This document shows, in pieces, positions 1-64,000 of a stretch of DNA of 64,000 nt (position 1 is its first letter; every line of letters begins with the position of its first letter). This DNA comes from Picocystis sp. L7 (taxonomy: Eukaryota > Chlorophyta > Picocystophyceae > Picocystales > Picocystaceae): assembly GCA_020975725.1 (NCBI GenBank), contig QXJR01000024.1, positions 124,001 to 188,000 on the forward strand, read 5' to 3'. Below the pieces are notes generated by a model. The model was not told the origin of the DNA. It made no database searches and was given only the letters and a program-made list of their open reading frames with translations. The position numbers were made by a program, and so were the translations under genes.

Positions 1-266
1 CTTCCGTTGGTCCCTGCTTTCTCCCTGGCTTCACCTGCTGACATTGTCTTTGCCAGCTTCTTGTGCTCTTGGAACCATGGCGGCGGACAGTCCAGGTCCA
101 CGCAGCACACCCGCACCGGATATTGGAGGTTGTGCTGGAGGGGTTGGATCCGTTGGTGTGTCACATATCCTTCGTAGTGCGTGGCGGTTGGCGTGGGCGT
201 TTCTGCCCACCTTCCTGCAGCTGCATCCATCGTTCTCAGCAGGACGAACCGAACGGCCATTAGCAT
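1..266 (-). CDS. DUF1365 family protein, 5' part only (runs off left edge)
   Basis: The minus-strand frame is open from about 266 to the window edge. After a hydrophobic leader (LLRTMDAAAGRW) it reads HYEGYVTHQRIQPLQHN, then YPVRVCCVDLDCPPPWF, then MSAGEAREKAGTNG. This matches the conserved N-terminus of plant-type DUF1365 proteins: a YEG-V-H opening, the FxYPVRYALxDLD block and the LSAxEAR-x-AGTxG block. The biochemical role of DUF1365 is unknown; the family often occurs beside lipid or cyclopropane-fatty-acid genes. Candidate starts are ATG codons at 266, 260 and 230, all in frame; 266 keeps the hydrophobic leader. Most of the gene lies to the left of the window. The plant-like form of the motifs supports a photosynthetic host. 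Confidence 0.7.
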   Translation of the reverse strand, partial: MLMAVRFVLLRTMDAAAGRWAETPTPTATHYEGYVTHQRIQPLQHNLQYPVRVCCVDLDCPPPWFQEHKKLAKTMSAGEAREKAGTNG

Positions 267-1431
267 TGTCCACACCAATTGGAGGAGCAAAGAAGCTGCT
301 TGACACAACAGGTGGATCCATGTGGACAGGTGTCCAGCTTGGTCCTGGTCTTTCCATCGTTCCTTCCTCTCCTTTCCCTTCCATTCCATCGGATCGAGGT
401 GCTGCTGCACCGCCACCCTCTCAGGCCACGGCGGTTTTCGTTCGCGTCCTTGCACGCACGTCTTCGTGCGTGTCTTGCCGCGTCCACCACGAAACGAATC
501 GCTTTTTCGCGTTTCCACCTACACGTCGATGGTGTTCGGGATGGACGAGACCGGGTCTTTCATCCTTTCGAAAGGAAGGCTGCGTCCGATCGAAAGGGAA
601 GGGCGTCGGTTTCCATCCGATGGGAAACCCAGGCTGGTCCACCACTCCGACGTCCGTGGACCTGTCCTGTCTCTTCTGGATTTCATCCAAAAAAGGGACG
701 GATACACACCGGAAGAGGGTGCTTGATGCATCTCAAACGCACCCTTGGACGAACTTGGGAATGCCAGGAACAAACAGCCATTGCACAGAACCAGAGGAAG
801 AGGAAGGGGCAAAGGACAGATGCTTTCGGGGAGGAAGACAATCCGGGATGGACCTCCCCCAAGACCTGCCATCGATCCATTGCAGGAGAAGAACACGGCG
901 TTGAACGGACGCAGGAGACATTCTGGCCTGGCAGGAGGACCAACAGGGTCGGACACCACGTGAATTGATGCCATGTGCATCGCAACGTCCGAGGGTCGCG
1001 CCAAGTGACCCGCAGAACCGTCACCAAGACCAAGCGAAAGAAGGGCGCATTTCCCACAACATGGCAACGCAACGCCAACGTGGATGCCCTGGAACACGGG
1101 GTGGGAAGCCCCAGGGCCCAGCAAGCGAACATAGAACGTCGCCACGTGGCCGGATCGCACCACAGAAGGAAGGCAACGCGCACGGTGGTTCGGAAACTAG
1201 CCCCTCCCGTGGGGGGACGCAGGTCTGGGGGAGGCGAAGACGAAGCTTCGTCAAGCCAACAACAAACAGTTATTGCGGATCGATGCTGCGCGCAAAGGCA
1301 TCCCGGCCTCGGAATGGCAGCTTCGGTCCGTGGACGGGAGGCTCGTGCCCGCCGTGCGTGTTCAACGGCAGGACCAAGCGGAGGCGTCGTGGTCGCCTCG
1401 TCGCTGCTCGAGTTTGTTCCGGTCTTGGACC
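267..1431. other. GC-rich interval with unresolved coding-like stretches
   Basis: No complete gene can be supported. Several plus-strand stretches look coding but lie in different frames: about 540-726 (SLLDFIQKRDGYTPEEG), about 1055-1195 (NANVDALEHGVG) and about 1210-1400 (AKTKLRQANNKQLLRIDAAR, then GIPASEWQLRSVDGRLVPAV). They could be exons of one spliced plus-strand gene converging on the gene at 1432-2886, or chance open frames in GC-rich DNA. Confidence 0.3.
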
Positions 1432-2886
1432 TCACCTGTCCTTTCCGTTCATGGCTCGTCTGGACAGCTCGAGCAGCAAGCGGACTTGAGACTTGATCCC
1501 ATCCATGGACTTGGATTGGTCTCGCACCACATCTTCGAGCCCCACGATTTCTTGCTCCCGTTGGACAACCTCTTCTTGCACCTTTTCCACCTCCTGGGCC
1601 AATACGGCGGCGGCCTCGTCCCAGAGCGCTTCCACTTCGTCGTCCCTCTGTTTCAGCTCGCGCTGCAGGTACGCCAGCTCATCCCGAAGCTGAATCATTT
1701 CGCCCCGCATCGCTTGTTCCACCTGGACCAGTCCCGGTTCCGGTTCGTCCCATTCAACAAGGTCTGGCCTGCGTCTCGGTTCCGATCCCGCGAGAACTGT
1801 GCTTTCGCCGTAGGAGACGCCCGGTTCTCCGGGGGTCACGCTCGATTGTGCCCGCAATCCATCCGTGGCTTGGACGACATCGCCCAGGAGCAGGAGGGCG
1901 TCTCCCACCTCTTCCCCTGGCAGCATTTGTGCCGATGCCTCTTCCATGTGTTGCAGTGCGGCGGCGCACCATCGGACGGTTCCCTGGCGATCGGGTGTGG
2001 GCATGGTCACCAGCAGCGCCGGTTGTTCCGGTCGCTTGTTGGCTCTTTGCAGCAGCGCGTCGACGGCGAACCCGATCCCATCTCTGCCCATCAGGTGGAC
2101 GAGCACGTGGTCGGACGCCTGGCACATCTCCAGCTGTTGCATCAGGCGCGGTTCTGCGTTCCACAGCTCGGAACGATCGCGTCCTTTCCAATCCAATTCG
2201 ACGTGCGGTGCTTGTGCGTCGGCGATCCACGCGGCGGCGCGCGCGAGGTTGGCGTCGTCCACCCACGGCAGGAGGACGGCTTGGATCCCGTGGCGACGCA
2301 AAACGCGGATCTCTTCCGTCCACCTCGTCCGCCATCCCTCTCCGCTGGCTTCGACGCGACCTCCGAGGTTCAGGAGGCGCACCACGCGCTGTCCTTGGGA
2401 CGCTCTCCGGATCGCGTCTTGGATCCACGCGCCTGTTCCTTCCTCCTCGATCTCCTTTTCCTCCTTCTTCTTGGACGTCCGAGCGAGGTGGATGCGTTCC
2501 ACCGCCGTTCCTACTTCTTCCGTTCCTTCTCCTTCGTCTTGGTACACCACGTCCGCCTCTTCCAAGGCGCGGTGGGAAGCGTAGGAGAGCGAATCCGATC
2601 CACGCGTGACCACCACGTACGTCACCTTCGTGGAAGCGGGACCTTCCCTTGCTACGCTTGATTTCCAACTCCGCGGATCCTTCCCGTCCACGCCGTCCCG
2701 TCCTTTCGTTCTTCCTTGGAAAGATCCGTCGGGAGTGTCGGGTTCGACGTGGTGGGTCTTCCACCACCCTCCCCACCTCGCCTGGCCTCGACATCGCGTG
2801 CGAAGGAAGGATGGACGCGATCCACGCGTCGTGGAGACGAGACGCGACATGGACGTGTGCCCGTCCGGATCCCACCTCTCCGCCAC
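1432..2886 (-). CDS. Tetrapyrrole-methylase-fold protein, probably inactive, with coiled-coil tail
   Basis: A single 484-residue frame. Residues 87-118 (KVTYVVV, ALEEADVVYQD) match the first strand and helix of uroporphyrinogen-III methyltransferase-type enzymes. Residues 166-212 (GQRVVRLLNLGGR, LRRHGIQAVLLPWVDDA) match the GKRVVRLKGGDP and AGIPFEVVPGVTSA blocks. Residues 261-312 (LVHLMGRDGIGFAVDALL, PALLVTMPTPDRQGTVRWC) match the LYMG and P-A-V-V-T-Q blocks. The glycine-rich SAM loop (GxGxGD) and the GGDP motif are both replaced, so catalysis is doubtful. Residues about 395-480 form a long predicted coiled coil. The N-terminus is basic and serine/arginine-rich (MSRLVSTTRGSRPSFLRTR from residue 13), resembling an organelle leader; the ATG at 2850 is an alternative start. 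The fold assignment is from motifs read by eye; the non-enzymatic role is inference. Confidence 0.7.
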   Translation of the reverse strand: MAERWDPDGHTSMSRLVSTTRGSRPSFLRTRCRGQARWGGWWKTHHVEPDTPDGSFQGRTKGRDGVDGKDPRSWKSSVAREGPASTKVTYVVVTRGSDSLSYASHRALEEADVVYQDEGEGTEEVGTAVERIHLARTSKKKEEKEIEEEGTGAWIQDAIRRASQGQRVVRLLNLGGRVEASGEGWRTRWTEEIRVLRRHGIQAVLLPWVDDANLARAAAWIADAQAPHVELDWKGRDRSELWNAEPRLMQQLEMCQASDHVLVHLMGRDGIGFAVDALLQRANKRPEQPALLVTMPTPDRQGTVRWCAAALQHMEEASAQMLPGEEVGDALLLLGDVVQATDGLRAQSSVTPGEPGVSYGESTVLAGSEPRRRPDLVEWDEPEPGLVQVEQAMRGEMIQLRDELAYLQRELKQRDDEVEALWDEAAAVLAQEVEKVQEEVVQREQEIVGLEDVVRDQSKSMDGIKSQVRLLLELSRRAMNGKDR

Positions 2887-3119
2887 TCGAACCCCCCCCC
2901 CACCCTTGTGCCACTTTTTGGGCGTGTGAGTCCGAGAGGGTCACGTGCCGCCTCGTGGTCCATTCCGCACGTGCTTGGCCTCCCTCAGCATGATTTTCGA
3001 TGCTCTTTCCGGTGGTGTGGGTCTCGCGTGCAGGATTCACGCCCCTGACATCGAACTCGTGCGGGTTCACTCTCGCGACTTTTGAAACCCAGGCCAATTT
3101 GGGCTGTTTGGGACCACAG

Positions 3120-3440
3120 ATGGGAATGCGTCGGAGGACGCCCGTCACGCCGATTGAGTGCGCTTCTCTTCTCTCGTCCGTGAAACCGCTTCCGTTCTTT
3201 CTTTGAGGACTTGTTTCGCCCCCTTCCCGAGCGTGGTTGGGGAGATGTGATCCAAATCTTCCCTTTGCGCCGGTCAGGCGGACCTTGTTCGAGGTGCATG
3301 CCTATGTCGGTCTCTACAATCGCGCACAGGCCGTTTCAGAGCATGCCAAGGACATCATTCAAAAGAACGCAACAAGATCTATCGAACGACAGTACTTACA
3401 AGTCAATCCAACACGTCATTACGAAGATACAGAGGTTTGA
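3120..3440 (+). CDS. Small spliced gene, 66-residue protein of unknown function
   Basis: A plus-strand frame ending at 3440 reads RTLFEVHAYVGLYN, AVSEHAKDIIQKNATRS, then VNPTRHYEDTEV. Codon use and composition look coding, but no ATG opens this frame. A consistent model is exon 1 at 3120-3157 (MGMRRRTPVTPI plus two bases), an intron at 3158-3277 (GTGCGC donor, GGTCAG acceptor, 120 nt) and exon 2 at 3278-3440; the phases join exactly, giving 66 residues. The protein would have a basic N-terminus and a helical, charged body. I do not recognise the family. The second exon is fairly secure; the first exon and splice sites are inferred from phase and signal only. Confidence 0.45.
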
Positions 3441-5168
3441 AGTCGAACTCGTCGACCGCTAGTAGATGGGACCCCAACGGACCCACGCGCCTGCCCACAC
3501 GGGAAGGCTCCGAGGCGTGCAGGGAAGATCGTTTCGGGACATGTGTCATCGGTCGAAAAGATGCACCGTAAAACGTAGAACAACTTTGATCGAAGACTCT
3601 GAGCCTGGATCGGCCGCCCCCGGCCAAGGCGGTGGGAAACGCAGAAGTACCCCCACAGCCCACCAAAAAAAGTGGCACAGGGGTGCCCCCCCCTTCCTGC
3701 CGTTGCTGCTGTGGCTTCTCTCTTCCTTCTCTTCCTTCTTCTTCCTTCACTTCTCTTCTTCTTCTTCTTTCTACCCCTTCTCTTCCTTCTGTTCCTTCTC
3801 TTCTGTTCCTTCTGTTCCTTCCCCTTCCTCTTCTGTTCTCTTCCCCTTCCCCATGAAGACGGAGGATGACGGGGTTGGGTTTGGAAATGGGTTTGGGTTG
3901 GGATGGAGATGGATGGAGGGTGATGGATGGATCGATGGCGTTGGGGAGGAGGGGGATGGATGGAGGTAGAGAGAGGGAGGAACGAGGCCAAGGATGGCGC
4001 CCACGGAGGAGAGGGAGAGTGGAGGGAGTCGCCCATCCGAACGCCACCCGCGTCATCCAAAAGGAAAGGAAAAGGGGAAGGAAACCACGTTCCCATCCAA
4101 CCACCCTCCCATGGACCTCTCTCCTCCACCAAACCCAAACCCATCCAACCATGCGAGACCAGGAATGGCGCGCACGGAAGGGGTCGAGGCCTCGGACGCG
4201 ATTCGAATCCTCACGTCCTTCCGACGGTGGAACGGAGAGGACTCGAGACGCCACCACCACCCAGGACGAAGACATCGACCATCGCACGAGGAGCAACCAC
4301 AACAACAACACCGATGCGAGCCACACACGCGAAGCAACCCCCATCGCGACGCACGCGACGGCACGTTGGAGGCCACGCGCGGGATGGCGCGGCGAGGGAA
4401 GATACGGCGAAGGTGAAGGACCGCGGATTCGCTCCACCTTTTTCGCCTGGGATCCGACGGGGATGGCAAGGACCGGGACGCGCGGCTCGTCGCGATGGGC
4501 GAACGCGCGGTACGTCCCGCCTCGTCGAAACGTCCTCGCTTCGTCGCCCACGTCCAAGGTGGTAGATCCCTTCCCTTTCCATCCACATCCGAAAGGCGCA
4601 CGTTCGCGTCGATTCGCACGCCTTCGCCTTCGTCCACGCAGAAGGAAAAAAAGAGGGGAAAAAGGGAAAGTGGATCCTGCGCTTCCTTGGACGTGCGCGT
4701 TACGGTGTGCCCTCGACCGGCGTGACCACGCGAGTGGCGAAGGGTCGATCGGAGAACGAACGGTTCCCGTATCGACCGAATAGGCGTGCAGGCATTCCCG
4801 CCCCTCGCCGACGGACGATCCATCCGAACTCGGCGCATCGATGCTTCGTGCACGACCGCCTCGCCCAACCTCCAGGATCCACGTCCTGCGTGCGTGCGTG
4901 CGTTCGTGCGACGGAGAGGTCGGAGGCGCGGGCAACAGCGCCGAGCCAAAATCCCATCCTTTCGACACGAAGGCGCACCCTCGCGAAGGATCGTACGTCC
5001 TTGCGTTCGATGGCTTCGATCCACGCGAGAGGCGATCCTTTTTCCGATCCGAGAGACGCGATCGACGCCACCGGCCTGGATCGGAAGGCTTCTCCTTCTC
5101 CTTCTTCTCGCGTGCGCTTCCGATCCTGCGAATCGGTTGCGACCCCGTCGGACGCGCACCTTTCGGCA
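3441..5168. other. GC-rich interval with pyrimidine tract and GGATG-rich stretch, no supported gene
   Basis: About 3690-3860 is an almost pure pyrimidine tract built of TTCCTTCTCTTC-like words. About 3865-3970 is rich in GGATGG and GGGTTTGG words. About 4090-5168 is CpG-rich with many overlapping open frames on both strands that show no motif or consistent codon bias. I see no gene here. Confidence 0.5.
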
Positions 5169-5549
5169 TCACGGGACGTCTTGGTGGGTCTCTTGGACGA
5201 CGGTTTCGTTCCGACACGCTTCGCAACCCACGCCGCCGCAGCGAGGACACAGTCCGAGCTGTTTCCTTTGTTCCTGCGCCACCCATCGGTCCGCTTTCCA
5301 CGCCGCTGCTGCGAGTGCGACGAGTCCCACGCCCACGGCCATCCCTGCGATCTGATCCGCGGTCCACGGCGCGGTGGACAGGCCGCTCCAACCCGCCGCG
5401 ATCGCGGCGTCCCTCTTGGGACGAGGACGTCCGTCTCCCCTGGGATCCGCCTGACTCGTCCTCGTCCTCCTTCCCCTCCGAGCAGCACGCACGCGTTCGC
5501 ACGAAACCGTTGCGATCCGCACGTTCGTGCCCATCGTCGTCGTCCTCAT
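5169..5549 (-). CDS. Small single-pass membrane protein with CxxCxGxGCxxC zinc-binding tail
   Basis: The last 126 residues of a long minus-strand frame look coding: an arginine-rich N-terminus (CERVRAARRGRRTRTS), a hydrophobic segment of about 20 residues (GMAVGVGLVALAAAAW), then RKQLGLCPRCGGVGCEACR. The two CxxC pairs with interposed glycines resemble one half of a DnaJ-type zinc finger, as found in plastid assembly factors related to BSD2 and in several small plastid membrane proteins. Starts at 5549 or 5534 are both possible. The arginine-rich, acid-poor N-terminus could be an organelle transit peptide. Upstream the frame stays open through a satellite repeat, which looks non-coding, so I chose the start nearest the recognisable protein. 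Function is unknown. Confidence 0.5.
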   Translation of the reverse strand: MRTTTMGTNVRIATVSCERVRAARRGRRTRTSQADPRGDGRPRPKRDAAIAAGWSGLSTAPWTADQIAGMAVGVGLVALAAAAWKADRWVAQEQRKQLGLCPRCGGVGCEACRNETVVQETHQDVP

Positions 5550-6558
5550 CCCCGTCGATCCCAGGACGATCCCCAAAACCCCTCTTTCCTCTCCCTTTCC
5601 TTCCCTCTCCCTCTCCCTTTCCATTCCTTTCCTTTCCCGATCACCACCCGAGGGAAGAGGAAGAGGAGTTAGGGAGCCAAGACGAAAGCGAGAAGGAATG
5701 GGAGGGAAAGCAGAGAGCAGAGAGGGAAGGGAGGATCCGAGACGACGGGTGTGTGGTCCACACCACATCCACATCCACACAACACATCCACATCCACATC
5801 CACATCCACATCCACATCCACATCCACATCCACACAACACATCCACATCCACATCCACACAACACAAGCAGGACAGACCTTCGATCCTTCCTGGAGACAC
5901 CGGAACAGGTCGAAAGGGATGGAGGTCGAGGTACAACGCCATCCGGGAGGATGAAGAGGAAGACGTGGAACGGAACGTCGAGACGTGGGAGAACGGTCCT
6001 CTCGCGTTCCAGGCGCCACGCCGTTCCCCGCGGTGAGGTCGAAAGAAGGGATGGATCCGTCGCGGGATGCGAGGAAGGACGAGGCAAGGCGAGGCGAGGC
6101 GAGGACCGTCCCGAACGGCGCACCGCCAAGACGTCCGAGGAAGGCACCGCGGTGTCGCACTCTCCTCCCACGCGTAGCGGGAACAAGTGTTGGGCGCTCG
6201 TGTGAAAAGGAAGGAACCTGCCCTTGTGGACGAAAGAACGCGATGGAGATCCGATCGCGAAGCTTCGCTTCCGTCACGTCCGACGCCCACCAGGGACGCG
6301 GCGGACGAGGCGAACCGGACCGACGGAGGAGAAGGTCCGACGTGGAAAAGGGTTCGCATGGACGATCCCAAGCAAGGCCAAAAGGAGACCGTCGTTCCTT
6401 TCGTCGAAGGCGGTTGGAACGCGCGGCAATTCGACGTTACTTGCGACCTCCGCGGACGGGAGGACGATCCTAGGATTGCTCCTGCAGAGGACCGGGACGT
6501 CGTTTCTGGAGCTTGGTCCCGGCGAAGCAGGTTCTCCTTCCGTCCGACAAGGCCGGGC
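5550..6558. other. Interval with CATCCA satellite and no firmly supported gene
   Basis: Contains the satellite at 5760-5867. A plus-strand stretch at about 6290-6470 (GGEGPTWKRVRMDDPKQGQ, VVPFVEGGWNARQFDVTCD) looks coding in one frame, but it runs into the 3' end of an opposite-strand gene and no downstream exon was found. It may be a small exon or chance. Confidence 0.3.
5760..5867. repeat. CATCCA hexamer satellite interrupted by CACAACA
   Basis: The hexamer CATCCA (ACATCC in another phase) is repeated about a dozen times, broken at three places by ACACAACA. It lies directly upstream of the small zinc-finger membrane protein gene on the minus strand and would fall in its promoter or 5' leader. 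Confidence 0.9.
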
Positions 6559-7020
6559 TCAGTCCTGCTGGCCGTGCTGCTTGCGCACCTCTCTCTCGTG
6601 GAGTTCCTTGACCTCCTTTTCTCGGAGCTTCCCGTGTCCGTGCTGGATCCGTTTCATCTTGGCCTCGTGGAGCTCCTCTCTCTCCTTTTCCTTCCGCACC
6701 TGCTTCTCGTGCTCCAGGACTTCCTTGTGCGCTTCGTGCCTTTCGCGTTCGGCGCGTTTCGTCTCTTCCAGCTTGTCTGCATCGCGTCCCGTTCGTTTCC
6801 AAGGTCAGCTCCGTTCGTCCTCCGCGGGATCGGATCGTCCGATCGTCCGTCCTGGTTCCGCGAACCGGACGAGGAAAGGATGGGTTCTTCCTCGATCCTG
6901 GACCCGTGCCCGCTTGCGTTCGTGGTCCCGTCCCTTTCGCACCCCACCTTTCTTCGGGTTGTCCTTGGTGGCGTCCCTTCCACCCACCAAGGACTTGAAC
7001 GCGTCCACTGCATCGCTCAT
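6559..7020 (-). CDS. Small spliced gene, 96-residue charged coiled-coil protein
   Basis: Exon 1 is 7020-6948 on the minus strand and encodes MSDAVDAFKSLVGGRDAT to NPKK plus one base. Exon 2 is 6776-6559 and encodes KLEETKRAERERHEAHKEVL, VRKEKEREELHEAKMKR, GHGKLREKEVKELHEREV and a short tail. The intron (6947-6777, 171 nt) begins GTGGGG, has a CTGAC branch-like word at 6808-6804 and ends GATGCAG. The phase across the junction is exact. Nearly all of the protein beyond residue 25 is a highly charged helix suited to a coiled coil. I do not recognise the family and assign no function. Codon use in both exons is like that of the GC-rich host genes. This is the clearest evidence in the window that the genome has spliceosomal introns. 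Confidence 0.65.
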
Positions 7021-9815
7021 GCTCCGGATGGCTTCCTTTCCATCCAATCGACGTCCACGTCTCTTCCCCTCTTCCCCTCTTCCCCGAGACGTGTCCAGGA
7101 AGAGGCTTCGTCGCCCCTCCCCTTCCTTTCGAAAAGGGAGGGGACCAAAGGGACGGAAGGGGAGGGGTTGGGGGAGATACGATCCATGGCCACCTCCATC
7201 CCCCCCCTCCCGATCGACGTCGGAGGAAGAGGTTACGTGTCGGAACGAAAGTCCTTCTTCCCACCCCCATCCCGAAGGAGACCCTCCATCGCACGAGGGA
7301 ACCGCCCGGACGGATCCATCCCACGGTGGACATCCGTGGAGGATCGTGCACGCGTCCCACGACCCCCCCCCCTCGTGCGGGGACGCGATTGGGTGGGGAA
7401 CGGGGAGGGGAGGGACGCGCACGGACGCGCGCACGACCGCGGGAAGAAGAGAAAAACGCCAACCTTCCCGCGCGAGATGGCGCGACCCGGCCCGACCCAC
7501 GTGGGAGGGATCGGAACGGTACGACGCGAGACACGGACCCATGGAGGGACGACGAATCGCAGGGTCGGAAACGAGGGAACGAGGCCATCGCAAGGGACGG
7601 GTGTCCGAGCACGCGTCGTCCCCGCACGCCCACGGGGATGCGAGAGAGAAGACACGCCCTCGTGCAACGCACCTCCGCGACCCAAAAACGCTCCCGCCCG
7701 TCCATGCCCATTCGTCCCTTGCATCGGATCGAAAGCCGCAAGGAACGATCCCGAGGGATCGGTCTTTCGTCGCGCCCGATTCGCCCCCTCTCCGAACTCC
7801 AACCCCGCGCTGCCGCCTTTCCCGCACGAACGAAAACGATGCATGAAGCATACCATGCTTGTGGAAAAAAAATCAGATCGCAAGACCTTCCGCGAACGTG
7901 CGTCGTCATGCTCTAGGGAAGATCCGTGGAAGATTACGCACGCGATGACGGGAGATCGTCGCAAGAATCGGGGTTGTTGCCCTCGTCCATCTTTCGTGGA
8001 ACGAGGACGTGGGGCTCACGCTGGCACCGTACATCCAGGCGGAAACTCGAGCTGCATGACCAAGGCCACGAATGGGAACCCATGAGGAAACCGTCATGCA
8101 AACCTTCTTGCCAGGTCAGTGCGATCGACCTCTCGCACCGTTGCCGTCGGAGCTCGTCGCTCCGCCCAAAACTCTCGGTGCCCGCTTCGAGCAGGGGGAA
8201 CGATCGGCCGAACTTTCCTTGATTCGAAATCGAACCCTACTCCGTGCGCCGTGCGTTCGTCCGTCGAGCACCTTCGAATCGCGCCGTCCCGGCATGAATG
8301 GCTACGAGCCGTGAACCAATCCCTCGAGGGGAAGAAGCGGCCAAAACCGAGGGGGATGAAAGAAAGAGGTTCCTTTGGAACGCGAGGGAATGCTTGCGTT
8401 TCGTTTCGTGACGCATGCGAAGGTTGACAAGCGGGTTGCGAGCGACAAGTGCATGGTCCGTGCAGATGGGGGTTTGAAAATTTGCCGTGGAATTCGACGC
8501 GAAGATACCAAAGCCTTTGACACGTGAGCGATAGCGAGATCAATGACAGAGAGTGAAGTTTCTTGATGTAGAACGCCCAGCAATGGACGAACCCAAACGG
8601 GAAGCTAACCAATTGTCCATGGGTTCCTTGCGGAATTCTCTTTTGCCTCTTGCACTCGTGCAAGAACATTGTTGGGGGACGGCGTTGCTTCGAACGGCTC
8701 CTCCTTGGGAAAGAAAAAACGGACGTTTGCGACCCTTCAGCTGCTTGCGAGGGGAATGTGCTTGAAGTTCCCGGGGTGGACCCGCACGTCGAGAATTTTG
8801 AAGGAGGAAATGATTTGCAGGAAAAGTAGCGACGCCGGTGGGCTTGAAGACACGTTCGTTTCGAAAGTCGGTTGCCCCACGCATAAGTGAAGGAAATACG
8901 CGTCCCTCACCCCCGCAAAGGATTTGCAAGTTGCGAGGACTCGAGCAAACGAGGAAGGCACACGTCGTCTTTGCCATTCCACTTTGAATGAGCATGTCGC
9001 TCGTGCCTGGACAAGCTCCGCAATCCATGAGACAATGTCGACGCACCGTCCTCCTCCTTGCCGGCGTACAACAAACAAGGACAACGCCTTACTTGTCAAG
9101 GGATGCAACAGTATCGTGGACGTGATCGGAGTGAGTCCCAAAGTTGCTTGAAAATGTCTTGCTCGAGATGCACACAATCACTCTGGGGAATGGGAACACA
9201 GTCCATCATGACGCTCGTTACCGGCGACTAAGACAAGAGAAAACAAGCCGAACTTGGGTGATTTGAATGTCATGTGTACTATGGCGTCAAAAACCGCCCG
9301 CTCGTGCTAGAAAAAGGTGCTTGGAGAACACGATCGCCAAGGCATTTTCCTTTCTTCTTTTCGTAGCTAGCTCGAAAGGACAAAGTGTCTACCGTAACAA
9401 AAGACGCGAACGTGGAGCTTGCCCGATAGTAAAAGTTGTCTCGAGGTGTGTGGGAAAGCACGTGGGAATGACTCGCTAGAGCCGGTCCTTGGCAAAGTTG
9501 CATGTTGCGAGAGTTCAGTCCTATCCATGGAGAAAGTGGATTGCGGGTTCGCCCATGGCAATCGCAAGGGAGGAGACGCTCTCAAATAGAACATCAAAAC
9601 GTTCTCCGAGCTCAACATACTTTTTCGGGGGCCGCACAAGGCCATGCAACCAAAGTCATTCATCCCCAACGAAGCGATGTCGAATGATTTGAGTCACAAA
9701 ATACGGGCTTTTGCTACAAACGGTAGACACGTCGAATGCTTCGTCCTCCTTTAAAATCGTTGGAATCCACGAAAAGACTACGCAAATGGGAATCCACGAA
9801 TGCACCTGGTTCAGT
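7021..9815. other. Promoter-side GC-rich DNA passing into AT-richer DNA, no supported gene
   Basis: About 7021-7850 is CpG-rich and would include the 5' leader and promoter of the minus-strand gene ending at 6559. Beyond about 8100 the base composition falls and no open frame shows domain motifs or consistent coding bias on either strand. Confidence 0.5.
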
Positions 9816-10700
9816 CTAAGGGAGGACTCTTTGGAGTGGATCCTCCATTGTGTCGTCCCTTGAGCAAGGTCTCTCTAATGCCGAAGGATGCCTCCCACTC
9901 CGTGCGCCGCATAGAGAGGAACTCGCTAGGGCAACTACTACGGTTTGCTGCGGATGAGGTCTTCTGGGGAGCGTAACGGAGTGGTAGTGGACTTTTTTCC
10001 CATGGCATGTGGGAGGTACAAGGAGGGCAAGACATTGTAGCGACCAATACGAGATGGAACCTTTCCTACGGATGCAACCCATCAACGCATCACGAGAGAA
10101 TTGCGTCGTGGACTTGATTGCACATGGACCCCACTTCCTAGTGGTATGTGAGAGAAATGTATTAGGCGTCAGCCTTCTGGATTCGAAATTAACAAAAGAA
10201 CAGGTTTGAGGTGGAGGTGAAAGCGTCTTAGCCTGTCTTGTGTCCAGTGCGAGAGCATCTAAGTTGGAATTGGGCTTCGAGGCTAGGAGGCTATACAAGA
10301 GAGGAAACGGTAAAAAATCGCAAGAACGAAGTCGAGCAAGGCTTCCAAGAGCGTGGGGATTCAACACCCACATTGGCCGAACGAGCTGGACTTCCACCCG
10401 CAACATGTCGCCAACATAAACCACAACGGTTTCGGACGTTGTGAAGGGACCCGCAAATGCTAGAAGACTCTGCTTGCAAATCGAAACTACGTGGATAGGC
10501 ATAGACATGAAGAGGCAACACCTATCGCGGCTACTATACTCTTTCACCGAGTGAAGGCAACATCCAGAATCAATGTCACGGTATGCTACAACTATCATTA
10601 CGAGGGACTTTCTTAGAACGTCGTCCTTCGTTTTAGATTCGAAGAGTTGTTGACATGGCGATCGACATGTTTACTTCCCCCGTAACTACGACCCTCGTTC
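9816..10700 (-). mobile_element. Possible heavily decayed Ty3-like reverse transcriptase and RNase H fragment
   Basis: On the minus strand, short peptides in Ty3/gypsy order are seen: VVVYVGDML, compared with the YxDDIL box of the reverse transcriptase, and about 120 residues later FVNFESRRLTP, compared with the VAFESRKLxPAE opening of the Ty3 RNase H domain. No LTRs or other domains can be traced. If real this is an old, very broken copy with many breaks. The match is short and could be chance. Confidence 0.3.
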
Positions 10701-12839
10701 TCACGAAGGAATACGCATGTTAGAGGCTCGGGAGTGTTACCATCAATTGCAAACTTGTCGAACATGTTAGTACCCTCCGTCCATTTCTAGGAAGTCCTAA
10801 ACATCCTAATTTCGATTTTCCGAAGCAAGTGAATAAAGTCTTTGCTTTCTTTCCTTGCAAACTGTCCAACACACCGTGCGGCCGTTCATTGTTCTACTTC
10901 CGTCATGATCAATAAGGACGATTGACCTTCTCGTGCCGTTCGTGCCTAAAATTTAGTTGCACGTGATTTCGACGATGACTTGTTTGTGAAACGTGCAACC
11001 CTTGATGAGGTGAGAAGCGAATGTCGACGCGGACGAATCACCGTTTTTGCATCGGGTGAGGAAACTCGTTCATGAGGGAGATATCCCCTCCACACACTTG
11101 CTGTCGTAGAGGAGTCCAAGTCGAGTGATTTGGCTCCGGGAAAAGGCGGACATCGAAAGAAAATCTTCTGACTAAAATTTTCACAAGAAAGGAGTTGTGC
11201 TAGCGAATTCAATCTTTGGACCTCCGGTTTGCCTCTATGTCACTAGCAATCTTGGCCAACAAGTTGAAAGTCCCACAAGACGGCTAGGATCAATGCCTCT
11301 TGTCGAATGCAATCAAGAAACAAACAAAATGGTTGTCTGAAATTTTCCAACCAACTCGTCGTGATGCCTTCTATCGTTGCCGTGCACCATCCACGTTCCA
11401 CGCTCCAAGATAAATATGGATGACAAATGTTGACATGAACAAATCATAGTCCCACGTTGAAGGGGCGATGTTTGATGCACAGTTGCATTGTTGATCACTT
11501 GTGCAAGGTTGCGCCTAGAAGGGACGACGTTTGCAGAAATGAAAACGCAACCTTTGCATTGGCCAACATCGAAATGGAAAAGGATACGACCACAAATTTC
11601 TCGTGAATGGACATCACATCCAAGACGTATGGGAGTGTTTGTCATGGTCTTCGATTTCAATAACGATATTTAGAACGAAAGAGGCAGGGGAATGACAAAA
11701 AGCCAAACGACGAAGCATCCAACTTCAAACGCTGGCATCGGAACTCCACACGATACATGTATGCGACTCAAAGGATGGTGGATTATGAGAACAATTCAAA
11801 ATAACAGTGCTGAGTGAAAACATGATACGTTTCCATCAAACATCACGAACATGTAAGGAAGAAGAGCTATGTATGTTAACGAAATAGAAAAGACACTCAT
11901 TTACATATGAAAGCAGCACAAGAGACTTGTGAAAGGAAAAAATATCGAAACCAAGTTGTCTGGTCCGACCCAGAGCCGTAACTTTCAACTTTCGTTTCGA
12001 AGTACAAAGAAACATGTAGCAGTGCTCAATATACATGCTAGGTTCCCCACAGTGTGCAAGCCTTTGCACCTGGACCGAGTGGCATACGCTTCGAAGTTAA
12101 AAGGCGCACCGACCTAGCAAGAGCCTTTGGGAAGGTCCATGACAAAACTTTGTGTTGTCCTTGCACCGAAGGCAGTTACCTTCCGGTAAACTATTCAGCG
12201 AGAGATGGAGTTAATCAAAACTAGCGCTTCGATATTCATGGTTGTGGTTTAATCAATTTAACGTTGGTTGCATGTAAGCAGTATGAGCGCATACAAGTTT
12301 GTCAGTGTATCAAATTTGCATGTCGGAGGAAGATTGCGAAAGGAGATTCTTCGTCAATAAGCCATGGTGGAGAGTGAAATAAAACATTTCATTGAAAGAG
12401 GCAAAATACACATTCAAATCTGTAACAATGTCTAAAAGACCAACATTGCAGATGTACTCAAGGTGAAAGCCTTAACGGGTTAGAATGATGGGGTGATGAC
12501 AACTGCAGGCGAATCAAACATTGGTTGCTCGACTTACATGGATTTCGATTGGAACAATCTACACTACTGCATTAAGCTAGAAAACGAAAGGTCATTGTCA
12601 GGTACAAAAGAAGACGCCATCGACCGCTGAAGACCAAATAGAACAGTTCTAATAATTGCTTCTCGCTTCTTGTCAGTGCCAAAGCAGAAATCAATTTCAT
12701 AACATCACAAGATGTAAACACTTGGGATGTTTGAAGATCGATTCTTGCCAATTTTCGCGGAGGAGTACGAAGTCGAAACGACCGGTAGGCGAGCAGCACA
12801 GACAATGAAGTTAATCCAACACACGATTCCCTAAATTAG
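10701..12839. other. AT-richer gene-free DNA
   Basis: Only short open frames without motifs on either strand. I see no RNA gene, tandem repeat or recognisable element before the first LTR at 12840. Confidence 0.5.
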
Positions 12840-13135
12840 TGTTATGGCTGCTCAAGCCCTGGTCCCTAGGAGGTCGAATCCCTTAGGGACCACGACCGAG
12901 TTTCGGTCGAGTACCTTCGAGGAGTATGGGGCCCCCTTGGGGTCCTCGAAGGGCGATGCCCATTCCTGCAGGGAACGATACCGACGAGGACCGATCCCGG
13001 TTTACTGAGAGGTCCTCTGCGGTCGATGAAGCCGCCATTGAGTGGGGATACTCACCACTCATTCTTGCATGTAATACACAACTACGAAGGTGGCAACCCA
13101 CGAACGTATCCAACGTCAACGCCCTACTTCTTCCA
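12840..13135 (+). repeat. Copia family 1 LTR, type 1
   Basis: 296 bp, beginning TGTTATGGCTGC and ending TTCTTCCA just before the primer-binding site at 13136. The outer LTR of the complex. No 5-bp duplication matches the far end at 30673 (left flank ATTAG, right flank GCCAC). Confidence 0.85.
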
Positions 13136-15495
13136 TAGTATCGGAGCCCGTTTGAAGCAGGAGAAAACCAAGAAACAAAACAGAAAACAAGAAAAACAGC
13201 AAAAATAAATGGAAGGAGTGAACTTCGAAAAACTGAACTCCGTGAACTTTCCGATATGGAAACATCGGATGAAAGCACTACTGATTAACAAAGGAGTTGG
13301 TGATGTTATCACAAACAAAGACTGTGAACACTCTGAAAAGGCATTGGCACTCATGTGCTTGTGTGTGAGCAATGAGCATGTGGATTTGGTGGCGAACTCC
13401 GAAAGTGCCCAGCATGTGTGAACAATGCTCGAGGACATGCACGCGGGTCAAACCGCCGCACGCCGTCTCACCCTGCGCAAGGAGTTAACAGGACTTACCA
13501 AGAAACCGGAGGAAAGCATGATGAGCTTCATCATGCGTGGAAAGCAGATCTGCACCAACCTGCGCGCGATCGATGGGTCGGTGACCGAGATCCATCTGAT
13601 CGATGCGATCCTATCTGGCCTGCCGGAGAAATATGCCAACAAGGTAGAGATGCTAACTACCTTGGGAGAGACAGACATGCTCAAAATCCAGAATCAGCTT
13701 CTCCAGGCAGAAAGTGCCATCACCGTGCGAGAGACATCTAGAGGCCAGGTTGCTTTCGCTACGCAGAACCGACGCCCGAAGTTTACCTGCAGCTATTGTG
13801 GCAGAAGTGGACATGGCCGCGAAAAATGCTGGTACCTGAACGGATTGCCTCCACATCTGCAGAAACAACCCAAAAACGATAGGGAAACGGATGAAAAGGT
13901 TGCACTGGTCTCTTATGCTTTTGAATGTGGAGAAGCAAACTGTTTGGAAAACATCTGGATCGTGGACAGCGGCGCCACCGCTCATGTTTGCGCTCAACAA
14001 GCGATGTTTACATCGCTGACACAAGAAGCATCGCCGCAGTCCATCTTGGTTGGAAATGGAGAAGTAGTGCACGCCAAGCAATCTGGAACCGTTGCTCTTA
14101 CTGAAAACGTGGAATTGCAGAAGGTGTTGTTTTGTCCGGAACTACGGGTGAACTTAATCTCGGTTCCAAAACTGATGGAACGTGGATGCAACGTGTACTT
14201 TGAAAATGGGGAATGTGCGATTTGGAAAGGCAAGCAGAAAGTCCTCAGTGCGGTGCAGAAAAATGGTCTTTACGTGATCTGTGGACAAAGTGAAAATGTT
14301 TTCTCAGCCATGGAGTGGCACAGAAAATTGGCTCATTTTGGCCAGATGGAAAAGGTGCACGACACCGTGGTAGGTGTACCAGACAATCTAAAGTGGACCA
14401 AAAACAGCTGTGAAACGTGCATTCAAGCCAAACAAGCCAGATCTGCCATCCCCAAAGGAAATGAAGAAAATCTGGCAAATGTTGGAGAATTGTTGCATAT
14501 GGATTTGATGGGACCCATCACGCCTGCTGGATAGAACGGAGAAAAATACATTGTCAGCATTCTGGACGAGAAGAGCAAACTGGGGTTTGCAAAACCTATT
14601 TGCAACAAATCACAAGCAGCAGCTGTCATCAAAACGGTGATTCGGATGATGGAGAAGCAAACTGGAAATGCTGTGAAGTTTGTGCGTTCGGATCGTGGAA
14701 CCGAATTTCTCAATGCAGAACTACAAAACTTCCTACAAGAAAATGGCATCCAGCAACAGACGAGTGCACCATACACTCCACAGCAAAATGGAAACGCAGA
14801 ACGATATAACAGGACAATTCTGGAAAAAGTGCGCGCAGTGCTCTTGGATGGTGGTCTGGACAAACGTTTTTGGAACTTTGCCGTGGAACATTGTGCTCTT
14901 GTCAGAAACCGTGTGCCTTGCCAACCTCATGGCCGTACACCCTACGAAGCAGTTTTGGGTCAGAAACCGGATGTTTCCAATATGCACATATTTGGTGAAA
15001 CGTGTTATGTGCTTAAGAATCCAACTGAGACAACTGGAAAAATGGATGCAAAAAGTAAGCCAGGTCATTTCGTTGGATTCGAGCCTGGAACAAAAGACAC
15101 GTACCGTATTTGGTGTGGTGAAAAATTGGTACTGTCCAGAAACGTCACTTTTCTTGGTGTGGCAGAGAAACCTACAGCATCGCCAGATGACACTCAGGAA
15201 GACATAACGCTTATGCCTACCGCGTCAGAAACATTGGAACCTGTTTCGTTGGGGGAGAGGCAGAACAGTACAATTGAAAATGTGGAATTACCAGAGCACG
15301 AAACAACCGAGGGAACGGAAGATGCAGAAAACATCAGCAATACGGCTGCTGAAGAAAGGCGCTACCCACTTCGTGAACGTCGTCCACCACAGCCATATTG
15401 GACTGCAAATGTTTGCTTGACCGATCCTTTGACTTTGGATGAGGCTTTAGGTAGCCCCCAGCACGATGATTGGAAACTGGCCTTGCAGGAAGAAG

Positions 15496-15791
15496 TGTAA
15501 GAAGCAGGGTGTTGACTTTGGATACGTTCGTGGGTTGCCACCTTCGTAGTTGTGTATTACATGCAAGAATGAGTGGTGAGTATCCCCACTCAATGGCGGC
15601 TTCATCGACCGCAGAGGACCTCTCAGTAAACCGGGATCGGTCCTCGTCGGTATTGTTCCCTGCAGGAATGGGCATCGCCCTTCGAGGACCCACAGGGGGC
15701 CCCATACTCCTCGAAGGTACTCGACCGAAACTCGGTCGTGGTCCCTAAGGGATTCGACCTCCCAGGGACCAGGGCTTGAGCAGCCTCAACA
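15496..15791 (-). repeat. Copia family 1 LTR, type 2 (minus)
   Basis: 296 bp; on the minus strand it begins TGTTGAGG and ends CTTCTTACA. Type 2 is marked by GGGAACAATACC where type 1 has GGGAACGATACC. AGAAG lies directly to its left. Confidence 0.9.
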
Positions 15792-17259
15792 CTCTCCCCT
15801 GCTCATGGCCTGGTATTCCAACAAGCCCAATGTCTTCAATGCAACTTGCAACTTGGTGGGCCCCAGGGCCTTGGTCAGAAAATCGGCCAGCTGGTCATTT
15901 GTGCTGATGTACTGGAATTTCAGCTCTCCCCGACTCACGCGGTTCCGCACAAAATGATGGGCGATGTCGACGTGTTTCGTACGGGACACCGTCAGAGCGT
16001 TCTTCGTCAAATTCACAGCACCTTGATTGTCACAATGAATGGTGATGCATTGGGCCCCAAATCCAATATCATTCAACACCTTTCTCAGGTACAAAGCTTC
16101 TTTTGCTGCAGAAGCAGCAGCCATATACTCGGCCTCCGTCGTGGACACAGCAACTGTTTTCTGCAATTTTGTCTGCCAGGAAACCAAACTGCCGTGCAAA
16201 GTGAACACGTAGCCAGTTGTGCTACGTCTGGTTTCTTCACAGCCTCCGTAATTGGCATCACAATAGCCTTCCAGCAAACTTGGGGAGCTGTCACCCAGCA
16301 AGATACCAACTGCCTTTGTGCCATTCAGGTATTTCAGGACCCTCTTGGCCACGGCCACGTGATTGCTAGTTGGTGCAGAGACATAGCGGGCCAGACGATT
16401 GGTCACATAAGCTATGTCTGGTCTTGTGGACACTGCAAGGTACATGAGACACCCAACCAATTCCTGGTATGGAAAGTTGGATTCTGTCGCTGTTGCATCT
16501 GAGGTCCATTTTGTTCCAGGTTCCAATGGCGTAGAGACACTGTAGCAATCTGCCATTCTGAACCTTTCCAGCAAGTTGTTCACGTAGGTCTCTTGACTGA
16601 GAAAGACCCTTTTTCCATTTCGATCACGTTCCATTTTGATTCCTAGAAAATGATCCGTGGGCCCAAGGTCTCTGCCTTCAAAGGTGGTCAGCAAGGATTG
16701 CTTGACATTTTCCACTTTTGATCTGCCATTTCCACAAAGCAACAGGTCATCCACGTAGACCATCAGCAACATGTCTTCACCCACGTATAAGCCCGGATCT
16801 GCAGTGGAGCATCTGAATCCAAGCTTTTCCAAAACATCCGTGAGTTTGATGTGCCAGGCACGTGGGGCTTGTTTAAGACCATACAGGGTCTTTTTCAACT
16901 TCCAAACTTTGCCATCCAGCTGAAAACCAGGGGGCATATCCATGTAGATTTCTTCGTCCAGATCACCGTTGAGGAAAGCCGTTTTGATGTCAATGTTTTC
17001 GACTTCCCAGTCTCGTTTAGCAGCCAAGGTCCACAATAAACGTAAAGTGCTTTGTTTTGCCACCGGTGCAAACGTTTCACCAAAATCAATGCCTGCAACC
17101 TGTTTGAATCCTTTGGCAACCAGGCGAGCCTTGAAACGTTGGATGTTCCCATCTTGGTCGTATTTTACCTTGAAGACCCACTTGCAAGGCAGAGTCTTCA
17201 TCTGAGGCGTTCGGTCCACCACATCAAAAACATCCTGCTCGCTCAAACTGGATACTTCT

Positions 17260-17555
17260 TGTTGAGGCTGCTCAAGCCCTGGTCCCTAGGAGGTCGAATC
17301 CCTCAGGGACCACGACCGAGTTTCGGTCGAGTACCTTCGAGGAGTATGGGGCCCCCTTGGGGTCCTCGAAGGGCGATGCCCATTCCTGCAGGGAACGATA
17401 CCGACGAGGACCGATCCCGGTTTACTGAGAGGTCCTCTGCGGTCGATGAAGCCGCCATTGAGTGGGGATACTCACCACTCATTCTTGCATGTAATACACA
17501 ACTACGAAGGTGGCAACCCACGAACGTATCCAACGTCAACGCCCTACTTCTTCCA
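17260..17555 (+). repeat. Copia family 1 LTR, type 1
   Basis: 296 bp, TGTTGAGG to TTCTTCCA, directly after CTTCT, which is the complement of the AGAAG target word. Confidence 0.9.
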
Positions 17556-19915
17556 TAGTATCGGAGCCCGTTTGAAGCAGGAGAAAACCAAGAAACAAAA
17601 CAGAAAACAAGAAAAACAGCAAAAATAAATGGAAGGAGTGAACTTCGAAAAACTGAACTCCGTGAGCTTTCCGATATGGAAACATCGGATGAAAGCACTA
17701 CTGATTAACAAAGGAGTTGGTGATGTTATCACAAACAAAGACTGTGAACACTCTGAAAAGGCATTGGCACTCATGTGCTTGTGTGTGAGCAATGAGCATG
17801 TGGATTTGGTGGCGAACTCCGAAAGTGCCCAGCATGTGTGAACAATGCTCGAGGACATGCACGCGGGTCAAACCGCCGCACGCCGTCTCACCCTGCGCAA
17901 GGAGTTAACAGGACTTACCAAGAAACCGGAGGAAAGCATGATGAGCTTCATCATGCGTGGAAAGCAGATCTGCACCAACCTGCGCGCGATCGATGGGTCG
18001 GTGACCGAGATCCATCTGATCGATGCGATCCTATCTGGCCTGCCGGAGAAATATGCCAACAAGGTAGAGATGCTAACTACCTTGGGAGAGACAGACATGC
18101 TCAAAATCCAGAATCAGCTTCTCCAGGCAGAAAGTGCCATCACCGTGCGAGAGACATCTAGAGGCCAGGTTGCTTTCGCTACGCAGAACCGACGCCCGAA
18201 GTTTACCTGCAGCTATTGTGGCAGAAGTGGACATGGCCGCGAAAAATGCTGGTACCTGAACGGATTGCCTCCACATCTGCAGAAACAACCCAAAAACGAT
18301 AGGGAAACGGATGAAAAGGTTGCACTGGTCTCTTATGCTTTTGAATGTGGAGAAGCAAACTGTTTGGAAAACATCTGGATCGTGGACAGCGGCGCCACCG
18401 CTCATGTTTGCGCTCAACAAGCGATGTTTACATCGCTGACACAAGAAGCATCGCCGCAGTCCATCTTGGTTGGAAATGGAGAAGTAGTGCACGCCAAGCA
18501 ATCTGGAACCGTTGCTCTTACTGAAAACGTGGAATTGCAGAAGGTGTTGTTTTGTCCGGAACTACGGGTGAACTTAATCTCGGTTCCAAAACTGATGGAA
18601 CGTGGATGCAACGTGTACTTTGAAAATGGGGAATGTGCGATTTGGAAAGGCAAGCAGAAAGTCCTCAGTGCGGTGCAGAAAAATGGTCTTTACGTGATCT
18701 GTGGACAAAGTGAAAATGTTTTCTCAGCCATGGAGTGGCACAGAAAATTGGCTCATTTTGGCCAGATGGAAAAGGTGCACGACACCGTGGTAGGTGTACC
18801 AGACAATCTAAAGTGGACCAAAAACAGCTGTGAAACGTGCATTCAAGCCAAACAAGCCAGATCTGCCATCCCCAAAGGAAATGAAGAAAATCTGGCAAAT
18901 GTTGGAGAATTGTTGCATATGGATTTGATGGGACCCATCACGCCTGCTGGATAGAACGGAGAAAAATACATTGTCAGCATTCTGGACGAGAAGAGCAAAC
19001 TGGGGTTTGCAAAACCTATTTGCAACAAATCACAAGCAGCAGCTGTCATCAAAACGGTGATTCGGATGATGGAGAAGCAAACTGGAAATGCTGTGAAGTT
19101 TGTGCGTTCGGATCGTGGAACCGAATTTCTCAATGCAGAACTACAAAACTTCCTACAAGAAAATGGCATCCAGCAACAGACGAGTGCACCATACACTCCA
19201 CAGCAAAATGGAAACGCAGAACGATATAACAGGACAATTCTGGAAAAAGTGCGCGCAGTGCTCTTGGATGGTGGTCTGGACAAACGTTTTTGGAACTTTG
19301 CCGTGGAACATTGTGCTCTTGTCAGAAACCGTGTGCCTTGCAAACCTCATGGCCGTACACCCTACGAAGCAGTTTTGGGTCAGAAACCGGATGTTTCCAA
19401 TATGCACATATTTGGTGAAACGTGTTATGTGCTTAAGAATCCAACTGAGACAACTGGAAAAATGGATGCAAAAAGTAAGCCAGGTCATTTCGTTGGATTC
19501 GAGCCTGGAACAAAAGACACGTACCGTATTTGGTGTGGTGAAAAATTGGTACTGTCCAGAAACGTCACTTTTCTTGGTGTGGCAGAGAAACCTACAGCAT
19601 CGCCAGATGACACTCAGGAAGACATAACGCTTATGCCTACCGCGTCAGAAACATTGGAACCTGTTTCGTTGGGGGAGAGGCAGAACAGTACAATTGAAAA
19701 TGTGGAATTACCAGAGCACGAAACAACCGAGGGAACGGAAGATGCAGAAAACATGAGCAATACGGCTGCTGAAGAAAGGCGCTACCCACTTCGTGAACGT
19801 CGTCCACCACAGCCATATTGGACTGCAAATGTTTGCTTGACCGATCCTTTGACTTTGGATGAGGCTTTAGGTAGCCCCCAGCACGATGATTGGAAACTGG
19901 CCTTGCAGGAAGAAG

Positions 19916-20211
19916 TGTAAGAAGCAGGGTGTTGACTTTGGATACGTTCGTGGGTTGCCACCTTCGTAGTTGTGTATTACATGCAAGAATGAGTGGTGAG
20001 TATCCCCACTCAATGGCGGCTTCATCGACCGCAGAGGACCTCTCAGTAAACCGGGATCGGTCCTCGTCGGTATTGTTCCCTGCAGGAATGGGCATCGCCC
20101 TTCGAGGACCCACAGGGGGCCCCATACTCCTCGAAGGTACTCGACCGAAACTCGGTCGTGGTCCCTAAGGGATTCGACCTCCCAGGGACCAGGGCTTGAG
20201 CAGCCTCAACA
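19916..20211 (-). repeat. Copia family 1 LTR, type 2 (minus)
   Basis: Exact positional counterpart of the LTR at 15496, shifted by 4,420 bp. Confidence 0.9.
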
Positions 20212-21679
20212 CTCTCCCCTGCTCATGGCCTGGTATTCCAACAAGCCCAATGTCTTCAATGCAACTTGCAACTTGGTGGGCCCCAGGGCCTTGGTCAGGA
20301 AATCGGCCAGCTGATCATTTGTGCTGATGTACTGGAATTTCAGCTCTCCCCGACTCACGCGGTTCCGCACAAAATGATGGGCGATGTCGACGTGTTTCGT
20401 ACGGGACACCGTCAGAGCGTTCTTCGTCAAATTCACAGCACCTTGATTGTCACAATGAATGGTGATGCATTGGGCCCCAAATCCAATATCATTCAACACC
20501 TTTCTCAGGTACAAAGCTTCTTTTGCTGCAGAAGCAGCAGCCATATACTCGGCCTCCGTCGTGGACACAGCAACTGTTTTCTGCAATTTTGTCTGCCAGG
20601 AAACCAAACTGCCGTGCAAAGTGAACACGTAGCCAGTTGTGCTACGTCTGGTTTCTTCACAGCCTCCGTAATTGGCATCACAATAGCCTGCCAGCAAACT
20701 TGGGGAGCTGTCACCCAGCAAGATACCAACTGCCTTTGTGCCATTCAGGTATTTCAGGACCCTCTTGGCCACGGCCACGTGATTGCTAGTTGGTGCAGAG
20801 ACATAGCGGGCCAGACGATTGGTCACATAAGCTATGTCTGGTCTTGTGGACACTGCAAGGTACATGAGACACCCAACCAATTCCTGGTATGGAAAGTTGG
20901 ATTCTGTCGCTGTTGCATCTGAGGTCCATTTTGTTCCAGGTTCCAATGGCGTAGAGACACTGTAGCAATCTGCCATTCTGAACCTTTCCAGCAAGTTGTT
21001 CACGTAGGTCTCTTGACTGAGAAAGACCCTTTTTCCATTTCGATCACGTTCCATTTTGATTCCTAGAAAATGATCCGTGGGCCCAAGGTCTCTGCCTTCA
21101 AAGGTGGTCAGCAAGGATTGCTTGACATTTTCCACTTTTGATCTGCCATTTCCACAAAGCAACAGGTCATCCACGTAGACCATCAGCAACATGTCTTCAC
21201 CCACGTATAAGCCCGGATCTGCAGTGGAGCATCTGAATCCAAGCTTTTCCAAAACATCCGTGAGTTTGATGTGCCAGGCACGTGGGGCTTGTTTAAGACC
21301 ATACAGGGTCTTTTTCAACTTCCAAACTTTGCCATCCAGCTGAAAACCAGGGGGCATATCCATGTAGATTTCTTCGTCCAGATCACCGTTGAGGAAAGCC
21401 GTTTTGATGTCAATGTTTTCGACTTCCCAGTCTCGTTTAGCAGCCAAGGTCCACAATAAACGTAAAGTGCTTTGTTTTGCCACCGGTGCAAACGTTTCAC
21501 CAAAATCAATGCCTGCAACCTGTTTGAATCCTTTGGCAACCAGGCGAGCCTTGAAACGTTGGATGTTCCCATCTTGGTCGTATTTTACCTTGAAGACCCA
21601 CTTGCAAGGCAGAGTCTTCATCTGAGGCGTTCGGTCCACCACATCAAAAACATCCTGCTCGCTCAAACTGGATACTTCT

Positions 21680-21975
21680 TGTTGAGGCTGCTCAAGCCCT
21701 GGTCCCTAGGAGGTCGAATCCCTCAGGGACCACGACCGAGTTTCGGTCGAGTACCTTCGAGGAGTATGGGGCCCCCTTGGGGTCCTCGAAGGGCGATGCC
21801 CATTCCTGCAGGGAACGATACCGACGAGGACCGATCCCGGTTTACTGAGAGGTCCTCTGCGGTCGATGAAGCCGCCATTGAGTGGGGATACTCACCACTC
21901 ATTCTTGCATGTAATACACAACTACGAAGGTGGCAACCCACGAACGTATCCAACGTCAACGCCCTACTTCTTCCA
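21680..21975 (+). repeat. Copia family 1 LTR, type 1
   Basis: Exact positional counterpart of the LTR at 17260, shifted by 4,420 bp. Confidence 0.9.
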
Positions 21976-24335
21976 TAGTATCGGAGCCCGTTTGAAGCAG
22001 GAGAAAACCAAGAAACAAAACAGAAAACAAGAAAAACAGCAAAAATAAATGGAAGGAGTGAACTTCGAAAAACTGAACTCCGTGAGCTTTCCGATATGGA
22101 AACATCGGATGAAAGCACTACTGATTAACAAAGGAGTTGGTGATGTTATCACAAACAAAGACTGTGAACACTCTGAAAAGGCATTGGCACTCATGTGCTT
22201 GTGTGTGAGCAATGAGCATGTGGATTTGGTGGCGAACTCCGAAAGTGCCCAGCATGTGTGAACAATGCTCGAGGACATGCACGCGGGTCAAACCGCCGCA
22301 CGCCGTCTCACCCTGCGCAAGGAGTTAACAGGACTTACCAAGAAACCGGAGGAAAGCATGATGAGCTTCATCATGCGTGGAAAGCAGATCTGCACCAACC
22401 TGCGCGCGATCGATGGGTCGGTGACCGAGATCCATCTGATCGATGCGATCCTATCTGGCCTGCCGGAGAAATATGCCAACAAGGTAGAGATGCTAACTAC
22501 CTTGGGAGAGACAGACATGCTCAAAATCCAGAATCAGCTTCTCCAGGCAGAAAGTGCCATCACCGTGCGAGAGACATCTAGAGGCCAGGTTGCTTTCGCT
22601 ACGCAGAACCGACGCCCGAAGTTTACCTGCAGCTATTGTGGCAGAAGTGGACATGGCCGCGAAAAATGCTGGTACCTGAACGGATTGCCTCCACATCTGC
22701 AGAAACAACCCAAAAACGATAGGGAAACGGATGAAAAGGTTGCACTGGTCTCTTATGCTTTTGAATGTGGAGAAGCAAACTGTTTGGAAAACATCTGGAT
22801 CGTGGACAGCGGCGCCACCGCTCATGTTTGCGCTCAACAAGCGATGTTTACATCGCTGACACAAGAAGCATCGCCGCAGTCCATCTTGGTTGGAAATGGA
22901 GAAGTAGTGCACGCCAAGCAATCTGGAACCGTTGCTCTTACTGAAAACGTGGAATTGCAGAAGGTGTTGTTTTGTCCGGAACTACGGGTGAACTTAATCT
23001 CGGTTCCAAAACTGATGGAACGTGGATGCAACGTGTACTTTGAAAATGGGGAATGTGCGATTTGGAAAGGCAAGCAGAAAGTCCTCAGTGCGGTGCAGAA
23101 AAATGGTCTTTACGTGATCTGTGGACAAAGTGAAAATGTTTTCTCAGCCATGGAGTGGCACAGAAAATTGGCTCATTTTGGCCAGATGGAAAAGGTGCAC
23201 GACACCGTGGTAGGTGTACCAGACAATCTAAAGTGGACCAAAAACAGCTGTGAAACGTGCATTCAAGCCAAACAAGCCAGATCTGCCATCCCCAAAGGAA
23301 ATGAAGAAAATCTGGCAAATGTTGGAGAATTGTTGCATATGGATTTGATGGGACCCATCACGCCTGCTGGATAGAACGGAGAAAAATACATTGTCAGCAT
23401 TCTGGACGAGAAGAGCAAACTGGGGTTTGCAAAACCTATTTGCAACAAATCACAAGCAGCAGCTGTCATCAAAACGGTGATTCGGATGATGGAGAAGCAA
23501 ACTGGAAATGCTGTGAAGTTTGTGCGTTCGGATCGTGGAACCGAATTTCTCAATGCAGAACTACAAAACTTCCTACAAGAAAATGGCATCCAGCAACAGA
23601 CGAGTGCACCATACACTCCACAGCAAAATGGAAACGCAGAACGATATAACAGGACAATTCTGGAAAAAGTGCGCGCAGTGCTCTTGGATGGTGGTCTGGA
23701 CAAACGTTTTTGGAACTTTGCCGTGGAACATTGTGCTCTTGTCAGAAACCGTGTGCCTTGCAAACCTCATGGCCGTACACCCTACGAAGCAGTTTTGGGT
23801 CAGAAACCGGATGTTTCCAATATGCACATATTTGGTGAAACGTGTTATGTGCTTAAGAATCCAACTGAGACAACTGGAAAAATGGATGCAAAAAGTAAGC
23901 CAGGTCATTTCGTTGGATTCGAGCCTGGAACAAAAGACACGTACCGTATTTGGTGTGGTGAAAAATTGGTACTGTCCAGAAACGTCACTTTTCTTGGTGT
24001 GGCAGAGAAACCTACAGCATCGCCAGATGACACTCAGGAAGACATAACGCTTATGCCTACCGCGTCAGAAACATTGGAACCTGTTTCGTTGGGGGAGAGG
24101 CAGAACAGTACAATTGAAAATGTGGAATTACCAGAGCACGAAACAACCGAGGGAACGGAAGATGCAGAAAACATCAGCAATACGGCTGCTGAAGAAAGGC
24201 GCTACCCACTTCGTGAACGTCGTCCACCACAGCCATATTGGACTGCAAATGTTTGCTTGACCGATCCTTTGACTTTGGATGAGGCTTTAGGTAGCCCCCA
24301 GCACGATGATTGGAAACTGGCCTTGCAGGAAGAAG
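21680..24335 (+). mobile_element. Copia complex, unit 3: + strand LTR and 5' half
   Basis: Third copy of the plus-strand part: LTR 21680-21975, then gag to integrase up to the AGAAG at 24331-24335. Here the minus LTR that follows belongs to a whole element and not just a 3' half, so the tandem pattern ends. Same breaks as the other two plus halves. Confidence 0.9.
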
Positions 24336-24631
24336 TGTAAGAAGCAGGGTGTTGACTTTGGATACGTTCGTGGGTTGCCACCTTCGTAGTTGTGTATTAC
24401 ATGCAAGAATGAGTGGTGAGTATCCCCACTCAATGGCGGCTTCATCGACCGCAGAGGACCTCTCAGTAAACCGTCATCGGTCCTCGTCGGTATTGTTCCC
24501 TGCAGGAATGGGCATCGCCCTTCGAGGACCCACAGGGGGCCCCATACTCCTCGAAGGTACTCGACCGAAACTCGGTCGTGGTCCCTAAGGGATTCGACCT
24601 CCCAGGGACCAGGGCTTGAGCAGCCTCAACA
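24336..24631 (-). repeat. Copia family 1 LTR, type 2 (3' LTR of the whole element)
   Basis: 296 bp. On the minus strand the polyprotein stop codon lies within the first bases of this LTR (TGTTGA). Carries a small private difference (CCGTCATCGG) from the other type 2 copies. Confidence 0.9.
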
Positions 24632-27600
24632 CTCTCCCCTGCTCATGGCCTGGTATTCCAACAAGCCCAATGTCTTCAATGCAACTTGCAACTTGGTGGG
24701 CCCCAGGGCCTTGGTCAGGAAATCGGCCAGCTGATCATTTGTGCTGATGTACTGGAATTTCAGCTCTCCCCGACTCACGCGGTTCCGCACAAAATGATGG
24801 GCGATGTCGACGTGTTTCGTACGGGACACCGTCAGAGCGTTCTTCGTCAAATTCACAGCACCTTGATTGTCACAATGAATGGTGATGCATTGGGCCCCAA
24901 ATCCAATATCATTCAACACCTTTCTCAGGTACAAAGCTTCTTTTGCTGCAGAAGCAGCAGCCATATACTCGGCCTCCGTCGTGGACACAGCAACTGTTTT
25001 CTGCAATTTTGTCTGCCAGGAAACCAAACTGCCGTGCAAAGTGAACACGTAGCCAGTTGTGCTACGTCTGGTTTCTTCACAGCCTCCGTAATTGGCATCA
25101 CAATAGCCTTCCAGCAAACTTGGGGAGCTGTCACCCAGCAAGATACCAACTGCCTTTGTGCCATTCAGGTATTTCAGGACCCTCTTGGCCACGGCCACGT
25201 GATTGCTAGTTGGTGCAGAGACATAGCGGGCCAGACGATTGGTCACATAAGCTATGTCTGGTCTTGTGGACACTGCAAGGTACATGAGACACCCAACCAA
25301 TTCCTGGTATGGAAAGTTGGATTCTGTCGCTGTTGCATCTGAGGTCCATTTTGTTCCAGGTTCCAATGGCGTAGAGACACTGTAGCAATCTGCCATTCTG
25401 AACCTTTCCAGCAAGTTGTTCACGTAGGTCTCTTGACTGAGAAAGACCCTTTTTCCATTTCGATCACGTTCCATTTTGATTCCTAGAAAATGATCCGTGG
25501 GCCCAAGGTCTCTGCCTTCAAAGGTGGTCAGCAAGGATTGCTTGACATTTTCCACTTTTGATCTGCCATTTCCACAAAGCAACAGGTCATCCACGTAGAC
25601 CATCAGCAACATGTCTTCACCCACGTATAAGCCCGGATCTGCAGTGGAGCATCTGAATCCAAGCTTTTCCAAAACATCCGTGAGTTTGATGTGCCAGGCA
25701 CGTGGGGCTTGTTTAAGACCATACAGGGTCTTTTTCAACTTCCAAACTTTGCCATCCAGCTGAAAACCAGGGGGCATATCCATGTAGATTTCTTCGTCCA
25801 GATCACCGTTGAGGAAAGCCGTTTTGATGTCAATGTTTTCGACTTCCCAGTCTCGTTTAGCAGCCAAGGTCCACAATAAACGTAAAGTGCTTTGTTTTGC
25901 CACCGGTGCAAACGTTTCACCAAAATCAATGCCTGCAACCTGTTTGAATCCTTTGGCAACCAGGCGAGCCTTGAAACGTTGGATGTTCCCATCTTGGTCG
26001 TATTTTACCTTGAAGACCCACTTGCAAGGCAGAGTCTTCATCTGAGGCGTTCGGTCCACCACATCAAAAACATCCTGCTCGCTCAAACTGGATACTTCTT
26101 CCTGCAAGGCCAGTTTCCAATCATCGTGCTGGGGGCTACCTAAAGCCTCATCCAAAGTCAAAGGATCGGTCAAGCAAACATTTGCAGTCCAATATGGCTG
26201 TGGTGGACGACGTTCACGAAGTGGGTAGCGCCTTTCTTCAGCAGCCGTATTGCTGATGTTTTCTGCATCTTCCGTTCCCTCGGTTGTTTCGTGCTCTGGT
26301 AATTCCACATTTTCAATTGTACTGTTCTGCCTCTCCCCCAACGAAACAGGTTCCAATGTTTCTGACGCGGTAGGCATAGGCGTTATGTCTTCCTGAGTGT
26401 CATCTGGCGATGCTGTAGGTTTCTCTGCCACACCAAGAAAAGTGACGTTTCTGGACAGTACCATTTTTTCACCACACCAAATACGGTACGTGTCTTTTGT
26501 TCCAGGCTCGAATCCAACGAAATGACCTGGCTTACTTTTTGCATCCATTTTTCCAGTTGTCTCAGTTGGATTCTTAAGCACATAACACGTTTCACCAAAT
26601 ATGTGCATATTGGAAACATCCGGTTTCTGACCCAAAACTGCTTCGTAGGGTGTACGGCCATGAGGTTTGCAAGGCACACGGTTTCTGACAAGAGCACAAT
26701 ATTCCACGGCAAAGTTCCAAAAACGTTTGTCCAGACCACCATCCAAGAGCACTGCGCGCACTTTTTCCAGAATTGTCCTGTTATATCGTTCTGCGTTTCC
26801 ATTTTGTTGTGGAGTGTATGGTGCACTCGTCTGTTGCTGGATGCCGTTTTCTTGCAGAAAGTTTTGTAACTCTGCATTGAGAAATTCGGTTCCACGATCC
26901 GAACGCACAAACTTCACAGCATTTCCAGTTTGCTTCTCCATCAGCCGAATCACCGTTTTGATGACAGCTGCTGCTTGTGATTTGTTGCAAATAGGTTTTG
27001 CAAACCCCAGTTTGCTCTTCTCGTCCAGAATGCTGACAATGTATTTTTCTCCGTTCTTTCCAGCAGGCGTGATGGGTCCCATCAAATCCATATGCAACAA
27101 TTCTCCAACATTTGCTTGATTTTCTTCATTTCCTTTGGGAATAGCAGATCTGGCTTGTTTGGCTTGGATGCACGTTTCACAACTGATTTTGTTCCACTTT
27201 AGATTGTCTGGTACACCTACCACGGTGTCGTGCACCTTTTCCATCTGGCCAAAATGAGCCAATTTTCTGTGCCACTCCATGGCTGAGAAAACATTTTCAC
27301 TTTGTCCACAGATCACGTAAAGACCATTTTTCTGCACCGCACTGAGGACTTTCTGCTTGCCTTTCCAAATCGCACATTCCCCATTTTCAAAGTACACGTT
27401 GCATCCACGTTCCATCAGTTTTGGAACCGAGATTAAGTTCACCCGTAGATCCGGGCAAAACAGCACCTTCTGCAATTCCAGGTTTTCCGCAAGAGCAACG
27501 GTGCCAGATTGCTTGGCGTGCACTACTTCTCCATTTCCAACCAAGATGGACTGCGGCGATGCTTCTTGTGTCAGCGATGTAAACATCGCTTGTTGAGCGC

Positions 27601-28381
27601 AAACATGAGCGGTGGCGCCGCTGTCCACGATCCAGATGTTTTCCAAACAGTTTGCTTCTCCACATTCCAGAGCGTAAGAGACCAGTGCAACCTTTTCATC
27701 CGTTTCCCTATCGTTTCTGGGCTGTTTCTGCAGATGTGGAGGCAATCCGTTCAGGTACCAGCATTTTTCGCGGCCATGTCCACTTCTGCCACAATAGCTG
27801 CAGGTAAACTTCGGGCGTCGGTTCTGCGTAGCGAAAGCAACCTGGCCTCTAGATGTCTCTCGCACCGTGATGGCACTTTCTGCCTGGAGAAGCTGATTCT
27901 GAATTTTGAGCATATCTGTCTCTCCCAAGGTAGTTAGCATCTCTACCTTGTTGGCATATTTCTCCGGCAGGCCAGATAGGATCGCATCGATCAGATGGAT
28001 GTCGGTCACCGACCCATCGATCGCGCGCAGGTTGGTGCAGATCTGCTTTCCACGCATGATGAAGCTCATCATGCTTTCCTCCGGTTTCTTGGTAAGTCCT
28101 GTTAACTCCTTGCGCAGGGTGAGACGGCGAGCGGCGGTTTGACCCGCATGCATGTCCTCGAGCATGGTCCACGCATGCTGCGCAGATTCAGAGTTCGCCA
28201 CCAAATCCACATACTCATTGCTCACACACAAGCACATGAGTGCCAATGCCTTTTCGGAGTGTTCACTGTCTTTGTTTAAGATGGCTTCTCCAACTCCCTT
28301 GGTGACCAGCAAAGCTTTCATCCGATGTTTCCATATCGGGAAATTTTCCGAGTTCAGTTTCTCGAAGTTCACTCCTTCCAT
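24626..28381 (-). CDS. Copia family 1 Gag-Pol polyprotein, 1,251 residues
   Basis: One uninterrupted frame in classic Copia order: gag (SENFPIWKHRMKALL near the N-terminus), CCHC knuckle (CSYCGRSGHGREKCW, about residue 196), aspartic protease (WIVDSGATAHVCA, about 250), pre-integrase zinc region (WHRKLAHFGQ and CETCIQAKQ), integrase core (MDLMGPI, VRSDRGTEF, APYTPQQNGNAERYNR), reverse transcriptase (KARLVAKGFKQVAG, YVDDLLLCGNG) and RNase H (GYCDANYGG, STTEAEYMAAASAAKEALYL, VDIAHHFVRNR). The integrase-before-reverse-transcriptase order defines Ty1/Copia. The start codon lies about 110 bp inside the 5' LTR boundary, after the primer site and a homopolymer-rich leader. Confidence 0.95.
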   Translation of the reverse strand: MEGVNFEKLNSENFPIWKHRMKALLVTKGVGEAILNKDSEHSEKALALMCLCVSNEYVDLVANSESAQHAWTMLEDMHAGQTAARRLTLRKELTGLTKKPEESMMSFIMRGKQICTNLRAIDGSVTDIHLIDAILSGLPEKYANKVEMLTTLGETDMLKIQNQLLQAESAITVRETSRGQVAFATQNRRPKFTCSYCGRSGHGREKCWYLNGLPPHLQKQPRNDRETDEKVALVSYALECGEANCLENIWIVDSGATAHVCAQQAMFTSLTQEASPQSILVGNGEVVHAKQSGTVALAENLELQKVLFCPDLRVNLISVPKLMERGCNVYFENGECAIWKGKQKVLSAVQKNGLYVICGQSENVFSAMEWHRKLAHFGQMEKVHDTVVGVPDNLKWNKISCETCIQAKQARSAIPKGNEENQANVGELLHMDLMGPITPAGKNGEKYIVSILDEKSKLGFAKPICNKSQAAAVIKTVIRLMEKQTGNAVKFVRSDRGTEFLNAELQNFLQENGIQQQTSAPYTPQQNGNAERYNRTILEKVRAVLLDGGLDKRFWNFAVEYCALVRNRVPCKPHGRTPYEAVLGQKPDVSNMHIFGETCYVLKNPTETTGKMDAKSKPGHFVGFEPGTKDTYRIWCGEKMVLSRNVTFLGVAEKPTASPDDTQEDITPMPTASETLEPVSLGERQNSTIENVELPEHETTEGTEDAENISNTAAEERRYPLRERRPPQPYWTANVCLTDPLTLDEALGSPQHDDWKLALQEEVSSLSEQDVFDVVDRTPQMKTLPCKWVFKVKYDQDGNIQRFKARLVAKGFKQVAGIDFGETFAPVAKQSTLRLLWTLAAKRDWEVENIDIKTAFLNGDLDEEIYMDMPPGFQLDGKVWKLKKTLYGLKQAPRAWHIKLTDVLEKLGFRCSTADPGLYVGEDMLLMVYVDDLLLCGNGRSKVENVKQSLLTTFEGRDLGPTDHFLGIKMERDRNGKRVFLSQETYVNNLLERFRMADCYSVSTPLEPGTKWTSDATATESNFPYQELVGCLMYLAVSTRPDIAYVTNRLARYVSAPTSNHVAVAKRVLKYLNGTKAVGILLGDSSPSLLEGYCDANYGGCEETRRSTTGYVFTLHGSLVSWQTKLQKTVAVSTTEAEYMAAASAAKEALYLRKVLNDIGFGAQCITIHCDNQGAVNLTKNALTVSRTKHVDIAHHFVRNRVSRGELKFQYISTNDQLADFLTKALGPTKLQVALKTLGLLEYQAMSRGEC

Positions 28382-28475
28382 TTTGTTTTTGCTTTTCTCT
28401 GTTTTCCTTTTTTTTTTTTTGCGTTTTCTTTCTGTTTAGTTTTTCAGTTTGTTTTCTGTTTTCTTCTGCTTCAAA

Positions 28476-28490
28476 CGGGCTCCGATACCA
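28476..28490 (-). other. Primer-binding site of Copia family 1
   Basis: Directly after the 5' LTR the minus strand reads TGGTATCGGAGCCCG, close to the TGGTATCAGAGC site that Copia elements of plants use to pair with the 3' end of initiator methionine tRNA. The plus-strand copies have TAGTATCGGAGCCCG. Confidence 0.75.
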
Positions 28491-28784
28491 TGTAAGAAGC
28501 AGGGTGTTGACTTTGGATACGTTCGTGGGTTGCCACCTTCGTAGTTGTATATTACATGCAAGAATGAGTGGTGAGTATCCCCACTCAATGGCGGCTTCAT
28601 CGACCGCAGAGGACCTCTCAGTAACCGGGATCCCTCCTCGTCGGTATCGAACACTGCAGGAATGGGCATCGCCCTTCGAGGACCCAGAGGGGCCCCATAC
28701 TCCTCGAAGGTACTCGACCGAAACTCGGTCGTGGTCCCTAAGGGATTCGACCTCCCAGGGACCAGGGCTTGAGCAGCCTCAACA
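28491..28784 (-). repeat. Copia family 1 LTR, type 3 (5' LTR of the whole element)
   Basis: 294 bp; shares AGTGTTCGATACC with the LTR at 30378 and not with its own 3' partner. Confidence 0.9.
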
Positions 28785-30673
28785 CCACTTCGTGAACGTC
28801 GTCCACCACAGCCATATTGGACTGCAAATGTTTGCTTGACCGATCCTTTGACTTTGGATGAGGCTTTAGGTAGCCCCCAGCACGATGATTGGAAACTGGC
28901 CTTGCAGGAAGAAGTATCCAGTTTGAGCGAGCAGGATGTTTTTGATGTGGTGGACCGAACGCCTCAGATGAAGACTCTGCCTTGCAAGTGGGTCTTCAAG
29001 GTAAAATACGACCAAGATGGGAACATCCAACGTTTCAAGGCTCGCCTGGTTGCCAAAGGATTCAAACAGGTTGCAGGCATTGATTTTGGTGAAACGTTTG
29101 CACCGGTGGCAAAACAAAGCACTTTACGTTTATTGTGGACCTTGGCTGCTAAACGAGACTGGGAAGTCGAAAACATTGACATCAAAACGGCTTTCCTCAA
29201 CGGTGATCTGGACGAAGAAATCTACATGGATATGCCCCCTGGTTTTCAGCTGGATGGCAAAGTTTGGAAGTTGAAAAAGACCCTGTATGGTCTTAAACAA
29301 GCCCCACGTGCCTGGCACATCAAACTCACGGATGTTTTGGAAAAGCTTGGATTCAGATGCTCCACTGCAGATCCGGGCTTATACGTGGGTGAAGACATGT
29401 TGCTGATGGTCTACGTGGATGACCTGTTGCTTTGTGGAAATGGCAGATCAAAAGTGGAAAATGTCAAGCAATCCTTGCTGACCACCTTTGAAGGCAGAGA
29501 CCTTGGGCCCACGGATCATTTTCTAGGAATCAAAATGGAACGTGATCGAAATGGAAAAAGGGTCTTTCTCAGTCAAGAGACCTACGTGAACAACTTGCTG
29601 GAAAGGTTCAGAATGGCAGATTGCTACAGTGTCTCTACGCCATTGGAACCTGGAACAAAATGGACCTCAGATGCAACAGCGACAGAATCCAACTTTCCAT
29701 ACCAGGAATTGGTTGGGTGCTTGATGTACTTGGCAGTGTCCACAAGACCAGACATAGCTTATGTGACCAATCGTCTGGCCCGCTATGTCTCTGCACCAAC
29801 CAGCAATCACGTGGCCGTGGCCAAGAGGGTCCTGAAATACCTGAATGGCACAAAGGCAGTTGGTATCTTGCTGGGTGACAGCTCCCCAAGTTTGCTGGAA
29901 GGCTATTGTGATGCCAATTACGGAGGCTGTGAAGAAACCAGACGTAGCACAACTGGCTACGTGTTCACTTTGCACGGCAGTTTGGTTTCCTGGCAGACAA
30001 AATTGCAGAAAACAGTTGCCGTGTCCACGACGGAGGCCGAGTATATGGCTGCTGCTTCTGCAGCAAAAGAAGCTTTGTACCTGAGAAAGGTGTTGAATGA
30101 TATTGGATTTGGGGCCCAATGCATCACCATTCATTGTGACAATCAAGGTGCTGTGAATTTGACGAAGAACGCTCTGACGGTGTCCCGTACGAAACACGTC
30201 GACATCGCCCATCATTTTGTGCGGAACCGCGTGAGTCGGGGAGAGCTGAAATTCCAGTACATCAGCACAAATGACCAGCTGGCAGATTTTCTGACCAAGG
30301 CCCTGGGACCCACCAAGTTGCAAGTTGCATTGAAGACATTGGGCTTGTTGGAATACCAGGCCATGAGCAGGGGAGAGTGTTGAGGCTGCTCAAGCCCTGG
30401 TCCCTAGGAGGTCGAATCCCTTAAGGACCACGACCGAGTTTCGGTCGAGTACCTTCGAGGAGTATGGGGCCCCCTGTGGGTCCTCGAGGGGCGATGCCCA
30501 TTCCTGCAGTGTTCGATACCGACGAGGACCGATCCCGGTTTACTGAGAGGTCCTCTGCGGTCGATGAAGCCGCCATTGAGTGGGGATACTCACCACTCAT
30601 TCTTGCATGTAATATACAACTACGAAGGTGGCAACCCACGAACGTATCCAAAGTCAACGCCCTGCTTGTTACA
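28785..30673 (+). mobile_element. Copia family 1, + strand 3' half with LTR
   Basis: Plus-strand reverse transcriptase and RNase H (open to 30383) followed by the 3' LTR. It begins with 130 bp (28785-28914) that repeat the end of the plus 5' half (15366-15495), then continues through AGAAGTATCC into the 3' half. It is the natural partner of the plus 5' half at 12840, separated from it by the whole array. Confidence 0.9.
30378..30673 (+). repeat. Copia family 1 LTR, type 3 (outer right LTR)
   Basis: 296 bp from TGTTGAGG to TTGTTACA. Preceded by the same purine tract as in the whole element; the polyprotein stop again falls in its first bases. Confidence 0.9.
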
Positions 30674-33600
30674 GCCACCTTGTTTCAGCTTTGTTGTACT
30701 CTAAAACAGGTTTTGCCTGGCTCGAAAAGACAAGATGACACGAACATTTACACCATCGCGCTTCAGTTCAACCATTTCCCTTCTCCACCCTGGATTCAGT
30801 CGGCTTGACCCTTGGTTGCTTAATGCCATCTACTTTTAAATACTCAAGATCGATAAGTTTCCCTTCATTCGGCAATGGATAGCGATTCAACATGTATAAT
30901 TGTCTTATTGACAGCAATGGAAGTTGCGGCTCCATCTTGGCTCAAACTTGCCGGGTTAGATGGTCCATACTTTCGTGGATAGTTTCTATGACTACGACTT
31001 TTATCGGACATAGTAAACTCGGGTACATTGTTTCCATGCGCTACTCTTCAATTGGCTTCATGTGTGTGTCTATCTGAGCGCGTGCGAGCTTCTGCATCGG
31101 ACTCACAACTGTGAAGTTTACCCTTAATACTTACTTTTTGAAGGCAAGGATACATATGCTTTTCAATCAAACAAGCATGCAAGCGATCCCAAGATATACT
31201 ATCGACTCGCTTTGCTCCTGTACCTTTAAAAGTACAAGAACCCTTTGTTACTCGTGGTCATAAAAATTACTTTGTTCTCTTATTCAAAGCACACTACCTG
31301 TGCAACTAGTCTTTCACTTTCGTTGATGCGTCCGAACTTACGAACTTCTTGGAACAGCGGCCTCTGTCGCACGTGGATCGCATCTGCACACATCGAGGAA
31401 ATGCAAGCAAGGGGGGCACGGCTCCAAGGGCATGGGTGATGTACCACGGCAGGCATTTGTTGAAAAAGCAGTTCGTTGATTGCAGGTGGAAGGGTTTCTC
31501 AGGAGAGGAAGGGTGCAAGATTCTTCTTTGCATGGGATAGCTTGTCAGTTTTCACAAGGGTGAGGATTGGGATAGATAGATGGGGCCCCAACTGTCTGAA
31601 TTTCATTGCCCACTTCCCCACATCACATGCACTTTGTGCTAAATACTTCCCACACGTAGAAGAAGATTTTCCGTGTTTGTCTCGTGCCTTGAACGCCGAG
31701 GAACCATCCAATTCATTTGTGTATATTGCAAATGCAAGGGAGGGAAGGGTGAGGTTGAATCGAACTCATATGAAACCAATGGACGATTCAATGATTTCCC
31801 CATATCATCCAAGCATGCGCGGTGGACCTTACCGAGATGGCAACAACAATCGAACGGGTAGAATGTGGATGCTTGTGCCGATCTTTCATCGATATCAACA
31901 AATATATACCGCCCAATATCAACTCTACAGGGTCAGGGTTCGAAGCATCGCATAAACTTCAGTGTTCTTTACAATCCTGCCGTAGTGGTGATCCACGCCA
32001 CCAATAAACGGAGTAGCACTATGTCATTCGAATCCGTGATAGATGTTCTACTCTAACAAGGGCTTGATACTTTCCCGGAGCAATGAACCTCCGTTGAGAT
32101 TATAACTCTCGAGGCGATCCACGCGTGCATGGGATTTTCCTTCCCAATCCGAGTCTCTGTTGCTTCTTAGCGAGCGTGTCCAATGAAGTCCATTTTGATG
32201 GTTGCATATTCCACGGTTGGCATGCGGTGGGAATGTGAAGCGGCAAAAATTTCATCCCGCGGATCCCAATTTCCGTCCTTCACGTGAGTTGGAGATCGAA
32301 TTGGGCCACTCCTCAAAGAGGGAAGCCGAGGCGCCACAAGGGAGTCGGAAAGCATCCGACCCTCGTTCCGTGGAAGAACAAGACGTGCTCCTTTAGGCCC
32401 AACGGTCAAAGGATCGCCATGAGCGCCTTGTCTTAGGATCCGTGGTCTGAGAAAACACTCACCGAGGAAGAAATTCAAGGGCGAGGTCGAAATGCACCGT
32501 TCACACGGGTCGCACTAGGTAAGCATCGTCTTTGGACAAAAGTGCTCTTCATCGCCAAGGAAAGATGATGATACCTTGAGATACTTGACTTAGCTCGTAA
32601 AAATGCTCATAACCCATTTCCACACCTAGTAAATACGTGAAGGGACCCCATACACGTGTAGGCACGCATACCTCATGCTCACGTATGCCATACTACGGCC
32701 TAGCCATCTCGAACTAGGGTGACAACGCCTTCTACTTCATCCGATCATGTTGCCACGCGAAAATGGCGAAGGAAATTTGGATGATGTTCTATTATCTTTG
32801 GCGTATCCTTCCTTCGAACCATGCACTTGCTTGCACCGTTTCATCCGACACAAGCATCGCCACCGTAGATCAAGTTCCCCAACCTCTCATAGTGGACTCG
32901 CTGCTTGCGAATGAGAGTTTTTCTCCGACGAGGTAAGAAGTAAGGAGATTGTTCCATGGGACTTGCAACCCCAGCGAGGAGCGTGCTTTTGGTGTTGTAT
33001 TATGGTGCACGACCTTTTTTCACCAAAAAGTTGTCGCTGCACATGAAAAGGGGGGGGGGGGTAAATGCATGCCGAGCCAACGGCGATCCTTGCAAGTTTC
33101 CTAAGGGCGGAATTCTACGCACACTTCTTTCGTCTAAAAGCCTCCTTGATTTGAGTCCAAACATTCACGTATAGTTTGGTTTCCCTTGTTCTTCCTCGAA
33201 GACACACCCAATGCTAGGGAGCAAGGGTGTAGGAAAAGTCAGATTTCTCGTTGCGTTCCTTGTACAGTGCATTTGCATCGAGGGTCGAACCAAGCCCTTG
33301 GATCCGATCGGCGGGGTGGACGATAAATAGAGGGCGACGAAACGAAACCTTGCCCACGAGACCACCGGATTCCCTACGTATGACAACGAGGGATTGTTCG
33401 ATGGCTCGTCTCTTCATGGTGCGATTTCTATGTGGATTCGTTGGGAAAGAGGTTGTTTTCCCACGTAGGTGGTTCTCCCTCGCGTTCCACGACGGCTTGT
33501 GGTGTGTTTCCGATGTTAGACCATGGGGACGACATCCTTCCGGGTGAGGGTTGCGTCCATCGTCTACCCCCTTTCACGGTCCACGTTCAACGCACGTGAT

Positions 33601-33730
33601 TCGCTAGTAGGCAAGGCTTTTTTCTTCCTTTTCCTTCGCCTCGTTGCACGTGGATGGGGTGTGCATGGGTCTTCTTGTGTACGTGGAAGGGTATGGTCGT
33701 GTTCCCTTGTGGCTGGGGTGAGGCACGAAT
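30674..33730. other. AT-richer gene-free DNA
   Basis: No open frame with domain motifs on either strand and no recognisable repeat apart from an 11-base G run near 33050. I see no gene here. Confidence 0.5.
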
Positions 33731-34037
33731 TTTCGTGAGACTTGTCTGTCTTCCTTGAGAAGGGGAATCGGAAATCCCAGGTCGAACCGAGCGTGATGGC
33801 TTCGGTCGGTGGTTGGGACGTTGGCGGGGCGGCGCGAAGGGCTGCTCGACGTGCATGCCGGAGAGTGCAACGCGTGCCTCGACCCGCCCAATGCGCGTGT
33901 TGGATCACGATATGTCGCAAGTAAGCCACGTGCATCGCTTGGCGTGTAGGCACACGGATTGGTACCTGTGGATGAGGTCCTGGTCTTCGGGCGAGAACAA
34001 ACTCCCACCGAGGGATCCTCCATCCCTTTTTCTCTCT
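33731..34037 (-). mobile_element. Solo-LTR relic of Copia family 2, upstream of BUD23
   Basis: Reading the minus strand, this 307-bp stretch follows the Copia family 2 LTR (51789-52095) from end to end. Shared words on the plus strand are GTGAGACTTGTCTGTC, GAACCGAGCGTG, GGGCTGCTCGACGTG, GAGAACAAACTCCCAC and GAGGGATCCT. Its length equals that of the intact LTR (307 bp), but it is clearly diverged, so it is much older than the copy at 51.8-56.7 kb. No internal element sequence and no target duplication remain. It ends 86 bp before the BUD23 start codon, in antisense orientation to that gene. Confidence 0.75.
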
Positions 34038-34123
34038 TGTGCACTCTCCCCTCGCGGGTGTCCCTGGCCGAAGGGAGGGTTAATGGCAGAGAGGGGTCCA
34101 TTCCTGGTGGTGAGAACTGCACG

Positions 34124-35155
34124 ATGGGACGTCGACCTGAAGGTCGCACCACCGCACCGCTCGCGTACCACGGGGAACGCGCCACACGGTATGCGAGGTC
34201 CAGCCGTGCACGTGTCGTCCAAGACCAACTCACCACCCGCGCACTCGAACTGCTGGCCTTGCCGGACGATCGAAGGGCGTACCTGTTGGACGTGGGTTGT
34301 GGCAGTGGCATGAGTGGACGTGTGTTGGAACGTTCTGGACACGAATGGATGGGCCTGGACCTCAGCCTGGACATGCTGCAGCTGGCCAGGTTCGTTCCCA
34401 GCGAGGGTTCCACAGAGGATGACGAAATGTGCACGAAACAAGCAGTGGATGGGGAAGTGGAAGCGACCCGGGAACCAAGCACGATGGACGAAGGGACCGA
34501 TTCCGACGGATCCGAAAGCGAGATGGACGGACGCAATCAAAACGAACGCGGACCTTCCCAAGTGGCGGCGGTGGACCTAGGACACGGACTGCCCTTCCGA
34601 CCCGGCACCTTCGACGGTGCCGTGTCTATCAGCGCCATCCAATGGCTCTGCAACGCAGAAACCAGCGAACAGGATCCCAGGAAGAGGATCGCCGCCTTCT
34701 TCCGATCCCTTTACAAGTGCCTGGTGCGCGGAAGCAGAGCCGTCCTCCAGTTCTATCCGGAAAACCCCGCCCAAGCGCACATGCTCACCACAGCCGCCAT
34801 GAAGGTCGGGTTCAGCGGCGGACTCCTGGTGGACTATCCGAACAGCACCAAAGCGAAAAAGTACTTCTTGGTGCTGATGTGTGGTCCTCCGAGACAAGAC
34901 CAACAGATGCCCAGGGCCCTGACCGAAGAACAGCACCGGGAAGAAGAACATGTCAGCATTCACGAAAGGAAAAAGGCCAAGAAACGTACACACCAACAAG
35001 GACGACAGGTTGGGACCGGGAGCAAACGCCACCCTGAACAAAAAGGAAAGACGTGGGTGCTCCATAAAAAAGAGCTCTATCGACAAAGAGGACGCACAGA
35101 CATCCCGAACGACAGCAGGTACACAGCCAGGAAGAGGAAACGCCTGCCGATCTAA
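34124..35155 (+). CDS. BUD23: 18S rRNA (guanine-N7) methyltransferase BUD23
   Basis: 343 residues. BUD23 (WBSCR22) with TRM112 methylates a guanine in the decoding region of 18S rRNA during small-subunit maturation in the nucleus. The N-terminus PLAYHGERATRYARSSR matches the family opening (ELFYNETEARKYTSNSR). Motif I is LLDVGCGSGMSG at 54-65, followed by WMGLDLSLDMLQLA. The C-terminal block WVLHKKELYRQRG, then YTARKRKRLP, is the basic tail typical of BUD23. An acidic insert (about 95-135, DGSDGSESEMDG-like) separates motif II from DLGHGLPFRPGTFDGAVSI and makes it longer than the human protein (281 residues). The frame extends upstream to 33959, but that part lies partly in the LTR relic; the ATG at 34124 fits the family N-terminus. 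It converges on the coiled-coil gene at 35354. Confidence 0.93.
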   Translation: MGRRPEGRTTAPLAYHGERATRYARSSRARVVQDQLTTRALELLALPDDRRAYLLDVGCGSGMSGRVLERSGHEWMGLDLSLDMLQLARFVPSEGSTEDDEMCTKQAVDGEVEATREPSTMDEGTDSDGSESEMDGRNQNERGPSQVAAVDLGHGLPFRPGTFDGAVSISAIQWLCNAETSEQDPRKRIAAFFRSLYKCLVRGSRAVLQFYPENPAQAHMLTTAAMKVGFSGGLLVDYPNSTKAKKYFLVLMCGPPRQDQQMPRALTEEQHREEEHVSIHERKKAKKRTHQQGRQVGTGSKRHPEQKGKTWVLHKKELYRQRGRTDIPNDSRYTARKRKRLPI

Positions 35156-35353
35156 GAGCTGCCATTGCCAGCACGCCTGTCCGGACGGATGGCCACGCTA
35201 CATGTGTGGTATATACAGAAGGCAACGGCCCGAACAGTCGGAGGTGGCGGCCGGCGCGGCCCACCGTGGGGGGCGGCGAGCCAGTGACAAAGCTCCAATG
35301 AGTTGTTCATCCCTGCATTGGACGCAACGCAAGTGGGCAGCAACGCTCCTGTT

Positions 35354-36262
35354 CTATTGCTTCGTTTTTACCGTCACCACCTCCAAGAGGTGGGACTCTA
35401 TCCCAGAAAGGATGGGGCCATAAGCCCTTCTCAACCGTGACGTGTCTTCCTTTGCTTTCAGAAGCTTGTACTGTTTGTCCGCAAGGACGACTTTCAATTC
35501 TTCCGAGTAACCCACCGCCTTTTCAAGCTGTTGCATCAGTTCTTCCTCCCTGCTGGACGCGGAGGGTGGCTGAACCGTAGATCCTCGCGGCTGCGCCTCC
35601 CCTTCCCTGGTCTGCGGCCTTTCTTGCTTCTCTCTCTGCCATTCGATCCCCTCCGCCAGCAGCTCCTTCAGGTGTTCGTTCTGCGCTTGGATTCGTTTCA
35701 CGTGTTTGCGCCAGTGTCCGTTCTGTGCCCTTTCTTCGTCCAGTGCGTGCTGCAGTGCGGTGTTTTCCGACGTGAGTCTCTCGATCTCTCCTTCTTGCTC
35801 TTGGACCTCCAACAGCAGTCGTTCTCGTACAACCTCCAATTGGGCCACGTCCCCGTGATTTCGTTTCTTCGCTTTGTGCGATCGGATTCTGGCTTCTAGC
35901 TTGACCACTCGTTCCGCCAAGGCATGGTTGTCGTCTTCTAATTCCAACAGTTTCTTCCTCCAAGCCTGGTTCGTTGCATGGACTTGTGGGCCCGGATTGG
36001 AGGGTTCTTCCCTTCCATCCCGATGTCGATCGCTTTCACTGCTGTATCCGAGTATGGACGTGGATGCTCTCCACATGGATCCTTCTTGCATCTTTCTTTC
36101 GAGCTCCTCGTACTTTTGCTGGCTCTCCTTGAGCTTGTCGAGGAGTTTCTCTCTTTCTTTTTCCAGTGCTTTTTTGGCCCCTCGCGTGGTGTTGAGCTGT
36201 GCCCTTGCTCTCCTGAGCTCGTCTTCCAACGCACGACCGTTCGTTTCGGAAGAGAGCGCCAT
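35354..36262 (-). CDS. Coiled-coil protein of unknown function
   Basis: 302 residues, no recognised domain. Heptad-rich helices cover about residues 10-60 (ALEDELRRARAQLN, EKEREKLLDKLKESQQKYEE), 105-235 (KLLELEDDNHALAERVVKLE, LEVQEQEGEIERLTSENTAL, EHLKELLAEGIEWQREK) and 260-290 (EELMQQLEKAVGYSEELKVVL). Linkers of Ser, Pro, Gly and Gln lie between them (about 65-95 and 238-258). No membrane segment or leader is seen. Such architecture occurs in cytoskeletal, centrosomal and golgin-like scaffolds, but nothing here decides between them. It shares a 3' intergenic space of about 200 bp with BUD23. The start at 36262 is the first ATG and begins the first helix. Confidence 0.75.
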   Translation of the reverse strand: MALSSETNGRALEDELRRARAQLNTTRGAKKALEKEREKLLDKLKESQQKYEELERKMQEGSMWRASTSILGYSSESDRHRDGREEPSNPGPQVHATNQAWRKKLLELEDDNHALAERVVKLEARIRSHKAKKRNHGDVAQLEVVRERLLLEVQEQEGEIERLTSENTALQHALDEERAQNGHWRKHVKRIQAQNEHLKELLAEGIEWQREKQERPQTREGEAQPRGSTVQPPSASSREEELMQQLEKAVGYSEELKVVLADKQYKLLKAKEDTSRLRRAYGPILSGIESHLLEVVTVKTKQ

Positions 36263-38064
36263 TTCGTTTCCGAAGCGTTCCTACGGATCGTCTGCCTTCG
36301 AAACGGCGTTCCACCTGTTGCCTTTGGCGGGAGAACGCGGTATCCTGTCGATCCACTCCGACACGCACCACCATCCACCCCTTTCGATCGTCCAGTTCCG
36401 ATCCACACGTCCAGGCGAGATCGAGAGGACGTGTGGATGCGCTTTCGAGGGAGGAGGAAGCGGCGGACGCGGACGGATGCGCGATCCGCGAAGCAGGACA
36501 CGACCGAGTGCTTCCAGAGGAAGGAAGAACCCATGCCTTGGGATGGAAAAGCAAGGAAGGGAAGCCTCGACGAAAGGGAAACCATGCCGGGTTCGAGGGA
36601 CGAAGGTGGAAGGGACGAACCGGGTGGACAGAAGGGAGGTTCGCGGTTCGAACCGAAGGGATGGGAATGGGGGTGGAAGAGCCCGTCCTTGCTTTGGATC
36701 CAAGGCGAAGTTGGATCGATCCGTCCAACAGATCCATCCTCGAACCGGGGGGACCCAAACCAACACAAAGAAACTGGAACCGGATCGTGGGTCGGTTGAG
36801 ATCCCTTTTCTTCGGGGGAAGACATCGCAACCACACCCATGGATCCATCCATCCTGCATGAATGAACGTACGAATGCACGGATGAAATTGTCGCACGAAA
36901 CGACGAAGCGAATGGGTAATTGTGTGTCCTCAGAATGCCAACAAACAGAAAAGGAACGCCGTGCCAGGGCTGATTGGACGGGAAAGGAAAGACACGCAGG
37001 ATGGAGAACACGCACAAAGGAACGCAACCATGGCAGCATACAAGGCAGCCATCCAAAAATTCCTACGAAGTTGAGCCGAAAAGTGACGCTGCGCACTTAC
37101 ATTGCCACAAATGCAATCGCACCCATCGCAGTACTCGATCGGTTTCGCAATTGAACTCCTCTTTCTCGCGTGGTGGACCACGCACCGACGGTCACCGAGG
37201 CAAGGGCAGGACCCCAGCGACGTTGCAACCTGCCTGGCCAGAGAGCCAACACGCAATCCATGCACCCGTGACAGACCCATGAGACATCGAACCAATGGTG
37301 GTGCTGACCATCAAAATAGCAGTGTGAATCAGAACCGATCGCATGTGCCTGCAATGCATACCACGGGCGTGTGCTTGCGATCCAGGGGGGTGAAAGGAGC
37401 AGAGGCATGCGCCTCAACAGAATCATCATTACGAGCGGTTTTGCGCTCAGAATCGGGTACGAAGTCCTGTGCATACAACATGAGTGTACCTCCCCAGCAG
37501 CGTCCTGGCACGCAAAGCAGGGTTGGCGACCGTTCCAACATGGAAGGCCCAGCGGTCCTAGCCTGCAAAGGGCGTGCCTCCGGCCGCTTTGTTGCACTGC
37601 TTTCCAATGGCGTGGATGCCAACCAAGGGACCTTGCCTTAGGGGCAGAAAAAATCGAAAAGAATGCGAGTTTCCATGTTCCTGCGCTGCTGCGGTTGGAA
37701 TGTGAATGTTCCTATGCTAGTGAAACGCACATGCCTGGCATGCCTGCCAAAACAAAGCACCTCCAACCGAATGTTTGCGTGTGCAGGATAGTGCCTTCGA
37801 CCCCGCGCTGGCCGATGCACTCTCTACACCTACTTTCTCGAATCACGCCGGCCCAGCCTCCGGTATCCTAACCTCCTGCTGCTCCTACCAGAGCCCTTCC
37901 TTGTTTGTCGCCTGGTGTCCATACCTCGTTGCTGCCCCGGTGCTCTTTCAAAGGGAATTAACTCGCTGTCTTCGTGGCGGTGGCAGCGGTAGGGTGGGCA
38001 TCTTTGGTGTGCATCGACCGCCCTTGCAGCTTGATCGACCTGCAGGGACTGGGCACGTGTGCTC
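36263..38064. other. Interval with unresolved open frames and a good splice-donor word
   Basis: About 36270-36900 is CpG-rich and probably the promoter and leader of the minus-strand coiled-coil gene. In 36900-37650 both strands carry coding-like stretches: a plus-strand ATG frame at 37102-37641 (ending RFVALLSNGVDANQGTLP) and minus-strand stretches including IEYCDGCDCICGN, which runs into a GTAAGT word at 37100-37095. These may be small spliced genes; I cannot choose a model. Confidence 0.3.
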
Positions 38065-38253
38065 TCACTTGTCTTTGGGAGCGTCGAGGAAGTTCGGGAT
38101 TTTCTCGTTCTTCTCTGTATCGTTGTTCCTTTTTGCCAGGGCGGTCGCCGCCGCCGCCGCCACGATCCAAGCAGCCACGCCTCGTGTGCTGTCCACTCCA
38201 AGCAGCGCTGCCATGCGTTTGGGCCATCCAAACCTGCTCCTCGCTGCACCCAT
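38065..38253 (-). CDS. 62-residue single-pass membrane protein
   Basis: The end of a minus-strand frame reads MGAARSRFGWPKRMAALLG, then RGVAAWIVAAAAATALAKR, then NEKIPNFLDAPKDK. This is a basic N-terminus, one hydrophobic segment of about 16 residues and a charged tail, as in tiny accessory subunits of organelle membrane complexes. The ATG at 38253 begins the recognisable protein; the frame extends further upstream, but that part looks like leader sequence. The gene points away from the ataxin-3-like gene, with about 740 bp between the two starts. I do not recognise the family. Coding status rests on composition and architecture alone. Confidence 0.45.
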   Translation of the reverse strand: MGAARSRFGWPKRMAALLGVDSTRGVAAWIVAAAAATALAKRNNDTEKNEKIPNFLDAPKDK

Positions 38254-38990
38254 CGTCACACAGGTTGTCTTCCTGTACCCCTCGCGTGTGGAACGGGCGT
38301 GAGGCCACGGGATGGTCGGTGCCACCGCCTTCCTTGGCGAGGTTCCTGCACCCACTCCTGCTCGCGTGCCTGTCTCTTGTTTCGTGTCTCGTGTCTTTCT
38401 TCGCTTGTGATGGGTGCAGCCACAGTGCAATGGAATCGAGCAACACAGTGTGGCAGAAGGGGACCCCATGGATGGAAACACGAGGTGAAAACGACCCCCC
38501 ACTTTCCTGCCCCGGATGGACATGTCAGGGACAGGACCGAAGGAAGGACAGCCCCGACACTTCCGGCCAACTCGGTTGTGACCGGTTGTGACGTTGGGTT
38601 CGGGTGGATGGCGAAGGACCGTCGAAAGGAAGGCGTGGATCCGTTGGAACGGACGCTTTCACGACCATATCGTGGACGGACGGGTATTCGGACCTCCAAG
38701 AGGTTCTCCCTACGTCCGACAGGACCGTCTCGATCGCCACCTCGCCTGTCTCGGCGGTCCGTCCGGCCACGAGGACGCCCATCGCAGGTGAACGGGTGAT
38801 TTCGACCCCCCTCCTGGAGGACCGTCTCGTGTCCCCCTTCGCAAAGGAACTCCATGCACCGTTCCCACCCACGAAGACCCCGGTTGGGAACCGGTGGGGT
38901 TTCCTTCTGCCAAAGGGACGCTTTCTTCGATCGAAAGGGAACGAGTTTTCCTTGCGTCTTGGGGTTTCGATAGGAAGAAATGCAGGTCTC
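38254..38990. promoter_or_regulatory. Divergent intergenic region between the tiny membrane protein and the ataxin-3-like gene
   Basis: Both flanking genes start from here. The frame of the ataxin-3-like gene stays open to 38604, so a longer N-terminus cannot be excluded. No TATA-like or other promoter element can be named with confidence. Confidence 0.35.
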
Positions 38991-40115
38991 ATGTCGGATC
39001 CACCTGCACCACTGCCGACGGCGCCGATGCCGCTCGACACGACCAAGCGAGATCCGAAGGAGGATGAAACAACACGCGAAGGTACACCTGGAGAGGGGAC
39101 AGGAACGGGAAGGGATGGAAACAGTCCTTCCGACTCCAGGGATTCGACCTGCACCCACTCGAAGGGAAGCACCGGTCCCATCCGAAACCAACCGGAGGAA
39201 CCGGTCGTCATGCTCTACCACGAGTCTCAAGTGGCCTCGTTGTGTGGAATGCACTGCCTGAACGCACTTCTCCAAGGACCTGCGTTCAACGAGTGGGACC
39301 TGGGAATGGTGGCACAGGAAGTGGACGAAGCAGAGAGAAAACTCATGGCAGAAGGTGGGGTCGACACCCAAGAGTACGCAGAGTTCCTCGTGAAGCAATC
39401 GGAAGACTCGGAAAACGTGTCCTCCGACGGAAATTTCTCCCTACAAGTCTTGCACAAGGCCCTGGAAGTGTGGGGGATCAAAGTGTCTCCCCTCCAGTCC
39501 GTTCACGGCGCGGTGCTGGAGATTCGGGAAGCCTTCCTCTGCCTCACTTCCAACCATTGGTTTGCCATTCGCAAAGTAGGAGGGGCTTGGTACAACTTCA
39601 ATTCCAAGCTTCCCGCCCCGGCAGAGGTTGCAGAAGACAGCCTCCTGGCGTACCTCACCGCCATGATCGAAAACCCACACCAATCCGTGTTCGATGTGGA
39701 AGGACGGCTACCGGTGGTCGGACACGAGAACGCCAACGAGTCAGGCACTTGGATGACCCCTTTGGATGCGAGGGAAATCCTGCAGCACGAACCTCCAGAA
39801 ACCTTCCACACCGCTTGGGCGTTGGGTGGAGGTCCAGATGAGCCCAAGGAAGGAGAATGCTTGGCTCCGAGCGACATCCTCCACCTGAAGGTCCATGCCA
39901 TCGAGGATCTCTTTCTGGACATGGATGCATCCAGGGTGAGCACAGTGCACGATTTTCTGAAGGATGTATGTCATGTCCTTGGGTTGGAGCACGAGCAGTA
40001 CACGCTGGAAACGGGTAACCCGCGCACGGTGATGGAGAACTTGGACGCTTCTTTGGAAGAGGAAGGCGTGAAGGAAGGACAGGTGATGTTCCTGGTAAGA
40101 AAAGTAGAGGAATGA
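38991..40115 (+). CDS. Ataxin-3-like Josephin deubiquitinase with C-terminal ubiquitin-like domain
   Basis: 374 residues. Josephin enzymes are cysteine proteases that trim ubiquitin chains, often with the p97/CDC48 segregase. Residues 74-240 follow ataxin-3 closely: MLYHESQVASLCGMHCLN with Gln80 and catalytic Cys85, LMAEGGVDTQEYAEFL, NHWFAIRK with His189, and WYNFNSKL with Asn204. All four active-site residues are present at the expected spacing. The ubiquitin-interacting motifs of animal ataxin-3 are absent. Instead residues about 295-374 (ILHLKVHAIEDLFLDM, EHEQYTLETGNPRTVMEN, GQVMFLVRK) look like a beta-grasp UBX/ubiquitin-like domain, as known for some protist and apicomplexan ataxin-3 proteins. 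Residues 1-70 are low-complexity (Thr, Gly, Asp, Pro). ATG 38991 is chosen as the first start after non-conserved sequence; Met74 is where homology begins. Confidence 0.93.
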   Translation: MSDPPAPLPTAPMPLDTTKRDPKEDETTREGTPGEGTGTGRDGNSPSDSRDSTCTHSKGSTGPIRNQPEEPVVMLYHESQVASLCGMHCLNALLQGPAFNEWDLGMVAQEVDEAERKLMAEGGVDTQEYAEFLVKQSEDSENVSSDGNFSLQVLHKALEVWGIKVSPLQSVHGAVLEIREAFLCLTSNHWFAIRKVGGAWYNFNSKLPAPAEVAEDSLLAYLTAMIENPHQSVFDVEGRLPVVGHENANESGTWMTPLDAREILQHEPPETFHTAWALGGGPDEPKEGECLAPSDILHLKVHAIEDLFLDMDASRVSTVHDFLKDVCHVLGLEHEQYTLETGNPRTVMENLDASLEEEGVKEGQVMFLVRKVEE

Positions 40116-41029
40116 TTTTTGAATTTGGACTGTCCGTCAAAATGAACCGATCCTCACGCACCCCGTGTTTTTGTGGTGAGGCATTCATCCAGCGCCTTCA
40201 AGGCGCTGTGGTTTGCCCTCTCGGTCCCCAGCCCGGCGTTGCTGCACCCACCTCGTGGTCGAATCCGCGCACCCACGCATTCCTCCGCGCCCTTGGCTGT
40301 CAGGCCCAAGCCGAAGCAGGACGGGGGGTGGAATTGGTTCGGATGTGTACTGTGGATCGATTTATACGGACGATCGCATGGTGCCGTTTCTAAATATGGA
40401 CGCGCACGATTCGTGGTTTGTCCATCCTTCTTGCTTGGGCGGGCAAGGGAGAGTTCATTTGGATCCGACGACGGTGTAGGGGTGGGGTACAATCTTCCGC
40501 GACCCTTGGCGTGGATCCCCTGTCCTACGGGGACATTGCTTTGGTGCAAAGGCGAGGGAACGTGTGGACCTTTGGATCGACCCTGGTCCATCCTATCTTG
40601 GCCTGTGGACATCCATCACCCCACGCTCATCCTTGGCTTCGTCCACCAAGGACGTTCGATCGCGCGCGCCTTGTGGACCCATCCATGGACGGGATTGCAC
40701 TCCATCGTTCTCCACATCCTGCTTGTGTTTGGTTGATCTGCGACTGGATGGTCCCAGGTGATCCACACCTTTATCTATGTGTGTCTGGACATGGACCCCT
40801 TCCTTCCCTCTCGATTCCTGTTCCATCCCTTCTCGATGGATGGGATGAGATGGGATGAGATGGGATGGGATGAGATGGGATGGGATGAGATGGATGACAT
40901 GCATTCCTTTTTCCCTTTCTACCCGAAGGATTCGTACCCCGGAACCTCTCCTTACGAAAGGGAAAAGGAATCCCCTTTCGAACCCGAAGCGGATCCCCTT
41001 GGATCGATCGCCAGCGTCGATTTCGCGGG
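40116..41029. other. Intergenic region before the rhodanese gene, with a GGGATGAGAT repeat
   Basis: No gene supported. The only structured element is the short tandem repeat at 40841-40890. The remainder probably holds the ataxin-3-like 3' end and the rhodanese promoter. Confidence 0.5.
40841..40890. repeat. GGGATGAGAT minisatellite
   Basis: Five 10-base steps alternate TGGGATGAGA and TGGGATGGGA, about 140 bp upstream of the rhodanese start. Confidence 0.9.
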
Positions 41030-41767
41030 ATGGCATCGAAGGTGCGCGCGCGGACGTCGACGCCGATGCGAATGTCGCGCGTTCGGCTCGGAGGTGGAAG
41101 GGAAACGAAGGTTTGGAAGACAGGGAGGACGTGGACGGATCGAAGGAGGGACGCCAAGGTCATGGCCGAACCCTGGGCCGGACAGAAGAGCTTGCAATAC
41201 CTGCGGATGAAGGAGCTCATGAAGGCCTTGGAAGACGCACACGTGCGTCCCATCGCGCCCAGGAGCGCACGAGAAGGACACGCCAACGGAAGGTGCGTGC
41301 TGTTGGACGTGAGACCTCGCGAAGAGTACCGAGGCGGATGGGCCCAAGGTGCACGCAACGTTCCCCTCTTTCGCAGGATCCAAGGCTGGGAACCGGACAA
41401 AGTGGCCAGAAGAGCGGCTTTCTTGGCCTTCGGCGTGTTCCAAGGGACGGAAGAGAACCCGGAGTTCTTGGAACAGGCCAAGGAAGTGGTCCTGCAGGAG
41501 GCAGAAACAGGTCCATCCGACGATCGTTCGGAAAAGGAACTGGTGCTGATGTGCCTGGGTGGAACGTGGCCACGCACGAACCCAGGCACGGATCCCCCGG
41601 GAAGGAACGGGAAGATCACGCGGTCCTTGCAGGCCGCGTACACCCTCGTGGAAGCCGGGTTCAGCCGCGTGCGGGTGATGGACGGAGGGGTGCGGGCGTG
41701 GTACGAGGCCGGATTGGACATGGAATGCGAGGAGGCATGGTCGGACGAATGGGACATCGGGTACTGA
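41030..41767 (+). CDS. Rhodanese-domain protein, probably organelle-targeted
   Basis: 245 residues. A single rhodanese domain spans about 55-235: CVLLDVRPREEYRGGWAQGA (CH2A-like block, 89-108), LVLMCLGGTW (active-site loop, Cys175 at the catalytic position) and YTLVEAGFSRVRVMDGGVRA (204-223), the usual GF-x-x-V-x-x-L-x-GG-x-x-W end. The loop after the cysteine is long (PRTNPGTDPPGRNG, 181-194) and unlike the short CxxGxR loop of active sulfurtransferases, as in the plant plastid STR proteins related to STR14, several of which are probably not sulfurtransferases. The first 45 residues are rich in Arg, Ser and Thr and poor in acids, consistent with a plastid or mitochondrial leader. Intronless. 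Confidence 0.85.
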   Translation: MASKVRARTSTPMRMSRVRLGGGRETKVWKTGRTWTDRRRDAKVMAEPWAGQKSLQYLRMKELMKALEDAHVRPIAPRSAREGHANGRCVLLDVRPREEYRGGWAQGARNVPLFRRIQGWEPDKVARRAAFLAFGVFQGTEENPEFLEQAKEVVLQEAETGPSDDRSEKELVLMCLGGTWPRTNPGTDPPGRNGKITRSLQAAYTLVEAGFSRVRVMDGGVRAWYEAGLDMECEEAWSDEWDIGY

Positions 41768-42725
41768 ACGATGCAAAGGAATTTTCACGCACGCGCGGAT
41801 CGCAAGACCCCGCTCCACGGATGCGGCACGCACCTGACCCCCTCCCGTCCCTCTTTTTCCCTCGCACCTCGCCCATCCGCGCGAAAGCACAAGGGCGAGC
41901 CGTCGACCTGCGTTCCGTGCCCCGACCCCGCTTGACGTCCGTTTCCGACCCACCCCGCCTCGAGCTCCTCCCGCGCGATGTCCGTCCACGTCCGTGGGCC
42001 CCTCCTTCACGCGTGGCGAACGATCGTGCGGGGTGGTGCGTCGCGGGGCAGGGAAGGGATCCGTCGGCCTTGCGGGGGCATGGAACCTTTGGGAGGGAGA
42101 CGCACGCGCCATGTCCTCCTTTCCATCCCGCTTCCACACGTCGTTCGATCGAGACGCCCCGGACCACAATTGAGCGAGGCTCGCCGGAGAGGGACGGTGG
42201 GCGCGCAGGCCGCATGGGGAGGAACAAGCGCCATACTTACGCGATGCGGGGGCGGGCGCGCGCGACCCCGGTCTCCATCGAACGCCATCGGTCGTGGGCA
42301 TCCGCGGTGACCACGATCGTCGCGCGTCTGCTCGTTTCCTTTTGCAAGACCCCGATGGATGGATGGATGGATGGGAATCCCTCCACGGTGTGAGGGGAAA
42401 AGGAGGCGAGTCATCGGCCGGTCACCCTGCGACGGTCCTGCAACGCGTCGTCCGTGCCGTTGCGATCCTTCCCGAACCTTCCTCCTTTCCTTCCTTTTCA
42501 CCTCGGTCGTTTTTCGAGACCTGGACCTCGGCCTTGGGATCGATCTGTTGTTCGTTGCCATCCGTCCTTCGAGTTCTTCCGACGGACGGACGTTCGAGAT
42601 CGCCTCCTTCGGATCCTTGGATCGGGCAAGGACGAAGCCAAGCGTCGGTTCCGCGCGTTCACCAGGCGGCGGGCGAGGGACCTTCGTCTTGGTCTTCGTC
42701 TTGGTCTTTGTCTTGATTTTCGTCT
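41768..42725. other. Convergent intergenic region between rhodanese and eIF3k genes
   Basis: Holds short tandem repeats: GGAT at about 42355-42372 and a TCTTGGTCTTCG-like repeat at about 42685-42729. A minus-strand stretch at about 42425-42640 (TDGNEQQIDPKAEVQVSKND, EKEGKEEGSGRIATA) looks weakly coding just downstream of the eIF3k stop. It has no clear start and may be 3' untranslated sequence. Confidence 0.4.
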
Positions 42726-43298
42726 TCATGCCAGCAAGGGTTGGACTTGTTTCCATTCGATGGTGTCCCTCCCTTTCTTGGGTTTGGGATGGTTGTACGG
42801 ATTGATCGGCACGCGTACGTGGTTGTATTCGTCGACGTTCCAATCGTTCTGCGGATCTTCTCGACGCTCTCGTTCCAGCAGGTCTTTCGTTTCCGTCTCG
42901 CTCAGGTCCAGCATGCGTTGCATGTCTTGCAAGGGGATGGATTGGTAGGTGTTCCGCACGAGTTCCAGCACGTGCTTCCTGGCCCCTTCCACGAGCGCTG
43001 GGTTGGAGGTTTCGGATCCGCCACTTGTTTCGTTTCGCATGCGTGTCCAGTAGGCGTCTAGGTCCGCCTGATCGATGGCTTGGACCAGTTCCACCACCTG
43101 CTTCACTTGGTTTTCTCTACGCATCCATTCCGGCACCAGGGTGAGGTAGACGTGTCCTTGTCCGCGCACGGCGGCTCGGGACAGCACGTCTTCCACCCAT
43201 TCGAGGTCGGTCCTTTCGGGTTGGCACTGGTAGCGTTGCAGCTGCATCAGTTCTCCTTCCGTTCGCACGTCCGCGTTCGTCTCGTTCCGTTCCGCCAT
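42726..43298 (-). CDS. EIF3K: Eukaryotic translation initiation factor 3 subunit k
   Basis: 190 residues. eIF3k is a small PCI-family subunit of eIF3, paired with eIF3l, in 43S initiation. The match with the animal and plant protein runs throughout: ELMQLQRYQCQPE against the LAVLKLYQFNP block, LVQAIDQADLDAYWTRM against the FQAFWQAL block, RKHVLELVRNTYQSIPLQDM against RKFICHVVGITYQHI, the winged-helix part NDWNVDEYNHVRVP, and the end KPKKGRDTIEWKQVQPLL against KPKNIVEKIDFDSVSSI. The first 40 or so residues of the usual HAM-domain N-terminus are missing. Either the protein is shortened or a small upstream exon lies in the repeat-rich promoter. The gene is divergent from CNOT4. Confidence 0.85.
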   Translation of the reverse strand: MAERNETNADVRTEGELMQLQRYQCQPERTDLEWVEDVLSRAAVRGQGHVYLTLVPEWMRRENQVKQVVELVQAIDQADLDAYWTRMRNETSGGSETSNPALVEGARKHVLELVRNTYQSIPLQDMQRMLDLSETETKDLLERERREDPQNDWNVDEYNHVRVPINPYNHPKPKKGRDTIEWKQVQPLLA

Positions 43299-43809
43299 CC
43301 TTTCCTTCGGACGAAAACCGATGGGCGTCCTTTTGTGGGCTTCGTCGGATCCGTCCCCTTCCCTTTCCTTCCCCTTTGGGGGTGGGAGGATGGATCCCAT
43401 CGATCGGACCCACCGAAAGGGGGAGAGAAGGAGAAGGAGAAGGAGGAGAAGGGGTTTCCCCTTTCCCCTCCCCCTCTCCTTCCCTTTCCCTCCCCTTTGG
43501 GGGTGGGAGGATGGATCCCATCGATCGGACCCACCGAAAGGGGGAGAGAAGGAGGAGAAGGGGTTTCCCCTTTCCCCTCCCCCTCTCCTTCCCTTTCCCT
43601 CCCCTTTGCTGGGAGGAGAGAGGGAGAGAGGGAGAGGGACAGGAGGAGAAGAGAGGGAGAGGGAGGGAGAGGGAGAGAGGGATACCCTTTCCTTCCCCGT
43701 GTGGATGGATGGGGGTGGGCGTGTGGGGGAGGGAGAAGGGGAGGGAGAAGGGGAGGGACAAGGGAAGGGGAGAGAGACCCACGGTCCATGGGACGCATCG
43801 GACGTGGCG
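43299..43809. promoter_or_regulatory. Bidirectional promoter region of eIF3k and CNOT4, built of purine/pyrimidine repeats
   Basis: About 500 bp between two divergent housekeeping genes. It holds the tandem duplication at 43371-43605 and then a GGGAGA-rich purine run to about 43770. The CNOT4 frame remains open through it, so the exact start of that protein is uncertain. Confidence 0.6.
43371..43605. repeat. Tandem duplication of a 121-bp block with G/A and C/T runs
   Basis: A block opening CCCCTTTGGGGGTGGGAGGA, carrying GGATCCCATCGATCGGACCC and a long GAGAAGGA run, occurs at 43371 and again at 43492. The second copy is about 10 bp shorter in its purine run. Confidence 0.9.
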
Positions 43810-46176
43810 ATGCACGGCGGAACGAAGATGACGGGAGCGGAGGAGGACGTCCACGCGGTGCGGAGGGACGCGTGCGTGGATCCACGGGAGAGGATGGAAC
43901 CTGGATCGACGATCCACGGGTGGGAGGAGGAAGAGACACGAGGACAAGGCGGACTCACCCAAGAAAGGGGGATGCCGACGATGCCGTGCCGTGAACCCAT
44001 GCAAGGGAACGAAGAAGACGTGGGAGGTGAAAGAGACGGAACGAATGCAGGAGGAGAGGAAGACGAGGAGGAAGAAGAAACGGACCAAGAGGAAGAGTGC
44101 CCGCTGTGCATGGAACCCTTGGACATCACCGACAAACACATCCAGTTCTGCCAATGCGGATATCGGATCTGCCTGTGGTGCTGGCATCAAATCATGGAAA
44201 ACGCAGATCGAGAAAGCATTCCGGGAAGATGCCCGGCCTGCAGGGCCATCTACCAACAGAAAGACATCGAAGAGAGCCTCAAAAACAGCCGACTGAGACC
44301 GGAAAAACTGATGGAAAAAGCCAAGAAACAAAAGGCAAGCCAGAGGTACGAAAAGAAAGGACAGCAAAAGGACAGGAAACACCTGCAGAACGTGCGCGTG
44401 GTGCAGAAAAACCTCGTGTACGTCATCGGGCTCTCCATGAAAGATTGCCGAGAAGAAGTGCTGCGCAGAAACGACATGTTCGGGAGGTTCGGGAAAGTCG
44501 CCAAGGTGTCCGTCAACCGAAACGGGGTGTACAGCAGTGCCAACAACATGACCGGACCCACCGGATCCGCTTACATCACCTTCCTCAGGAACGAAGACGC
44601 CATGAGATGCATCCAGTACTGCGATGGAGCCACCGTGGATGGAAAGGTCATACGTTGCTGCTACGGGACCACCAAGTACTGCAATGCGTTCCTCAAGCAT
44701 CAACAGTGCACCAACCCAGAATGCCTCTACCTGCACGAGATCGAATCCGGAAATGACAGCTTCACGCGCGAAGAAATGCTGGCCAGGTACGATGCCAAAC
44801 CTCCCACCTCAACCACCGGGTCCATGCCCACCGCTGCATCTACGAGTCATGCCGTGGGAAATGTGGCTCCTGTGGCGGGCTCTAGGATAATGCCACCGGT
44901 CGCTGCAGCGACCCAACCCATCCAGGTCCCTTCGACCTCCACGCAGCAAGTCATGCAACAACCATTGTATGGAGGGCAGGGTCCGTCTGTTGGGATGATA
45001 GGCGACTCGCCTCAGCGGTGCGGCATGGCAGTCCAAACGGCACCCCCCGGTATGATACTACCACAGCAAGCAAACGAAAGCCCCCTTTTTGCTGGGGAAG
45101 GCCGGAGGCATGCCCCAGACCCCCCCTCCAGAATGTATGCCACCGGAAACGTGCAGTCTACGCTTCAGCAACTGATGGGGGGGGGCACCAGTGCGCCGGA
45201 CGTGGTGCAATCATCTGCTTTGCAAGGTGATCAGGCCACCTGGCTTGGCCGGGCGGGAGCATCCCTCCAGAACCCTCCAACCGCTCCATCCAAACGCACC
45301 ATGACCAGCCTGGGGACACCCGGGCAGGTAGTGCCTCGAGAGCAGCCTGCTCTGGGCTTGGATGCAACTCATGCAGGGAGCATGGATCAATCTGTCCACT
45401 CTCTAGAACCCATGCATGCGGGCGTTTACGGACGCGCTAGCCAAGCCATGGGAATGGGCGGCGGGTATCCTAGTGCCAGCACTTCGGTATATCGAGGGGA
45501 TGGTGGCCGGGGTTTGCAGTTTCAGTCCAGTGCCATGGGTGCGTACTTCTCACACACAGAGATGGGGCAAACAAGGGGTCCCGCAGGTCAAATGGTTGGT
45601 CCAGGTGTTGAGCAAGGACTTTTTGGGGGGGTGATGCCAGGCTACTCGGCCGTTGGTAGAACTGGAATGGACGAAGGATTTGTCGGACAGAACCAAATGC
45701 ACCCAGCCGAAAGGGTGAGTAATGGTCAGCAACTTGGTAGGACAAGTATCCCTCACCCTCCTCCTGGATTTGAGACCGTGAGGGATGAAATGGGTATGAT
45801 TCAAGATATGCTGGTTCGTCCCATTCCCGCGAAGGAGTCACGCCGATCCACCTCTAGATTTTCCTTTGCAGAGCAAGGCCAGGTGGAGGACCCCCCCCCA
45901 GCAGAGGTTCCCTTGTCCATGGATGGTGATTCCTTCTTCCGTTCCTTTTTGCCGGATGCGAATATAAAGATCGTCACACAATCTACAGCCCCCGGGGCAG
46001 AAGTGGCAGAAGGAAGCAAGCGCCCGCCGCCGCCAGGTTTTGGTGGCAAGCCAGAAGTGTTTGAGCAGACAGGGGCTGGCATGCCTCTATATGGAGCAAA
46101 TGAATGGAACAGTGATGGGACTCATGGGAAGGATGTGGATGTCTTGGGTAGAGGGGTGAGAAACGTAACTCTGTGA
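43810..46176 (+). CDS. CNOT4: CCR4-NOT subunit 4, RING E3 ubiquitin ligase (NOT4)
   Basis: 788 residues from the chosen start. NOT4 is the E3 ligase of the CCR4-NOT deadenylase and acts in mRNA decay and co-translational quality control. After an acidic N-terminus comes the C4C4-type RING, CPLCMEPLDITDKHIQFCQC to CPACRAIY (about 97-148), nearly the human ECPLCMEPLE form. Then a basic linker; an RRM of about 197-285 (VRVVQKNLVYVIGLSM, FGRFGKVAKVSVNRNGVYSS, GSAYITFLRNEDAMRCIQ); and the CCCH finger CNAFLKHQQCTNPECLYLHE (291-310). The remaining 475 residues are Gly, Met, Gln and Pro-rich without domains, apart from HPPPGFETV and PPPPGFGG repeats. Base composition drops after about 44.8 kb, inside the gene. 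ATG 43810 or 43828 is possible; the frame is open back to 43321 through repeats. Confidence 0.93.
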   Translation: MHGGTKMTGAEEDVHAVRRDACVDPRERMEPGSTIHGWEEEETRGQGGLTQERGMPTMPCREPMQGNEEDVGGERDGTNAGGEEDEEEEETDQEEECPLCMEPLDITDKHIQFCQCGYRICLWCWHQIMENADRESIPGRCPACRAIYQQKDIEESLKNSRLRPEKLMEKAKKQKASQRYEKKGQQKDRKHLQNVRVVQKNLVYVIGLSMKDCREEVLRRNDMFGRFGKVAKVSVNRNGVYSSANNMTGPTGSAYITFLRNEDAMRCIQYCDGATVDGKVIRCCYGTTKYCNAFLKHQQCTNPECLYLHEIESGNDSFTREEMLARYDAKPPTSTTGSMPTAASTSHAVGNVAPVAGSRIMPPVAAATQPIQVPSTSTQQVMQQPLYGGQGPSVGMIGDSPQRCGMAVQTAPPGMILPQQANESPLFAGEGRRHAPDPPSRMYATGNVQSTLQQLMGGGTSAPDVVQSSALQGDQATWLGRAGASLQNPPTAPSKRTMTSLGTPGQVVPREQPALGLDATHAGSMDQSVHSLEPMHAGVYGRASQAMGMGGGYPSASTSVYRGDGGRGLQFQSSAMGAYFSHTEMGQTRGPAGQMVGPGVEQGLFGGVMPGYSAVGRTGMDEGFVGQNQMHPAERVSNGQQLGRTSIPHPPPGFETVRDEMGMIQDMLVRPIPAKESRRSTSRFSFAEQGQVEDPPPAEVPLSMDGDSFFRSFLPDANIKIVTQSTAPGAEVAEGSKRPPPPGFGGKPEVFEQTGAGMPLYGANEWNSDGTHGKDVDVLGRGVRNVTL

Positions 46177-46588
46177 GAGCACTCGTGCGTCCTTGTCAAT
46201 GCTGTGGTAAGGAATTTGAATGCATGTGTATTGGCTACGGCACAACAACGAGAAATTCAGGTTGCAAGTACGAAGAATGACAAGGAACCATTTGCCCCAA
46301 AGTTGATATGACAGCGTATGAGAGGATGGATGTGATGCCAGGCTGTCCCAGCTGTAAGGAGGTTTATTTGATCCAGCCCGGGTGTCCACAAAGCAATCCT
46401 GTTTCCCAATAATGAAAGCACGTCTACCATCCGCTGCTCCAGAAAAGGCATACGCATTTGCAGGACACGTCGGTGTGTGGACGGGGGCTTCCAACGGGTA
46501 GAAACTCGAAATCCAATAGTTTCCACAGTTCTCACAGCACTCCGTACCATCAGGATATGATGTATACCAGCTATCGATACGATACGCA
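46177..46588. other. Convergent 3' region of CNOT4 and ethanolamine kinase
   Basis: Probably two facing 3' untranslated regions. A minus-strand open frame crosses it, but it looks incidental. AATAAA occurs on the minus strand near 46365. Confidence 0.5.
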
Positions 46589-47755
46589 TCACGCTCTTTC
46601 TCGATATTTCCAGTCCAACGCTTTAAAAGTCTCGTCACGCAGTTGAAAGTACGCGCTCCATCTCAATTCAGCGTAGTTCGCAAAGTCAAATTCAATGTTT
46701 GAGCATATTGACTGAAGCTTGGCCCAGACACCCCAAAAAACATGGGAGATTAGGCGAAAGAGCATCACTTCTTGTTCCAGTTGATCTGCCTCTTCCTGTT
46801 CGTTCGGTCCCAGGTACTCTCGGTAGAAGCTGTATCTCTCTTCCTTGCTGGGGTACCTGGAATAATCACATTCAAATCCAGCGTACTCGTTGAAGTGATT
46901 GGCAATGTCAAAAGCGCGATAGCCGTAGCTTCCATACTCGAAATCGATAAACTGCACGCTTCCGTCCTCCATCATCATGATGTTGCCAGCCAGCAAGTCG
47001 TGGTGGCAATACACCACGTTCTTTGGGTGGTTCATACCAAGGTCGTTCATGGCTCGTTCCAATCCTTCCAACTCAGAATCCCATCGTTGGATCGATTGCT
47101 GCATTTCTTGTTTGCTGTTTCCCTCTGCCAGCTTGCTCAGGTCTTGGAGCCATTGTCGAATAGTGGAGAGTGTGGCCGGCTGGCTCCCACGATTGGTGTG
47201 CACGTCCAATTTATGAAACTTCCTCAACAGCCTGGCGATGACCTTCCTGTTTTCTTCCACCTTCATCTCGAAGGGTTCCATGGCCTTTCCGTGTAGGAAA
47301 GCTTCCACCCTTCCATTGGCGAAAGTGGCCAGCAGTTGAGCTCCGAATCCTTGTCTTGCAATCTGTGGAAGGGCTTGCTTCTCCTGCACGCGATCCACTA
47401 CACTGCCCTCTTCGTCGTCTCCAAAACGTCGCACCACCACACGTGAAGGGCTGCAACTTTCCTGGTGCACTTCTACCATGGCGTTCGTGATGCCACCGGT
47501 GATGGGTCGAAACGAGACACCCGCTTCTCCGCCGTTCCCGCCCTTTTCCGCCGCCCACCTGGTCCAACCCGGCAGCGCGTTCTTCAGGAGATGAAGGCAA
47601 GAGTCAGGAAAAGCTGGGTCTGATGCGGGCGGCAGTTTCGTCCCTTCCAAGTGCGGAGGTGCCTCCGACATGGCCCCCTTCGAACGCGCATCTGCATCGC
47701 CTTCGTCGCGCATTGCTTCGCGCATTGCTTCGCGCGAAGCTTCGTCGATGTCCAT
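46589..47755 (-). CDS. Choline/ethanolamine kinase, ethanolamine-kinase-like
   Basis: 388 residues. The enzyme phosphorylates ethanolamine (or choline) with ATP, the first step of the CDP-ethanolamine (Kennedy) route to phospholipids. Family landmarks are FRPITGGITNAMVEV at 82-96 (nucleotide loop), RVVVRRFGDD at 105-114, FLHGKAMEP at 153-161, Brenner's motif VVYCHHDLLAGNIMM at 247-261 with the catalytic Asp253, and VQFIDFEYGSYGYRAFDIAN at 267-286 with the metal-binding Asp271 and the choline-kinase motif. The F-E-Y-G form and the short 'HFNEYAGF' follow-up favour the ethanolamine branch. ATG 47755 is preferred; the frame runs up to 47980, but that part does not resemble the family. The first 60 residues are acidic and variable. 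Intronless. Confidence 0.9.
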   Translation of the reverse strand: MDIDEASREAMREAMRDEGDADARSKGAMSEAPPHLEGTKLPPASDPAFPDSCLHLLKNALPGWTRWAAEKGGNGGEAGVSFRPITGGITNAMVEVHQESCSPSRVVVRRFGDDEEGSVVDRVQEKQALPQIARQGFGAQLLATFANGRVEAFLHGKAMEPFEMKVEENRKVIARLLRKFHKLDVHTNRGSQPATLSTIRQWLQDLSKLAEGNSKQEMQQSIQRWDSELEGLERAMNDLGMNHPKNVVYCHHDLLAGNIMMMEDGSVQFIDFEYGSYGYRAFDIANHFNEYAGFECDYSRYPSKEERYSFYREYLGPNEQEEADQLEQEVMLFRLISHVFWGVWAKLQSICSNIEFDFANYAELRWSAYFQLRDETFKALDWKYRERA

Positions 47756-49074
47756 CCCCTCGGGTCTATTTCCCTTGCAGAAGGAGAAACGTCTCGGTTC
47801 GGAACCCGGGCAAGGGCCGGGGTAGAAAGGAAACGAAGCCAAGAACACACACGAGAACCCCTTCGAACCCAAGCCCGGTCTCATCGGACGAGAAGAAACT
47901 CCCATCGGGTGCAATTGTCGGGGACCCTTCGTCCCACATCGAGGCATCCAAACATGGGATGAGGTCGACCCGCCTTCCATCCCTTGTCATCCAGAAGAAT
48001 TCCAACACACTCCGACGTAAAAGTCCGAGTTTTATTATCTTTCGAACGCATGCGAAGAATGGTTTCGCATGACTGGAAATGACGACCAATTCTTCAAAAG
48101 AAGCGTTCCCTTGCCAACCTTTCCACAACCAACCCCTTGATCCGCCAAACAAAGTGTGCATCGGTGCCATGGCAAAAAGGTTCTTGGATCCTTGGCGCCT
48201 GAACCAACGGTGCGAATCCACACAATCAGATGCGAAGTGTGCAAATACAATGGTGTGTTGGATGGAAAAGTGGTCCCCACAAATCACCACGTAGTGCAAA
48301 AGAGTTGACATGAAGACCCATGTTGATTGTCTTTCCACCACCAAAGGGCATCCGTGGCCATACAACGCAAAACAATAAAGGACAAAGACGAACACGATCG
48401 TCGAGGCATATTTTGTTGAAAGTCATGTCGAAGAATCCGATAAGTCCACATAAACCTTGGTTTGGCAGTAGGTGAAAACGAGACATTGGTGACCCCCGTG
48501 CATTAGGAAACACCAAGGACGAACAAGATGTTTTTGAGCGCGAGGAAGATTCTATCATAACTTGAATGAACCCTTTCGGATCCTTCAATCACGATATTTC
48601 AATACATCCGTGTATCGTAGAATGGTGGTATTTAAGCCATAAGTTCACCGTCCTCGCGGTCCAAACATTCCATGGGCCGCTCAGACCCCCATGGCATCAA
48701 ACCCAACTTTCATCGTCCTACCGTTGTTGAGATGTGAAAAGTGTGCCCTAGAGTACTATTCACACGAAAGTACTAGGAACGGGGAAGGATGTCAAATGAT
48801 GCTACATTGAACTACCAACATACTCACGTTGAATGGCTATGTTCGTTGAACTCAATCACCGACTCAATACGATATTGAACCTTGTAATTTCAATGCCTCG
48901 TACATTGACACTAGTAGCAACAGGAAATATATTTCAAGCGGACGGTTGCGAATGACGGTGGGTCAACAGGTTTCGTTTCATTTTTCTCGGTATAGGCCAT
49001 GGTCCTCTCTTTGGGACTTGAAAGTGTGCTACCGTTGCACACACTTGAAGCAGGGGGAATTTGTGTGGTGGTTT
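47756..49074. other. Intergenic DNA between ethanolamine kinase and HEATR6
   Basis: Both neighbours lie on the minus strand, so this holds the kinase promoter and the HEATR6 3' region. About 48000-49000 is AT-richer with no coding-like frame or repeat. I see no gene here. Confidence 0.5.
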
Positions 49075-51603
49075 TTATTGCATTTTATTTGCATCCAGTG
49101 AATGTGCCAAATTGCGGAAGTGAAGGGCATGCTTCTGGTGGGATGGATCAGCAGACGAGTACATGCTCGACAGACCACTGGCTGCTGCAACAACCAGAGA
49201 CCGCTGGAGTACTCCCTCAACAAACGTGTACGTGTGATTCAACAAACCAGGTAGTGGGCGAGAAGCACTATGCTCGACACTTTCACCTTGATCTGCTTGA
49301 GGGATGGTAGAGAGAGCCGCTGCAATGTCCAGGAGCCTTTCAATCGATTCGGCCTTGCGAAGCAAAGTGTCGTGGACCAATTTCATGTCTAACGAGGTTC
49401 CCAGTGAAAGTGCGTGTAGGAGCGTGTGCAAAAGCTGACCCCGCAACATAGGCTTGTACTTTAAGTCTGCATAGGTGGTCTGATGCTGTATGCGGCCAAG
49501 GAATGCTGAGCTTGGGCAGTCTTCAGCATCGATAGTCTCCAACGCTGTGGTCAGAACAAGCAGAACATCAGGATAAGTCTCTGCAAAATCCTCCCTATGC
49601 TTTGGTACAGCCAGAGCTGAGGCCGCATGCATTCTGATTTTGAAATTAGCACAATCCCTGACTAGTAGCATGAGTACACGGGTAGCAGATGGCACTGCAT
49701 ATGGCAACACGTGCAGCACTTCGCTGCAACCTAATACCGTTCCCAATGCATAGCAACCATTCCACTGTACCTTGACATTGCCTGTGGTGACAGCTGACAA
49801 AAGTGCATCGAAGCAATATGGAAGCCATGGTGGATAAGATGTACCTGCAGGGTGTAACTTCACGTAAAATGCAACCAGATAGCCCATCCCACGGACAACA
49901 TTGGCACGCACCTTGTCATTTCCTCTTGCAGCAGCAACAAGAGCATCAGCAAGCAGTTCTATGGACTCTAGTGAGGGATTCAAGGATGCAAGGATTTCTC
50001 CACTATTGAGGACGTTGCAAAGGTTTGCCAGTGCCCACGACGCCATTATCCGCACAGAAACATGCTCCTCGTCTAGCTGCGGGATCAGCAGTTCTGTCAT
50101 GTTATCCAAGCGCTTGGCACAAGAAGGAAAAGACACTAGCACTCCCATTGCCCTGCAAGCAGCTGCTCGCACGCTTGGTTGAATAGAAGGGTCCAGTTTT
50201 GAAGCCACGGTATCTACAACCTTTTTCTGTCTGGAAAGTTCAAAACACATGAAGATCTGTTCATGGAGGGTGCAAAATGCGACCATAGCCGATGTATGGA
50301 GCATAGATGCTGGACTGTTGAGTGCGAGAGGAAGTGTCACATCCACCAGTTGCTCCCAAAGATGGTGTTGCTGAGAAACAGCCACGACACATGGCTCAGA
50401 AACTTCTCGCAAAGAGAGGCGAGCCCCACTGCCCTTTTTCTCACCCTGGCTTACCATGGACTTTACCGATTCTTCAGCAGGATCAAAGCGAGCACCTGCA
50501 ATCGCATCGTCATCAGGTGCTGTACATGCCTTGCTCATCTCTATCACTACCTTCAAAGCCTCATTTGCAAACTTACTTTGGGCGGGGGATGGATGGGGGA
50601 CTGCGAGACCTGCTTGGACAATCTCCAAAAGAGCATTTGAGTGCTTGAATGCTAAAAGTGGAAAGATAGCAGATGCAGATTGAAGCGCTTGCAGCGCGCT
50701 ACATGCACTTGCGCTATTTTGACTGCCTTTAGACAGGTCAATCATTAGTTGGAACGCATTGGTAGACTGCATGAAACTGCAAAAGTCTTCCTTTCCCCCT
50801 GCTGCTTTTCCTGCAGCTTCTATGCACCCAAGCAATGAGCAAACAACATGGACCGGGAAAGTGTCCAGGTGAAGGCGTTTCACGAGTGACAAAAGGCAGT
50901 ATTCTAATATACCAGATGGCAGTCTCCCATAAGGAGCTACTTTGATCATTGCCTGAACCCATCTACCATGCGCTACCAAGACGTCATCCTCCCATTCCCG
51001 AGACAACGTGAGAGCTGCGACGGCATGCATCTCAACGAACATGGCTCCAAGCCTGGCTGAAGGTGAAGCCAAAGCACTGCTGGATTGTCCTGTGCTCCTT
51101 GATCTCCATTTACTCGTATCAGAAGGAGTGAAACCGATCTCTTCATGCATTTGCGTGCCCGTAGTGCTTTCTCCAGGCTTCCCATGCTCCCCACACCCTG
51201 CATCTCTGCTTACCCCGTGTTTCTCTATCCCACCCTTTCCTTGTGGCTTCCGGATGTAATTGGGCACCTGCTTCGTGATAGCTGCGAAAAATGCACTTTT
51301 CCCTCCGCTGCTAAATGTGGCCTCTAGAACGTTGGCAGCAGCCATTCTTGTGCGTGCATCTGGGCTATGCAGTGCTGCTGTAGCCACCGTTTTTGTCCTG
51401 GGATGGTCAGACAGGCCATCAAAAACCGGAAGCCAGGCCAAGCAAACGGATGAAACTTCTTTGGCGCACGAAATGGTTGATGCCAGCTCTTTGTAGGCCT
51501 TGGCAGCTTGTGCATCGGAGACATGACCAGCTGAGGCCCTCAACCAAGCTCTCAGTGCTTCGGACGCATCACATGGACCGGCGCCAGAAACGTCCATCTC
51601 CAT
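49075..51603 (-). CDS. HEATR6: HEAT repeat-containing protein 6 homologue
   Basis: 842 residues of alpha-solenoid. The N-terminal part (about 60-320) carries the region shared by HEATR6 proteins (DUF4042): RTKTVATAALHSPDARTRMA, ATFSSGGKSAFFAAI, REWEDDVLVAHGRWVQAM and RLPSGILEYCLLSLVKRL. The C-terminal half has clear HEAT repeats: PSVRAAACRAMGVLVSFP, VSVRIMASWALANLCNVLN, DKVRANVVRGMGYLVAFY, VKVQWNGCYALGTVLGC and NFKIRMHAASALAVPKHRED. HEATR6 has no settled biochemical role; it is conserved in animals, plants and many protists. It starts at the first ATG (51603), with a second two codons later. The gene is intronless and ends at the fourth codon of nothing recognisable, KMQ. A young Copia element begins 181 bp upstream of the start codon. 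Confidence 0.88.
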   Translation of the reverse strand: MEMDVSGAGPCDASEALRAWLRASAGHVSDAQAAKAYKELASTISCAKEVSSVCLAWLPVFDGLSDHPRTKTVATAALHSPDARTRMAAANVLEATFSSGGKSAFFAAITKQVPNYIRKPQGKGGIEKHGVSRDAGCGEHGKPGESTTGTQMHEEIGFTPSDTSKWRSRSTGQSSSALASPSARLGAMFVEMHAVAALTLSREWEDDVLVAHGRWVQAMIKVAPYGRLPSGILEYCLLSLVKRLHLDTFPVHVVCSLLGCIEAAGKAAGGKEDFCSFMQSTNAFQLMIDLSKGSQNSASACSALQALQSASAIFPLLAFKHSNALLEIVQAGLAVPHPSPAQSKFANEALKVVIEMSKACTAPDDDAIAGARFDPAEESVKSMVSQGEKKGSGARLSLREVSEPCVVAVSQQHHLWEQLVDVTLPLALNSPASMLHTSAMVAFCTLHEQIFMCFELSRQKKVVDTVASKLDPSIQPSVRAAACRAMGVLVSFPSCAKRLDNMTELLIPQLDEEHVSVRIMASWALANLCNVLNSGEILASLNPSLESIELLADALVAAARGNDKVRANVVRGMGYLVAFYVKLHPAGTSYPPWLPYCFDALLSAVTTGNVKVQWNGCYALGTVLGCSEVLHVLPYAVPSATRVLMLLVRDCANFKIRMHAASALAVPKHREDFAETYPDVLLVLTTALETIDAEDCPSSAFLGRIQHQTTYADLKYKPMLRGQLLHTLLHALSLGTSLDMKLVHDTLLRKAESIERLLDIAAALSTIPQADQGESVEHSASRPLPGLLNHTYTFVEGVLQRSLVVAAASGLSSMYSSADPSHQKHALHFRNLAHSLDANKMQ

Positions 51604-51788
51604 TCAATCCTTTTTTAAATCTCGTCGGAGAAGCTTTTCCCCCTTTCGAGTGCGTTCCTGCTCCGTTTTCCAGTTCGCGCCTGCAGGTGGTTGCCAAGTT
51701 GGTTCTGAGTCCCCACCTGAACGATCGAAAGGATTGGAGAGTCGGGACCTGGTCGTCGGTGGGTCTGACCCGGATGAGGCCCAACTAG

Positions 51789-52095
51789 TATTGAGAAAAG
51801 GGGTGCAGGATCCCTCTGTGGGAGTTTATTCTCTACCGCAGACGAGGACGTCGTCCCCGAGAACCAAGCCGTGTCCGTGCTCGCCTCATCATGCGCGTGA
51901 CTTAACTTTGATGAAATACCACCCACTATATGTACTGAGTGGGTTAATGCATGTGTTACACTCTCTGGTATCCACGTCGAGCAACCCCTTGAGCCGCCAC
52001 GCCATCGTCCCATCCATCGTCCGAAACCGCCACGCTCGGTTCGGCCAGGGGATTTCAGACCCCCTTTTCAGGCAGGACAGACGAGTCTCACAATA
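51789..52095 (+). repeat. Copia family 2 5' LTR
   Basis: 307 bp, TATTGAGAAAAGG to GTCTCACAATA, followed by GGTTAAGAGCC where the primer site is expected. Confidence 0.95.
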
Positions 52096-52149
52096 GGTTA
52101 AGAGCCTTGCAAGCTCGTTTTTCAGCGAAGTAAAGCTTCGAAAACAAAA

Positions 52150-55100
52150 ATGGCGTCCAACCAAACCCTAGAATCCGTGGATCGGGATGGAATCCCCGAG
52201 CTAAGCAACACGAATTGGCCGGAATGGTCCTACAAGATGAAAAATAGCCTCATCTTGATGGACCTTTGGGACTATGTGGATCAAGAACCCCGACTTTCAA
52301 CAACCAATGCCGAGCATTACACATCCGACGACCTTGAGAAGGTCAGAATCGCCGCAAAGGCGCAAGCTCGTATCCTCATGAGAGTGCCGCATTGTTTCAA
52401 AGGGATCCTTGAAGGGTGCACAACGGCGAAGAGCATATGGGAAAAGCTCCAATCCCTTTACAAGCAACAATCGCTCTCTCGGACTTCTCACCTCCTCAAG
52501 ACACTCCACAACATACGGATGGAAGACAAGGAGCAATCGGATGACTTCATCAAGCGAGTCACAAGTCTTGCAAGCGAGCTCCGAGACAATGGTTACGACA
52601 TTGGTGAAATGGCCATATGCACGGCCATACTCAACGGCTTGCCATCTCAATACTCCATGATCAAACATGTGGTTGAAAATTACCATCAAGAACTCAACAT
52701 CGAGAATGTCCGCAATGCAATATTGCGATTCGAGTGCACGGAGTTTAGTGGAAAGGCAATGACAGCCTCCTCCACCAAAGGGAAGCCCAGAAAATCAAGA
52801 CCATTTTGCACATATTGCAAATTTCATGGACACGTCCGTTCCGAGTGTCGCAAACTGAAGAAAAAGAACAGCCAAGGTGGAAAACATCAAACACCTGGAC
52901 AGAATGAGGTGTTGGAAGCTCAACATGGGCCCAAACGTGAAGAGAGTCCAATTGGATTCTCCCTCACGGCCATCGGCACCACGCATCCAAGCATGCCAAG
53001 ACAAAATGGTCTCACAGCCCATTCCTCTACACCATCAGGCATATCACTCTCTTCAAGTGGCAGCTTAAGCATGGAGAACACCTGGATCATTGATTCTGGT
53101 GCCTCATTTCATATGACAGGTGATCCCGGCTTGATTGACCCAGCAACTCGTCAAACAGCCCATGTGGCAATCACATGTGCCAACGGGCAGCAGTTAACAA
53201 GTGAATTTAAGGGAAACAGTGTGATTAGATCAAAAACAGGCACACCTGTGCGCCTCACAAATGTTTACTACATCCCTGGTTTTGCACACAACCTGTTTTC
53301 AGTACCTGCTGCCACAAAGGCAGGGGCCCAGGTCCTATTCACCCATGGGACCTGCAGGGTGGAATGTGCAAAAGGGGTCATCGAGACTACCCCGAGTGCT
53401 GACCACGTCTATGCCCTGGTGACTACCGCTCAGCGATGGCATGAACGCCTTGGGCACGCAAGTGCACCCCGGCTGAAGCTCCTTGGATTGCCCCACAAGC
53501 TAGACGGGGCCTGTGAATCCTGTATCCAAGCGAAGCAGACTGCTCAACCATTTCGACCCAGTAACTATACCTATGAGCCCTTGGATCTGGTCTATACAGA
53601 CCTTGTCGGACCCATACCAGAAACTCCAGGTGGACAGACTTACTATTTGTCCTTATATGACCAGGCTTCCAAAGCAAGCCTGGTGTTTCTCTTACCCAAC
53701 AAGTCCAGTGCATCAGGTGCGCTGATGGAAGGAATCAACACATTTGAGAAAATCGCAAAAGCAGGCTACAGGGTGAAAGCCATACGATCAGATCTGGGAT
53801 CAGAATTTCAGTCAAATGCATTGCAAAAGTTCCTCAAAGATCGAGGAATCACGCATGAAACAACAGCAGGATACACGCCTCAGCAAAACGCTGCTGAACG
53901 ATTGCACAGAACGCTTCATGACAGCGCCCGTGCAATGCTCATCCGTGCAGGACTCCCTGAAACTCTCTGGGGAGAGGCTGTGCGCTGTGCCAATTTTGTG
54001 CGTAATCGCACACCAGTCTCCCTTGCCTTGGATGGCAAAACACCATTGGAAGTATTGACGGGCACCTTGCCCAACTTGAACCAATTCCGCACCTTTGGGT
54101 GCGATGCCTGGGTCCTCATACCTCCTGAGAAGCGAAGCAGCAAATTCAGCGCAAGGTCAGTGAAAGGCACATTCATCGGCTATCACAACAGCTCCACTTA
54201 CCGCGTCCTGGTGGACAACAAAATTGCTCTCAGCAGAAACGTGAGCTTTGTGGAAGACAAATTCAGCAGTCAGTCAATGAACCAAAGCCAAGCACCCGAC
54301 AGCGCACAGGTCGTCCCAGACCTGCTCCCTGAACCTCCACAGTTCAGCCAATCATCTGCAGCAAGTATGGATGGACCTCCAGGGTCACATCAGGCATCAC
54401 CACCAGTCAGTGAGTCGCAAACAACCATCCAGCAGGATGGTGCAGCAGCAGAAAACTTGCAGTTGCTGCCTGAAGACGGCAGCAGCACGCCCACAGCTGC
54501 TTGTCCAAACAATGCTCCAGGTGTGTCCTTCACACCTCCTGAGCATCATGAAAGTGTTGAGGAAGCCACTCTTGTGGCTAAAGAAGCTCCCTCAGCACTC
54601 CCAGAAACTGGCCATCCGCAAGCAGTGGAACCCAAGTCCATCCATCCAGCAGCTCCAGCGCATCCATACAACCTGCGTCCAAGAAAAGGCAGCGCCATGA
54701 GAGCGAAAGCAACGCGTCAGTGGGAGCTTGACGACAGCTTTTCCGGTTACGCTCGCGCCATGGCTCGTCCAGACGCCGAGCTCTGGCAACACGCCATCAC
54801 CGACGAGCTCACCTCTTTGGCCAAGAACGGCACTTGGCGCCTGGTCACTCTCCCTCCTGGTCGCACCCCCTTGACTACCACGTGGGTGTTCAAGGTGAAG
54901 ACCGACGGCGACGGTCAGGTGGAGCGCTACAAAGCCCGCCTGTGCGTGCGTGGCTTCGAGCAGCGTGCAGGAGTGGATTTCCACGAGGTGTTTGCCCCCA
55001 CCTCGGGCAAAGTGGCTCAAAGGGCCTTTCTCACCTATGCAGCCCTGGTTAACTATGAGGTTCAGCAGGTGGACATCAAGACCGCTTTCCTCAACGCAGA

Positions 55101-56355
55101 ACTGAACGAGGAAATTTACCTCGAGATCCCTGAGGGACTGAGGGACGACCGACAACTTAACCAGGAACCGAACCTGGTACTTAAACTGGAGAAGTCCCTC
55201 TATGGATTGAAGCAGGCCCCCAGAATGTGGTATCAGCACCTCACAAACACATTGAAGAAGGAACTAGGATTCCAATGCAACTCTGTGGATGACACCATCC
55301 TCAAGTGCAAGCATCAGAAAACTGGCAAGGAGTGCCTCATCCTAGTGTATGTGGATGACCTGCTGGTTGCTGCTCAAGATCTCAATACCACCCAGGCAGT
55401 GATAGATACCATCTGCAGGCACTATGATGCCAGAGACCTGGGTGCAGCCTCCTTCTTCTGTGGCATGAAGATTAACAGAGACAGAAACAAGAAGTTAATC
55501 TATCTCAGTGAACCTGACAAGATCCAGAAGTTAATCAAGCAGTTTAACATGGAGGACTGCAGAACCAAGAAGATTCCCTTGGATGTGGTGTTAACCAGTG
55601 AAAAGGATGGTGAACCCTGCGACACCACGGAGTACCAAATCCTTGTTGGGAGTCTACTCTACCTCTCAACTACTACCAGACCAGACCTCTGCCAAGCTGC
55701 CTCACAACTGTCCAGATTCATGGCTTGTCCCACTAAGTACCACCTCAAGGCAGCCAAAGGGGTACTCAAGTACTTAAAAGCAACAGTTAACCATGGTCTG
55801 TGTCTGGGGGATCGCCTCGATATCCTGTCTGAAGATCTCGATCAAGCAATCGATACCTTTACCCTTACTGGTTACTGTGATGCAGACTATGCCACGGACA
55901 AGGAAACCAGAAAGTCCAGAACAGGATATCTTTTCTTACTGAATGGAAGCCTTATCTCATGGCAGAGCAAGCTTCAATCTACTGTATCAACCTCCACAAC
56001 AGAGGCTGAGTATCAATCGGCATCGAGTGCCGTCAAAGAGGCACTCTGGTTAAAAAACCTGCTTTCTGACTTAACAAGTGGCAGTTTAAACAAACAGGTA
56101 GTCACCTACTGTGACAATCAGGCATGCATCAAGATCTTGGACAACAACCACAGCATGCAGAAAACCAAGCATATTGATGTGGCCCATCACTTCGTCCGCG
56201 AGCGGGTCATGTTCGGCGATATCACGTTCCGATATTGCGAAAGTGCGGAGATGTTGGCTGACTACTTAACTAAAAATTCAAATCAGCAAACATTTTGGAA
56301 GTGCATTACAAGGCTTGGTATAACTCCAATCATATCAAGAGATGCCACAAACTGA
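52150..56355 (+). CDS. Copia family 2 Gag-Pol polyprotein, 1,401 residues
   Basis: One uninterrupted frame. Gag of the UBN2 type (NTNWPEWSYKMKNSLILMDLW), CCHC knuckle (CTYCKFHGHVRSECRK, about residue 218), protease (WIIDSGASFHMTGD, about 315), pre-integrase region (WHERLGHASAPRLKLLGL, CESCIQAKQTAQP), integrase (YTDLVGPIPETPGG, IRSDLGSEFQSNAL, GYTPQQNAAERLHRTLHD), a Gln/Ser/Pro-rich linker of about 150 residues, reverse transcriptase (WVFKVKTDGDGQVERYKARL, LVYVDDLLVAAQD) and RNase H (GYCDADYATDKETRKSRTGY, VDVAHHFVRERV-like block). The integrase-to-reverse-transcriptase order is that of Ty1/Copia. Confidence 0.95.
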   Translation: MASNQTLESVDRDGIPELSNTNWPEWSYKMKNSLILMDLWDYVDQEPRLSTTNAEHYTSDDLEKVRIAAKAQARILMRVPHCFKGILEGCTTAKSIWEKLQSLYKQQSLSRTSHLLKTLHNIRMEDKEQSDDFIKRVTSLASELRDNGYDIGEMAICTAILNGLPSQYSMIKHVVENYHQELNIENVRNAILRFECTEFSGKAMTASSTKGKPRKSRPFCTYCKFHGHVRSECRKLKKKNSQGGKHQTPGQNEVLEAQHGPKREESPIGFSLTAIGTTHPSMPRQNGLTAHSSTPSGISLSSSGSLSMENTWIIDSGASFHMTGDPGLIDPATRQTAHVAITCANGQQLTSEFKGNSVIRSKTGTPVRLTNVYYIPGFAHNLFSVPAATKAGAQVLFTHGTCRVECAKGVIETTPSADHVYALVTTAQRWHERLGHASAPRLKLLGLPHKLDGACESCIQAKQTAQPFRPSNYTYEPLDLVYTDLVGPIPETPGGQTYYLSLYDQASKASLVFLLPNKSSASGALMEGINTFEKIAKAGYRVKAIRSDLGSEFQSNALQKFLKDRGITHETTAGYTPQQNAAERLHRTLHDSARAMLIRAGLPETLWGEAVRCANFVRNRTPVSLALDGKTPLEVLTGTLPNLNQFRTFGCDAWVLIPPEKRSSKFSARSVKGTFIGYHNSSTYRVLVDNKIALSRNVSFVEDKFSSQSMNQSQAPDSAQVVPDLLPEPPQFSQSSAASMDGPPGSHQASPPVSESQTTIQQDGAAAENLQLLPEDGSSTPTAACPNNAPGVSFTPPEHHESVEEATLVAKEAPSALPETGHPQAVEPKSIHPAAPAHPYNLRPRKGSAMRAKATRQWELDDSFSGYARAMARPDAELWQHAITDELTSLAKNGTWRLVTLPPGRTPLTTTWVFKVKTDGDGQVERYKARLCVRGFEQRAGVDFHEVFAPTSGKVAQRAFLTYAALVNYEVQQVDIKTAFLNAELNEEIYLEIPEGLRDDRQLNQEPNLVLKLEKSLYGLKQAPRMWYQHLTNTLKKELGFQCNSVDDTILKCKHQKTGKECLILVYVDDLLVAAQDLNTTQAVIDTICRHYDARDLGAASFFCGMKINRDRNKKLIYLSEPDKIQKLIKQFNMEDCRTKKIPLDVVLTSEKDGEPCDTTEYQILVGSLLYLSTTTRPDLCQAASQLSRFMACPTKYHLKAAKGVLKYLKATVNHGLCLGDRLDILSEDLDQAIDTFTLTGYCDADYATDKETRKSRTGYLFLLNGSLISWQSKLQSTVSTSTTEAEYQSASSAVKEALWLKNLLSDLTSGSLNKQVVTYCDNQACIKILDNNHSMQKTKHIDVAHHFVRERVMFGDITFRYCESAEMLADYLTKNSNQQTFWKCITRLGITPIISRDATN

Positions 56356-56368
56356 TCCTGAGTGGGAG

Positions 56369-56675
56369 TATTGAGAAAAGGGGTGCAGGATCCCTCTGTG
56401 GGAGTTTATTCTCTACCGCAGACGAGGACGTCGTCCCCGAGAACCAAGCCGTGTCCGTGCTCGCCTCATCATGCGCGTGACTTAACTTTGATGAAATACC
56501 ACCCACTATATGTACTGAGTGGGTTAATGCATGTGTTACACTCTCTGGTATCCACGTCGAGCAACCCCTTGAGCCGCCACGCCATCGTCCCATCCATCGT
56601 CCGAAACCGCCACGCTCGGTTCGGCCAGGGGATTTCAGACCCCCTTTTCAGGCAGGACAGACGAGTCTCACAATA
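56369..56675 (+). repeat. Copia family 2 3' LTR
   Basis: 307 bp, no difference from the 5' LTR seen by eye. Followed by the ACTAG target duplication. Confidence 0.95.
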
Positions 56676-56680
56676 ACTAG

Positions 56681-58120
56681 ACCCGAGTCCCGAACCAGGA
56701 GAACGATGGAGAAAAGAGGACCGGGTAGGAGACCCAATCGGCTGGGAAACGACACGTGCACTGCAAATGGCATTTCGTAGATGAACACCCAAGCAACTCG
56801 CTTCAAATTTCCTTGCCCGGGTTCGCTTCCATGCATCGTCGAAATGGCAAGCTACACAGAATGTAGAAAAAAAATCGCCGTGCTTCCCTTCGATGTCACT
56901 TTCAAAACCAAACGAATTGTACATACCCGCGTGAATAGTTTCATTACTCTTTACTCCACACATAAGCAAAGGGAGCATCAAAAGCGTGACAATGCTTCAT
57001 TCATCCACTCGTATGTTTGCCATGATATGGAAAGTTTGTGAAGCATGAGCAAGACAACATCGGCTTCCTTTCATACCCTCGTGCTCGTGCCTTTCTTGGA
57101 TCATAGGCATGTGAGTTGACCTTGCGGAATCAATCGAGTTCAACCATATCTCGCATTTTGTGGTACACATGTAAGTAATACGGTGGCTAGTCCGAGTTGT
57201 CCACAATTAAAATATCACGTTGGAAGCGGATTTAGAAGCTTTTCAATCCTCCAAACTCGTGGTAGACTTTCTCGTGCTACTTTTGCATCAACTCCGTGTT
57301 AGTGAACTTCTCGTCCACCAACATTCCTAGAACTGTCGGTAAAGAAGCATGCAACGTGAAAACCGTTCGCTCAAGAGATGGTAGTGTGTTGGGTGAAGCA
57401 AGACTTGAAAGTAAATAAATGACGGAGTAGAATTCATATAGGAATATTGTTGTTACTTGCGATAGGTTTAGCTAGGTATGAAGCTTCAGGAAACTAGAAT
57501 GTGGGATTGAAACTCTTAATGCCTTCATAATAGCAATGCTATCGCACCCTTATTCGCCGTCTTGTCGAGGTTTCTCTTACACAATTTCCAGAATCACAAC
57601 GAGGTTGATGCCATTAGTCTAATTTTAGAAAATATAAAAATTACCATACAATTGCTAAAGTACATAGAAAATGTGACGCACAATCAAACGTTTCTGTTAC
57701 ATGTTTGCTACGGCGATATGAGTTTCTCCAACTCGTGTTAATCGCACGAATGAGAATAGCATACTCCCAACTTGTGTTTTTACACAAGCATTAGTGTGAA
57801 CTGTGAGTGTTTTCCATAAAGGCAACTACCAAAATAAAAGGGACCGCCATGAATTTGCGGGTAAGGGTTACAATAATGCGAATTGTTTGACTTGATTCGG
57901 ATGAAACGAGACTGAAATGGCCACTCGACCCGTATCGTATACTGCAAATCAGACAAACAAATCCAAAAGCTTTGTTTGACCACATCTAGAGGAAGTCTCG
58001 CAAGGCATTACGACACCAACACTCCTGAGCTTAAGTTTATGTCTCAACATGTTGCATCATCCACGCACTAATAGGCAACATGTATCGGAAAAAAAAGTGA
58101 AAGCGATTGGCAAAACGATT
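56681..58120. other. AT-richer intergenic DNA
   Basis: The first bases continue the sequence interrupted by the Copia element. No open frame with motifs and no repeat seen on either strand up to the membrane-protein gene. Confidence 0.5.
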
Positions 58121-61015
58121 TCACAAACCCTCGTTCTCCTCCTTGCAACGATTACCACACACTTGCTTGCGCTGACGGAGCCAACCAGTCCATTTTTGTT
58201 TGCCAGCAACTGAAGCTTCCAATGGTGCAGCGGCAGGATCTTGAATAACACGCACCCTATCCCTGACAAGCCATGGCATCAGAGTGAGGACAAACACCAG
58301 ACGCCAGCAGGCGCCCGATGTCTTCCCAAATTGGTTCCTTCTATAATATGCCCATCTATACAGGTAAAGTGTGGCCAATCTTTCTATGTAGGGGTGGCGG
58401 TGTGCTTCGTGCACGATCAAATCCACCTGAAACCATCTGGGATATCCATCAAAAATAGCAAGATCCTCCTGTAACAAGTCAACATCTATTCTGCCTATAA
58501 ACACTGCAACTGCTAGGAGAAGGAGGCCCAAACGCACAAGAAGGCCACCTGAACCAGTTCCCATCCTCCAACACTCTAATGCAAGGTTTTTAATGTTGTC
58601 TGGTTTCACCCGTACTCGGTACATTCCTTTCGAGAAACTCCTTCTACACGCCCACTGCACAATCATTCTTGCTGCTACTGTTATGGTCAATCCCAAACCC
58701 CATGCTATCAAATAAAGCATCAGCGTCTGAGTAAGGGGCCAAAAAAGCAGAAACAGACATGCAGCAAATATAAACCATAACAATGCCATGGACCCCAACA
58801 TCATGTACATCATATCTGCAACAACGCTGTAAATCATGTCCGCACTTTTACGATTAAGATGAAAACGTTTGCCATCAAGGCATGGAATCAAACCACAACG
58901 CATTTTCAAAATAGTTGACTGGAACGATGGTATGTAGCAAACCACTTCGTAGATACCGATCAGAATGGCCACAATCAAGGCAGGAATAAAAGAATAGTTT
59001 ATCATCCATGCCTGTGGTATAAAACGGAGAGCGAATGGTTGCCCGGAAACTTCCTCTCGCTTTGAAGTGCAGGCATTGGCTGCTCCCACCGTAGCGAGGC
59101 TAAGGGCAACTGCGAAAAGAATGAGCATAAAAATCTGAGAAATCTGTCCAAGCAGGATATTGGCAGAAAACCAAAGGCCCTCCTCTTGCCAGTGTTGCAA
59201 ACTGCACACCCTCTTCCAACTCCAGATGAATCCACCCGTACATTCTGATTTACTGGATAAAGTGTTGCCTTTGTATGCGTTAGAGGATGTGTTCACTTGT
59301 CCAGAGGTGCACCTACTGCCAGTTTGGACATCGCTGTGCATATTTCTAGAAACTGCCTGATCGTCTGTTTCACAATTGTCTTCACAGGAGTTTGCATGGA
59401 TAGAAGAATTGGTCTGTAGAAGCGATCCAGATTGAGATTGCACTTTTGGTGGATCACAGGCTGAAGAACTTGGATTCACAGAGTTATATTCTTCTTGGCT
59501 TAGACCCATTCCCCTTGGATTTCCCTGCTCATCTTCGATTAGGAGAGGCTTTACCAATACATTGGCCATAATCGCAAATTCTGACGTACCCGTTTGCAGG
59601 GAGCTGTGGAAGTTCGTCAGATTATCAGCCATTTTGGAAACTTTTGCTACGCCAGCATGCTTGGTCCAGTGGCTCGCACGTTGAAAGTACGGCTCTCGAA
59701 GACCAAGCTTTGCACGCACAGATGGCCAGATGAGTTCAGCGATGGTGAAGAGCTGCACAAGGACTACCAGTCCCCCAAGGCACAAACAAGTGACCATCAA
59801 ACCAAAATAGATGTCACTCGATACAAAGCTCAAGCTCGATCTTACTTCTTCATCGTTGCGATACTCCTGCATGATGACAAAGGGGACCACTGCCAAAGAC
59901 GATGACGAAAGAACAGCAAAAATACATTTGCGTTTGCTCATTGCCCGTGGGTTATTGGTAAGCATGGCAGCTCCCAGAAGTACCAGACCAGTGATGCAGA
60001 CTACTCCAACGATAACAAACCAATTTACTATGGTTATTGTGAACACGCAGGAAAAATCATCGCAGCTTGGCTGTGCATCATTCACAACTACTAGCAAAGC
60101 TGCCGTGTAAACAACAACATTGACGAGATAGAAGACGAAGACCAATGCGACCAAACCTAGCGAACGGAAGCTGTCATTCATAAAGTCAATCTGAGAACTT
60201 GTCTGGACGCAAACTGGACGGCGTGGAGTGACTTGTGGGTCGTCTGAGGGAGTGGTTGTACTTCCTACACTAGCGCTTGTGCTTCCTCTGCATCCATTCA
60301 TTTCAACATCTTCAGTATCCCCTTCATCAACCCTATTCGAAGGAGGTTGGTGGGCTGTCAATTCGACTTGGTTTGGAAGATCAGATCCGTCGATGCAAGT
60401 CTTGTCAATGCCAAACACGTCAAAGAAGGGCGTGGTGCAGCTGTCCTCCGCAAGAGTACTCCACTGCTGCACATCAGATGTCAAGCCCTGGACAATGGCA
60501 TCAGGCTTGAGCGGCAAGCTTTCACCATGGTCGATCATCTCCAGCATCTCATCCACCAGTTCCTCGTTTTCGGCCAGCTGACTCTCGCCGATGCTTCTGA
60601 GATGGGCAAGGAACTGTGCCCTACTGAGTGTTCCATCGCTACCACACATGAGCTGCAGCATTCTGTCTACCAATATTTTTAGAGGGCTTCCCAATTCTTT
60701 GCCCTTGACTTCATCCACCGTTGGCTTTCTAGCTTCTCTCAGCAGCCACGGTATCCATAACATGGCCATGAGTTTCGGCAAGTCCAGCCATTTCTCTCCT
60801 GGAACGCCCGCCATAGATGCAATGTCCTCCGCTTCTGTGTCCGTGACTTTCAAGCCATGCTTGGACATGAGCATCAATTTCACGTCCTCTGGCAGCACAC
60901 ATCCGTCTTGTCTTGGCATCGGCATGGTTGTCTGGTGCAGTGCCGAGACATATCGCAGCTCCGTTCGATCGACGTCCACACCGATGGGTCGTTCGAATTG
61001 GAACGGGTCTAACAT
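58121..61015 (-). CDS. Large multi-pass membrane protein with EF-hand-like N-terminus, unknown family
   Basis: 964 residues, intronless. The N-terminal 160 residues are cytosolic-looking and helical with two EF-hand-like stretches (RQDGCVLPEDVKLMLMSKHG at 35-54; CGSDGTLSRAQFLAHLRS at 124-141); the loops are incomplete, so calcium binding is doubtful. About ten hydrophobic segments follow from residue 285 (for example LVALVFVFYLVNVVVYTAAL, IVNWFVIVGVVCITGLVLLG, FMLILFAVALSLATVGAA, MALLWFIFAACLFLLFW, LVRLGLLLLAVAVFIG), with a long polar loop between the fourth and fifth. Near the end lies a striking block, GYPRWFQVDLIVHEAHRHPY followed by IERLATLYLYRWAYYRR. I do not recognise the family; transport or channel function would be a guess. 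ATG 61015 is preferred to 61159 because the extra 48 residues are proline- and glycine-rich. Confidence 0.8.
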   Translation of the reverse strand: MLDPFQFERPIGVDVDRTELRYVSALHQTTMPMPRQDGCVLPEDVKLMLMSKHGLKVTDTEAEDIASMAGVPGEKWLDLPKLMAMLWIPWLLREARKPTVDEVKGKELGSPLKILVDRMLQLMCGSDGTLSRAQFLAHLRSIGESQLAENEELVDEMLEMIDHGESLPLKPDAIVQGLTSDVQQWSTLAEDSCTTPFFDVFGIDKTCIDGSDLPNQVELTAHQPPSNRVDEGDTEDVEMNGCRGSTSASVGSTTTPSDDPQVTPRRPVCVQTSSQIDFMNDSFRSLGLVALVFVFYLVNVVVYTAALLVVVNDAQPSCDDFSCVFTITIVNWFVIVGVVCITGLVLLGAAMLTNNPRAMSKRKCIFAVLSSSSLAVVPFVIMQEYRNDEEVRSSLSFVSSDIYFGLMVTCLCLGGLVVLVQLFTIAELIWPSVRAKLGLREPYFQRASHWTKHAGVAKVSKMADNLTNFHSSLQTGTSEFAIMANVLVKPLLIEDEQGNPRGMGLSQEEYNSVNPSSSACDPPKVQSQSGSLLQTNSSIHANSCEDNCETDDQAVSRNMHSDVQTGSRCTSGQVNTSSNAYKGNTLSSKSECTGGFIWSWKRVCSLQHWQEEGLWFSANILLGQISQIFMLILFAVALSLATVGAANACTSKREEVSGQPFALRFIPQAWMINYSFIPALIVAILIGIYEVVCYIPSFQSTILKMRCGLIPCLDGKRFHLNRKSADMIYSVVADMMYMMLGSMALLWFIFAACLFLLFWPLTQTLMLYLIAWGLGLTITVAARMIVQWACRRSFSKGMYRVRVKPDNIKNLALECWRMGTGSGGLLVRLGLLLLAVAVFIGRIDVDLLQEDLAIFDGYPRWFQVDLIVHEAHRHPYIERLATLYLYRWAYYRRNQFGKTSGACWRLVFVLTLMPWLVRDRVRVIQDPAAAPLEASVAGKQKWTGWLRQRKQVCGNRCKEENEGL

Positions 61016-62241
61016 CTTTAGCAAATTGATGCTGTCTGACTTGGGACCACTTTCAGGTTCGGGCTGGTGGATCCACCTCCCAGGCCAGTGCCGTCTGTCT
61101 CCCTGGCCACCGACGCTCGCTCGGGGCGGCGGGGGTGGGACCCACCCGCAGTTGCACACGTGTCAGCCACCTGCACCGGGGCGTGGGGCGTACAAGGGTG
61201 CAGCACGTGACCGTACGCCAGCAACCTCCTATCACGTGGCCAAAGGGACGTCTGGGATTCGCTGGTAGGGCTCGAAAGGCAGAACTCATGGTACCGAGGG
61301 AATGACTGGGATCGATCCCGATCGTTCCCTTCAAAATCGACCTTTGAACCGGGTCGGAACGCGGGTTCGAAACCGAGCACCGACCACGGATCGAGCCGGG
61401 GAGATTCCCAAGGATTATTCCAAGAGGGCAACGAACGGGGAAGATTGACCATCTCCAAGAGGATGGTGTAGGGTGTACTGATGCAAGGATGACACGCTTC
61501 AAGAGGAAGTAGAAGGGATAGGAAGCGAAACCAAGACGACACTACGAGGAAGAGCAACCATGCCTTGAACGTCACTTGAGAAGGAAACGGGTGTGCTTGT
61601 AACCTCCCACTTGTCGTCGCGACATGTGCTAGAATTGAGCCACAAAACGCGGTTGGCAATTCCTCTGAAACGAAATGGATACCACCGCTCACCTCCTGCG
61701 AACTCTTCAATCGTTAATCGAAGGGTGACGTCGCTAAACAAGCATGACTTATCCTTACATTTGTGAGACCACACTCGTGCTATCAAACTCCCCCATCGTG
61801 TTAGTGGAACAGTTGCTTGTCAACTCCTCCGTGCTCATGCAACTTGTGACAAGTCCCGAACCTTTTCGTAGAGCACCAGCAGATTGGGATGGGAAAGGTA
61901 CATAGACAATGCATTGGCTTCGATCACCCTGTTTGCTTCCTCAACGATGTGAAGCACCCACACTCGGTCGACGTAGGTCCATCTTGTACCCGCCACGGCT
62001 GTGTTGCTATGCCGAGTATCGATGGACAACTTCGATTGCCTCACCCACGGTAGCAGATCGTGCGACGTCGGTGATTTGGCAATTCTCAGGTCGTGCGAGT
62101 GCCTCAGGGTGCGTGTCCTCGTACGTCACGTGCATCGTCCCAGGTTTCCTTCCCGACAAACAGGGGGGCGCCTCTCCTCCGAATCAGTTAAGCGATAGAG
62201 TTAACAGGGAGTCCGACGTGGTCGAACACGAGGCGGCTGCG
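61016..62241. other. Divergent intergenic region
   Basis: Lies between the starts of the membrane-protein gene (minus) and the small spliced gene (plus). A plus-strand frame runs through 61909-62481, but only its end overlaps a likely exon. No other feature supported. Confidence 0.4.
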
Positions 62242-62647
62242 ATGGGACTCTGCTTGGAGTCGAACCTGGACGATGCGTGCCACATGGAGCTGATTGACGA
62301 CGAGAGAAGCGACTCCGAACGCACAACATCCGTCCGAAAAGCCGCCAAGATGTCCAGGAGGTTCATGGACGAAAGGGTGAGTGTCCAGGAGGGAGCGGAA
62401 AGACCGCTGGAAACAGGAGACGAACATCACTGCTGCTCGACGCCTTGGGAAGGATCGAGGTTTGCGGCGTGGTTCGTATGAGTGGATGTGTCTGGAGGCT
62501 GACCGAATGTATTTGAAGGCCGGTGGGATACAAACAGAAGTCATGGCTCAACTGAACCTGGTGGCAGATGCCTTGGATAAACTGGCCAAGGACCACGAAA
62601 TGCTGAAAGAAAAGAAAAAAGAAAAGTCGAAGGAAGGACGCGATTGA
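62242..62647 (+). CDS. Small spliced gene, coiled-coil protein of about 95-120 residues
   Basis: Exon 1 (62242-62376) would encode MGLCLESNLDDACHMELIDD, then SERTTSVRKAAKMSRRFMDE and one Arg, ending at a GTGAGT donor. The second exon ends at 62647 and encodes ADRMYLKAGGIQTEVMAQLN, LVADALDKLAKDHEMLKEKK and a lysine-rich tail, a clear heptad helix. Two acceptors keep the frame: CTGGAG at 62497 (121-nt intron, 94 residues) or AAACAG at 62416 (40-nt intron, 121 residues); the second is very short. The gene converges on CutA, whose stop lies 125 bp downstream. The family is not recognised. The C-terminal exon is more secure than the start. Confidence 0.5.
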
Positions 62648-62772
62648 ACATTAGAAAAGCTATCCCTCGGGCAGGATTTTGCCTTCTCCTGGGGATGGCA
62701 CATTTTTGTCGTGGAATTCTTGTTGCACCACGCCAGCTTGGGAAAATCTTGGTCCAGCCAGCGAATGCCCGG

Positions 62773-63354
62773 TCAAATGTCTTCCTTTTCAGTGCTTGAA
62801 GCCAACCAATCAAGGTAGCCTTTATTCCCCTTGGTGATTGGCACAGCGATCACCTCTGGCACATCATATGGATGCGCGTCCACCACTACTTTTGACAGAG
62901 CATCGAAAAGCTGTGCCCTGGATTTGATCATCAGGAGCACTTCAGAATCCGTCTCCACCTTACCTTCCCACCAGTACATGGATTGTATCCCTGGTATCAT
63001 ATTCACACAGGCAGCCAATTTCTCATTGATCAGCTTGGAGGCGATGGCTTTGCCGTCATCTGCAGTGGGGGCAGTCACGTACACGGCAATGAATTCGTTT
63101 TCAGCAGCACCGGCACTACCTTCGAGGCTACCCATCGACCTAGCCATCACTGTACCGATTCCTGTCGGGCATCCACGAGTCGAGGCGAAAGGGTTGGAAA
63201 TATGGCCAACACCTGCGTCAGATACACATTTCTCGAGCCATTGCCGTCCTCCAAGACCCATTGGTACCTTTCCATGGGCATTCGGCTTCGCGCAAAGAGA
63301 CGATGGCCTTGGCAACCACGTCCTTGCGCCCACTCGTAGCGCCGCTGCACGCAT
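62773..63354 (-). CDS. CUTA: CutA-family protein with organelle leader
   Basis: 193 residues. Residues about 86-190 are the trimeric ferredoxin-like CutA domain: FIAVYVTAPTADDGKAIASK, INEKLAACVNMIPGIQSMYW, WEGKVETDSEVLLMIKSRAQ, HPYDVPEVIAVPITKGNKGY and LDWLASS. The LAACVN and HPYDVPE motifs are diagnostic. In plants CutA is a plastid copper-binding protein; in animals it helps anchor acetylcholinesterase. The precise role is unsettled everywhere. The first 80 residues are rich in Arg, Ala, Gly and Ser with few acids (MRAAALRVGARTWLPRPSSL), typical of a transit peptide. The frame extends to 63519, but that part does not look like a leader, so ATG 63354 is chosen. Confidence 0.92.
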   Translation of the reverse strand: MRAAALRVGARTWLPRPSSLCAKPNAHGKVPMGLGGRQWLEKCVSDAGVGHISNPFASTRGCPTGIGTVMARSMGSLEGSAGAAENEFIAVYVTAPTADDGKAIASKLINEKLAACVNMIPGIQSMYWWEGKVETDSEVLLMIKSRAQLFDALSKVVVDAHPYDVPEVIAVPITKGNKGYLDWLASSTEKEDI

Positions 63355-63549
63355 CGTCCGTTGCTTCGAAACGTGTTTCAGTGGTCTCTGACGGGGTCCG
63401 TTGACAAGGTTCCGGCCCTTTTCTTCAAGACGAACGCCTTGGATGGTGTTCACCGATCTCTTGATGCACGAAATTCCGCTATTCTCGACCTCTCTCGGTG
63501 ATTTGCTTTCGACTTCCAAGCAGCACGAGTGGTTCCTTTCGCACTCGAT

Positions 63550-63678
63550 TCACGCACCGTAAGTTTCGAGTGCAATCCACACGCTGGCAGCTCCCGCCAG
63601 GACCAAGATCACGGTTTTCCAGTTCGGTAGCCACGTCGAGATCCCCTTCTTTCTCTTCGAATTTCCAGGTGCGTGCAT
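63550..63678 (-). CDS. 42-residue membrane microprotein or last exon of a longer gene
   Basis: The end of a minus-strand frame reads MHAPGNSKRKKGISTWLPNW, then KTVILVLAGAASVWIALETY and two more residues. A basic N-terminus followed by one hydrophobic segment of about 18 residues that ends the protein is the pattern of tiny subunits of mitochondrial or plastid complexes and of tail-anchored proteins. ATG 63678 opens it directly; the frame also continues upstream, so it could instead be the final exon of a larger gene lying to the right. It lies about 200 bp upstream of the CutA start on the same strand. Coding status rests on composition only. Confidence 0.42.
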   Translation of the reverse strand: MHAPGNSKRKKGISTWLPNWKTVILVLAGAASVWIALETYGA

Positions 63679-64000
63679 GCGAAGTGCACGTGCACGTGTG
63701 GGAAGGCGCCGGTGGACGTGTGTCCACCATCGAGGAAACTCGTTCGTTAACCCTTCTTCCTGGGGAGTTTCTTCTCGACAAGGCGGGTTGTTTCGGGGTC
63801 CATGGGGAAGGTGGGAGAGGGGAAAACGAATCCATACCTTGCATGAGCGCCATGGGACGTGAATGCGGTTGTTTCGACGGTGTGGAGGCTGATTGTGCAG
63901 CGCGGAAAGCCACGTAGCCACCTCGCGCTTTTCCACGCGTGGATGACACGACAACGACCATGGAAGATTTGCATGGATACCGATCTTCGCCCACAACGGC
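63679..64000. other. Right-edge sequence, no supported gene
   Basis: GC-rich with overlapping open frames on both strands and no motif. It may hold upstream exons or the promoter of the minus-strand microprotein. Confidence 0.4.

Follow-up and report, generated by a model that had tools for sequence, protein, structure and literature searches.

How did a retrotransposon come to form a tandem repeat in which every unit is a whole element laid out as two opposed halves? This question is raised by a locus in Picocystis sp. L7, within a stretch of 64,000 nucleotides on contig QXJR01000024.1 (here called the window). Self-comparison gave direct repeats at 12840, 17260 and 21680, a period of exactly 4,420 bp, with positions 12840-21680 matching 17260-26100 at 99.85% identity over 8,841 bp and without gaps. 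Three 5' halves of 2,656 bp on the plus strand (A1-A3) alternate with 3' halves of 1,764 bp on the minus strand (B1-B3), and the whole structure ends at 30,673. Its parts are as follows.

12840..15495, plus strand: A1, 5' LTR and 5' internal half (gag to integrase), terminating in AGAAG
15496..17259, minus strand: B1, 3' LTR and 3' internal half (reverse transcriptase, RT), with its CTTCT end at the return joint
17260..19915, plus strand: A2, second 5' half
19916..21679, minus strand: B2, second 3' half
21680..24335, plus strand: A3, third 5' half
24336..28784, minus strand: E6, full-length element (4,449 bp), with B3 (24336-26099) as its 3' half
28785..28914, plus strand: repeat of the terminal 130 bp of A (CCACT...AGAAG), abutting the 5' LTR of E6
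28915..30673, plus strand: P3, right-hand 3' half with 3' LTR
15491..15495, 19911-19915 and 24331-24335, plus strand: AGAAG, target-duplication copy at the forward joint, as read at the joints
17255..17259 and 21675-21679, plus strand: CTTCT, the same target duplication inverted, at the return joint, as read at the joints

The copy of the A end gives an alignment of 131 rather than 130 positions because one extra base matches by chance. The units run head to tail with the single period of 4,420 and a mutual identity of 99.8%, and this length and identity exclude a chance origin of the repeat. The initial annotation had described 4,420-bp head-to-tail units of opposed halves that always switch at AGAAG and always return through CTTCT into a plus-strand LTR, and both descriptions were borne out. 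Its units of exact length are indeed equal in length, with no indels, but they are not identical: they differ by substitutions at 11 columns (9, 4 and 9 in the pairwise comparisons). Similarly, the halves alternate as it claimed, except that the third B half continues into the full-length minus-strand element E6.

All three plus-to-minus joints (15495/15496, 19915/19916 and 24335/24336) read ...GGAAGAAG followed directly by TGTAAGAAG..., and both return joints (17259/17260 and 21679/21680) read ...ATACTTCT followed directly by TGTTGAGG...; the forward joints thus carry AGAAG in three of three cases and the return joints CTTCT in two of two. The length of the unit (2,656 + 1,759 + 5 = 4,420) is that of one element plus one target duplication, with the LTRs opposed and the duplication copies inverted. 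Forward and return joints are the two ends of a single 5-bp target duplication left by one opposed insertion. The outer flanks of the entire structure, ATTAG and GCCAC, do not match, which implies that the host element, here called P, was itself rearranged.

The parent is a Ty1/copia LTR retrotransposon. Pfam found gag, Pol beta-barrel, integrase-core and SH3 domains in the A1 pieces and gag, Pol beta-barrel and integrase-core domains in the 5' piece of E6, the gag domain of both being the copia type (PF14223); RVT_2 was found in B1 (PF07727 at 3e-73) and in P3. Integrase lies upstream of RT (the A half has rve and SH3, the B half RVT_2), and in other copies of the family the 5' part continues straight into the 3' part. 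The LTRs of the parent family begin with TG and end with CA, and insertion is accompanied by a 5-bp target duplication: in the stretches fetched and read by eye, matching 5-bp flanks border 11 of the 14 LTR-to-LTR elements that lie outside the window and are uninterrupted; of the three exceptions, two are on contig 4 and the third, at C3:86840, lies between opposed 3' halves. The elements at C11:406988 and C3:920051, themselves interrupted, likewise lack matching flanks. Gag, integrase and RT had thus been assigned correctly to the two halves, while the protease and RNase H also assigned to them gave no family match in these pieces at E 0.001.

A family that repeatedly inserts into its own copies at one nucleotide could also place two independent insertions, in opposite orientation, at the same site. 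Another insertion does lie only 5 bp off (C14:204356/204357), and a further one, at CCACT, lies 125 bp off at the same locus as the array. However, the CCACT joint is at a different site from AGAAG, and the insertion points of other nests, read by eye in the fetched stretches, are scattered along the element. With up to 3 mismatches allowed, the joint sequences had 3 and 2 matches in the 20.5-Mb genome, all inside the window, whereas the uninterrupted site had 32, two of them on the redundant start of contig 18. Joints confined to this locus against 32 intact sites indicate that a single integration underlies the array and that the site is no self-targeting hotspot; these genome-wide counts rule out self-targeting at AGAAG, and two separate hits on the same nucleotide are exceedingly improbable.

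The initial annotation had offered, as an equal alternative, an assembler looping through the repeat graph of a single nest; such a loop would write two or three units for one. Nests of this kind do cause trouble in the assembly, contig 18 opening (1-8500) with a repeat of C3:86030-94538, but this redundancy consists of gaps (24 gap openings and 0 mismatches in 3,979 columns; 1 gap and 0 mismatches in 4,535), whereas the units differ by substitutions only. The differences between units are therefore unlike the errors of this assembly, as judged from the one redundancy examined. Moreover, every unit has substitutions of its own, and 9 of the 11 variable columns carry a state missing from the other compared copies, two such states being common to units 2 and 3. 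Unit-private substitutions combined with zero indels disfavor a simple assembler loop, which we regard as improbable and less well supported than the annotation had it; the sequence evidence favors an array that is physically present in the chromosome.

The geometry has a second possible source. If the cDNA of one element used its own AGAAG site as integration target, in the inverting mode, the product would be a 4,420-bp circle with two opposed LTRs, and the circle or a multimer of it could then enter a resident copy by homologous recombination and be captured as tandem units. This would account for the exact geometry (a whole element plus 5 bp, with joints at AGAAG and its complement), and head-to-tail units would arise naturally. 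Among the outcomes of Ty autointegration described in PMC4751563 is an inverted two-LTR circle, and inversion circles also appear in PMC2644782. These Ty1 and retroviral circles share with the array the unit geometry (an entire element with one part inverted), the opposed LTRs and the joints at one internal target site, but they are described as extrachromosomal DNA, whereas the array is assembled chromosomal sequence whose halves differ in LTR haplotype.

Two LTRs made from one cDNA would be identical at first, and on this the LTRs of the array point both ways. The A and B LTRs share the core state 133G, not carried by any of 42 further LTRs, and the rare states 135A and 136A, each seen in 3 of 42; the shared 133G can be read as the LTR pair of one element, in favor of a circle and against a nest. 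Yet they differ at positions 29, 275 and 282, all three polymorphic across the family, which is beyond what new mutations alone would give. Further, a single cDNA source, with both halves equally old, would not lead us to expect more private states in A (26/2,623) than in B (2/1,759, or 6 with the states that P3 shares included). The significance of this excess depends on the counting (p 0.0001 to 0.064). It is p 0.0007 to 0.036 once three marks found only in A1 are set aside, and weakens to p 0.001 to 0.064 when the count is confined to the internal 5' and 3' sequence; among 17 controls (elements or pieces of them), 2 show a contrast between their halves at p<0.05, with the sign reversed. Nor would one cDNA be expected to combine the two in-frame stops of A1 with a B1 frame open across 490 codons. 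At what we take, from its position, to be the primer-binding site, A1 reads TAG where most other compared copies read TGG.

For Ty1, the title of a 2006 paper by Garfinkel et al. suggests a link to a central polypurine tract. Here the AGAAG site matches the polypurine tract at 7 of 11 positions, while other positions reach 8 and 9; since AGAAG is not the best match, a central flap, and with it a central polypurine tract at this site, is unsupported. Taken together, the LTR haplotypes and, less firmly, the mutation counts argue against the circle, which we consider an unlikely source of the units. That an inverted autointegration circle, in general a dead end of reverse transcription, was captured by a resident copy in a Copia cluster that appears centromere-like, and was there amplified head to tail, is a slightly more doubtful proposition still. 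If it were true, failed retrotransposition would have seeded a chromosomal tandem repeat, and autointegration would be linked to the birth of repeats.

A further observation not predicted by a circle concerns the right-hand 3' half. The B halves equal P3 from AGAAG to +810, and divergence begins at +811: B1 and P3 show 0 differences in the first 804 aligned 3'-half bases and 9 in the next 658 (Fisher p about 7e-4, for a boundary picked post hoc from the data). The next nearest full copy has 13 differences from B1 across the same 804 bases, and four states in the tract are common to B and P3 and missing from all other compared copies. A stretch of identity that gives way to divergence can be the trace of an exchange between inverted halves. 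Runs of such length are no rarity in the family, however, and this one ranks third of 153 pairs. Such exchange has taken place elsewhere in this genome: on contig 4 (C4:210066-219564), two inverted full copies of the same family have a 2,344-bp identical tract in common and swapped target duplications, and undoing the inversion pairs ATAGA with ATAGA and GAATG with GAATG. Contig 4 shows directly a completed inversion by recombination between inverted family copies. Like the array, it combines exchange between inverted copies with a long tract of identity; it differs in that two separate elements took part in a single inversion and exchanged their 5-bp flanks, whereas in the array the exchange would have occurred inside a nest and then been multiplied.

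Our preferred explanation, to which we give a somewhat better than even chance, is a real array produced by one opposed nested insertion, homologous recombination between inverted 3' halves and then unequal exchange. We infer the following order of events, with the nested element (M) and its host (P) taken as separate elements. M, of Copia type, would have inserted in opposite orientation at AGAAG within its relative P and duplicated 5 bp of target, as is usual. Homologous recombination between the 3' halves of the two elements, which now faced each other, would next have inverted the inner part, by crossover or template switch at about +686 to +811; the product would be a head-to-tail series of a 5' half of P type, a hybrid 3' half and another 5' half, and the far insertion joint would become the return joint of CTTCT and LTR. 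With the A and B segments in direct repeat, unequal sister exchange could subsequently raise the number of units to three or more, and these would then gain mutations of their own. A simple inversion predicts an M-type A2, yet A1-A3 are near-identical, and an extra step is therefore needed: the copies were homogenized, the M-type one was lost, or the template switched a second time inside the LTR. The unmatched outer flanks of the structure, too, count against this reading. The route first proposed (nested insertion, inversion or template switching, amplification) remains the best supported, on the strength of the joints, the tract shared by B and P3, contig 4 and, less firmly, the greater number of private states in A and its two stops against the open frame of B, with its sequence of events probable rather than observed.

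The right-hand end would need one more insertion. The two LTRs of E6 have 12 differences between them, and its 5' half has 94 differences (substitutions and gaps) from A3 but none within the last 284 bp before AGAAG, which suggests that E6 is a recombinant. A further minus-strand element (M') may have inserted 125 bp upstream at CCACT and swapped 3' halves with one of the B halves of the array, which would make E6 a hybrid. A one-step 130-bp target duplication of E6 is ruled out, the return joints having the 5-bp form, CTTCT followed by LTR, and not the 130-bp form.

That no described element has this organization, as had been stated, does not hold as worded, the geometry of the unit being that of the inverted two-LTR autointegration circle in PMC4751563; a chromosomal array with this geometry was not found among the titles and abstract openings listed from the open-licence literature. 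Among chromosomal repeats, a close likeness is to the maize centromeric retrotransposon tandem repeats CRM1TR and CRM4TR (PMC3648361), which likewise derive from a retrotransposon of centromere-like clusters and show local homogenization and gene conversion, as the array here may also have undergone. The monomers of those repeats are LTR-UTR segments, averaging 696 and 819 nt at the two CRM1TR loci (187 full-length monomers), whereas the unit here is a whole element as two opposed halves, in three copies. Gene searches gave their best named hits in green algae and in plants, and a smut fungus, considered at first on genome size and GC, was set aside as the source; the plastid marker RuBisCO large subunit had no match in the assembly. 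Copia-rich centromeres of green algae (PMC11005252) are likewise Copia clusters in a small green-lineage genome, to which the present region, which appears centromere-like, may be compared.

Thus, the parts of this locus are ordinary, and the resulting repeat of opposed halves is unusual. Its joints indicate, at the level of single bases, how one opposed nested insertion could become the first few units of a tandem repeat through exchange between inverted copies; this is a concrete candidate for one of the steps by which satellite-like arrays arise where Copia elements abound in centromere-like regions.

Within an assembly of 20.5 Mb in 30 contigs, the window (C22:124001-188000) carries a Copia-type structure at 12840-30673, arranged from left to right as follows:

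A1, plus strand: 5' half (LTR, gag to integrase)
B1, minus strand: 3' half (reverse transcriptase, LTR)
A2, plus strand: 5' half
B2, minus strand: 3' half
A3, plus strand: 5' half
E6, minus strand, 24336-28784: full-length element whose 3' half is B3
duplicate of the final 130 bp of A
P3, plus strand, 28915-30673: 3' half

The unit period is exactly 4,420 bp, made up of an A half of 2,656 bp, ending in AGAAG, and a B half of 1,764 bp that includes the 5 bp CTTCT (the complement of AGAAG); A and the other 1,759 bp of B together amount to one whole element. The right end of E6 abuts CCACT, which in A lies 125 bp upstream of AGAAG; the 5' half of E6 belongs to another subtype. The outer flanks of the whole structure do not match each other.

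A whole-genome search allowing up to 3 mismatches found the forward joint (A to B at AGAAG) three times and the return joint (CTTCT to LTR) twice, all in the window and neither outside it, while matches to the uninterrupted site numbered 32, including two within the window and another two at the redundant start of contig 18. In the fetched stretches, the insertion points of other nested copies were, by eye, scattered along the element, although one of them (C14:204356) is only 5 bp from the AGAAG site. It is thus most likely that both joints trace to one opposed integration, as the initial annotation proposed.

A gap-free alignment of the three units has 11 variable columns. At nine of these, a state occurs that no other compared copy has (0 of 42, 16, 22 or 24, depending on position): three marks are private to unit 1, two to unit 2 and one adjacent pair to unit 3, and two are common to units 2 and 3; at the remaining two columns, both states are present in other copies. 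Marks of this kind are not what an assembler looping through a single physical copy would be expected to write. The redundant start of contig 18, the sole fault examined in this assembly, has gaps and zero mismatches. There, C18:1-8500 (L035) duplicates the Copia nest at C3:86030-94538 (L009, L010), as redundant or misjoined assembly. That fault does show that Copia nests are not always cleanly assembled here, and the true number of units may differ from the assembled number.

From AGAAG to +810, B1 and P3 do not differ at all; the next 954 bases hold 19 differing sites. When the first 804 aligned bases of the 3' half are compared, 13 differences separate B1 from its next nearest full copy, and other full copies differ from one another at a median of 26 sites. 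The identical run ranks third longest among 153 pairs, so other copies also share long runs; it is special for its position, between inverted neighbors within one nest. Contig 4 (C4:210066-219564; L016, L017) carries a completed inversion produced when two inverted members of the same family underwent exchange: both are full length, their 5-bp target duplications are swapped, and they share an identical tract of 2,344 bp. Inverted arms also surround nested copies at C3:84378-93776 (L009, L010) and C11:405054-417160. In the former, a full element whose 5-bp flanks do not match stands between opposed 3' halves that are 98.9% alike over 2,462 bp, possibly another product of such exchange; the latter has 1,558-bp arms (C11:405054-406611 and C11:415603-417160; L025, L026) that are 99.9% identical, flank beyond the LTR included, around a Copia nest. 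Inverted-copy exchange thus recurs in these clusters and, with a single insertion, explains the joints in the window: an element M would have inserted in opposite orientation at AGAAG inside a relative P, and exchange between the inverted copies would then have formed the joints. Since E6 ends at CCACT and has a 5' half of another subtype, a second insertion (at CCACT) and a further exchange have to be added.

Two observations count against this nest-and-exchange reading. One is the mismatch of the outer flanks; the other is that A1, A2 and A3 are alike, stops included, although a simple inversion would put M's own 5' half in the A2 position. To make all three A copies alike, one more step is needed: either another switch, this time within the LTR, or unequal exchange in which the M-type copy was lost. 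LTR positions 5-6 read GA, the family state, in A2 and A3 and AT in A1, and position 29 is A in all three A copies and G in B; a switch somewhere from position 6 to position 29 would account for this pattern, but a later mutation in A1 may do so equally well.

The unit also matches the geometry of an inverted two-LTR autointegration circle, and the LTR state 133G, common to A and B and found in 0 of 42 other LTRs, favors one parent. We nevertheless regard a captured circle as a less likely source of the array unit than nesting and exchange: the A and B LTRs are unlike at three positions that vary within the family, A carries stops while B is open, and private states are more numerous in A than in B (p 0.0001 to 0.017 in a first count; 0.0007 to 0.036 once three marks found only in A1 are set aside; 0.001 to 0.064 for internal parts only). 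Because two of 17 control elements or element pieces also differed between halves (p < 0.05), the 3' half being more diverged in both, an age difference between A and B is treated as suggestive only.

Elsewhere in the window, the flanking genes encode a RING/RRM protein like NOT4 and a choline/ethanolamine kinase, each with one 96-97% match to a JGI-sourced protein; the next best among the matches listed have 54 and 68% identity, respectively, and the best named ones are from green algae for the RING/RRM protein and plants for the kinase, with oomycetes and fungi also present. The source is most likely a small alga of the green lineage. The best named matches of the reverse transcriptase half at 15789-17258 are EukProt entries labeled Pavlova lutheri (three at 95-97%, one at 72%), a name absent from the matches listed for either flanking gene; they may represent contamination in the EukProt data set or a shared element. 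A different Copia element at 51787-56675 has 309-bp LTRs that are 100% identical and an open frame of 1,401 aa, and is therefore probably a recent insertion; an inverted LTR-like stretch at 33735-34030 is diverged (74%).

Family matches occur on at least 18 of the 30 contigs (a lower bound, as 40 of 110 candidates were scored), mostly, by eye, in one cluster per contig, with two separate clusters on contig 3. This clustering recalls the centromeres built of Copia elements that are described for other green algae (PMC11005252). The window probably holds an unusual product of ordinary parts: a young tandem repeat of opposed Copia halves within a Copia-rich cluster.
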